From Bacteroidales bacterium (GTDB lineage: Bacteria; Bacteroidota; Bacteroidia; Bacteroidales; UBA932), in NCBI GenBank assembly GCA_024401745.1, contig JAKSKK010000020.1:1-36401 (forward strand): a stretch of DNA of 36,401 bases, given 5' to 3'. The translations under genes were made by a program, and so were the position numbers. Positions 1 to 36,401 of the stretch are shown piece after piece (the first letter of the stretch is position 1; every line of letters begins with the position of its first letter). The notes beneath the pieces are model-generated. The model made no database searches and was not told the origin of the DNA. It saw only the letters and a program-made list of their open reading frames with translations.

Positions 1-532
1 ACAGTCTCCACAAACACCATTGGGCTGCATTTGGGCGTCGGATTCTAAGTTATTCACTTGCGCCCGTATGTCAGTAAAGCAGATACTCGCCCCCCCCAGT
101 GTGCTTACTACCAAATAATCAGGGGCATTGAGCACACACTCAATACTTTAACGAAGCTGAAGGCATCGCTACACTTCTATTCATCGAGGGCTTTTGCTAG
201 AGGAGCGGTCAGAGAACTGCAGCAGTGGCTTTGTGCCCACTCTGCACATATACTCAAAATAGCTTTGACTATATGTGCAAGCAATTTTTGTGAATCCACG
301 TTAGAAGCACTTAAGAGGCCTATTGACTTCTTTCTATTGCACATATAATTGCCTCTTGTTTTCAGTTTATGTGCACAACCTTCCGCATCCTATACGTATA
401 TACGGCCAGTGTTGTGAATCAGTGCTCAAATACAATGACATGGTACCAGGACCGATGTGCCACGCACCACGCACTGAAGGACATGGACAACCTTGAGACA
501 GCTTGCAAACATAAACCCAAAGGGGGGTTCCG
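1..532. other. Left-edge region without a convincing gene
   Basis: No long reading frame here looks coding. A 55-codon frame on the minus strand (344 to 177) reads without obvious low-complexity but matches nothing I recognise, and plus-strand frames at 58-348 and 369-638 look like chance. The nonamer GCACATATA occurs at 244-252 and 339-347, and its reverse complement at 270-278, so 244-278 can form a 9-bp perfect stem with a 17-nt loop. The stretch may be a decayed intergenic region downstream of the fimbrillin-like gene, which ends at 533. Confidence 0.4.
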
Positions 533-2122
533 TTACTCGCAATCCACTATAAGGCGAACACCAAATCCTTCATCCTTGCGATTGAGGCCATCCATGAAAG
601 GTCCGGAATTGGTGTTGAATTTCATGGCGTATGCATAATTATCCGTATAGTCCAGCGACGTCCAGTATCCTCCATAGTACTGCCTTCCGCCTGCGTTGAT
701 ATAATGGTCTCCCTCCCTGATGCCATTCTCGGGGAGGAACACGATTCCTGCATTCTTAAGCCCGCTCCAGGTCCAGTTGGCGTCGCTGTCATCCACAGGC
801 TTGCCATTGAAATCGTCGGGATAGATGAATATACCGTTGGCGGCAATATCATCGATCTTCACCAGATCCCAGGCCGTCTTTGTGTACCTGGGCTTGCCAT
901 ATGTCATGGTCCTGGTGTTGAAAAGATATTCCCAATCCCCATAGCTCGGAGTACGCCAGGGATCTGAAGGCTGGAGGGCCCAGCCCCAATCATATTTATC
1001 AGAGAACTGGCCGTCCTTCGGTATTGTGTACTGACCGTAAGGGTCGGTGGATTTCTCGTCATCATAACCCCAGCAGTGCAGGGTTATCTCCTCTGTGCTC
1101 ACTTCACCCTCGCGAGGCACGTCATACTGAGGCTCCTTGAACGACCACAGGCCGGTGAGCGTTGTGTAAACGAGATTTCCGCATGAGAAATATACCTGGC
1201 GGGTGTCACTTACACTGAACCTGCCCCGAAGTGCACCTTCAGGTAGGGCCTTGGTAATCTTGCCGTCAATGAGGCCAAGGTCATAGATCTTGCTGGTTCC
1301 GGAGAAATCGGCCCTCTTTGAAACGGCTATCTCGCCATCTGCAGTACGGGAGCCGGCCTTGTAGAACAGGAGAGTGAACCCGTATTCGAAATCCGTCGGG
1401 ATAATTCCTATGTAGTAAGTCTTGCCGGAGTGCCCGCTAATGTCAAGGCTGACGTCGGTGCTACCATGAAAGGTACTGCTCTCATATCGGGTAAAGGCAG
1501 GTTTGTCGCCGGAAAGGTCAAGCTGTACGGGGCCTGCGATGATCTCGTCGTCATTGCCCTTGAGGACAATCCTGGAATAATCATCGCTGTCAAGCGTGAA
1601 CTCGATGAAGTTGGTGATATTGGAGAAGAAGAACCCATAGGTGCCGGCAGTGCTCGGGACAGACCGGCTCGCAGCAACATGGCCGGAACCGAAAGTGCCT
1701 TTCTGTGCAGGCGGTACGGTAGCAACCAGCTGGGCCGGATATCCTTCCTCGGTTGTGAATGCCGATGAAGGGTACAGCGCATCATAATAAGTAGACGTGC
1801 TGGCGGTCTTGATTCTGAAAGTGGCCCTTGACTGGTCGGCAGGGTTGATATCGGCGGAAGTCAGCGTGACGTAGGTAGAGAACATCAAGGATGTCTCGGG
1901 GCGGATGAATATCCCGTCCCCCGCCTGCCATATGGGTGTGGGAGTCGAACCGGCGTCGCTGATTGCGGTCTTGGTAGCATCAGATGCCATATCGCAGACA
2001 AAAGTAACATATTCTTCCTCGGCTGTCTGAAGAAGTTCATCAGGATCATTTGCCGAGCATGACACAAGCATGGCTGCAAAAGCGCAAGCCAGCAATATGG
2101 AGAAAAGCTTGTTGATTTTCAT
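533..2122 (-). CDS. Fimbrillin-like surface lipoprotein with C-terminal lectin/FISUMP-like domain
   Basis: Predicted outer-membrane surface lipoprotein of 529 residues. I place the start at the ATG at 2122, four codons inside the longest frame, because the lipoprotein signal begins there: a basic start, a hydrophobic stretch, then the lipobox LVSC with Cys22. The N-terminal half follows the fimbrillin pattern: a KTAI-type segment, then a W-Q-A-G-D-G-I turn, then beta-rich sequence. The C-terminal half, from about residue 300, begins GRFSVSDTRQVYFSCGNLVY and contains WRTPSYGDWEYLF, GIVFLPENG, YWTS and GVRLIV. That is the layout of the C-type-lectin-like/FISUMP domains common on Bacteroidales surface proteins. 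The role is probably adhesion or fimbrial tip/accessory; the ligand is unknown. A 46-residue peptide gene lies 14 nt upstream in the same direction, so the two are probably one transcript. Confidence 0.8.
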   Translation of the reverse strand: MKINKLFSILLACAFAAMLVSCSANDPDELLQTAEEEYVTFVCDMASDATKTAISDAGSTPTPIWQAGDGIFIRPETSLMFSTYVTLTSADINPADQSRATFRIKTASTSTYYDALYPSSAFTTEEGYPAQLVATVPPAQKGTFGSGHVAASRSVPSTAGTYGFFFSNITNFIEFTLDSDDYSRIVLKGNDDEIIAGPVQLDLSGDKPAFTRYESSTFHGSTDVSLDISGHSGKTYYIGIIPTDFEYGFTLLFYKAGSRTADGEIAVSKRADFSGTSKIYDLGLIDGKITKALPEGALRGRFSVSDTRQVYFSCGNLVYTTLTGLWSFKEPQYDVPREGEVSTEEITLHCWGYDDEKSTDPYGQYTIPKDGQFSDKYDWGWALQPSDPWRTPSYGDWEYLFNTRTMTYGKPRYTKTAWDLVKIDDIAANGIFIYPDDFNGKPVDDSDANWTWSGLKNAGIVFLPENGIREGDHYINAGGRQYYGGYWTSLDYTDNYAYAMKFNTNSGPFMDGLNRKDEGFGVRLIVDCE

Positions 2123-2136
2123 TGCGTCAGGCACGA

Positions 2137-2277
2137 TTAAATGTTAAAGTCTTCCCTGTGGTAAGGATCGATGCCTCCGTCGCTGTTAGGCTCCGAGCTG
2201 GCGCATATAAGATTGTTCAGGATTATCCCAATAACTTCAACGGATGGGGAAAAATACTCTTCTTGCAAATATCTCAT
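2137..2277 (-). CDS. Small acidic peptide (46 aa) upstream of fimbrillin-like gene
   Basis: This short frame starts at the ATG at 2277 and stops with TAA at 2137-2139. The peptide starts MRYLQEEYFSPSVEVIGI, has a central NNLICASSEP segment with a single Cys, and ends in an acidic tail (DPYHREDFNI). Short peptides with this plan (a P-x-V-E-V/I segment, then a Cys-Ala-Ser motif, then a Gly/Asp-rich tail) commonly sit directly before fimbrillin and other lipoprotein genes in Bacteroidales; this is from memory. The context fits: a TAACTTTG -7 box lies at 2314-2321 and the lipoprotein gene starts 14 nt downstream. The function is unknown; a leader peptide, a secreted peptide or a subunit partner are all possible. 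Confidence 0.6.
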   Translation of the reverse strand: MRYLQEEYFSPSVEVIGIILNNLICASSEPNSDGGIDPYHREDFNI

Positions 2278-2313
2278 ATTGATAAATTTTAATGGCAGTT
2301 TCATTCAATCTTA

Positions 2314-2321
2314 CAAAGTTA
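2314..2321 (-). promoter_or_regulatory. -7 box TAACTTTG for the peptide/fimbrillin-like operon
   Basis: The minus strand reads TAACTTTG, matching the Bacteroidota -7 consensus TAnnTTTG, 36 nt upstream of the small peptide start at 2277. I see no good TTG-type -33 element at the usual 19-20 nt spacing. Confidence 0.55.
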
Positions 2322-2529
2322 ACACTTTTTCAAAACCTGTCTCTGCCGAAGAAAGCCAAAAGGACTGGAATGAGGCTGCGTTATTTCATTGATATGGAAG
2401 TTAGAGTGCTATCGGCGGATTTTCAATACGTACTTGAACGATTTGAGCATGAATTTCGAAAATTCATCAGGGGTAGTCAGTTTTTGATGGCAATCTTTGT
2501 TTCGGTGATGTAGAAAAGTCTAAAATTCA

Positions 2530-2537
2530 TACCTTTG
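2530..2537 (+). promoter_or_regulatory. -7 box TACCTTTG for orphan lipoprotein gene
   Basis: TACCTTTG matches the TAnnTTTG consensus and lies 61 nt upstream of the lipoprotein ATG at 2599. No clear -33 element is visible. Apart from this box and the minus-strand box at 2314-2321, the 2278-2598 intergenic stretch shows nothing I can name. Confidence 0.55.
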
Positions 2538-2598
2538 TAACCAGTCATACACAAGACAAACATCCTTGGAAAAGATATCAAGGCTCAATTCGAGGAAA

Positions 2599-3396
2599 AT
2601 GAAAACCCACCATTTAATCATTGCATCGGCCATCGTCTGCATTGCTTGCTCGCCATCTATCAACTTCGTCGAAAAGAACCATGGCAATTGGTATGGTCCG
2701 GCGTCATGTGCATTTGATGATTATATTGATTATTATTGCTGCCTGCCATCCGATCTTTCAGAACTTGATGGTTTCATCTTGATGAGAGATGGAGAGCTTG
2801 ATGATGATAGATATTGCTTCGGGGATGTCAAATCTCTTCATGAGGAATTTCAAACGAGGAAAGTTCTGTACTATTCTGCTTCAGATTCCTGCTATTACTG
2901 TAGCAGGAGGTACAATAAGACCAGAGAGTGTTTGAAGTTATATTCGCCTCAATACTATTATTCTCATCCTGACTTCGCGATAGAAAATCTGAAGAATCAG
3001 AACAGATGGACGGAACCGATGTTTTTCTCTGATGGCAATGTCCGCTGCTGCCAGGAATTGACATCAGAGTTCATATCCTTGCTACAAGACATTCGGTCAG
3101 AATATTCCGGAGCCTTAGTCAAACCATGGAAATACAGGCAAAGCATTTACCACAACGCCTACCTGTTTGAGTTTTCAGACAATGATCTTAAGCTGATTTC
3201 TTGTTCCCCTTCATTGGATGACGTGGTATATATAGACCGGCAAGGAAACATAAAGCCGATACCGGCAGAGTTTGAGAATTCTCCAGAATGTCTTGGCGAG
3301 GCTTATTTGCAGGTGTTGCAGTCTACTCTGGAAGAATTCGTGCGGAGATACGGCAATATCAGAAAAGTGATATTCATTTCTCCTATTCTGCTATGA
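2599..3396 (+). CDS. Orphan AT-rich lipoprotein, stop codon inside the left 24-bp repeat
   Basis: A protein of 265 residues that I do not recognise. I choose the ATG at 2599 rather than the upstream one at 2566 because a lipoprotein signal starts there: MKTHHLIIASAIV, then lipobox CIAC with Cys17. The mature part is rich in Tyr, Cys, Asp and Ser, with a Cys-rich patch around residues 85-95 (DSCYYCSRRY), and shows no catalytic motif I can identify. Base composition is clearly more AT-rich than the GC-rich genes around it, suggesting acquisition. Its TGA (3394-3396) falls inside the 24-bp direct repeat at 3392-3415, so the present C-terminus could be native or could have been made by a recombination event at that site. 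AT-rich orphan lipoproteins of this kind often turn out to be immunity proteins, but nothing here proves that. Confidence 0.6.
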   Translation: MKTHHLIIASAIVCIACSPSINFVEKNHGNWYGPASCAFDDYIDYYCCLPSDLSELDGFILMRDGELDDDRYCFGDVKSLHEEFQTRKVLYYSASDSCYYCSRRYNKTRECLKLYSPQYYYSHPDFAIENLKNQNRWTEPMFFSDGNVRCCQELTSEFISLLQDIRSEYSGALVKPWKYRQSIYHNAYLFEFSDNDLKLISCSPSLDDVVYIDRQGNIKPIPAEFENSPECLGEAYLQVLQSTLEEFVRRYGNIRKVIFISPILL

Positions 3397-3415
3397 CCCC
3401 GTGCCCTAGTCGAGC
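3392..3415. repeat. Left 24-bp direct repeat (candidate attachment core)
   Basis: These 24 bases, beginning tatgaccccgtgccctagtc, are identical to 12765-12788, and the identity ends abruptly on both sides. The right copy spans the last codons and stop of lepA, so this left copy looks like a duplicated lepA 3' end, as left by site-specific integration. A CCCCGTG (3397-3403) and a facing CACGGGG (3430-3436) form an inverted pair only at this end, which could be a recombinase-binding arrangement or chance. Confidence 0.75.
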
Positions 3416-3466
3416 AATGTCATTGATGCCACGGGGCTTACTCCTAGCCTTTCACAACTGTATTTA

Positions 3467-4726
3467 TTACCCTTTCGCAAACTCCTTCAAGGAGTCGATC
3501 ATGGGCTGGAATTCCGCATCCTTCATGATTGCCCTGTCGAAATATTTGTAGTACCCCGACTGTGCGCCCATATGAGGGAACTCCTGGAGCATGGCTGCAT
3601 AAGGCACGGGGCACTTCGACAGAAGGCCTGCGGCATATGCTGCCCTGACCACCTGAGCGACCTCCTTGCCTTTCCTGTATCTATTCCCGTCTGCGCCTTC
3701 CATCAGTGTATGCAGGGCTTCCAGGATCTGTCCCACCGACTTGCGGCTGTCACATATGTAATGCCTGATGTCATGCGTGCCTCTGGACGGGCCAGGATCG
3801 ACACCCAGCAGAGGCGACTCCAGTGTGTCCTGAAGAAAGCCAAACTCAAGGGTGCTGACCGACATCCAGAGAGCCTTGTGGTTGAACTCGAAGCCATACA
3901 GGTCCGCAACGCCAGTGCCGGCAGCTTCAGCATTCCTGTCAATCGCTGTATACGCAGAGATGAACCAGTACAGATGGCTCTTGACATACTCATCCCGACC
4001 CATCCTTTTCTCCTGTATCTTGGATGTCCAGTTACGGTAAAGATCAGACCAAACAGATGTCATGGTGCCGGCACCCGCAGAAAGGGCCTTGCTGAACGGG
4101 GTATAGGTTAATCCATTCCGTGACGCCAGCACATATTCCGCCTGATGCTTCTTGATTTCCTCCATGCAGTACTCCCTGTTCGCTCCTGTCAGTCTCCAGG
4201 CCCTCTCATTGGGCTGATCCTTCCCATCCCAGAAATCGAAAGGGATCACGGCCGGCTTGAATTTCTCGATATCCATCACTATGGCTCTCTTGCGAAGCGT
4301 CAACTCCCGAGTATGGAGGATGATGTAGTTACGGAAGGCATATCGCTTTTCTTTCTGCTCACCGAAAACACCCGACATGGCAGACCTCCCATACAGACAT
4401 CGAAGCACTTCCCGTTCCCAGTATGAGATGTCATACAACTTTCCTAGGGTATTGGAACCGCGAAATCGTTCCACCCGTTCATAGTAATCCTTGAACAACG
4501 AATCAACCAGGCTCTGCAAACTGGCAGCCTCCCTCTGCCAACTCGTCCCCGGATTGGTGCAGGACCTGATGCGCTCTGCAACGAACGAGGAGAAGAATTC
4601 CGAATTCGGCTTCTGCTCGACGTCGCGTATGCTTTCGGGGATTCCCCTGTTCCTGTCAAATGTTGAGTTGCCCTTCATCATGGCGGTGTTGAAGCAAAGC
4701 ATGTTTGTCGATGTGCTGTTTCCCAT
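3467..4726 (-). CDS. Unrecognised 419-aa protein of the island
   Basis: A soluble-looking protein with no signal peptide and no membrane segment. I do not recognise the family. The N-terminal 150 residues are polar and helical. The C-terminal region (about residues 355-410) contains KGKEVAQVVRAAYAAGLLS followed by PYAAMLQEF and GYYKYF, which looks like a small helical domain and could bind DNA. A THDIRHY stretch near residue 325 superficially resembles the HxxR box of tyrosine recombinases, but the other boxes are not visible. It is transcribed away from the RHS operon; its promoter and the TGGAG repeat array lie in the shared intergenic region, so it could be a regulator or DNA-handling protein for the island. 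The start at 4726 lies 4 nt after a TATATTTG box, suggesting a leaderless mRNA. Confidence 0.65.
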   Translation of the reverse strand: MGNSTSTNMLCFNTAMMKGNSTFDRNRGIPESIRDVEQKPNSEFFSSFVAERIRSCTNPGTSWQREAASLQSLVDSLFKDYYERVERFRGSNTLGKLYDISYWEREVLRCLYGRSAMSGVFGEQKEKRYAFRNYIILHTRELTLRKRAIVMDIEKFKPAVIPFDFWDGKDQPNERAWRLTGANREYCMEEIKKHQAEYVLASRNGLTYTPFSKALSAGAGTMTSVWSDLYRNWTSKIQEKRMGRDEYVKSHLYWFISAYTAIDRNAEAAGTGVADLYGFEFNHKALWMSVSTLEFGFLQDTLESPLLGVDPGPSRGTHDIRHYICDSRKSVGQILEALHTLMEGADGNRYRKGKEVAQVVRAAYAAGLLSKCPVPYAAMLQEFPHMGAQSGYYKYFDRAIMKDAEFQPMIDSLKEFAKG

Positions 4727-4730
4727 GCTT

Positions 4731-4738
4731 CAAATATA
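4731..4738 (-). promoter_or_regulatory. -7 box TATATTTG for the 419-aa gene
   Basis: The minus strand reads TATATTTG, a perfect TAnnTTTG match, with a GTTG about 17 nt upstream as a possible -33 element. Only 4 nt separate the box from the ATG at 4726, so transcription should start at or very near the start codon. Confidence 0.65.
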
Positions 4739-4783
4739 ATAAACAGAACTTGAATCAACATGAAAAAATCATAAAATCTTTGA

Positions 4784-4862
4784 TGGAGAAATCAGTGGAG
4801 TAAAAGTGGAGAAACAGTGGAGTGTTAATGGAGCAAAATCAACGAAGTGGAGATTAGTGGAG
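4784..4862 (+). repeat. Array of seven TGGAG repeats, mostly 11 bp apart
   Basis: TGGAG occurs at 4784, 4796, 4807, 4818, 4829, 4848 and 4858, with steps of 12, 11, 11, 11, 19 and 10 bp. The 11-bp period is about one helical turn, so a protein could bind successive copies on one face of the DNA. The array lies between the divergent 419-residue gene and the holin/RHS operon, which suggests an operator or an iteron-like site. No clean TAnnTTTG box for the rightward operon was found; the nearest partial match is AATCTTTG at 4775-4782. Confidence 0.7.
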
Positions 4863-4889
4863 TGCACTGAAAACTCCACTAATCTCCAC
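4847..4889. repeat. Perfect 17-bp inverted repeat in the island control region
   Basis: The arms 4847-4863 and 4873-4889 are exact reverse complements around a 9-nt loop (GCACTGAAA). The left arm includes the last two TGGAG units of the array, and the right arm carries two CTCCA copies. It has no T-tract and lies 85 nt upstream of the holin-like start codon. An operator, a cruciform/origin-like element or an RNA hairpin in the leader are possible; a terminator is unlikely. Confidence 0.75.
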
Positions 4890-4974
4890 CGCAGAAACTT
4901 GCGAAACCGATTGTGGAAGTTGAATTTTGCATTCGGAAATCCGGCCGGAAATCCCAAAAATTATAAATAAAGTT

Positions 4975-5211
4975 ATGATTACGACAAAAACAATCTCATC
5001 CCTCCTGTCCGCTGAAAGAGGGAGCCTCTCATCGAAGAGGCTATGCGGATTCATCGGCTGGCTATGCTGCGCAGCCGTGCTCATCATGTGCACCGTGTGG
5101 GACCGAGAGGCTCCCGAGATGGTGTCCACAGTACTCTATGCGTCCACGGCCCTGCTGGGCCTGGATTCCGTGACAGATATCTGGAAAGACAAGACAACGC
5201 AAATCAAGTAA
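4975..5211 (+). CDS. Small two-helix membrane protein, holin-like, upstream of RHS gene
   Basis: A 78-residue protein. I chose the ATG at 4975 rather than 4927 because the conserved-looking sequence begins there. A short polar N-terminus (ISSLLSAERGSLSSKRLCGF) leads into a first hydrophobic helix (about residues 23-43) and a second (about 49-67), ending in a charged tail. This plan is like the small holin-type membrane proteins of Bacteroidales phages. The stop is 4 nt before the RHS start, so the two are surely co-transcribed. A holin beside a peptidoglycan-acting RHS toxin suggests a role in export or release, but the RHS protein also has a Sec-type signal. The assignment is by resemblance only. 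Confidence 0.65.
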   Translation: MITTKTISSLLSAERGSLSSKRLCGFIGWLCCAAVLIMCTVWDREAPEMVSTVLYASTALLGLDSVTDIWKDKTTQIK

Positions 5212-5215
5212 GATC

Positions 5216-8200
5216 ATGAAAGCAATTAAAAAGATATCAATGCTGGCCGCAGGCATCTTCGTACTGTCCGTGGCCGAGAGCCGGGGTCAGCACACATCGC
5301 CTGCGCTGGACTATGACCCCACGCCAAAGGCGCTGGAGATGACCAGATACGGGAATCTGCAGATTGACAAGACAGGCGGCAGAATCACCTTTGACATACC
5401 TCTGTACACCTACGATGACAAGGACTTCAGCATTCCTGTCGGTCTGTCGTATGCCAGCAACGGTTTCCGTCCGGGCTCTCAGACAGGTGAGGCCGGGCTT
5501 GGATGGACTCTTGCCGCCGGCGGCGCCGTGACAAGGGAGATCATCGGCGGAGACGACTTCAAGTCAAGCGGAATGTTTTCATCAGGAGGGCGAACGGACC
5601 CTGCGACATTGTACTCGATGGATTATTCTGTAAGTTACCTTTGCATTGACGACGATGTGCTATATCCGTATATATCGGACTGTCACGAGACGACATCCGA
5701 CATCTATCACTTTACAATGCCCGGACATTCAGGATCGTTCCTTATCGGAAACGATGGGGAGTTCCATGCCTACGGAACCAGTGATGGACTCGGGACATAT
5801 GACATCTCATATGAGCGGTCATCCATCCGGATCATCACAGGTGACGGCTACGAATACCGATTCGGTTCAACCGCACTGAGCCGGGAGATACTGGTGGGAG
5901 GAGACCCGATTTCGAGCAGCAGTCCGAACAGCTTGCCTGACAGGCAGAAACCGGTGGTCACCTGGCTTCTGGACACGATCATAGCCCCTGACGGCAGGTT
6001 CGTCACATTCGACTACGAGTCGAACGGAATCGAGTACCCCAAGACATATCCCGACCCCGTAACACATCCTGATGTGGTAACGTCCGTGGCCGCCTGTCTC
6101 GGAAGGCATATCCAGATCGGCCAAAGCCCGGATGTCACGGTGTTCAAGACCGCCAGTCTCAAGTACACCGCATATCTGTCCGGAATCGCCGTTCATGAGC
6201 CTGACAGCGTAACGACGTTTGCAGCCAATTTCGAATGGGCATATGAGCAGGGCTCCGAGATGGGCGACGAGGACTGGCAGCCATATACCAAGCTTGCCGT
6301 GCCGACGAGAAAGCTTGCATCTGTGACATTCACTGACTCAGGACGAACACTGAGGCAAGCCACCTTGGCCTATGATTATGACGGATGCAGGCCTCTGCTG
6401 GCTTCAGTCGATTTCGGAGCTCTGGGCAAATATGATATGACCTACGTCTCTGACCCCGACCATCCTCTGCCGGGACTTACCTCGAACGGCGTGGACTACT
6501 GGGGCTACTACAACGGCAAGGACAGCAACTCCGACTCGTTCATGAACAGCATCTCGTCCGTGGACAGCGACTTCAACGAGACCATTCCGCAGTCGCATAC
6601 CCAGATGGACCCTGACTGGCACTACAGCCGGCTGGGTACGCTCTCGTCGGTGAAGTATCCGACGGGAGGACGCACGACGTTCACCGTCGAGGCCAACATC
6701 GCATCGAAGATACTGCTCCGTCGCAGGCATACAAGCGGCTGGGTCCAGCCTGCCAATCCATATCTCGAGTTCGAGGATGAGGATGAAATATCCGATTCGT
6801 TCCTGCCCGGCTTATACCCCTGGTCCGCAATGCTCCACAGTTCCGAGTGTGGAGGAGTCAGGGTCGCTTCCGTTACTGACTATGATGCCGTAGGGGGAAC
6901 ATCCACAAGGACGTTCACCTATCAGGACGGACTGGTACAGACATTCCCAAGATACTATGTGGGTAATACCATACCGGGCTCTACGGCCCTTGTTGCCATC
7001 CCATCGCTGAGTTTCCCTGCATCTTCACTGGACAGGCTGCACGTGTCCTACGGAAAGGTGACGGAGACCATGCCTGACGGCAGCAGAATCCTCAGCGAAT
7101 ACACCGACTGGATGGACGAGCCGGATTCATACTCGACAAACAGAAGAATGATAAGTGATCTAGATACCGGAAACAGCGAAGATTTCAATATCTTCCTGGA
7201 CAACCGCCTTCGCGAACCTGATTCCCACCATTACAGGCGAGGGCTTCTCAAGCGTCAGCGCACCTATTCCCCAGAGGATGTACTGCTTTCTGACAAGTCG
7301 GTGACATATCAGGACGTGGGCAGCGGATATGCATCATACATAGTGGGAAGCGGACGCTACTGGTGGAGTGCAAGGCGCTTCATATGCGATGTGCTCCCTA
7401 TTTCAGAGACCTCCAGCGAGTATTACTCCGGGGCATCCCCGCTCATCACCACGAAAGTGTTCGCGTATGACAGCCGAGGAAGGAAGACATCGGAGACCAT
7501 CGAACATTCTGACGGCACCACCGAGGTGAACTGCACCGTATTCATGGACAGGGGCTACAGACATGATCTCGTCTCATCTCAGTCCATACTTGGCAAACGT
7601 GCATATGAGGACACCCTGAGACTGCACGAGTCGGCCTCTTACACATACTCTCACCCTTCCGGAACACTATGGAACCTGACCGGCTTCACTCGTACCCTGT
7701 ACGACGCCTCTGGCAGCGGCACCACAGCTGACGAGCTTTCCTTCTCGAACTTCGATGCGTTCGGCAATCCCTGGCAGCAGACTTTCAACGGTGTGAACAC
7801 GGCCTTCGTATGGGGGCACCGCGGAAGGTACATGTCGGCCAAGGTGCTAGGATGCACATACGCGGGGCTGCCGGGATCTGTCAAGACAGTCATCCCGACC
7901 AACCTCACTGACGGAATGAAGACAGCCCTTCGCAATCTGTCCGGCAAGGAGACAACCATCTATGACCATATACCCTCCATAGGAGCATCCTCCATCACGG
8001 GGCCGTCCGGACGGTCCTTGTCATACGAATATGACGGAGTAGGGCGTCTGGTCAATGTGACCTCGAGTCTCGGTGCCATTGCCCACTACACCTATGGCAT
8101 CATGAACCGGCAAGATACCTTGAGGTATGTGGAGTCGACGCTGTACGGACAGCCCGACAGGACGGAGAGGACCGTCTATGACGGGCTTGGTCGTCCATGG

Positions 8201-11149
8201 ATCACGTCCGAGGGGGTGGCGGGACATCTGCGCATCTCACTGAGGCACTATGACGAATGCGGCGTCGAAGACAAGAAGTATTCTCCTTACGGCGCATCAT
8301 CACTGAACATCCAGTCACCACTGGGAGTGCAGAGGGAATGGTGGAATGAGGAGTCCGACGGCGAGGGTGCATACGCCTTCGAGGAGTCAGGATATGACAA
8401 CTGCCTAGCCCCGCGCACGACATGGACCAGGATGCCCGGCTCCGCGATGGCAGGGAATGCCGGCCTGACCACGACCACGCGCTCGACTAACGCTGCCGGA
8501 GAAGTTGCCGACTTGAGGTATGATGAGACCGACGCTGCCGTGCACATGTTGGGCACGGTGGCCGCTGGAAGGCTGCTCAGGACCCGGGCCGTCGGACCGG
8601 ACGGGCAGGTCATTGTGACCTTCACGGATGCCTCCGGCAGGACTGTCCTCGAACGGAGAGGAGAAGGCGACGTCCAGGCCGACACGTACTATGTGTACGA
8701 CTTTCTTGGCAGGCTGGTGATGGTCGTGACGCCGGAGCTGGGGACGGAACTGACCACGGATGCGGTTGCAGGAGTGCAGCGTGTCCTCTCTACATCCGAA
8801 CCTGGAACAGCCGGGAAGTGCTATATATATGAATACGACAGTAAAGGCAACCGCAGTGGATCCGGAGTGCCCGGCGCGGGGATGTCGACATTGCACTTTG
8901 ACGCAAGGCACCTGCCCACGTCAGAGGCTCCGTCACTCTTTGATAGGACCATGCTGTCCAGGACATTCTCATACGATTCTGCGGGGCATCTTACTTCTGC
9001 GAAGCTGGATTGGTCGGCACAGTTGGAAGTGGACCCCGAGCCCGGCCTTCCACCGTTGCTTTCCTCTCCCGTCCACCGCAAATGGAACCTCGGCAGCTAC
9101 ACCTACTCCGGTGGCGACCTCGTAGCGGAAATCCATCATGTGGTGGATACCACATTCCTTCTGCCTGGACTGCATCCCGTCATAGGGAACATTGCCATCG
9201 TGGACAATCCAGTCTCGTCCGCCCATGCAGACAAGACATACACCTATGACTCCCTCGGCAGAGTGACGGAAGCCAGGACTGAGTGGCCTGACGGCGCAGA
9301 GAGCCGCATTGCCAGAACCTTCGATAAGCAGGGCAAGGTGATGTCGGAAACGGAGTCATATTCCGACAGCCGTCTCTCCCTCCAGGGGTATACGCTGTGG
9401 GCCAGGACACAGAACACATATGACGCATTCGGCAACTGCACCGAATCGTTGAGACAGGCCGGTACGGGAACCCCGGACGGCGGAACGACACTGCTCTCGA
9501 CTGAAGTGCACAGGCAGTATGACGCCATTGGACGGTTGAAGAGGACTACGGTATCTGACGGTGGCGGCTCAGTGGCGACGGACCTCGGATACACCGTCCA
9601 GGGATGGCTGTCGTCCTCGAACACGTCACTTGACGGAGAGGATGTTTTCACCGAGCGTCTGCGCTATTGGAACCCGGTCAAGGCTGCTGACGGAGCAAGG
9701 CACGACGGCAACGTCTCGGAGGCGGAATTCAAGCATGGGGAGAACGGCTCAAGGACAGAGGCATATTCGTACGACGCTCTCGGCCGCATCACAGGGACAA
9801 GGGCATATCTGGGATCATCATCGGTGGCGACGACCGGATTCACTGAAGGCGGCATCAGCTACAGCCGCAACGGTGACATCCTCTCCCTGAAGAGATACGA
9901 CTCCGACGGCTTGTCAGAGAATCTGGGCTATGCATACGACATCTACGGACAGCTGTCTTCAGTAAGGGATACCGTAGCCGGCAGGGCCTGCACCTTCTGG
10001 TACGACTCCGCTGGGAACCTCACCCGTGACGGCTACGCGCCCGATCTGGAATACATGTACAACGTCATCGGCAAGCTGAGCAGCGTGATGGCTCCCGAAC
10101 CGGGCATCTTCAGCCTCGACAGGGTCGAGACCGCGAAGTACATCTACCTCGCGGACGGCACAAAGATCGGAGTTTCCCTTCCCGACGGATCGGAGACGAT
10201 GTACCGCGGACCGTTCATCCTTCACAGGGATGCGGACGGTGATGTCGAACTTCAGACGCTGATCCTGCCGGAAGGCATCGCAGTACCTGATCAGAATTCC
10301 CTGAAAATGTATATATTTGTGTCAGACCGTCTGGGCAGCATCAGGGCCGTGGTGGACCTCGGGGAGCGTGAAGTGTGCGAGGAGAACGACTACTATGCCT
10401 TCGGCAGCAGGATTCCCGGCGGAGAACAGCTCATTGAAAACAGGTGGCGCTACTCCGGCAAGGAGGAACAGGAAGCCCTCAGCGACCTGCCGTACATCGA
10501 CTTCGGCGCAAGGCTCTACAACCCCCGCCTCGGCCGCTGGCTCAGTCCGGACCCCCTGGCGGAGAAGTACTTCTCCATGAGCCCCTACAACTACTGCGGG
10601 AATGATCCGGTGAACAGATTTGATCCGGATGGGAGGTGGAATGTAACAGTTCATTTATATGAAGATAGAGCAACCAATGGATATGGATATGCCGTTGTCA
10701 CAGACAATGAGGGGAATGAAGTGTTCCGATTCGATGTTAGAGCAGAAGGTACTAATGGTCACGACAGAACAAAAACAAATGCGGACACTCCGTTAGGAAC
10801 ATATGATATACCTGACGAGAACCCTTGGATTGATGGCGGCGATAGACAAGCATATGGTCCTAACAGCAGGTTAAATATGGTACCAGAATCCGGCGAAATT
10901 ATAGAAACAGGCAGAAATAATATCAGGATTCATGGTGGAAGACAGGAGATGTTTGACTCTAAAACAAATACTTGGCACCCCATAGAACAACCTACATTAA
11001 AAAAGACGCACGGCTGCGTAAGAGCATATGATGAAGATATGAAAAATTTTAAAATAATTACTGAGGATTTGCAACAGAAAAACAAAGACGAACGTCCCGG
11101 GAAAGTGTTTATTATAGATGATTTGAAAAATGAAAATGATAAAAAATAA
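5216..11149 (+). CDS. RHS/YD-repeat polymorphic toxin with C-terminal L,D-transpeptidase (YkuD) tip
   Basis: A 1977-residue secreted protein. Residues 1-25 look like a Sec signal (MKAIKKISMLAAGIFVLSV...). An SpvB/TcdB-like N-terminal region follows (GEAGLGWTLAAGGAVTREI near residue 90). YD repeats then fill the middle, with many units such as YDGVGRLV, YDFLGRLV, YDSLGRV and YDAFGN; these should form the hollow RHS cocoon. The RHS core (about 1704-1807) starts DRLGSIRAVV, includes YSGKEEQ and LGRWLSPDPL, and ends FDPDGR. The 170-residue tip (1808-1977) is AT-rich and carries TPLGTYDI, IRIHGG (His1906) and THGCVRAYDED (Cys1934). That is the YkuD signature, with an unusually long spacer between the His and the Cys. 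Tips of this fold are known as peptidoglycan-targeting effectors (Tlde1 of Salmonella). The expected target is peptidoglycan tetrapeptide stems in the periplasm. The next gene overlaps the stop by 20 nt and is the immunity candidate. Confidence 0.9.
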   Translation: MKAIKKISMLAAGIFVLSVAESRGQHTSPALDYDPTPKALEMTRYGNLQIDKTGGRITFDIPLYTYDDKDFSIPVGLSYASNGFRPGSQTGEAGLGWTLAAGGAVTREIIGGDDFKSSGMFSSGGRTDPATLYSMDYSVSYLCIDDDVLYPYISDCHETTSDIYHFTMPGHSGSFLIGNDGEFHAYGTSDGLGTYDISYERSSIRIITGDGYEYRFGSTALSREILVGGDPISSSSPNSLPDRQKPVVTWLLDTIIAPDGRFVTFDYESNGIEYPKTYPDPVTHPDVVTSVAACLGRHIQIGQSPDVTVFKTASLKYTAYLSGIAVHEPDSVTTFAANFEWAYEQGSEMGDEDWQPYTKLAVPTRKLASVTFTDSGRTLRQATLAYDYDGCRPLLASVDFGALGKYDMTYVSDPDHPLPGLTSNGVDYWGYYNGKDSNSDSFMNSISSVDSDFNETIPQSHTQMDPDWHYSRLGTLSSVKYPTGGRTTFTVEANIASKILLRRRHTSGWVQPANPYLEFEDEDEISDSFLPGLYPWSAMLHSSECGGVRVASVTDYDAVGGTSTRTFTYQDGLVQTFPRYYVGNTIPGSTALVAIPSLSFPASSLDRLHVSYGKVTETMPDGSRILSEYTDWMDEPDSYSTNRRMISDLDTGNSEDFNIFLDNRLREPDSHHYRRGLLKRQRTYSPEDVLLSDKSVTYQDVGSGYASYIVGSGRYWWSARRFICDVLPISETSSEYYSGASPLITTKVFAYDSRGRKTSETIEHSDGTTEVNCTVFMDRGYRHDLVSSQSILGKRAYEDTLRLHESASYTYSHPSGTLWNLTGFTRTLYDASGSGTTADELSFSNFDAFGNPWQQTFNGVNTAFVWGHRGRYMSAKVLGCTYAGLPGSVKTVIPTNLTDGMKTALRNLSGKETTIYDHIPSIGASSITGPSGRSLSYEYDGVGRLVNVTSSLGAIAHYTYGIMNRQDTLRYVESTLYGQPDRTERTVYDGLGRPWITSEGVAGHLRISLRHYDECGVEDKKYSPYGASSLNIQSPLGVQREWWNEESDGEGAYAFEESGYDNCLAPRTTWTRMPGSAMAGNAGLTTTTRSTNAAGEVADLRYDETDAAVHMLGTVAAGRLLRTRAVGPDGQVIVTFTDASGRTVLERRGEGDVQADTYYVYDFLGRLVMVVTPELGTELTTDAVAGVQRVLSTSEPGTAGKCYIYEYDSKGNRSGSGVPGAGMSTLHFDARHLPTSEAPSLFDRTMLSRTFSYDSAGHLTSAKLDWSAQLEVDPEPGLPPLLSSPVHRKWNLGSYTYSGGDLVAEIHHVVDTTFLLPGLHPVIGNIAIVDNPVSSAHADKTYTYDSLGRVTEARTEWPDGAESRIARTFDKQGKVMSETESYSDSRLSLQGYTLWARTQNTYDAFGNCTESLRQAGTGTPDGGTTLLSTEVHRQYDAIGRLKRTTVSDGGGSVATDLGYTVQGWLSSSNTSLDGEDVFTERLRYWNPVKAADGARHDGNVSEAEFKHGENGSRTEAYSYDALGRITGTRAYLGSSSVATTGFTEGGISYSRNGDILSLKRYDSDGLSENLGYAYDIYGQLSSVRDTVAGRACTFWYDSAGNLTRDGYAPDLEYMYNVIGKLSSVMAPEPGIFSLDRVETAKYIYLADGTKIGVSLPDGSETMYRGPFILHRDADGDVELQTLILPEGIAVPDQNSLKMYIFVSDRLGSIRAVVDLGEREVCEENDYYAFGSRIPGGEQLIENRWRYSGKEEQEALSDLPYIDFGARLYNPRLGRWLSPDPLAEKYFSMSPYNYCGNDPVNRFDPDGRWNVTVHLYEDRATNGYGYAVVTDNEGNEVFRFDVRAEGTNGHDRTKTNADTPLGTYDIPDENPWIDGGDRQAYGPNSRLNMVPESGEIIETGRNNIRIHGGRQEMFDSKTNTWHPIEQPTLKKTHGCVRAYDEDMKNFKIITEDLQQKNKDERPGKVFIIDDLKNENDKK

Positions 11150-11924
11150 ACTTGTCCTTATACTTTTTTTCGTGTTTGCTATCATATTTTTTAGCAACTG
11201 CAATTTCCCCAAAAAGTATGCATATTGGTTGGATTATGATACCGCAAAACAAAGTAGAATAATCCAAAACAAAAAAGTGAATCCACTTGCGAGATCAATA
11301 TATTTTAACGAAAATTTTGTCAGCGATAATGAAGATTCCTTTTTGTTGTTGGAAGAATTAACATCATTTAATCATAATAGTCAGATAAATGCTTTCTATT
11401 ATTATGTCTTTGGGAAGATTTGTCAATCAGCAGATGGAGTAGTATCTGAAATACTTGGCCATTATTGTTTGAATTCTCTAATGAATTCTACGGAATATAA
11501 CCTTCAATACTTTAAAAGAGATACTTCTCTTGCGAACAAATATGCGGAATATATTGCATTTGAATTAACACAAAGCAAAGAAACAATTGAAAAATATGGT
11601 ATTCTGAAGCAACGGTTAGAATCAATATGTGCATGCCAACCTGGAATAACAGATGTGTCCAATTACCTACTAAATATTGTTGAAGTTAGATGTTTAGAAA
11701 TGGAGGACATAACTATAACAGAAAACACTGTGGCTACTTTTCATAGCCATCAATCTTACGTACCAAAGTCAAACATGAGGAGCTCAGATTATCCATCATC
11801 GGCCGATATGAATAATGCTAAAGTTCATGGAACTGCTGGTTATCTGTTTGTCCCAAAAGATGGCCTAGCTCTAGTCTATGATGGCATGGGTGTTCATGCA
11901 ACGTTCCCATTGAACTTAATATAA
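11130..11924 (+). CDS. Lipoprotein overlapping RHS stop, candidate immunity protein with JAMM/DUF4329-like C-terminus
   Basis: A 264-residue AT-rich lipoprotein. It starts at ATG 11130 inside the RHS gene (stop 11147-11149), so translation is probably coupled; a second ATG at 11136 is possible. The signal segment ends FFSNC, with Cys24 as lipidation site. Residues 50-180 look all-helical and acidic (ELTSFNHNSQINAFYYYVF, then a long helical stretch), as in many immunity proteins. The last 65 residues differ: TFHSHQ (His205 and His207), then PSSADMN (Ser223, Asp226), GYLFVPKDGLALVYDG and the end. That matches H-x-H ... S-x-x-D of JAMM/JAB metallopeptidases and the DUF4329 domains seen as RHS tips. 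The protein may be the immunity factor for the YkuD tip with a fused remnant of an older tip, or a peptidase in its own right. The location suits defence against a periplasmic toxin. Confidence 0.75.
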   Translation: MKMIKNKLVLILFFVFAIIFFSNCNFPKKYAYWLDYDTAKQSRIIQNKKVNPLARSIYFNENFVSDNEDSFLLLEELTSFNHNSQINAFYYYVFGKICQSADGVVSEILGHYCLNSLMNSTEYNLQYFKRDTSLANKYAEYIAFELTQSKETIEKYGILKQRLESICACQPGITDVSNYLLNIVEVRCLEMEDITITENTVATFHSHQSYVPKSNMRSSDYPSSADMNNAKVHGTAGYLFVPKDGLALVYDGMGVHATFPLNLI

Positions 11925-11931
11925 TAAAAAT

Positions 11932-12435
11932 ATGAGGTTCAGAATAATAGCAATTATCAGTTACATCTTGGTCATTTCAAATTGCGACAGATGCACGCAC
12001 CATTTGGGCACGGAGAATACCATTAATGATGATGAGTGTATATACTTTTTTACTGAAGGGAATGTTATGTACGAGAAAGAGACCACATACTCTTTCAATG
12101 CTGACACATCAATGATTATTGAAAACATGAGGAAAGTCTGTAAAGATATTGATAAGTTGGTTAAGTCCAAACTGATTAGTCTTGATACTAGAATAACTGA
12201 TGTAAGCGAACACACACCCAATGATTGTTTGAACATATCTTTGTATCTTCCAGAACCCGGCGAAACCAATATCCTCTTAGAAATTGTCGCTTCTCGTGAT
12301 TACATTAATAATGACACTCTTGTCCCGATTGTTGAGAACTGTTTGGAATTCATATCCGAAGGTAACATCCCTGATAACGGACCAATAAAACTAGTGAGCA
12401 AAAAGAATGAAATAGATTTATTGACAAATCAGTAG
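11932..12435 (+). CDS. Second small lipoprotein of the RHS locus
   Basis: A 167-residue AT-rich protein that I do not recognise. It begins MRFRIIAIISYILVISNC, a lipoprotein signal with lipobox ISNC and Cys18. The mature part is acidic with alternating helical and strand-like stretches, such as SMIIENMRKVCKDIDKLVKS and NILLEIVASRDYI. It starts 7 nt after the previous stop, so it belongs to the same operon. By position and composition it is a second immunity candidate, either for the present YkuD tip or, more interestingly, for an earlier RHS tip whose remnant survives in the gene before it. The two downstream terminators close the operon. Confidence 0.7.
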   Translation: MRFRIIAIISYILVISNCDRCTHHLGTENTINDDECIYFFTEGNVMYEKETTYSFNADTSMIIENMRKVCKDIDKLVKSKLISLDTRITDVSEHTPNDCLNISLYLPEPGETNILLEIVASRDYINNDTLVPIVENCLEFISEGNIPDNGPIKLVSKKNEIDLLTNQ

Positions 12436-12585
12436 TGTTGGATTTCTTCAGATAGTATCGGTGCATCCACTGTCTCGGACTATTACCCTGCGGGCTGGCA
12501 GACGTCCTGCACCGAAAGGCGTTGTGGTGAGATTGGTATCAACTACGACGGCAATATGATAATAGATACTCGAAACCCATTTTGA
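12436..12585 (+). pseudogene. GC-richer coding remnant after the last lipoprotein gene
   Basis: Directly after the TAG at 12433-12435, the same frame stays open for 49 codons to a TGA at 12583-12585. It contains DYYPAGWQTSC and GEIGINYDGNM. Base use in the middle of this stretch is GC-rich, unlike the AT-rich lipoprotein gene before it. It has no start codon at its head. It looks like the tail of a displaced or truncated gene rather than random sequence, but I cannot name the parent. Read-through of the TAG could also join it to the preceding gene. Confidence 0.3.
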
Positions 12586-12617
12586 TTCTCCCACAATATC
12601 TATTATTACCTTGATTT

Positions 12618-12650
12618 GTCAGAGCCGTGAATTTCGGCTCTGACTTTTCT
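12618..12650 (+). terminator. Intrinsic terminator 1 (10-bp perfect stem)
   Basis: GTCAGAGCCG (12618-12627), a 7-nt loop, then CGGCTCTGAC (12635-12644) and TTTTCT. The perfect stem and T-tract face the rightward RHS operon, so it should end that transcript. Confidence 0.85.
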
Positions 12651-12703
12651 GGTACTGTTTCAAAAAGTGTGTCTAGCTCCGGTCTAGCACATTTGCAGGG
12701 ATT

Positions 12704-12739
12704 GTCAGAGTCGATATTATCGGCTTTGACTTTTCTTTT
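12704..12739 (+). terminator. Intrinsic terminator 2, near-copy of terminator 1
   Basis: GTCAGAGTCG (12704-12713), a 7-nt loop, then CGGCTTTGAC (12721-12730) and TTTTCTTTT. All ten positions pair, two as G-T. Arm sequence and loop length resemble terminator 1, so one is probably a duplicate. It also stands just before lepA, which runs towards it on the other strand, and may protect against read-through into lepA. Confidence 0.8.
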
Positions 12740-12764
12740 GCAAACATTGTTGCCCAACTTTGGT

Positions 12765-12788
12765 TATGACCCCGTGCCCTAGTCGAGC
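12765..12788. repeat. Right 24-bp direct repeat, overlapping the lepA 3' end
   Basis: Identical over 24 bases to 3392-3415. Positions 12779-12788 are the last bases of lepA, including its TAG (12779-12781), so the conserved gene end provides part of the core, as in many integrase attachment sites. Confidence 0.75.
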
Positions 12789-14566
12789 TTGAGGACGGCC
12801 ATGAAGGCGCTCTGAGGCACCTGGACCTTTCCGATCTGGCGCATTCTCTTCTTACCTTCCTTCTGCTTCTCGAGCAGCTTGCGCTTTCGTGTGACGTCGC
12901 CGCCGTAGCACTTGGCGGTCACATCCTTGCGCACCTGCTTCACGGTCTCGCGGGCTATGATCTTGGCGCCCACCGCGGCCTGCACGGGAATGTCGAACTG
13001 CTGGCGCGGGATGAGGTCCTTGAGCTTCACGCACATCTTGCGGCCGAAGTCTGCCGCGTTGTCGGCGTGGATGAGGGTGCTGAGGGCATCGGCGGGCTCT
13101 CCGTTCAGCAGGATGTCCAGGCGGACGAGCTTGGCGGGACGGTAGCCGATCTGGTGATAGTCGAACGATGCGTATCCGCGTGAGATGCTCTTGAGCTTGT
13201 CGTAGAAGTCGAAGACTATCTCGCTCAGGGGCATGTCGTAGTTGAGCTCCACGCGGTCGGCGGTGATGTAGTGCTGGCTGATGAGGGTGCCGCGCTTGTC
13301 GAGGCAGAGCTTCATTATGGCGCCGAAGTACTCCGACTTGGAGATGATCTGCGCGCGGATGAAAGGCTCCTCGATATGCTCGATGAGCGTGGGTGCCGGG
13401 AGACCCGAAGGGTTGTGCACGTCGAGGCACTCGTCCTGCATCGTGTACACCTTGTACGAAACGTTGGGCACGGTGGTGATGACGTCCATGTCGAATTCGC
13501 GGAAGATGCGCTCCTGCACGATCTCGAGGTGCAGAAGACCGAGGAAACCGCAGCGGAATCCGCTTCCCAGCGCGAGCGAGCTCTCGGGCTCGTACACGAA
13601 GGATGCGTCGTTCAGCTGGAACTTCTCGAGCACTGCGCGCAGTTCCTCGAACTTGTCGGCCTGCACGGGATACATACCGGCGAAGACCATGGGCTTGACC
13701 TCCTCGAAGCCGGCGATGGCCTCGGTGCAGGGATTGCCCGCAAGGGTTATGGTATCGCCCACCTTGACCTCGGTGGCGCTCTTGATGCCTGTGATTATGT
13801 AGCCTACGTCGCCGCAGTCGACTGACTGCGAGGGGACGAGCTTCATCCTGAGGATACCGACCTCCTCGACGTCATACTCCTTGCCGGTGGCGAAGAAACG
13901 TATCTTGTCGCCCTTGCGGATGCTGCCGTTCTTCATCTTGAAGTAGGCTATCACGCCGCGGAAAGAGTTGAACACGCTGTCGAAAATGAGGGCCTGGGCG
14001 GGACCGTCGGGGTTGCCCTGGGGTGCCGGAATCTTCTCCACTATCGCGTCGAGGATGGGGGCGACGCCCTGTCCCGTGCGCGCGGAAACCTTGAATACAT
14101 CCTCGGGGGCGCAGCCCAGCAGGTCACATATCTCGTCGGTTACCACCTCTATCTGGGCGGACTCCATGTCGATCTTGTTCAGCACGGGGATGATCTCCAG
14201 GCCATGGTCGATCGCCATGTAGAGGTTGGAGATGGTCTGGGCCTGAATGCCCTGGGATGCATCGACCACCAGCAGCGCTCCCTCGCAGGAAGCTATGGAA
14301 CGTGACACCTCGTAGCTGAAGTCAACGTGACCCGGAGTGTCGATGAGGTTGAGCTTGTACTTCTCGCCCTTGTATGTGTGCACCATCTGGATAGCATGGC
14401 TCTTGATGGTGATTCCCTTCTCCTTCTCGAGGTCCATGTCGTCAAGGACCTGATTCTCCATATCACGCTCCGCAAGGGTGCTGGTCAACTCGAGCAGCCT
14501 GTCAGCCAGGGTGCTCTTGCCGTGATCGATGTGCGCTATGATGCAAAAATTGCGAATATGTTTCAT
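12779..14566 (-). CDS. lepA: Elongation factor 4 (LepA) GTPase
   Basis: A 595-residue ribosome-binding GTPase that affects elongation and initiation under stress. It has full family length. The GTPase motifs are visible: [14 protein letters not shown] (G1, near residue 11), DTPGHVDF (G3) and NKID (G4). EF-G-like domains III and V follow, then the LepA-specific C-terminal domain with many basic residues ([19 protein letters not shown]). The start at 14566 has a short 33-nt leader from a TATCTTTG box at 14600-14607. The stop lies in the 24-bp repeat that borders the RHS island; the coding sequence is intact, so insertion at the gene end did not damage it. Confidence 0.98.
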
Positions 14567-14599
14567 ATCCTTGTACTTATGCCTCTATTTTAAATCATA

Positions 14600-14607
14600 C
14601 AAAGATA
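14600..14607 (-). promoter_or_regulatory. -7 box TATCTTTG for lepA
   Basis: The minus strand reads TATCTTTG, a perfect TAnnTTTG match, 33 nt upstream of the lepA ATG. It lies only 16 bp from the divergent transketolase -7 box, so the two promoters overlap and may compete. Confidence 0.65.
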
Positions 14608-14623
14608 ACTTAAATTTTTTGGT

Positions 14624-14631
14624 TAAATTTG
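14624..14631 (+). promoter_or_regulatory. -7 box TAAATTTG for the transketolase operon
   Basis: TAAATTTG matches the TAnnTTTG consensus and lies 29 nt upstream of the ATG at 14661. Divergent from and interleaved with the lepA promoter. Confidence 0.6.
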
Positions 14632-14660
14632 TAGATACTGAAAACAATCAACATTTTGAT

Positions 14661-15500
14661 ATGGCAACAATAGAAGAATTAACCAAGATCTCATCCCAGG
14701 TTCGCAGGGACATCATCCGCATGGTCACTGCAGCCAAGTCTGGCCACCCGGGCGGATCACTCGGCATCACAGACGTGATGACGGCTCTGTATTTCGCAGA
14801 AATGAACCAGGCTCCGGAGACATGGACACGCAGCGCAAAAGGCCAGGACGCATTCATCCTTTCAGCAGGCCACCTTGCTCCCGTGTACTACTCCGTCCTT
14901 GCACGTGCAGGCTATTTCCCCGTTTCTGAGCTCGGAACCCTGCGCAAGTTCGGCAGCCGCCTCCAGGGACACCCCTGCGTGACTGACAGCCTCCCCGGCG
15001 TGTTCAAGCCTTCAGGTTCACTCGGCCAGGGCCTTTCAGTAGCAGCCGGCATCGCATTCGGCAAGAAGATGGACGGCGACGGCACCCGCGTTTACTGCCT
15101 CTGCGGAGACGGTGAGAGCGAGGAAGGCCAGATCTGGGAAGCAGGCATGTGGGCACAGCACAAGCAGCTCGACAACCTCATCGCCTTCACAGACTGGAAC
15201 GGCCAGCAGATCGACGGCCCTACCAAGACCATCACCGGCATCGAGGACCTCAGCGAGAAGTGGAGCGCCTTCGGCTGGGACGTGATAGTTGCTGACGGAC
15301 ACAGCTTCGAGAGCATTCTCGACGCATTCAAGCTCGCCCACAATGCAGACGGCAAGCCCAAGATGATTCTCTTCAAGACCGAGATGGGTCACGGTGTTGA
15401 CTTCATGGCAGGTACTCACGAGTGGCACGGCAAGGCTCCTTCAGCAGAGCAGTGCGCAAATGCAATGACACAGTTGGAAGAAACTTTAGGAGATTTTTAA
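14661..15500 (+). CDS. Transketolase, N-terminal subunit (TPP-binding)
   Basis: A 279-residue thiamine-diphosphate half of a split transketolase in the non-oxidative pentose phosphate pathway. The start at 14661 (MATIEELTKISSQVRRD) is chosen over longer upstream frames that run back into lepA. SGHPGGSLG lies near residue 28. The TPP motif runs from GDGESEEGQIWEA to the Asn in FTDWNGQQ. The C-terminus has HGVDFMAGTHEWHGKAPS. The partner subunit starts one base after this stop, so the two halves are made together as a heteromer. Confidence 0.97.
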   Translation: MATIEELTKISSQVRRDIIRMVTAAKSGHPGGSLGITDVMTALYFAEMNQAPETWTRSAKGQDAFILSAGHLAPVYYSVLARAGYFPVSELGTLRKFGSRLQGHPCVTDSLPGVFKPSGSLGQGLSVAAGIAFGKKMDGDGTRVYCLCGDGESEEGQIWEAGMWAQHKQLDNLIAFTDWNGQQIDGPTKTITGIEDLSEKWSAFGWDVIVADGHSFESILDAFKLAHNADGKPKMILFKTEMGHGVDFMAGTHEWHGKAPSAEQCANAMTQLEETLGDF

Positions 15501-15501
15501 C

Positions 15502-16455
15502 ATGAAGAAGTATACAGATCAGGGTAAGGTCGATACCCGCAGCGGCTTCGGTGAGGGCCTTCTGCTTGCAGGACGCAAGAACAGCAACGTGGTAGCCATG
15601 ACCGCCGACCTCAAGGGTTCACTCAAGATGGGTGCCTTCGCAAAGGAATTCCCCGAGCGTTTCATCCAGTGCGGTATTGCAGAAGCCAACATGGTAGGCG
15701 CTGCAGCAGGTCTCGCAATCACAGGCAAGGTGCCTTTCATCGGCTCCTTCGCAGAGTTCGTGACAGGCCGCGTATATGACCAGCTACGCCAGGAGGTCGC
15801 ATACGGCCACACCAACGTCAAGATCGCATCTTCACACGCAGGCATCACCCTGGGTGAGGACGGTGCCACACACCAGACCATGGAGGACATCGCGCTCATG
15901 CGCGCACTCCCCGGCATGGCAGTGGTGGTTCCCTGCGACTACAACCAGACAAAGAACGCAACCATCGCGGCTGCAGAATACAACGGCCCCGTATATCTCC
16001 GTTTCGGCCGTCCTTCAGTGCCTAACTTCACAGGCGCAGACGAGCCTTTCGAGATCGGAAAGATCTACAACCTCAACGAGGGCAAGGACGTTACCATCGC
16101 AGCTTGCGGACACCTCGTATGGGAGGCTCTCGCAGCAGCAGAACTCCTTGAGGCTGAGGGCATCAGCGCAGAAGTCCTGAACGTTGCGACAATCAAGCCA
16201 CTCGACGAGAAGACTCTCCTCGAGAGCGTTGCCAAGACAGGCTGCATCGTAGTTGCCGAAGAGCACAACATGGCAGGCGGCCTGGGTGAGGCTGTAGCAG
16301 GCGTGCTTGCAGCAAACAAGCCCGCTCCCGTAGTGTTCGTGAACGGAGCTGACCGCTTCGGCCAGTCAGGCACCCCCGCCGAGCTCATGAAGGCCTACGG
16401 CCTCGACGCAGCTCACCTCGCAGAGGCTGCCAAGAAGGCTATCGCAAAGAAATAA
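15502..16455 (+). CDS. Transketolase, C-terminal subunit
   Basis: A 317-residue second half of the split transketolase: pyrimidine-binding plus C-terminal domains. FIQCGIAEANMVGAAAGLA carries the Glu that activates the TPP aminopyrimidine ring. SSHAGITLGEDGATHQTMED and VYLRFGRPSVPNF follow, then a transketolase C-terminal domain with VAEEHNMAGGLGEAV. It begins one base after the stop of the N-terminal subunit. The glycosidase-type lipoprotein gene starts 8 nt after its stop, so that gene may share the transcript. Confidence 0.97.
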   Translation: MKKYTDQGKVDTRSGFGEGLLLAGRKNSNVVAMTADLKGSLKMGAFAKEFPERFIQCGIAEANMVGAAAGLAITGKVPFIGSFAEFVTGRVYDQLRQEVAYGHTNVKIASSHAGITLGEDGATHQTMEDIALMRALPGMAVVVPCDYNQTKNATIAAAEYNGPVYLRFGRPSVPNFTGADEPFEIGKIYNLNEGKDVTIAACGHLVWEALAAAELLEAEGISAEVLNVATIKPLDEKTLLESVAKTGCIVVAEEHNMAGGLGEAVAGVLAANKPAPVVFVNGADRFGQSGTPAELMKAYGLDAAHLAEAAKKAIAKK

Positions 16456-16463
16456 GCATATAG

Positions 16464-18929
16464 ATGCGTAGATATATTATCCTTGCAGCGGCCATGCTCA
16501 TCGCCGCCTGCACACCACAGACAGCAAAGTATACGGGTACCTACACCGGCAAGAATCTCGACCACATCTCCTTCCCTATGGGAGGCATAGGAGCAGGAAT
16601 GATATGCGTGGAGGGAACCGGAAACCTCGGAAGCGTATCGCTTTTCCACGAACCTGACATGTTTAACGAACCTGTCACCTTCTCGGCCATCCATGTGGAC
16701 GGCTATGAGAACGGTTCAAAGGTCCTCGAAGGCAATGTCCCCGATTACAAGCTATTCGGGCGCAACGGGGGCGGCAACGGATACGGCTCCACCACCTGGG
16801 GTATGCCGCGCTTCGAGGACTGCAGCTTCACCGGACGATTCCCGTTCGCCGAGATCAATCTAGGCGACAGCGACCTGCCTCTGGATGTAACGCTTCTCGC
16901 ATGGAGCCCGTTCATCCCTAACGACGAGGACGCATCCAGCCTGCCTGTCGCCTGCCTCGAGTACAGTTTCACCAACACATCATCGCAGAAGCTCGAGACC
17001 ATCTACACGTTCACCACAAAGAATTTCCTTGACAAGTTCGAGGAATCAAGGGGATATATCTACAATATGGAAAACGGATTCGTGCTGAATACCGAAGCTC
17101 CTGCAGACAAGCCGTATCAGGAAGCCCACCTCGCGGTCTACACCGACAGGCCGGGCACTGTCGTGGACGGATGCTGGTTCAGAGGCGGATGGTTCGATCC
17201 GCTCACCATGGAATGGAACAAGGTGGCCGAAGGAGTCATCAACGACAGGCCTGCGGAGAATTTCACCGAAGACCAGTACGGAGCATCCCTCAGCGTACCT
17301 GTCAGCATCGAGCCGGGAGCAACGGAGACAGTACGCCTCAACCTCGTGTGGTATGTGCCTACAAGCAATGTATCCCACTATGACAGTGAGGTCAACGAAG
17401 GCTACACTCCTGCCAAATATGAACCTTGGTACAGCCACAGATTCGCAGATATCCAGGAAGTCGTGGCATTCTGGGACAAGAACTACGCCTCACTCAAGGA
17501 ACGCTCGAAGCTCTTCTCAGACACCTTCTTCGCTTCCACGCTCCCTAGCGAGGTCATCGATGCCATAAGCGCAAACTTCTCCATCCTGAAATCCCCCACC
17601 GTGCTCCGCCAGCACGATGGCAGATTCTGCGGTTATGAAGGAACAGGTGACACATGGGGATCATGCCCGGGCACCACGACCCATGTCTGGAATTACGCCC
17701 AGTCAGTGCCTCACCTCTTCCCAAATCTTGAAAGGTCCCTCCGCGAGACAGAGTTCTTCGTCTGCCAGAACGAGGAAGGGCACCAGGTGTTCCGCGTGGC
17801 ATTCCCTATCCGCCCGGCCAAGCATGACTTCCATGCTGCTGCAGACGGACAGATGGGCGGCATCACCAAGGTATACCGCGAGTGGAGGATTTCCGGTGAC
17901 GACGAGTGGCTCAAAGCCATCTTCCCGAAGGTCAGGCAGAGTCTCGACTACTGCATACGCACCTGGGACCCTGATTATGACGGATCCATGCGTGAGCCTC
18001 AGCACAACACCTACGACATCGAGTTCTGGGGAGCCAACGGTATGATGATGTCATTCTACGCTTCCGCCCTCGACAGTTATTGCGCAATGGCCGACTACCT
18101 CGGAGAGGACTGCGCACAGTACAAGGACCTCCTCGGAAAGTGCGTCGCCTATATGAAGGACAACCTCTGGAATGGAGAATATTTCTACCACAAGGTTGAA
18201 TGGGAGGGACTGCAGGCCGGCAGCCCGCTGGAGGCACAGTCCTACAACAGCGGTTACAGTCCGGAAGCCCTTGAGATTCTCCAGAAGGAAGGTCCTAAGT
18301 ATCAGTACGGTACCGGATGCCTTACCGACGGTGTACTCGGATGCTGGATGTCACTTACCAGCGGCCGTCCTGATCCTATCGACCAGGAATACGTCAAGAG
18401 CCACCTCAACTCTGTCTACAGTTACAACTTCACCGCCGACCTCAACGACCACGCCTGCACCCAGCGCCCGGGCTATGGCGGAAGGCACGACGCCGGCACT
18501 CTCATCTGCACCTGGCCTAACGGCGGCAAGCCCCAGCTTCCGTTCGTCTACAGCGACGAGGTCTGGACCGGTATCGAGTATCAGGCAGCGGCTCACCTCA
18601 TCTTCGAAGGCGAGGTCGAGAAGGGTCTGGAGATGGTACGTGCCGTCCGCGACCGCTATGACGGTTCTGTCCGCAACCCGTACAACGAGTATGAGTGCGG
18701 CAACTTCTACGCCCGTGCAATGTCGAGCTACAGCCTCCTCCAGGCTCTCACAGGAGTACGCTATGACGCCGTGGAGAAAACCCTTTACATCAACCCCAGG
18801 ATAAAGGGAGACTTCCGCACCTTCCTCAGCACCAACTTCGGCTATGCCTCAGTCGGCCTGAAGGGCGGAAAGCCTTTCGTAGAGGTGAAGGAAGGCAACA
18901 TCCCGATTGAGAATATCGTCGTGGAATAA
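16464..18929 (+). CDS. GH116/DUF608-type glycosidase lipoprotein
   Basis: An 821-residue relative of bile acid beta-glucosidase (GBA2), family GH116. It starts with a lipoprotein signal (LIAAC, Cys16), so it should sit on the envelope, periplasmic or surface. The N-terminal beta domain has ISFPMGGIGAGM, the typical family opening. The catalytic helical barrel has THVWNYAQSVPHLFP, EPQHNTYD with Glu511 as likely nucleophile, and YSDEVWTGIEY with Asp698 as likely acid/base. Both catalytic residues are therefore kept. Substrate is unknown; glucosides or other beta-glycosides are plausible. It starts 8 nt after the transketolase subunit, an unusual neighbour. A second, more divergent relative is encoded at 25931-28483. 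Confidence 0.88.
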   Translation: MRRYIILAAAMLIAACTPQTAKYTGTYTGKNLDHISFPMGGIGAGMICVEGTGNLGSVSLFHEPDMFNEPVTFSAIHVDGYENGSKVLEGNVPDYKLFGRNGGGNGYGSTTWGMPRFEDCSFTGRFPFAEINLGDSDLPLDVTLLAWSPFIPNDEDASSLPVACLEYSFTNTSSQKLETIYTFTTKNFLDKFEESRGYIYNMENGFVLNTEAPADKPYQEAHLAVYTDRPGTVVDGCWFRGGWFDPLTMEWNKVAEGVINDRPAENFTEDQYGASLSVPVSIEPGATETVRLNLVWYVPTSNVSHYDSEVNEGYTPAKYEPWYSHRFADIQEVVAFWDKNYASLKERSKLFSDTFFASTLPSEVIDAISANFSILKSPTVLRQHDGRFCGYEGTGDTWGSCPGTTTHVWNYAQSVPHLFPNLERSLRETEFFVCQNEEGHQVFRVAFPIRPAKHDFHAAADGQMGGITKVYREWRISGDDEWLKAIFPKVRQSLDYCIRTWDPDYDGSMREPQHNTYDIEFWGANGMMMSFYASALDSYCAMADYLGEDCAQYKDLLGKCVAYMKDNLWNGEYFYHKVEWEGLQAGSPLEAQSYNSGYSPEALEILQKEGPKYQYGTGCLTDGVLGCWMSLTSGRPDPIDQEYVKSHLNSVYSYNFTADLNDHACTQRPGYGGRHDAGTLICTWPNGGKPQLPFVYSDEVWTGIEYQAAAHLIFEGEVEKGLEMVRAVRDRYDGSVRNPYNEYECGNFYARAMSSYSLLQALTGVRYDAVEKTLYINPRIKGDFRTFLSTNFGYASVGLKGGKPFVEVKEGNIPIENIVVE

Positions 18930-18941
18930 CCGGATACGACA

Positions 18942-18969
18942 GCCAGTCCTCGAACTAAACAGGTCTGGC
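18942..18969. terminator. Hairpin between convergent genes
   Basis: GCCAGTCCT (18942-18950) and AGGTCTGGC (18961-18969) pair with one T-T mismatch around a 10-nt loop. It lies between the convergent glycosidase and trmN6 genes, but lacks a T-tract on either side, so it is a weak terminator candidate. Confidence 0.35.
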
Positions 18970-18994
18970 CGACGGCGGGAACGATGAGGTGGAA

Positions 18995-19699
18995 TTACAG
19001 GTAGAACTCCCTGGTGAGTTCAGCATACTGCGCCGAACGGGCGCTCCCATCCTGCAAGGTCAGCGATTCTTCGCTGGCCTTTTCTCTTGTGCGGCTGAAT
19101 TCGAGTATGATGCGCCTGACTGGCTTGCGGATAGTCGTCCTGACCCTTATGATGCGGAAGGGATACAGCCCGAATGAGGCTGCAGTGCGGATGATGGCGA
19201 CTTCCTGGTCGGCAGGAAGGATGAGGCTGAGATGGCCGTCCGGCTGAAGCCATTCGGCACTGAAGGCGAAGATTTCTCGGTAGGAAAGGCTCTCGGTATG
19301 GCGCGCAGTGGCCTCGCGGGCATCGGGGTTAGTGAGCGAGTTGTCGTAGAACGGCGGATTCGAGAAGATGCAGTCGAACTTCCGGTCCGGCCTGAAGTCG
19401 GCCAGGCTCGTGTGGATGGCCGTGAGTGCCGAGGCCCAGGGACTGTCAGCGAAGTTCTCGGCCGCCTCCTCCGCAGACGGACCGTCGATATCGATGGATA
19501 GGATTCTTGAAGAGGTATTCTCCAAGCGTTGCGCGACCATTAACGCAATCACCCCTGTGCCTGTGCCGATGTCCAAAAGAGTCTTGTCCTCGGGACGCAG
19601 AGTCATGGCCGCGCCGAGAAGCACGGCATCGGTGCCGACCTTGAGGGCGGCCTTGTCGTTGCGGATGGTGAAGCGCTTGAAGCTAAACGAACCGGCCAT
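18995..19699 (-). CDS. trmN6: tRNA1(Val) (adenine37-N6)-methyltransferase
   Basis: A 234-residue SAM-dependent methyltransferase of the YfiC/TrmN6 family, which methylates A37 of tRNA-Val1. Visible motifs are [11 protein letters not shown] (motif I, SAM binding, near residue 42) and NPPF (motif IV, target adenine) near residue 114, with the family opening [25 protein letters not shown]. Length fits the family. The start at 19699 lies inside the end of lolD with a 17-nt overlap, so expression is probably coupled to lolD. Assignment is by motif; a related small-molecule or rRNA methylase is the alternative. Confidence 0.9.
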
Positions 19700-20348
19700 C
19701 CTTCATCGTGAGTGTGCGGTCGCAGAGGGCGGCCAGCTCGGGATCGTGAGTGACGACGATTATCGTCTGGCCAAGGCGGTCGCGGAGGTCGAAGAACAGG
19801 CGATGTATCTCCTGCTTGGTTGCAGAATCGAGGTTTCCGGTAGGCTCGTCGGCGAATACTACAGCAGGCTTGTTCACAAGCGCACGGGCGATTGCAACTC
19901 GCTGAGCCTCACCTCCTGAGAGCTCTGAAGGCTTGTGGCCCGCACGTTCAGAAAGGCCTACTTCAGCAAGCAGAGCCTGAGCCTCATCCTGGGCATCCTT
20001 GCGGCTGCGTCCCGCGATGAGGGCGGGAATCATCACATTCTCGAGAGCGGTGAATTCCGGCAGCAGATGGTGGGCCTGGAACACGAATCCTATATGCTTC
20101 CCGCGGAACTCGCACAAGGCGGCCTCATCGGCCTTCCTTGATCCGCCGAAGATGGTGCTGCCGTCAATCTCGAGTGTTCCCTCATCGGGCGTCGAGAGGG
20201 TGCCGAGGATCTGGAGCAATGTGCTCTTGCCTGCACCGGAAGCACCTACGATGGCGAGGACTTCGCCCTTTTCGACCTCAAAGTCGACACCTTTCAGGAC
20301 CTCGAGTGAACCGAAGGATTTATGGATTTTCTGCGCTTTTACAATCAT
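19683..20348 (-). CDS. lolD: LolD-type ABC transporter ATPase (lipoprotein release)
   Basis: A 221-residue ATPase of the LolCDE/MacB-type family that powers extraction of lipoproteins from the inner membrane. I choose the ATG at 20348 ([13 protein letters not shown]) because the upstream extension would run through the divergent promoter region and into the tRNA-Pro gene. Motifs: Walker [10 protein letters not shown], signature [15 protein letters not shown], Walker [13 protein letters not shown] and a switch His in VVTHD. No permease partner is adjacent; the LolC/E genes must be elsewhere. A TATCTTTG box lies 6 nt before the start. Confidence 0.9.
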
Positions 20349-20354
20349 AGCTTT

Positions 20355-20362
20355 CAAAGATA
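20355..20362 (-). promoter_or_regulatory. -7 box TATCTTTG for lolD
   Basis: The minus strand reads TATCTTTG, with only 6 nt before the lolD ATG at 20348. A leaderless or nearly leaderless transcript is expected. Confidence 0.65.
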
Positions 20363-20381
20363 TGAATTTTTGCCGACAATC

Positions 20382-20412
20382 TTGGGCGTTTCGCAAAGAG
20401 TAAGTATCTTTG
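20382..20412 (+). promoter_or_regulatory. Promoter of tRNA-Pro (and downstream CDS)
   Basis: TTGG at 20382-20385 as -33 element and TATCTTTG at 20405-20412 as -7 element, 19 nt apart, the classic Bacteroidota spacing. The tRNA begins 11 nt downstream. No other promoter-like box is visible between here and the CDS at 20501. Confidence 0.8.
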
Positions 20413-20423
20413 CAGCCACCAAT

Positions 20424-20496
<73 letters not shown>

Positions 20497-20500
20497 CGAT

Positions 20501-21415
20501 ATGAGAAAGATTACATTTGCACTTTGCGCAGCAGCATTGCTGATTTCCGGCGGAATCGCAGGAGCACAGGGCTTTGGCGGTGGATTCGGTGGATGGGGCG
20601 GATTCCGTCCCGAGCCCGTTCCAGAGGACCTGCACACCGTCGTTTCCGGCGATGTGACCATGACCATCAACGCAGCTGAAGGAGGAAAGATCATCTCATA
20701 CAAGTATAATGACACCGAGGTCCTGTCGCAGATCAAGTTCCCCAACGCCTACGGCAGCACCTTCTGGACCAGCCCTCAGGTAGAGTGGAACTGGCCGCCG
20801 GTAGCAGAGATCGACAGACTCCCTTACGAGGTTTCCGAGGATGGTAACACTCTTATTCTCAAGGGAAAGGAGTCCGAGAGGCTCAAATGCTCGGTCACCA
20901 AGAAGTTCGTTGTAGACCCGAAGGATGGCGCAATCGTAGTCACATATTCCATCATCAACACCTCCGACCAGGCACGCAAGGTCGCCCCTTGGGAGATCAC
21001 CCGCGTACCCGGCGAGGGAACTGTGCTTTTCGACTGCCGCGTCAAGGATATCGTGCCGCAGGATCTGATGCCTTTCGTCGAGAAATACAAGGCATCCTGG
21101 CTTAACTTCGACGTCAAGAACGAAAACCGCAAGATCAATGCGGACGGCAAGGGCTGGCTCGCCTATATCAACAATGATGTGATGATGGTCAAGAAATTCG
21201 ACGACCTCGTACCCGGACAGCCTGCCCCTGAGGAGGCCGAGATCCAGGTCTACATCAACATGGGCTCCAACTATGTCGAGCTTGAGAGCCAGGGCGCATA
21301 TTCCGAAATTCAGCCCGGCAAAAGCCTCGAGTGGACTGTGAGATGGTATCTCGTTCCCGTCGAAGGAATTGCAGTGCCGTCAAAGGCAATCCTCAAGAAG
21401 GCCAGAACGCTATAG
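20501..21415 (+). CDS. Exported DUF4380-like protein, starting 4 nt after tRNA-Pro
   Basis: A 304-residue exported protein. The longest frame begins inside the tRNA, but the ATG at 20501 is the real start because the signal peptide ([24 protein letters not shown]) begins there. A Gly-rich linker ([12 protein letters not shown]) follows, then a beta-sandwich-like domain with [42 protein letters not shown] and [11 protein letters not shown]. This matches the DUF4380 pattern, related to galactose-mutarotase folds; a carbohydrate-binding or -modifying role is likely but unproven. The start codon lies 4 nt beyond the tRNA 3' end and no separate promoter is visible, so the mRNA probably comes from cleavage of a tRNA-mRNA precursor. 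Confidence 0.8.
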
Positions 21416-21439
21416 CGTCGTCATTCTCATAAAAATTCA

Positions 21440-21447
21440 TATCTTTG
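21440..21447 (+). promoter_or_regulatory. -7 box TATCTTTG for porin/peptidase operon
   Basis: A perfect TAnnTTTG match lying 5 nt before the ATG at 21453, so the mRNA is probably leaderless. No convincing -33 element. Confidence 0.6.
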
Positions 21448-21452
21448 AACTC

Positions 21453-22742
21453 ATGAGTTCAAGATTGTCATTATTGGCTTCGGCAGCACTGGTGCTGCTG
21501 GGCACATGGTCCATGAACGCGGCCGTCAGACCCGCCCAGGTTCAGGACAGTACGATCAACCGGTCAATCCGTGAGTACGTCGAGGAAGTCGGCTTCTACC
21601 AGAAGGCCAACAGGGACCTTGGCGACCCCAGGTTCATGTTCTCCGACAGCAAGGGCAACATAGACTTCGGCATAGGCGGAACCTGCAAGGTCACGTCGTT
21701 CTACGGGTTCGGCGGAGAGTCTACCGAGATGTCGTTCAGGCCGAGCGCCATATCGATTCCCAACGACTTCTCGCCCTGCTACAGCATGTCGCTGAACGAC
21801 ACCGAGATTCACTTCAAGGCCAGGACGACCATAGGAAAGCACAAGCTCGGAGCCTTCATCAAGATAGCCAGCAACCACGACAAGGAGATCAATCTCAGCA
21901 ACGCCTATATCTCATACGACAACTTCTCCATAGGACTCATTCCCTCGTTCTTCATGGACCTGGAGGTTGGTGTGATGACCACAGGACTCGGGTTCAACAC
22001 TCAGGTCGACCTCACCCATCCCCTCATAGGATACACATTCAGGCCGAGCGAGAAATGGAGCATAGCCACCGCAATCGAATGGCCTGAACTCGACCTCGAC
22101 CACTACGACCCGGCCATAGGCATCGCCAGCACATACCAGCCTGTTCCGGACCTCGCTGCCCACGTGAAATATCGCGGAGACAAGGGCCACATCCAGTTCG
22201 GCGCCGTTGCCAGATGCCTCACCTACTGGGCATACAAGTATCCTGTCACATACGATGCCGACGGCTTGAACGGGCACGACTTCGGATTCGGATTCTCATT
22301 CTCCGGCAACTACAAGCCCACGAGCAAGCTCAAGCTCTCCTGGGAACTCACCGCGGGCCAGGGATATGCCAACTACCTCAGCAATCTCAGCGACCTGCAT
22401 CTCGACCTCGGCATAAACGCAATCCTCGGCAGCCCGTACCCCACCATGTCCGCCATACCCCAGACAAGCGACCAGATTGCCGCACAGTACAGCTTCTCGA
22501 AGAAGTTCAGCTCCTCTCTCGTGCTGAGCTACTCTCACTGTGGCAAGGGAGACAGGATTCTCAGATACGACAACTTCTGCGAGTCATATTCAGCCATCGC
22601 CAACTTCTTCTGGAACATCAACGAATTCTCCTACCTTGGCGTGGAGTACCTCTTCGGAACCAGGAAGATATACGCCGAGCCTGAGCTTCCCGACTTCGGA
22701 CGAGCACACCGCCTTGCCCTGGTAATGGCATATTGCTTCTAA
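21453..22742 (+). CDS. DcaP-like outer membrane porin
   Basis: A 429-residue beta-barrel. The start is set at 21453 (MSSRLSLLASAALVLLG), giving a clean Sec signal peptide to about residue 25. Residues 30-50 (RSIREYVEEVGFYQK) resemble the short N-terminal helix before the barrel in DcaP-type trimeric porins. The rest has amphipathic strands throughout, with FGGESTEMSFRPSAI, NAYISYDNFSIGLIPSFFMD, SYLGVEYLFGTRKI and a C-terminal aromatic (AYCF) typical of outer-membrane insertion. It probably lets small anionic solutes or peptides across the outer membrane. The peptidase gene follows 12 nt later, consistent with uptake or processing of peptides. Confidence 0.8.
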   Translation: MSSRLSLLASAALVLLGTWSMNAAVRPAQVQDSTINRSIREYVEEVGFYQKANRDLGDPRFMFSDSKGNIDFGIGGTCKVTSFYGFGGESTEMSFRPSAISIPNDFSPCYSMSLNDTEIHFKARTTIGKHKLGAFIKIASNHDKEINLSNAYISYDNFSIGLIPSFFMDLEVGVMTTGLGFNTQVDLTHPLIGYTFRPSEKWSIATAIEWPELDLDHYDPAIGIASTYQPVPDLAAHVKYRGDKGHIQFGAVARCLTYWAYKYPVTYDADGLNGHDFGFGFSFSGNYKPTSKLKLSWELTAGQGYANYLSNLSDLHLDLGINAILGSPYPTMSAIPQTSDQIAAQYSFSKKFSSSLVLSYSHCGKGDRILRYDNFCESYSAIANFFWNINEFSYLGVEYLFGTRKIYAEPELPDFGRAHRLALVMAYCF

Positions 22743-22754
22743 AAAACACCGCCC

Positions 22755-25700
22755 ATGAAACGAATAGCGATCATCAGCCTGCTTGCAGCGGCATCAATCA
22801 CTGCGAGCGCCACCACTCCCCTCTGGCTCAGGGACGTCAAGATCTCACCCGACGGCAGCCGCATAGCCTTCTGCTACAAGGGAGACATCTGGTCAGTTCC
22901 CACTGCCGGCGGCACAGCAACCCGCCTTACCACCCAGAGCAGCTACGAGTCCTGCCCCATCTGGAGCCCTGACGGCACCCTCCTGGCCTTCGCCAGCGAC
23001 CGCAACGGAGGCAACGACATCTACATAATGCCCTCGACCGGCGGCAGCGCGACCCGCCTGACCTTCAACTCAGCAGGCGAGATTCCGTCAGCCTTCACAC
23101 CCGACGGCAGCCAGGTGCTCTTCAGCGCATCGATCCAGGACCCTGCCGAGAGCGCGCTCTTCCCTACCGGATCGCTCACCGAGGTGTACGCCGTTCCCGT
23201 CAAGGGAGGCAAGTCAGTGCAGATACTCGGCACTCCCGCTGAAATGATAAGCTACAGCCCCGATGGCAGCTTCTTCCTGTACCAGGACCGCAAGGGCGGC
23301 GAGGACGAGTGGCGAAAGCACCACACATCGTCCATCACCCGCGACATCTGGCGCTACGACACCGCAAGCGGCAAGCACACCAACCTGACCGCACGCGCCG
23401 GCGAGGACCGCAACCCCGTGCTGGCTTCTGACGGCAAGTCGGCCTACATCCTCAGCGAGAAGGGCGGCACCATGAACGTATGGTCCATGCCCCTCACCCC
23501 CGCAGACCCCGACCAGTGGAAGCAGGTCACAAGCTTCGACATCCATCCGGTACGCTTCCTATCACTCGGCGGAAGCACCCTCTGCTTCACCTGGGACGGC
23601 GAAATCTACACCCAGAAGGTGGGTGGACAGCCTCAGAAGGTGGCGATCGACGTCACCCTTGACGAGGAGAATGCCCCAGACATAATGCGCCTCTCGTCAG
23701 GTGCGACCAGCGCCGCGGTCAGCCCCGACGGCAAGCAGGTGGCATTCATCGTGCGCGGTGAAGTCTACGTGACCTCAGTGGACTACAGCACCACAAAGCA
23801 GATCACCCATACGGCGGCAGCCGAACGCAGCGTCGACTTCGGAGGCGACAGCCGCAGCCTCGTCTATGCCAGCGAGCGCGACGGCATCTCCCAGCTGTAC
23901 ATGGCCACCATCAGCCGCAAGGAAGACCCTAACTTCCCCAACGCCACACTAATCGAGGAGGAGGCCCTGCTGCCCGACCTTAACATCGAGCGCAGCAACC
24001 CCAGTTTCTCTCCCGATGGCAAGGAGATAGCCTTCATCCAGGACCGCACCAAGCTCATGGTGGTGAACGTCAAGAGCAAGGACGTCCGCCAGGTGACCGA
24101 CGGCAGCACATGGTTCAGCCAGTCCGGCGGGTTCGACTACAGATGGAGCCCTGACGGCAAATGGTTCGTGATAGAGTACAACCCCAACGGACACGACCCC
24201 TACTATGACCTCGGCCTCGTAAGCTCGAAGGGCGGCGAGATAACCAACCTCACCGGCAGCGGATACATGAAGGGCAGCCCCCGCTGGGTCATGGACGGCA
24301 ACGCCATCATGTTCTCAAGTGAAATCTATGGTATGCGCGCACACGCGTCGTGGGGCTCACAGGAGGACCTCTTCCTGTGCTTCCTCAACCAGGACGCATA
24401 CGACAAGTACCGCCTGAGCAAGGAGGACTACGAGCTCCGCCAGGAACTTGAAAAGAAGAAGAAGGACGACGACGAGGCCAAGGAGGAGAAGAAACCCAAG
24501 GTCAAGGACATCGAAGTGGAGCTGGATGGCATCCAGGACCGCATAGTCCGCATCACGCCCAACAGCAGCAGCCTCGGCGACGCCATCATCACGAAGAACG
24601 GCGAGACGCTCTACTACCTGACGTCGTTCGAGAGCGGCATGGACCTCTGGAAGATGGACCTCCGCAAGAAGGAGACCAAGCTCGTGTCGAAGGGTGCCGG
24701 CAGCGGCCATTTCACCACCAGCGGCGACGGCAAGACCATATTCCTCCTCGGCAGCAGGATGCAGAAGCTCGATGGCGACAAGCTCACCGGCATCAGCTAC
24801 AGCGCCGAGCTCAAGCTTGACCACGAGGCCGAGCGCGAGTACATGTACGACTATGTATACCGCGAGGCCCAGAAACGCTTCTTCAGGGTAGACATGAACG
24901 GCTGCGACTGGGATGCCATGACCGCGGCCTACCGCAAGTTCCTCCCCCACATCGCGAACAACTATGACTTTGCCGAGCTGCTGAGCGAGCTTCTCGGCGA
25001 GCTCAACGTGTCTCACACCGGAGGCAGATACTACGCCAGCGGCGCCAGGGAGGCGACTGCATCGCTCGGTCTGCTCTTCGACCTGAACTACACCGGCGAG
25101 GGCCTGAAGGTGGCCGAGGTGGTGAAGGGCGGTCCGTTCGACCATGCCAGCCTCAAACTCAAGGCGGGCGATGTGATCACTCACATCGACGGTCAGGAGA
25201 TCACAGCCGAGCAGGACATCAGCGTGCTGCTCATGAGCAAGGCGGGCAAAAAGACCCTGGTAAGCATCAAGGGCGGAAAGGACGAGGTAGTCCTTCCCAT
25301 CAGCTCTTCAGCGATGAACGACCTGCTCTATCAGCGTTGGATCAAGCAGCGTGCGGCCGACGTCGAGAAATGGTCGGGCGGGCGCCTCGGCTATGTGCAT
25401 ATCAAGCAGATGAACGACGGCAGTTTCCGCCCCATGTACTCCGACATACTCGGCAAGTACAACAAGTGCGACGGCATAGTGATCGACACCCGCTTCAACG
25501 GTGGCGGACGCATGCACGAGGACATTGAGATACTCTTCAGCGGCGAGAAGTACCTCACCCAGGTCATCCGAGGCCGCGCTACATGCGACATGCCCAGCCG
25601 CCGCTGGAACAAACCCAGCATCATGCTGCAGTGCGAGGCCAACTACAGCAACGCACACGGCACGCCCTGGGTATATAGCCACATGAAGATAGGAAAGCTG

Positions 25701-25934
25701 GTGGGCGCACCTGTTCCCGGCACCATGAGCAGCGTGAACTGGATCACCATGCAGGACCCGAGCCTCGTGTTCGGCGTGCCCGTGGTAGGATATGAGAAGG
25801 TGGAGGGCGGCTACCTCGAGGGCGACCAGCTGGAACCCGACATCTACGTCCTCAACGCTCCCGAGACCGTGGTCAAGGGGGAGGACTCACAGCTCAGGGC
25901 CGCTGTGGAGGAACTGCTTAAGGAGATAGACTAG
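22755..25934 (+). CDS. Tricorn-like protease (beta-propellers, PDZ, S41 peptidase)
   Basis: A 1059-residue exported protein (signal MKRIAIISLLAAASITASA). Domain order: WD40/PD40 propeller blades (SPDGSRIAF, SPDGTLLAF and SPDGKQVAF units, residues 20-540), a charged linker (about 550-590) with EKKKKDDDEAKEEKKPK, more propeller, then a C1 helical domain with LNVSHTGG (likely catalytic His), a PDZ domain (GLKVAEVVKGGPFDHASLKLKAGD) and an S41 serine-peptidase domain. The serine is probably in ANYSNAHGTPW, followed by GKLVGAPVPGT. The role is probably degradation of peptides in the periplasm. The stop overlaps that of the convergent gene on the same CTAG (25931-25934). Confidence 0.9.
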   Translation: MKRIAIISLLAAASITASATTPLWLRDVKISPDGSRIAFCYKGDIWSVPTAGGTATRLTTQSSYESCPIWSPDGTLLAFASDRNGGNDIYIMPSTGGSATRLTFNSAGEIPSAFTPDGSQVLFSASIQDPAESALFPTGSLTEVYAVPVKGGKSVQILGTPAEMISYSPDGSFFLYQDRKGGEDEWRKHHTSSITRDIWRYDTASGKHTNLTARAGEDRNPVLASDGKSAYILSEKGGTMNVWSMPLTPADPDQWKQVTSFDIHPVRFLSLGGSTLCFTWDGEIYTQKVGGQPQKVAIDVTLDEENAPDIMRLSSGATSAAVSPDGKQVAFIVRGEVYVTSVDYSTTKQITHTAAAERSVDFGGDSRSLVYASERDGISQLYMATISRKEDPNFPNATLIEEEALLPDLNIERSNPSFSPDGKEIAFIQDRTKLMVVNVKSKDVRQVTDGSTWFSQSGGFDYRWSPDGKWFVIEYNPNGHDPYYDLGLVSSKGGEITNLTGSGYMKGSPRWVMDGNAIMFSSEIYGMRAHASWGSQEDLFLCFLNQDAYDKYRLSKEDYELRQELEKKKKDDDEAKEEKKPKVKDIEVELDGIQDRIVRITPNSSSLGDAIITKNGETLYYLTSFESGMDLWKMDLRKKETKLVSKGAGSGHFTTSGDGKTIFLLGSRMQKLDGDKLTGISYSAELKLDHEAEREYMYDYVYREAQKRFFRVDMNGCDWDAMTAAYRKFLPHIANNYDFAELLSELLGELNVSHTGGRYYASGAREATASLGLLFDLNYTGEGLKVAEVVKGGPFDHASLKLKAGDVITHIDGQEITAEQDISVLLMSKAGKKTLVSIKGGKDEVVLPISSSAMNDLLYQRWIKQRAADVEKWSGGRLGYVHIKQMNDGSFRPMYSDILGKYNKCDGIVIDTRFNGGGRMHEDIEILFSGEKYLTQVIRGRATCDMPSRRWNKPSIMLQCEANYSNAHGTPWVYSHMKIGKLVGAPVPGTMSSVNWITMQDPSLVFGVPVVGYEKVEGGYLEGDQLEPDIYVLNAPETVVKGEDSQLRAAVEELLKEID

Positions 25935-28483
25935 AAGGTGAACGGTTCCCACTGGGATACCGTGAACTTCTTCTTGTACACACGGTCGCCGGCCCGGAAT
26001 GAATTCAGCTCAAGACCGCCTTCGATGACCTCGAGGGTGGTCTTGCCGTTTTCATTGGTCACGGTTCCCCAAGCGCTGCCTACGCTCCAGAACCATTTGC
26101 CGGGATTGCCGGTGATGGACATGGTCTTGTCAACTCCTGAGTAATGGAAGTCGCTGTACGCCAGGATCGTTGACCAGCTGGCCATGGACCTTGCGTAGTG
26201 GTGACCGCACTCGGGCTCGCTGAAGGGGTTGCGCTTTGCGCCGTCGAAGCGGTCGCGGATGGAGCTGACGCACTTGACGCCTTCATCCACCATTCCCTCG
26301 TAAATCATGCCCGTTGCCGCAGTGTACTCGAAGCCCGTCATTGACTCGTTGAAATACGGGAACGGAACCTCCAGGCGACCCTTCGGCCATGCGGCCATCA
26401 GCATGCCGGCCTCATCCTCGAAGAGATAGGTGCGCATGTTGTTGAAGTGGCCGTACAGGTTCTCGTGATAGTTGTACTTCATTATGCTCTGCAGCGTAGT
26501 GCGTATGTTGTCCTTGCTGGCAAGATAGCCCAGGCCGCAGATATGTGCCATGTACTGGCCTACAAGCTGGTCGACCAGGCAGGCCTTTCCAAGCTGGAAA
26601 GGAGGTATCTTGTCGGAGTCCTCGGGAAGGAACTCGAAGGTCTCGGGGTCGGTTATCTTCTGCTCGTAGTACTCGCCGTTGAAGAGGACTCCGTCGGCGT
26701 ATGCCGATGCCTTCTCGAAGATGGCGTGGCATTTCTTCGCAAAAGCCTTGTCCTTCATGGCAAGGGCCATCTCCTCGGCTGCACGCAGGGCTCCCATGTA
26801 CCAGAAGGTCATCTGGCTGTTGGGGCCGAAGTAGTTCACGTCCATGGTGTTGTGCTGCGAGCCCTCCATGATTCCGTCCTCGTTGGCATCCCATCCGCCT
26901 TCTACCCAGGCGTATGAGAGGGCGCGCTTACACTGCTCCCAGTAGGCGGCCAGATAGTCATTCATGCCGCAGATCTGCCACTCGCGGTAGAGCTTCATGA
27001 TGCAGCCCAGCTGGCCGTCGGCGGCAGTGTCTCTGTTCTGGCCGGTGTCGAAGGGCAGTTCGGTGCGGAACGCCATGGCGCCATCGTCATGCAGAGCGAT
27101 GTTGAACTCCACGTCGCGCATGGTCCTCGCGAGCTCGGGGAACAGGAATGCTGTCGCAGTCTCGTAGTTCCACACGTGAGTGCAGGAACCCATGCATGAA
27201 CCGAACCTGTCCATCACGCCTTCCCATCCCATCAGATGGCCGTCGGCAATGCGGAAGACCGTCTGGGAGCGGAGAACGTTCAGATTATAGAGGGCAGCCT
27301 CCTTGATGGAATCAGGGTAGGATGACGACAGCAGGGCATTCACAAATGCCAGCGTCCTTGATTCGTATGCATCCATGAAAGGAACGATCCTCGATGCCGC
27401 ATCCCAGGAATCGGGATACTCCTGGCTGTAGTAGTTGCCCACGATATGGTTGTCCCAGGCCCAGGCAATCCTGTTGGGGAAGTTCCAGGTCAGGTAGAAG
27501 TTGAAGACTTTCGACTCGCCGGGTGCGAGGGTCGACTTGACGGCAAGGGAACCCATGGGGTCCTGGTCATTGCCCACGGTGTGGCGCACATTGGCCACAG
27601 GGTTGGAGATTACGCCGTCGTCGCTGAGGTCATCCCAAAAGTTCAGGATGCTGTTGGCCCATGAATTGTCGACTGAGAAGGTCCTGTAGGTGACCTGCTG
27701 GTCGGAATCGGTCACGAGGGAGAGGTTGCCCCAGGCGGGGCTCTTCTCATCCACGCCCTCAGAATAGAAATACAGGCCCTTCAGCCCTGCGGAAGGGTTC
27801 TCCCTGTACTCGTTCCTGTTGTCAGCGGAACCTATGGGGTTCTTGTAGCCGTAGCCGCTCGTGCTGTTCTCTCTACCGTCCCTGCCCACGAAATTGCGGA
27901 TGGAACCGCAGACCGACACCTCAACGGGTTCGCCCGTGGTGTTGGTGACTTCATAGCTGAGCACCGCAAGGGGAAGGCTGCTCTCCTGCACATCGCCGGG
28001 AACCAGGGGGTTGAAGCCCTTGATCCTGACCTTCACGGGCATGGCTTCGTCGGAGAGATTGACCTGCCCGAAGGGATATGCGGCGTCGAACGAGGCGTGG
28101 CGGAAGCGAGGCAGACCGTGGTGGTTGACCGGCTGGCCCTCGCAGTTGAGGTATTCCTGAGGGTAGAGCGGCCCGGCCAGCAGGCGGGTCTTCTCCCCTT
28201 CGCTTGCAGTGCGGGTGTATATTGCAAAGAACGGAGCGTCATTACCGTCCCTGATGGTGCTGAAACCCTTGCCCGGCACGTTCATTATCTCCCAGTCGCG
28301 GAGCTCTCCGCGTCCGCCGAGCGAGACGGTTCCTGTGCCTATGCCTCCCAGAGGCAGGGCAACGCGCTGCAGATGCGCTGAGTCATAGCTGGTGAGTACG
28401 GGCCACGGCTTGGGCTGCCATGGCTGTGCATTGAGTGCGGAGCATGCGATGATGGCCGCAAGAATGGCAGTCAGGTGTTTCAT
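25931..28483 (-). CDS. GH116/DUF608-like protein with acid/base position changed
   Basis: An 850-residue exported relative of GH116 (signal MKHLTAILAAIIACSALNA). The family opening VALPLGGIGTGTVSLGG is present, as are THVWNYETATAFLFPELART and a Trp/Tyr-rich helical barrel. The nucleophile motif is EGSQHNTMD with Glu540. At the acid/base site, where GH116 enzymes have D-E-V-W-T-G, this protein has FNESMTGFEY, with Asn712 replacing Asp. It may belong to a subfamily with a different acid, or be impaired. It is the last gene of an operon after a flippase, with an ATGA overlap (28480-28483), so a role tied to a cell-surface glycan is plausible. Confidence 0.85.
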   Translation of the reverse strand: MKHLTAILAAIIACSALNAQPWQPKPWPVLTSYDSAHLQRVALPLGGIGTGTVSLGGRGELRDWEIMNVPGKGFSTIRDGNDAPFFAIYTRTASEGEKTRLLAGPLYPQEYLNCEGQPVNHHGLPRFRHASFDAAYPFGQVNLSDEAMPVKVRIKGFNPLVPGDVQESSLPLAVLSYEVTNTTGEPVEVSVCGSIRNFVGRDGRENSTSGYGYKNPIGSADNRNEYRENPSAGLKGLYFYSEGVDEKSPAWGNLSLVTDSDQQVTYRTFSVDNSWANSILNFWDDLSDDGVISNPVANVRHTVGNDQDPMGSLAVKSTLAPGESKVFNFYLTWNFPNRIAWAWDNHIVGNYYSQEYPDSWDAASRIVPFMDAYESRTLAFVNALLSSSYPDSIKEAALYNLNVLRSQTVFRIADGHLMGWEGVMDRFGSCMGSCTHVWNYETATAFLFPELARTMRDVEFNIALHDDGAMAFRTELPFDTGQNRDTAADGQLGCIMKLYREWQICGMNDYLAAYWEQCKRALSYAWVEGGWDANEDGIMEGSQHNTMDVNYFGPNSQMTFWYMGALRAAEEMALAMKDKAFAKKCHAIFEKASAYADGVLFNGEYYEQKITDPETFEFLPEDSDKIPPFQLGKACLVDQLVGQYMAHICGLGYLASKDNIRTTLQSIMKYNYHENLYGHFNNMRTYLFEDEAGMLMAAWPKGRLEVPFPYFNESMTGFEYTAATGMIYEGMVDEGVKCVSSIRDRFDGAKRNPFSEPECGHHYARSMASWSTILAYSDFHYSGVDKTMSITGNPGKWFWSVGSAWGTVTNENGKTTLEVIEGGLELNSFRAGDRVYKKKFTVSQWEPFTF

Positions 28484-29886
28484 TTAAGCTTGAAGAGTTT
28501 GAATTCGCGTGATAGCAGCATCATGGCTGCATAGATTACAAGTATGTATGCCGTCTTGACCACGAGCGACAGCACGAGTCCGTCGGTGTGGAACGGGAAC
28601 AGCAGCACGGCCGCGATCATGACCGCGGTCATTATGATTTCGGGGGTGAGTTCCTTAAGGAACCTTCCGGCGCTGAAGCGGAAGCCGCGCCTGATGAGGA
28701 ACCAGAATGCGCAGATGAAATGGAACACGTAGGATATCGCCACGCAGAGCGACAGGACCTCGATCGACTTTCCTGCAAATACGCCTATGCATATCGCAGC
28801 CAGGGTCACGACTGTGTTCACGCAGGTGCTGAGGAACAGCAGCCTGGTGTTGCCCAGGGCCTGGAAGATGGCACCGGCGCTGGCGTTTATCATCTGCGGT
28901 ATTATTGCGATGGCCAGCAGCCTGAAGCAGACTACGCAGGGCTCCCACTGCGGGCCGTAGAGTATGCCTATTATCTCCTCGGCGGCAAGGAAGGCGAACG
29001 CCGCCACGAATATGCCAAGACACCACAGGAACCGCACCAGACGCATGTAGCGCCTGTATATTCCCTCGGGATCGTCCTGATAGTCAGACAGTATGGGATG
29101 CAGCACCGGCGACACCACCCCGGAGAGGTTGCTCACAGGGAAGAGCATCAGGTTGTAGGCCTTGTTGTAGTTGCCGAGATTCACCTCGCCCATGAACTTG
29201 CCCGCGAGCAGGTTGTCGAGGTTGCGGGCGAAGTAGTTGACCACGTTGAAGGCGAACTGGTACAGTGAGTACGTCCTGACCTTGTTGACCGATTCTATGG
29301 AAGGGCGGGCCACAATGCGGGGCCTGGTGGACAGATAGTTCCAGATGAACTGCAGCACCGACGACAGTATGGCCTGCGCCACCAGGGCGTAGAAGCGCCA
29401 GCCGTGCAGCGCCAGCCATATCGATATCACCGCCGACACCACGTACACCACCACGGTGCGCACCGCGATGGTCACGAACTTCTTGTCTCTGTTCAGCATG
29501 CCGTTCGGCACCATGTTCAGGGCATTGAAGAACAGTGAGATGGTCAGCAGGAAGGTGGGCTTGAGATAGATGCTGTCCTTGTAGAAGGCCGCAATGGGGA
29601 ACGCGCACAGCATGAAGATGGCGCTGAGGCCCAGGGCCACATACACCGAGTAGGTGAAGAGATTGTCGATGTCGGAACGGGTGAGGTCCTTCTTCTGGAC
29701 TATCGCGGGGCCGAGGCCCATGTCGGAAAGGGTCGCGAAGAAGGTCGAGAATACCGTGATTACGGCAACGACGCCGAAGTCGAAGGGAGTGAGGATACGT
29801 GCGAGGATGGCATTGACCAGCACCGTGAGGATGACCTTCAGGTACTTGCCGGACGCATTGATCAGCGTCGCCTTCCTGACAGTCAT
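28480..29886 (-). CDS. Polysaccharide flippase (Wzx/MVF-type)
   Basis: A 468-residue multi-spanning membrane protein of the polysaccharide biosynthesis/lipid-linked oligosaccharide flippase family. I use the ATG at 29886 (MTVRKATLINASGKYLKV); upstream codons overlap the previous gene. About 12-14 hydrophobic segments are visible. Family hallmarks are LARILTPFDFGVVAV and SDMGLGPAIVQKKDLTRSD near the N-terminus, then LGNYNKAYNLMLFPVSNLSG and a C-terminal half with VAISYVFHFICAFWFLIRRG. It should flip undecaprenyl-linked repeat units across the inner membrane. It starts 4 nt after the glycosyltransferase stop and overlaps the next gene by 4 nt. Confidence 0.93.
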   Translation of the reverse strand: MTVRKATLINASGKYLKVILTVLVNAILARILTPFDFGVVAVITVFSTFFATLSDMGLGPAIVQKKDLTRSDIDNLFTYSVYVALGLSAIFMLCAFPIAAFYKDSIYLKPTFLLTISLFFNALNMVPNGMLNRDKKFVTIAVRTVVVYVVSAVISIWLALHGWRFYALVAQAILSSVLQFIWNYLSTRPRIVARPSIESVNKVRTYSLYQFAFNVVNYFARNLDNLLAGKFMGEVNLGNYNKAYNLMLFPVSNLSGVVSPVLHPILSDYQDDPEGIYRRYMRLVRFLWCLGIFVAAFAFLAAEEIIGILYGPQWEPCVVCFRLLAIAIIPQMINASAGAIFQALGNTRLLFLSTCVNTVVTLAAICIGVFAGKSIEVLSLCVAISYVFHFICAFWFLIRRGFRFSAGRFLKELTPEIIMTAVMIAAVLLFPFHTDGLVLSLVVKTAYILVIYAAMMLLSREFKLFKLK

Positions 29887-29890
29887 CCCG

Positions 29891-30751
29891 TTACTCACCG
29901 CCAAGCATTCCGATGAAGATGTCCAGCGATTCCACCAGCTTCGCACACTTGAACTTGGTGCGCTTGTAGACCGAGCCGTATGCGGCGCGGGTGGAGGCGT
30001 CTTCGAGATGGGTCACCTGCAGTGCAGGCGAATAATGCATCTTCAGGCCTGCGCGGGAGCACTCCAGCTGAAGGATGTCCTCCTCCATGTACAGGAAGGT
30101 TGCGGGATTGAAGGCATGCTCGCGCTTTGCGATGAAGTCCCGTGAGAAGATATAGCAGGCACCGTGGAGGACGCATCCGTCATGAGGATCTGCGCTGCCC
30201 TGGTCGGCGGGTGTGGGGTACTTGTCAAGCCAGAAAGCCAGCTTGAGGTTCCACGTGGTGTAGTTGTAGAAGAAATGGCGGTTCTTGCGTGCATACTTCT
30301 TCCTGATGGCCATGGCCTCGTCCTTGGTCATGGGCTGCAGGCGGGCGGGATTCTGGTGGCGGTCCTGGAGCGGCACGAAGATGTCGGGGCCGAGCACCGC
30401 GAAGGGATTCGCCTCATACTCGGCGGATATCTTGTCAAGGAAGGCGGGATCCGTGATCAGGATATCGTTGTTCATCATGATGATGAAGTCAGGGTCGAAA
30501 TGCTCCTTGGCGTACCTGTAGCCTTCGTTGTTGCCCCTTGCAAAGCCGACGTTCTCCTTGAGAGTCACGAATGACACGCGGGGATTCCCGGCGAACTCTT
30601 CCTGGAGCTGGGCTCCGCTGCCGTCGGGCGAGCCGTTGTCGACTATGACGATGGAACTGTCTGCACCGGGCAGCACCCTGATGAGTGCATCGAGGCAGCA
30701 ACGGCTTGCACCGTGTGCCATATAGTGAAGTATAACAAAACAATAGCGCAT
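29891..30751 (-). CDS. Glycosyltransferase family 2 (rhamnosyltransferase-like)
   Basis: A 286-residue GT-A fold transferase. The start at 30751 (MRYCFVILHYMAHG) is preferred because the -7 box lies 4 nt upstream. VIVDNGSPDGSG near residue 35 and NVGFARGNNEGYRYAK are the nucleotide-sugar motifs of the rhamnosyltransferase-like GT2 group. IIMMNNDILI carries the metal-binding D-x-D-like site. FLYMEEDILQLECSRAGLKM holds the ED catalytic base region. It is the first gene of the GT2 - flippase - GH116-like operon and should add a sugar to a lipid-linked or surface glycan; donor and acceptor are unknown. Confidence 0.93.
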   Translation of the reverse strand: MRYCFVILHYMAHGASRCCLDALIRVLPGADSSIVIVDNGSPDGSGAQLQEEFAGNPRVSFVTLKENVGFARGNNEGYRYAKEHFDPDFIIMMNNDILITDPAFLDKISAEYEANPFAVLGPDIFVPLQDRHQNPARLQPMTKDEAMAIRKKYARKNRHFFYNYTTWNLKLAFWLDKYPTPADQGSADPHDGCVLHGACYIFSRDFIAKREHAFNPATFLYMEEDILQLECSRAGLKMHYSPALQVTHLEDASTRAAYGSVYKRTKFKCAKLVESLDIFIGMLGGE

Positions 30752-30755
30752 ACCA

Positions 30756-30763
30756 CAAATGTA
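30756..30763 (-). promoter_or_regulatory. -7 box TACATTTG for GT2 operon
   Basis: The minus strand reads TACATTTG, a perfect TAnnTTTG match 4 nt before the ATG at 30751. Divergent from the box at 30776-30783; a leaderless transcript is expected. Confidence 0.6.
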
Positions 30764-30775
30764 CAAAATATTCTC

Positions 30776-30783
30776 TATTTTTG
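30776..30783 (+). promoter_or_regulatory. -7 box TATTTTTG for DUF616 gene
   Basis: A TAnnTTTG match 7 nt upstream of the ATG at 30791, and 12 bp away from the divergent GT2 -7 box. No clear -33 element. Confidence 0.55.
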
Positions 30784-30790
30784 TGTCTCT

Positions 30791-31522
30791 ATGGCAAACA
30801 AGCTGATTGTCTATACCTGTGTGACAGGAGGATACGATTCCGTGTCCCGCCCGACGGCCCTTCCCGACTGGGCAGACTTCGTCTGTTTCGGGCAGGATGC
30901 TCCCATTACATGGCAGGCCAGGGACAACACTCAGCTCGCACGCTACGCCAAACTGAACCCGCACTTGGTCCTGCCTGAAGGATACGAATACTGCCTCTGG
31001 ATCGACGGCAACATCGACATCGTGGACCCCGCCTTCTTCAGCAAGGTGGAGGAGATGATTTCTGACGGAGTCCTCTTCGCCGGTCTGCACCATCCGCAGC
31101 GCGACGATGCCTACAACGAGTCGCTGAGGATCCTGCAGAACGACAGGGAAAGTTTCTGCAGACTCGCCAGGGTCGTAAGGTTCCTCAGGAAGGAAGGATT
31201 CCCGCGGCACTATGGCCTGGACGAGACGAACGTGATCCTCCGGAAGCACGATGACCCCGCCGTGCGTGAGTTCGACGAGCTCTGGTGGGAGATGCTCAGG
31301 ACCTGGACCAACCGCGACCAGATGACCCAGTCATACTGCTTCTGGAAGACCGGCCTGCAGCACGACCATTTCCTGCCCCAGGGACAGTGCGCCCAGAACC
31401 ACCCCTGGTTCAGATACAGCTTCCACGGCAGGGCATACGTCAAGGACAAGTCCCTGACAGGCCGCCTCAAGGACGCGTGGCGCGCCCTGAAAGTCCTTGT
31501 GTACAAGGCCTTTATCTTGTAA
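30791..31522 (+). CDS. DUF616-type glycosyltransferase
   Basis: A 243-residue protein of the DUF616/TOD1-like glycosyltransferase group. The start at 30791 (MANKLIVYTCVTGGYDSV) gives the family opening directly. Y-x-x-V-T-G-G-Y-D is followed by WADFVCFGQD, then AKLNPHLVLPEGYEYCLWIDGNIDI with the D-x-N/D site expected for the metal and sugar nucleotide. ALHHP-type (AGLHHPQRDDAY) and DQMTQSYCFWK segments are also typical. It is transcribed divergently from the GT2 operon and probably works on the same glycan. Its 3' end overlaps the convergent sialidase gene by 11 nt. Confidence 0.85.
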   Translation: MANKLIVYTCVTGGYDSVSRPTALPDWADFVCFGQDAPITWQARDNTQLARYAKLNPHLVLPEGYEYCLWIDGNIDIVDPAFFSKVEEMISDGVLFAGLHHPQRDDAYNESLRILQNDRESFCRLARVVRFLRKEGFPRHYGLDETNVILRKHDDPAVREFDELWWEMLRTWTNRDQMTQSYCFWKTGLQHDHFLPQGQCAQNHPWFRYSFHGRAYVKDKSLTGRLKDAWRALKVLVYKAFIL

Positions 31523-34202
31523 GCCAGTCTACCGAGAAATTAAGGAAGTACATGTCGAACTCCACCTTGGGGTTCTCCTCGATGTATGCGCCAATGGTGC
31601 CGTCGGGCAGGATTGCCAGCGAAGAGTAGACCGACTCGTACCTGCAGAGGCTCTTCACCTGAGGCCAGCTCTGGCCGTTGTCGCGGCTGATGAACACGCT
31701 CACGTTGCGGCGCGACATGTCGTTGGGAACCGACTGCAGCAGCAGGCTGTCTCCCACGTTGATGATGTCGCCGTCGCAGGCATTGGTGCAGATGTCCTTC
31801 CAGAGGCCCTGCTCGCCCCAGGTCTCGCCGCCGTCGTCGGAGATGTTGTATCCCCTCTCGCCGGAACGGCGCACGCTCATCATGATCCGCCCGTCGGCAA
31901 GTTCGACCACCTTGGCCTCGTCGCCGCCGTCAAAAGCGCACTTGGAGACGTTCCAGGTCCTGCCGTTGTCGTCAGAGTAGAACGCATAGTTATAGAATCT
32001 CCAGCTCTGATTGGAGTGAACTGCGGCAACGAACATGATTCTGCCGGCGTGCTCGCCCTTCGTCAGCTTCAGGCCGTGGCCTGAGCCGAAGAATGCGCTG
32101 TGGTATTCCCTGCACTCGGGGTTAACTGCGTCAGGTCCCCAGAGCATGGAGGTGCAGTCGAAGGGCTCCTCCCAGGTCAGGCCGCCGTCGTGGCTCAGGG
32201 ATATGTAGTTGCGCTGGGGGTTCTCGAGATTGGATGCCCAGAGTCCGGGGCCGCCGCTGAATGCACAGGCGATGGTGCCGTCTTCCGCCTGAATCAGCGC
32301 GGCGTCGCCATAGCCCTTGCCCCAGCCCTGACCTTCGATGACGGTTATGGGGTCAGACCAGGTCCTGCCACCGTCGGTGCTGCGCTGGGCAATCACGTCG
32401 ATGTCCTCAGGAAGGTCGAGGTCGTTGTCCTTGCGACGGTCGGTGGTTATGAGCAGAGTGCCGTCCTGCAGGCACTCTATCGCGGGGATGCGGTATCCGG
32501 TGGTGTTGTAGTCTCCCTGACCGAGCACCTTCACGCGGCGCAGGAGTATCTCTCTGCTGCCGGGTGCAGGAGCCTGAACGGGCAGCCACTTTCCACCCAT
32601 GCGGACCTTCACTATATCAGCGCCGACGGTGCCGCCCTCAGCTGCATCCTCGGCGATGTCGGCACAGAGCTCGACGTCCGCGAGGTCACTGATGACGGTG
32701 CGACACGGAATGCGGTATGCGCTCTTTCCGGCCTTGACCTTCACCTTGCCGAGCAGTTCACCGTCCTTCCTGACTGAAAGTGCTGTTACGTCAGTGGCTG
32801 CTGCATCCAGCGTCACGGCCATCTTGCGGAGCTTGACGGGCTTGTCGGGAGATACGGTATAGGTCACCAGAGTCTCGCCCTCGTTGCCACGTCCGGTGAA
32901 TGCGGTGTTCCTGGTGGCGTATGAGACGGGAGGCACGGGCAGGCCCATGGACTCGGCCAGTATGCGGGCGATCTTGAGGTAGCCCTTGCCATACACGTAG
33001 TTGCCGTTCACATAGTTGATGTCTCCCCTGCCGTCCTTGCAAAGGGGCGTGTGGATGTCGACGAATCCGACGCCAAGCTCATCTGCAATGGCCTTGATGC
33101 CGGTATTCACCGAGTCGGCATCGGCGGTCTTGTTGTGGGAATAGTAGACCGGCTGAGGGGTCATGAGGAACAGCTTGGAGCCGGGCGCAGTGGCCTTTAT
33201 GGCCTCAGCAAGCCTGCGGTAACGCACCAGGATCGAATCTAGGGGGGCATTGTTGGCCACCTCTGCCGCGCCGATGTGCAGGTATATCTGCTCGGGCGAC
33301 TTTCCTGACTTGAAGATGGCGGGGAGCTCGTCCTGGATGTTCTGTATCATGGGGCCGCCGAAGCCCCAGCAGGTTCCGCGGTTCTTGACCCTCGGGCTGC
33401 CGAGGAGCTCGTGCCACTCGCCGCCGTGAATCATCTCGTCGCCTATGATGACTATGTCGTCCTCGTCGAGAGGCTGCCAGCCGAAGGCCGCCGCGCGCAT
33501 CCCGAAGCTGCCGGGAAGGTCGCAGTTGTCGAGTTCTCCCTCGACATAGCTGCAGTCTGTGCCTACGTACTGGGCGATCTCGTCGCACCATACCTTGTAG
33601 CCTGAAGGATAGAGATGCAGGCCGTCAAGGGAATACGCAGGATTCATGACCGTCGTGCCGGGCACCACGAACTTTGACCAGAGGTCAACGTATGTCAAGC
33701 CCTCCGCCTCGCAGAATTCCCTGTAGAGAGCGTTGAGCGCGATGATGGACTCAGCGGAGCGGCGGTTGCCCTCACCAACCGGCAGAACGCTCTGGACATA
33801 TATCTGTGTCTCAGGGCTTTCAGCCTTGAAGCAGGCAACCATCTCCTTCACGTTCGAAAGAATCTTCTGCGGGTCGTCAAGGCCATCGGTCGCGAGGTCG
33901 TTCGTGCCTATCATCAGGAAGACCTTCGCCGGCTTTCCTGCGGCAATGCCACATATATTCTCCAGCGTTTCCGAAGACACGCAGCCCGATACGCCACGGT
34001 TCAGGATGTTCTGCTGGCAGCCGAAGGCCTCCCACCATTCATGCATGTTGGTGATGCTGTTGCCCACGAACACGATGTCGCCCTGATGCACGGGCATGAT
34101 GCCCATGGCGTCGTATCTGTGGTTGCGGAATGGCTTGTCGGCAGATGCCGAAGCGCAGATCATGAGGGCTGCAAGTGCTGCAACGATGTACTTTCTGTTC
34201 AT
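31512..34202 (-). CDS. Tandem SGNH esterase - GH33 sialidase fusion
   Basis: An 896-residue exported protein (signal MNRKYIVAALAALMICASASA). Residues 40-210 form an SGNH hydrolase: GNSI (Ser49), GTND (Asn101) and DGLHLYPSGY (Asp193, His196). Residues 245-420 form a second SGNH fold in which the same sites read GDEM (Glu256), GAAE and NGNYVYGKGY, so all catalytic residues are lost. Residues 430-545 look like a beta-sandwich linker. Residues 550-896 form a sialidase: GYRIP (Arg571), five Asp boxes (STDGGRTW 608, SHDGGLTW 670, SDDNGRTW 743, SDDGGETW 788, SRDNGQSW 839) and a likely nucleophile Tyr859. The protein should remove O-acetyl groups and release sialic acid from host or dietary glycans. 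It starts 6 nt after the NanS-like gene. Confidence 0.9.
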   Translation of the reverse strand: MNRKYIVAALAALMICASASADKPFRNHRYDAMGIMPVHQGDIVFVGNSITNMHEWWEAFGCQQNILNRGVSGCVSSETLENICGIAAGKPAKVFLMIGTNDLATDGLDDPQKILSNVKEMVACFKAESPETQIYVQSVLPVGEGNRRSAESIIALNALYREFCEAEGLTYVDLWSKFVVPGTTVMNPAYSLDGLHLYPSGYKVWCDEIAQYVGTDCSYVEGELDNCDLPGSFGMRAAAFGWQPLDEDDIVIIGDEMIHGGEWHELLGSPRVKNRGTCWGFGGPMIQNIQDELPAIFKSGKSPEQIYLHIGAAEVANNAPLDSILVRYRRLAEAIKATAPGSKLFLMTPQPVYYSHNKTADADSVNTGIKAIADELGVGFVDIHTPLCKDGRGDINYVNGNYVYGKGYLKIARILAESMGLPVPPVSYATRNTAFTGRGNEGETLVTYTVSPDKPVKLRKMAVTLDAAATDVTALSVRKDGELLGKVKVKAGKSAYRIPCRTVISDLADVELCADIAEDAAEGGTVGADIVKVRMGGKWLPVQAPAPGSREILLRRVKVLGQGDYNTTGYRIPAIECLQDGTLLITTDRRKDNDLDLPEDIDVIAQRSTDGGRTWSDPITVIEGQGWGKGYGDAALIQAEDGTIACAFSGGPGLWASNLENPQRNYISLSHDGGLTWEEPFDCTSMLWGPDAVNPECREYHSAFFGSGHGLKLTKGEHAGRIMFVAAVHSNQSWRFYNYAFYSDDNGRTWNVSKCAFDGGDEAKVVELADGRIMMSVRRSGERGYNISDDGGETWGEQGLWKDICTNACDGDIINVGDSLLLQSVPNDMSRRNVSVFISRDNGQSWPQVKSLCRYESVYSSLAILPDGTIGAYIEENPKVEFDMYFLNFSVDWLTR

Positions 34203-34208
34203 GTTTGG

Positions 34209-36266
34209 TTATTTTTCGTCTCTGAATGTGGATGCGGGAATGCCGCTGATGTTGGTAAGGTCGGCCTCAGCAGGGTTGGGCTGCCATGCATATCGAAGGG
34301 CGCAAGGGTTCTTGACCTCCTTAGCCTGCAGGACTATGGTCTTCCCCTCGACCTTTGCGTCTGCGGGATAGTAGATGCCGTCTGCTCCTGCAATCTCAAA
34401 GCCCTTGCTGACGCTCAGGCCTTCAGCGTAGTCAAAGCTGAGGCGGAGCCTGCCGCCTTCCACTGCAAAGCTCCTGTATACCGGGCCGGATGGAATCACG
34501 TCCCCGCGGCCGTAGAAGTCATGAAGCACGCATACGGCTGAACGTTCGCCAACGGGTTTCTTGTCTTTCGGGTGCACGTCGGTGGGGTGCCCGAGGTCGG
34601 AGCAGACCGTAAGGCCCACCCCACTGATGCTCTCGGAAAGCCTGCGCTGCACGTCGCGGAACCATGGCCAGCTGGGGCGGTTGCCTATTCCGGAAAGCTG
34701 CACCATCTGGATGGCGAGATCATCGCCCCAGTAATTGCGGAAGCTCTTGACCATAAGCTTGAAAAGATCGGCGTAGGTCTCCATGCAGTGCGCGTTTGAC
34801 TCACCCTGATAGAAGATCACGCCCTTTACGTTCCAGCCGTCCATCTGGAGAATTCCGGCATCATAGAGGTAGCCGGGCTGATACGGGTGGCGCTGCAGCG
34901 GATTGATTGCCTGCGCGATGTTCTTCCTGCATCTGCCACGGGCCCACTCCTGGCCGAAGTCACCGTTTATCCAATCGTTCAGCACCTGAGGATAGTCCCA
35001 TGCGAGCACCTTGCGGTCAACCCACGATTCGGTGGTGGAGCCGCCTACCGCGCAGCTGATGAGGCCCACGTGGCAGCCAAGGCTGTCGGCAAGGGCACGG
35101 CCGAAATGGTAGCCCACGGCCGTGAAGTCCTTAGCGGAATCAGAACTGCTCATCTCCCATCCCATGGGGGTGAGATACTGCAGGTGGTTCACTGAATCCA
35201 GCGCGCTCTGAGGCCACTCGAAATCGTACGTCAGCCAGTTCTCCTTCATGTTGAAGAGGTGCAGCCTGTCCTGCTCGCCCGCAGCTGCGATGTCTTCCTT
35301 CGCAGTGCTGCACTGGGCAAGCTTGAACTCCATGTTGGACTGCCCTGCGCAGGCCCAGACCTCTCCGACCCAGACGTTGCTGAAGGCGAATTCCTTTGTC
35401 TTGTCGGATATCTCAAGCCTGTACGGGCCGCCGACAGGCATTGCGGGGAACTCCACAGCCCACCTGCCGTCTGTACCGGCCTCAACGCTCTGCTTCTTTC
35501 CGGCGAAGCGGACCTTGACCTTGGCGCCGCAGTCTGCCTTGCCGCTGAAGCGTATAGGCTTGTCACGCTGGATGACCATGTTGTCGGTATACATCGCCGA
35601 GAGCTGCAGGCCGCCGAAGTCGCCGGTCAGGGCCTCGTAGACGGTCTTTGCGATGATGCCGGCACCCTCAGGTGAAGGGTGGAGATTGTCGGCAAAGAGG
35701 TCCGGGCGTGTGATGAGCGGCTCGAAGAGGTCGATCAGGCCCACATCGGAGGTGGCTGCAATCTGGTCTATGGCCTTCTGCTCCTGGGCGTGCCAGTCGC
35801 GTGTTCCGCTGAGGAAGCGCCAGTGGCCGTGCATGATGGGGGTCATCCTGCAGATCCATATCTTCGCATTCGGGTTAGCAGCGCGGAAATCGTTGATAAG
35901 TGCCTTGTAATCAGGGATGAATTCCTCTGAATAGTTGGGCCAGTTGCGGGGGTCGGTGTCGTTCAGGCCGAGGTGGATGATCACGAGGTCGGCCTTGAAG
36001 TCAAGGGCCTCGCCATATTCCGGCAAGGTATTGTAAGGGCGATGGCCCTTGCGCAGGAGCGTAGCCCCGTTATGGCCGAAGTTGCGTACGTCATAGCCCT
36101 CGCCCAGCATGCGCTGCAGCTGTGCCGGGTATGAGTCGTTGTCGCGGTCGGAAATGCCGTATCCGTAGGTGACGCTGTCGCCCACGCAGGCGACCTTGAC
36201 GCGGGTCTGCGCCGAAAGCATCACGGCACTCAGGATAAGGATTGCTGAAAGGAAGAATCTACGCAT
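34209..36266 (-). CDS. nanS: Two-domain sialate O-acetylesterase (NanS-like)
   Basis: A 685-residue exported esterase (signal MRRFFLSAILILSAVMLSA) with two esterase domains. The N-terminal SGNH domain has VGDSVTYGYG (Ser31), GLND (Asn102) and DNLHPSPEG (Asp193, His196). The C-terminal SASA/DUF303-type domain has ACAGQSNMEF (Ser310), CAVGGSTTESW, FYQGESNAH and DVHPKDKKPVGER. The same two-domain plan is known from Tannerella forsythia NanS, which removes 9-O-acetyl groups from sialic acid so that sialidase can act. The next gene, 6 nt downstream, encodes the sialidase fusion, so the two act in series. No sialic acid transporter or catabolic gene lies in the window. Confidence 0.9.
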   Translation of the reverse strand: MRRFFLSAILILSAVMLSAQTRVKVACVGDSVTYGYGISDRDNDSYPAQLQRMLGEGYDVRNFGHNGATLLRKGHRPYNTLPEYGEALDFKADLVIIHLGLNDTDPRNWPNYSEEFIPDYKALINDFRAANPNAKIWICRMTPIMHGHWRFLSGTRDWHAQEQKAIDQIAATSDVGLIDLFEPLITRPDLFADNLHPSPEGAGIIAKTVYEALTGDFGGLQLSAMYTDNMVIQRDKPIRFSGKADCGAKVKVRFAGKKQSVEAGTDGRWAVEFPAMPVGGPYRLEISDKTKEFAFSNVWVGEVWACAGQSNMEFKLAQCSTAKEDIAAAGEQDRLHLFNMKENWLTYDFEWPQSALDSVNHLQYLTPMGWEMSSSDSAKDFTAVGYHFGRALADSLGCHVGLISCAVGGSTTESWVDRKVLAWDYPQVLNDWINGDFGQEWARGRCRKNIAQAINPLQRHPYQPGYLYDAGILQMDGWNVKGVIFYQGESNAHCMETYADLFKLMVKSFRNYWGDDLAIQMVQLSGIGNRPSWPWFRDVQRRLSESISGVGLTVCSDLGHPTDVHPKDKKPVGERSAVCVLHDFYGRGDVIPSGPVYRSFAVEGGRLRLSFDYAEGLSVSKGFEIAGADGIYYPADAKVEGKTIVLQAKEVKNPCALRYAWQPNPAEADLTNISGIPASTFRDEK

Positions 36267-36289
36267 CTTTCGATCAAGTATTTACTTTA

Positions 36290-36297
36290 CAAATTTA
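36290..36297 (-). promoter_or_regulatory. -7 box TAAATTTG for sialate operon
   Basis: The minus strand reads TAAATTTG, a TAnnTTTG match 23 nt upstream of the nanS-like ATG at 36266. No clear -33 element. Confidence 0.6.
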
Positions 36298-36319
36298 AAT
36301 AATTTGGGGCGATTATTAT

Positions 36320-36401
36320 TATATTTGTGTAATTCACTAATTAATTATTCCAATCAGCAGTTGAACTGCTGTGATTAAAGTTTATAAAATGGCCTCAGAG
36401 A
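36320..36401 (+). promoter_or_regulatory. -7 box, palindrome and possible start of a rightward gene at window end
   Basis: TATATTTG at 36320-36327 matches the -7 consensus on the plus strand. The palindrome CAGCAGTTGAACTGCTG (36355-36371, 8-bp arms around one base) lies between it and an ATG at 36389 that stays open for the last 13 bases. It could be the leader and operator of a gene outside the window; only the box and palindrome are seen directly. Confidence 0.4.

Follow-up and report, generated by a model that had tools for sequence, protein, structure and literature searches.

The window analysed here, 36,401 nucleotides of DNA from a member of the Bacteroidales, is the entire contig C13 of a 1.99-Mb assembly that consists of 63 contigs and is 71.6% complete. 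Its minus strand carries a full-length lepA gene (12779..14566; TIGR01393, E 6.8e-290), the end of which lies within one of two copies of a 24-nt direct repeat, TATGACCCCGTGCCCTAGTCGAGC. Both copies were read on the plus strand, copy A at 12765..12788 and copy B at 3392..3415, and the statement of the initial annotation that they are identical was confirmed by sequence search (24/24 positions). With up to three mismatches allowed, the 24-mer is present twice in the window with no further copy, and it occurs at those same two places only in the whole 1.99-Mb assembly. No other exact direct repeat in the window reaches this length: when one of its copies was replaced by random letters, the longest direct repeat measured 16 nt, and across 60 dinucleotide-preserving shuffles it reached at most 17 nt. 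Two copies of the 24-mer were obtained in none of 100 shuffles of the window. As the repeat exceeds the maximum seen in shuffled sequence and is exact at its coordinates, the observation stands; the claim that the duplicated end of a gene flanks a block of cargo is supported, and the repeat does not reflect chance. It is very unlikely that two strains or loci were joined artificially through the 24-mer during assembly. The large number of contigs, the incompleteness of the assembly and the fact that both contigs reaching the region break nearby would be in line with such an artefact; however, the repeat is a biologically meaningful junction, as described below, and the sole exact direct repeat of more than 16 nt in the contig, and common assemblers finish with a word size above 24 nt.

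The two copies enclose a block of 9349 nt (3416..12764), which is referred to as E2 and encodes five proteins. The RHS protein (5216..11149, plus strand) consists of 1977 amino acids and matches Rhs_assc_core (E 9.8e-19) and RHS_repeat (E 7e-15). As in RHS polymorphic toxins, the core is followed by a distinct C-terminal domain, which is YkuD-like (L,D-transpeptidase-like) with a score just below the cut-off (E 1.3e-4; 23.0 bits, cut-off 23.4). Downstream of it are two genes whose products look like lipoproteins by eye: C264 (11130..11924, plus strand), a candidate immunity or accessory gene with a match to DUF4329 below the cut-off (E 7.5e-4), and D167 (11932..12435, plus strand), a candidate immunity gene for which no family was found, including in PHROGs and PADLOC. 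Family searches assigned neither of them to a known immunity family. Upstream of the RHS gene lies B94 (4975..5211, plus strand), a small membrane protein related to PHROG 1322 'membrane protein' (E 3e-5); the PHROGs query began at the listed TTG at 4927, and the ATG at 4975 is the start that we chose. The 234 nt around B94 (4998-5231) are 99% identical to a third RHS locus of this genome, which is located on contig C19. The cargo of E2 looks like an RHS toxin, putatively antibacterial in use, together with candidate lipoprotein immunity genes. The fifth protein, A419, is an orphan of 419 amino acids, which is encoded on the minus strand (3467..4726) with its stop codon 51 nt from copy B.

At the other end of E2, a 31-nt tail (12649..12679, plus strand) recurs at 97% identity on contig C34, in what remains of an RHS island. 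A 19-nt part of this tail is found at two places in the genome with up to two mismatches, and the idea that the tail is the end of an insertion sequence was dropped because there are only these two copies. On C34, 60 nt resembling the end of the A419 gene (77%) lead into a 277-nt alignment with the RHS core (85%), and the tail follows further on. The recurrence of the block from the A419 end to the tail argues for a unit that is moved in one piece. By eye, the remnant island on C34 is flanked by an rnf cluster on one side and a ferredoxin-reductase-type gene on the other; genome G194, discussed below, was considered as its empty site, and the corresponding spot holds other DNA and is hence uninformative.

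The initial annotation had also pointed out that no recombinase is visible in the block, and in agreement with this, none was recognised there by family searches. A Phage_integrase search of the whole assembly (71.6% complete) gave no match in the window and four places elsewhere, namely a XerD-like gene, a XerC-like gene, a mobile-type integrase (C61) and a C-terminal integrase piece (C53). The first two score under the NCBIfam cut-offs, and none of the four is tied to the lepA/yidD site. C53 was considered as a source of the recombinase, with 135 nt resembling positions 242-375 of the window (70%), and was set aside, as it seems to be a chromosomal contig that has the integrase piece at its end only. 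Family searches with the five E2 proteins revealed no integrase and named no transfer gene, and the four that were also compared with PHROGs gave no integrase there either. Part of PMC5704250 describes CIMEs, which have kept their att sites and lost the enzyme, and accretion, in which elements insert beside others. E2 shows the combination expected of a CIME: att-like sites are kept, and no integration or transfer genes were recognised by the family searches.

It is highly improbable that A419 itself is the recombinase of the island, belonging to a family that has not yet been described. Its position beside the repeat and its length of 419 amino acids would fit an integrase, and what is left of its C-terminus on C34 lies at the edge of that island as well; however, A419 resembles no Pfam family at E values up to 10 and shows, by eye, no tyrosine-recombinase pattern. 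Searches in NCBIfam, PHROGs and PADLOC (E up to 0.1) gave no family either, and the single match in the PDB was not significant (E 0.21). No relatives of A419 were found in 299 other genomes of the genus (E up to 1e-5), nor among plasmids, phages, viral contigs and genome contigs, the last two of which were scanned in a way that reaches close relatives only; within the same genome, the C-terminus remnant on C34 is the only match.

The identity of the 24-mer becomes apparent when both of its strands are read. Since lepA ends at 12779 on the minus strand, copy A holds the lepA stop, as had been claimed for the right copy together with the last codons: on the minus strand, it starts with the last nucleotide of a Lys codon, followed by the Leu and Asp codons and the stop codon (10 nt, 12779-12788), and continues with another 14 nt (12765-12778) of the yidD 3' end type. 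The other strand of the 24-mer reads as the end of yidD, Y-D-P-V-P-stop, which matches the YidD of this genome, whose C-terminus is G-Y-D-P-V-P-stop and is encoded through the same 14 nt. Within the 24-mer, lepA and yidD are convergent and fused at their 3' ends, with stop codons that overlap in CTAG. The earlier description of the site as the end of lepA is correct insofar as the lepA stop lies inside the repeat, but the 24-mer as a whole represents the overlapping ends of lepA and yidD. When the 24-mer was inspected by eye, the inverted arms of a recombinase core could not be clearly made out.

Comparisons with other genomes of the genus are consistent with this assignment. The exact 14-nt half is present in 10 of 400 genomes, this genome counted, and represents the 3' end of yidD in eight of the nine others; the ninth, G371, has the 14 nt with no yidD found next to them. 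A lepA match was obtained in 384 of the 400 genomes, and 49 relatives were drawn from the best of these matches, which is not a random sample; three of the 49 (G334, G281 and G207) have an uninterrupted junction, in which lepA and yidD stand tail to tail with overlapping stop codons (CTAG; CTAA in G207). This junction corresponds to the 24-mer with some letter differences, and the meeting point of lepA and yidD in these three genomes constitutes a natural empty site. In other relatives, lepA is followed by different genes, e.g., tatA and tatC, the names of which were checked. Relatives without the island that carry the second copy as well, or an empty site that does not join exactly at the repeat, would speak against the first interpretation. 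Among the relatives, all of which are other species, neither was observed: allowing up to three mismatches in 200 genomes of the genus, the 24-mer was found once outside this genome (G161, three mismatches, at a tatC/yidD junction), and lepA meets yidD at the corresponding point in the three relatives.

The sole yidD found in the assembly is located at the tip of another contig (C17:367-594; match C17:370-564). The gene is whole and ends with the stop codon TAA, and with lepA being of full length, both target genes are intact. A third copy of the repeat, copy C, comprises 14 nt and adjoins yidD at C17:368-381. The nearest relative seen is G194 (97% over the LepA C-terminal query), in which transketolase and lepA face yidD, rnpA and hemD with about 1756 nt between them; the gene names used in this comparison were checked by Pfam on the copies of the genome studied here. 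In G194, the sequence CTAGGG is present at both ends of the lepA-yidD interval, and the 14-nt half is missing beside lepA. The flank and yidD end on C17 match the corresponding stretch of G194 (69/90 nt, E 2e-17), which suggests that, in principle, lepA and yidD remain adjacent in the present genome. The DNA between them would comprise the RHS island, the part of the window to the left of it, an unassembled gap and the first 366 nt of C17. The ends of C13 and C17 do not overlap and their join is not assembled; we infer that the contigs are adjacent and that the order is lepA, copy A, E2, copy B, E1, copy C, yidD.

The location of yidD bears directly on the left edge of the island. Because yidD sits on C17, copy B has foreign DNA on both sides, and it does not look like the outer chromosomal edge, as yidD would be the expected outer neighbour and is absent there. 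The reading as a simple lepA island that borders on the chromosome at copy B was therefore rejected. Instead, at least two tenants seem to be located between lepA and yidD, namely E2 (3416-12764) and a second one, E1, which comprises positions 1-3391 and the tip of C17. The proposed tenant E1 contains E276 (2566..3396, plus strand), an orphan ORF that looks lipoprotein-like by eye, has its stop codon inside copy B and for which no relatives were found in other genomes, and F533 (533..2134, minus strand), a secreted or lipoprotein-like protein with a FISUMP match below the cut-off (E 0.014). F533 shows 23% identity (E 0.004) to a protein that is encoded in the same orientation between lepA and yidD in G194. 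This protein was considered as a FISUMP-type counterpart of F533 and rejected, as it has no NCBIfam match and a weak Lcl_C match in Pfam.

Further to the left, the window contains a remnant of a second yidD (64..165, plus strand), in which a deletion has joined the first 34 nt of the gene to 74 nt from its 3' flank; the two parts are 94% and 97% identical to C17:565-598 and C17:274-347, respectively. The broken yidD start with its flank indicates that other kinds of duplication have occurred here, and it counts against the simple model of two tenants, which does not predict it. A possible, if rather doubtful, explanation is that the lepA-yidD region is a recombination hot spot where DNA has been swapped by homologous or illegitimate events, so that copy B is the leftover of a duplicated yidD/lepA junction that arrived with other DNA and does not represent an att site. 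The remnant shows that pieces of yidD have been duplicated, and it precedes the yidD end of copy B on the same strand; in addition, CTAGGG is the only sequence common to both ends of the interval in G194, and the RHS loci of the genome share pieces, as seen for the B94 region of C13 and C19. However, swaps of this kind leave unexplained why the repeat has a sharp limit at 24 nt with foreign DNA beyond it, and why the ends of the island coincide with the ends of genes.

Other loci were searched for similar arrangements. Three RHS loci of relatives were checked on both sides: L085 has no repeat of 13 nt or more, L083 has one repeat of 14 nt, and a multi-copy 44-nt repeat is present on both sides of L084, so repeats around RHS loci can also have other causes. 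No repeat of at least 14 nt was found in 39 lepA flanks and 12 yidD flanks of relatives (40 loci given), which were at least 1 kb long as fetched, a length at which longer insertions would be missed; the site was therefore not seen in use elsewhere. The 4.45 kb between lepA and yidD in G104 were examined as a candidate and, by eye, contain mostly ordinary chromosomal genes and two short lipoprotein-like ORFs, with no repeat. The exact junction patterns had no match in genome contigs or viral contigs, and no ICE or IME at lepA or yidD was found in the relatives' loci, their flanks or the genome and viral contigs.

Taken together, we hold with moderate confidence that the region has grown by accretion at the lepA/yidD junction through site-specific integration, which has left a CIME-like RHS island with att-like repeats. 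The 24-nt repeat would be the duplicated attachment site, formed where the 3' ends of lepA and yidD overlap, and the tenants would have entered by conservative site-specific recombination, for which a tyrosine recombinase is the most likely type of enzyme. A duplication of 24 nt exceeds the usual target duplications of DDE transposases, and gene-end duplications of such length are a usual product of tyrosine recombinases. According to the most plausible order of events, E1 would have entered the lepA/yidD junction first, whereby 14-16 nt were repeated at its ends (copies B and C), and E2 would then have entered the lepA-side copy, whereby 24 nt were duplicated (copies A and B). Both lepA and yidD retain complete reading frames and stop codons, since the ends of the genes are part of the repeats. 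As no recombinase was recognised in the visible part of E1 and E2, E2 would behave like a CIME, with att sites on which a recombinase supplied in trans could act, and it might thus be excised and mobilised. A bolder proposal, which we consider unlikely, is that the overlapping stop codons of lepA and yidD are a new attachment site that has served RHS islands of this lineage at least twice, with a recombinase acting in trans or with A419 as a member of a new family.

If the accretion model is true, the site would spare two genes at once, and convergent genes with overlapping stop codons would offer a short, conserved and harmless insertion point; in this genus, an RHS toxin-type cassette would also be linked to mobility of the island type. 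A limited literature search revealed no description of the lepA/yidD overlap as an integration site. As a target gene, lepA is not without precedent: the Salmonella prophage Gifsy-1 inserts into the lepA coding sequence without affecting the function of the gene, as stated in an excerpt of PMC4632033, and a primer named 'LepA Gifsy-1 Fw' appears in an excerpt of PMC3976249. Gifsy-1 and the present island share lepA as the chromosomal target of an integrating element and the preserved function of the gene; however, according to the excerpts, Gifsy-1 is a whole prophage within the lepA coding sequence, whereas the site described here is the overlap with yidD. A tRNA-linked ICE site of Pseudomonas was considered as another parallel for lepA and discarded, since the real target named in the portion of PMC9495688 consulted is tRNA-Lys.

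Among the mobile elements of the Bacteroidales, the GA2 T6SS ICEs come close to E2. The sections of PMC8102008 on these elements describe integrases with 22-bp and (predicted) 24-bp direct repeats and report a GA2 ICE in tandem with another ICE at one site. Repeats of this length are common to both, as are, on the proposed reading of E2, antibacterial cargo and tandem insertion at one site; however, the GA2 ICEs covered there have tRNA genes as their targets and encode a tyrosine recombinase of their own. The length of a repeat is not diagnostic in itself, as the GA1 ICEs of gut Bacteroidales produce duplications of just 7 bp, according to the same sections of PMC8102008. RHS polymorphic toxin loci have in common with E2 the RHS core, the distinct C-terminal domain of an enzymatic type and the small genes behind it, but E2 is bounded by a gene-end repeat. 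The features of CIMEs and decayed ICEs or IMEs, i.e., att-like repeats at a conserved gene end, no recognised recombinase or transfer genes and two apparent tandem tenants, are all found here; different are the target, which is the overlap of two convergent genes, and the lack of an ICE or IME relative at the site. This kind of element is known; the details that seem to be new are the lepA/yidD site and its combination with an RHS cassette.

A stretch of 234 nt is common to the RHS locus of the window (4998-5231) and that of another contig of the same genome (G000:C19:4390-4623), with 99% identity between the two copies, and lies around the small membrane protein and the start of the RHS gene. 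The neighbours of the two RHS loci differ, and the near-identity of this segment is a sign of recent exchange between them.

The same genome also holds a decayed RHS island (G000:C34:59792-61227, corresponding to 9793-11228 of locus L099), in which the end of a relative of the orphan 419-aa protein A419 adjoins a piece of the RHS core, and the 31-nt tail is present as well. In the window, inspection by eye shows this tail flanked by two terminator-like hairpins (12618-12733), diverged copies with similar sequences. Tyrosine recombinase sequences lie elsewhere in the genome: a C-terminal piece is located near a contig end (G000:C53:6128-6340, locus L100) and runs antisense to the start of a gene that, judged by eye, resembles a truncated peptidase gene; a mobile-type tyrosine integrase, which matches Phage_int_SAM_5, is found close to the end of another contig (G000:C61:62131-63546, or L103:10132-11547).

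At the left end of the window, a remnant of a second yidD (64-165) consists of the initial 34 nt, followed by a deletion and 74 nt of 3' flanking sequence of yidD, and these pieces share 94-97% identity with the intact copy on contig C17. The part of the window that lies right of both lepA and the two halves of transketolase holds a run of apparent glycan-use genes (16464-36266), which encode, as judged by eye, two large glycosidase-like proteins together with sialidase-like and esterase-like proteins.

In the related genome G133, the RHS locus L084 (contig C2) is enclosed on both sides by a repeat up to 44 nt long, which is present in several copies near 1-150 and 14973-15174 of the locus.
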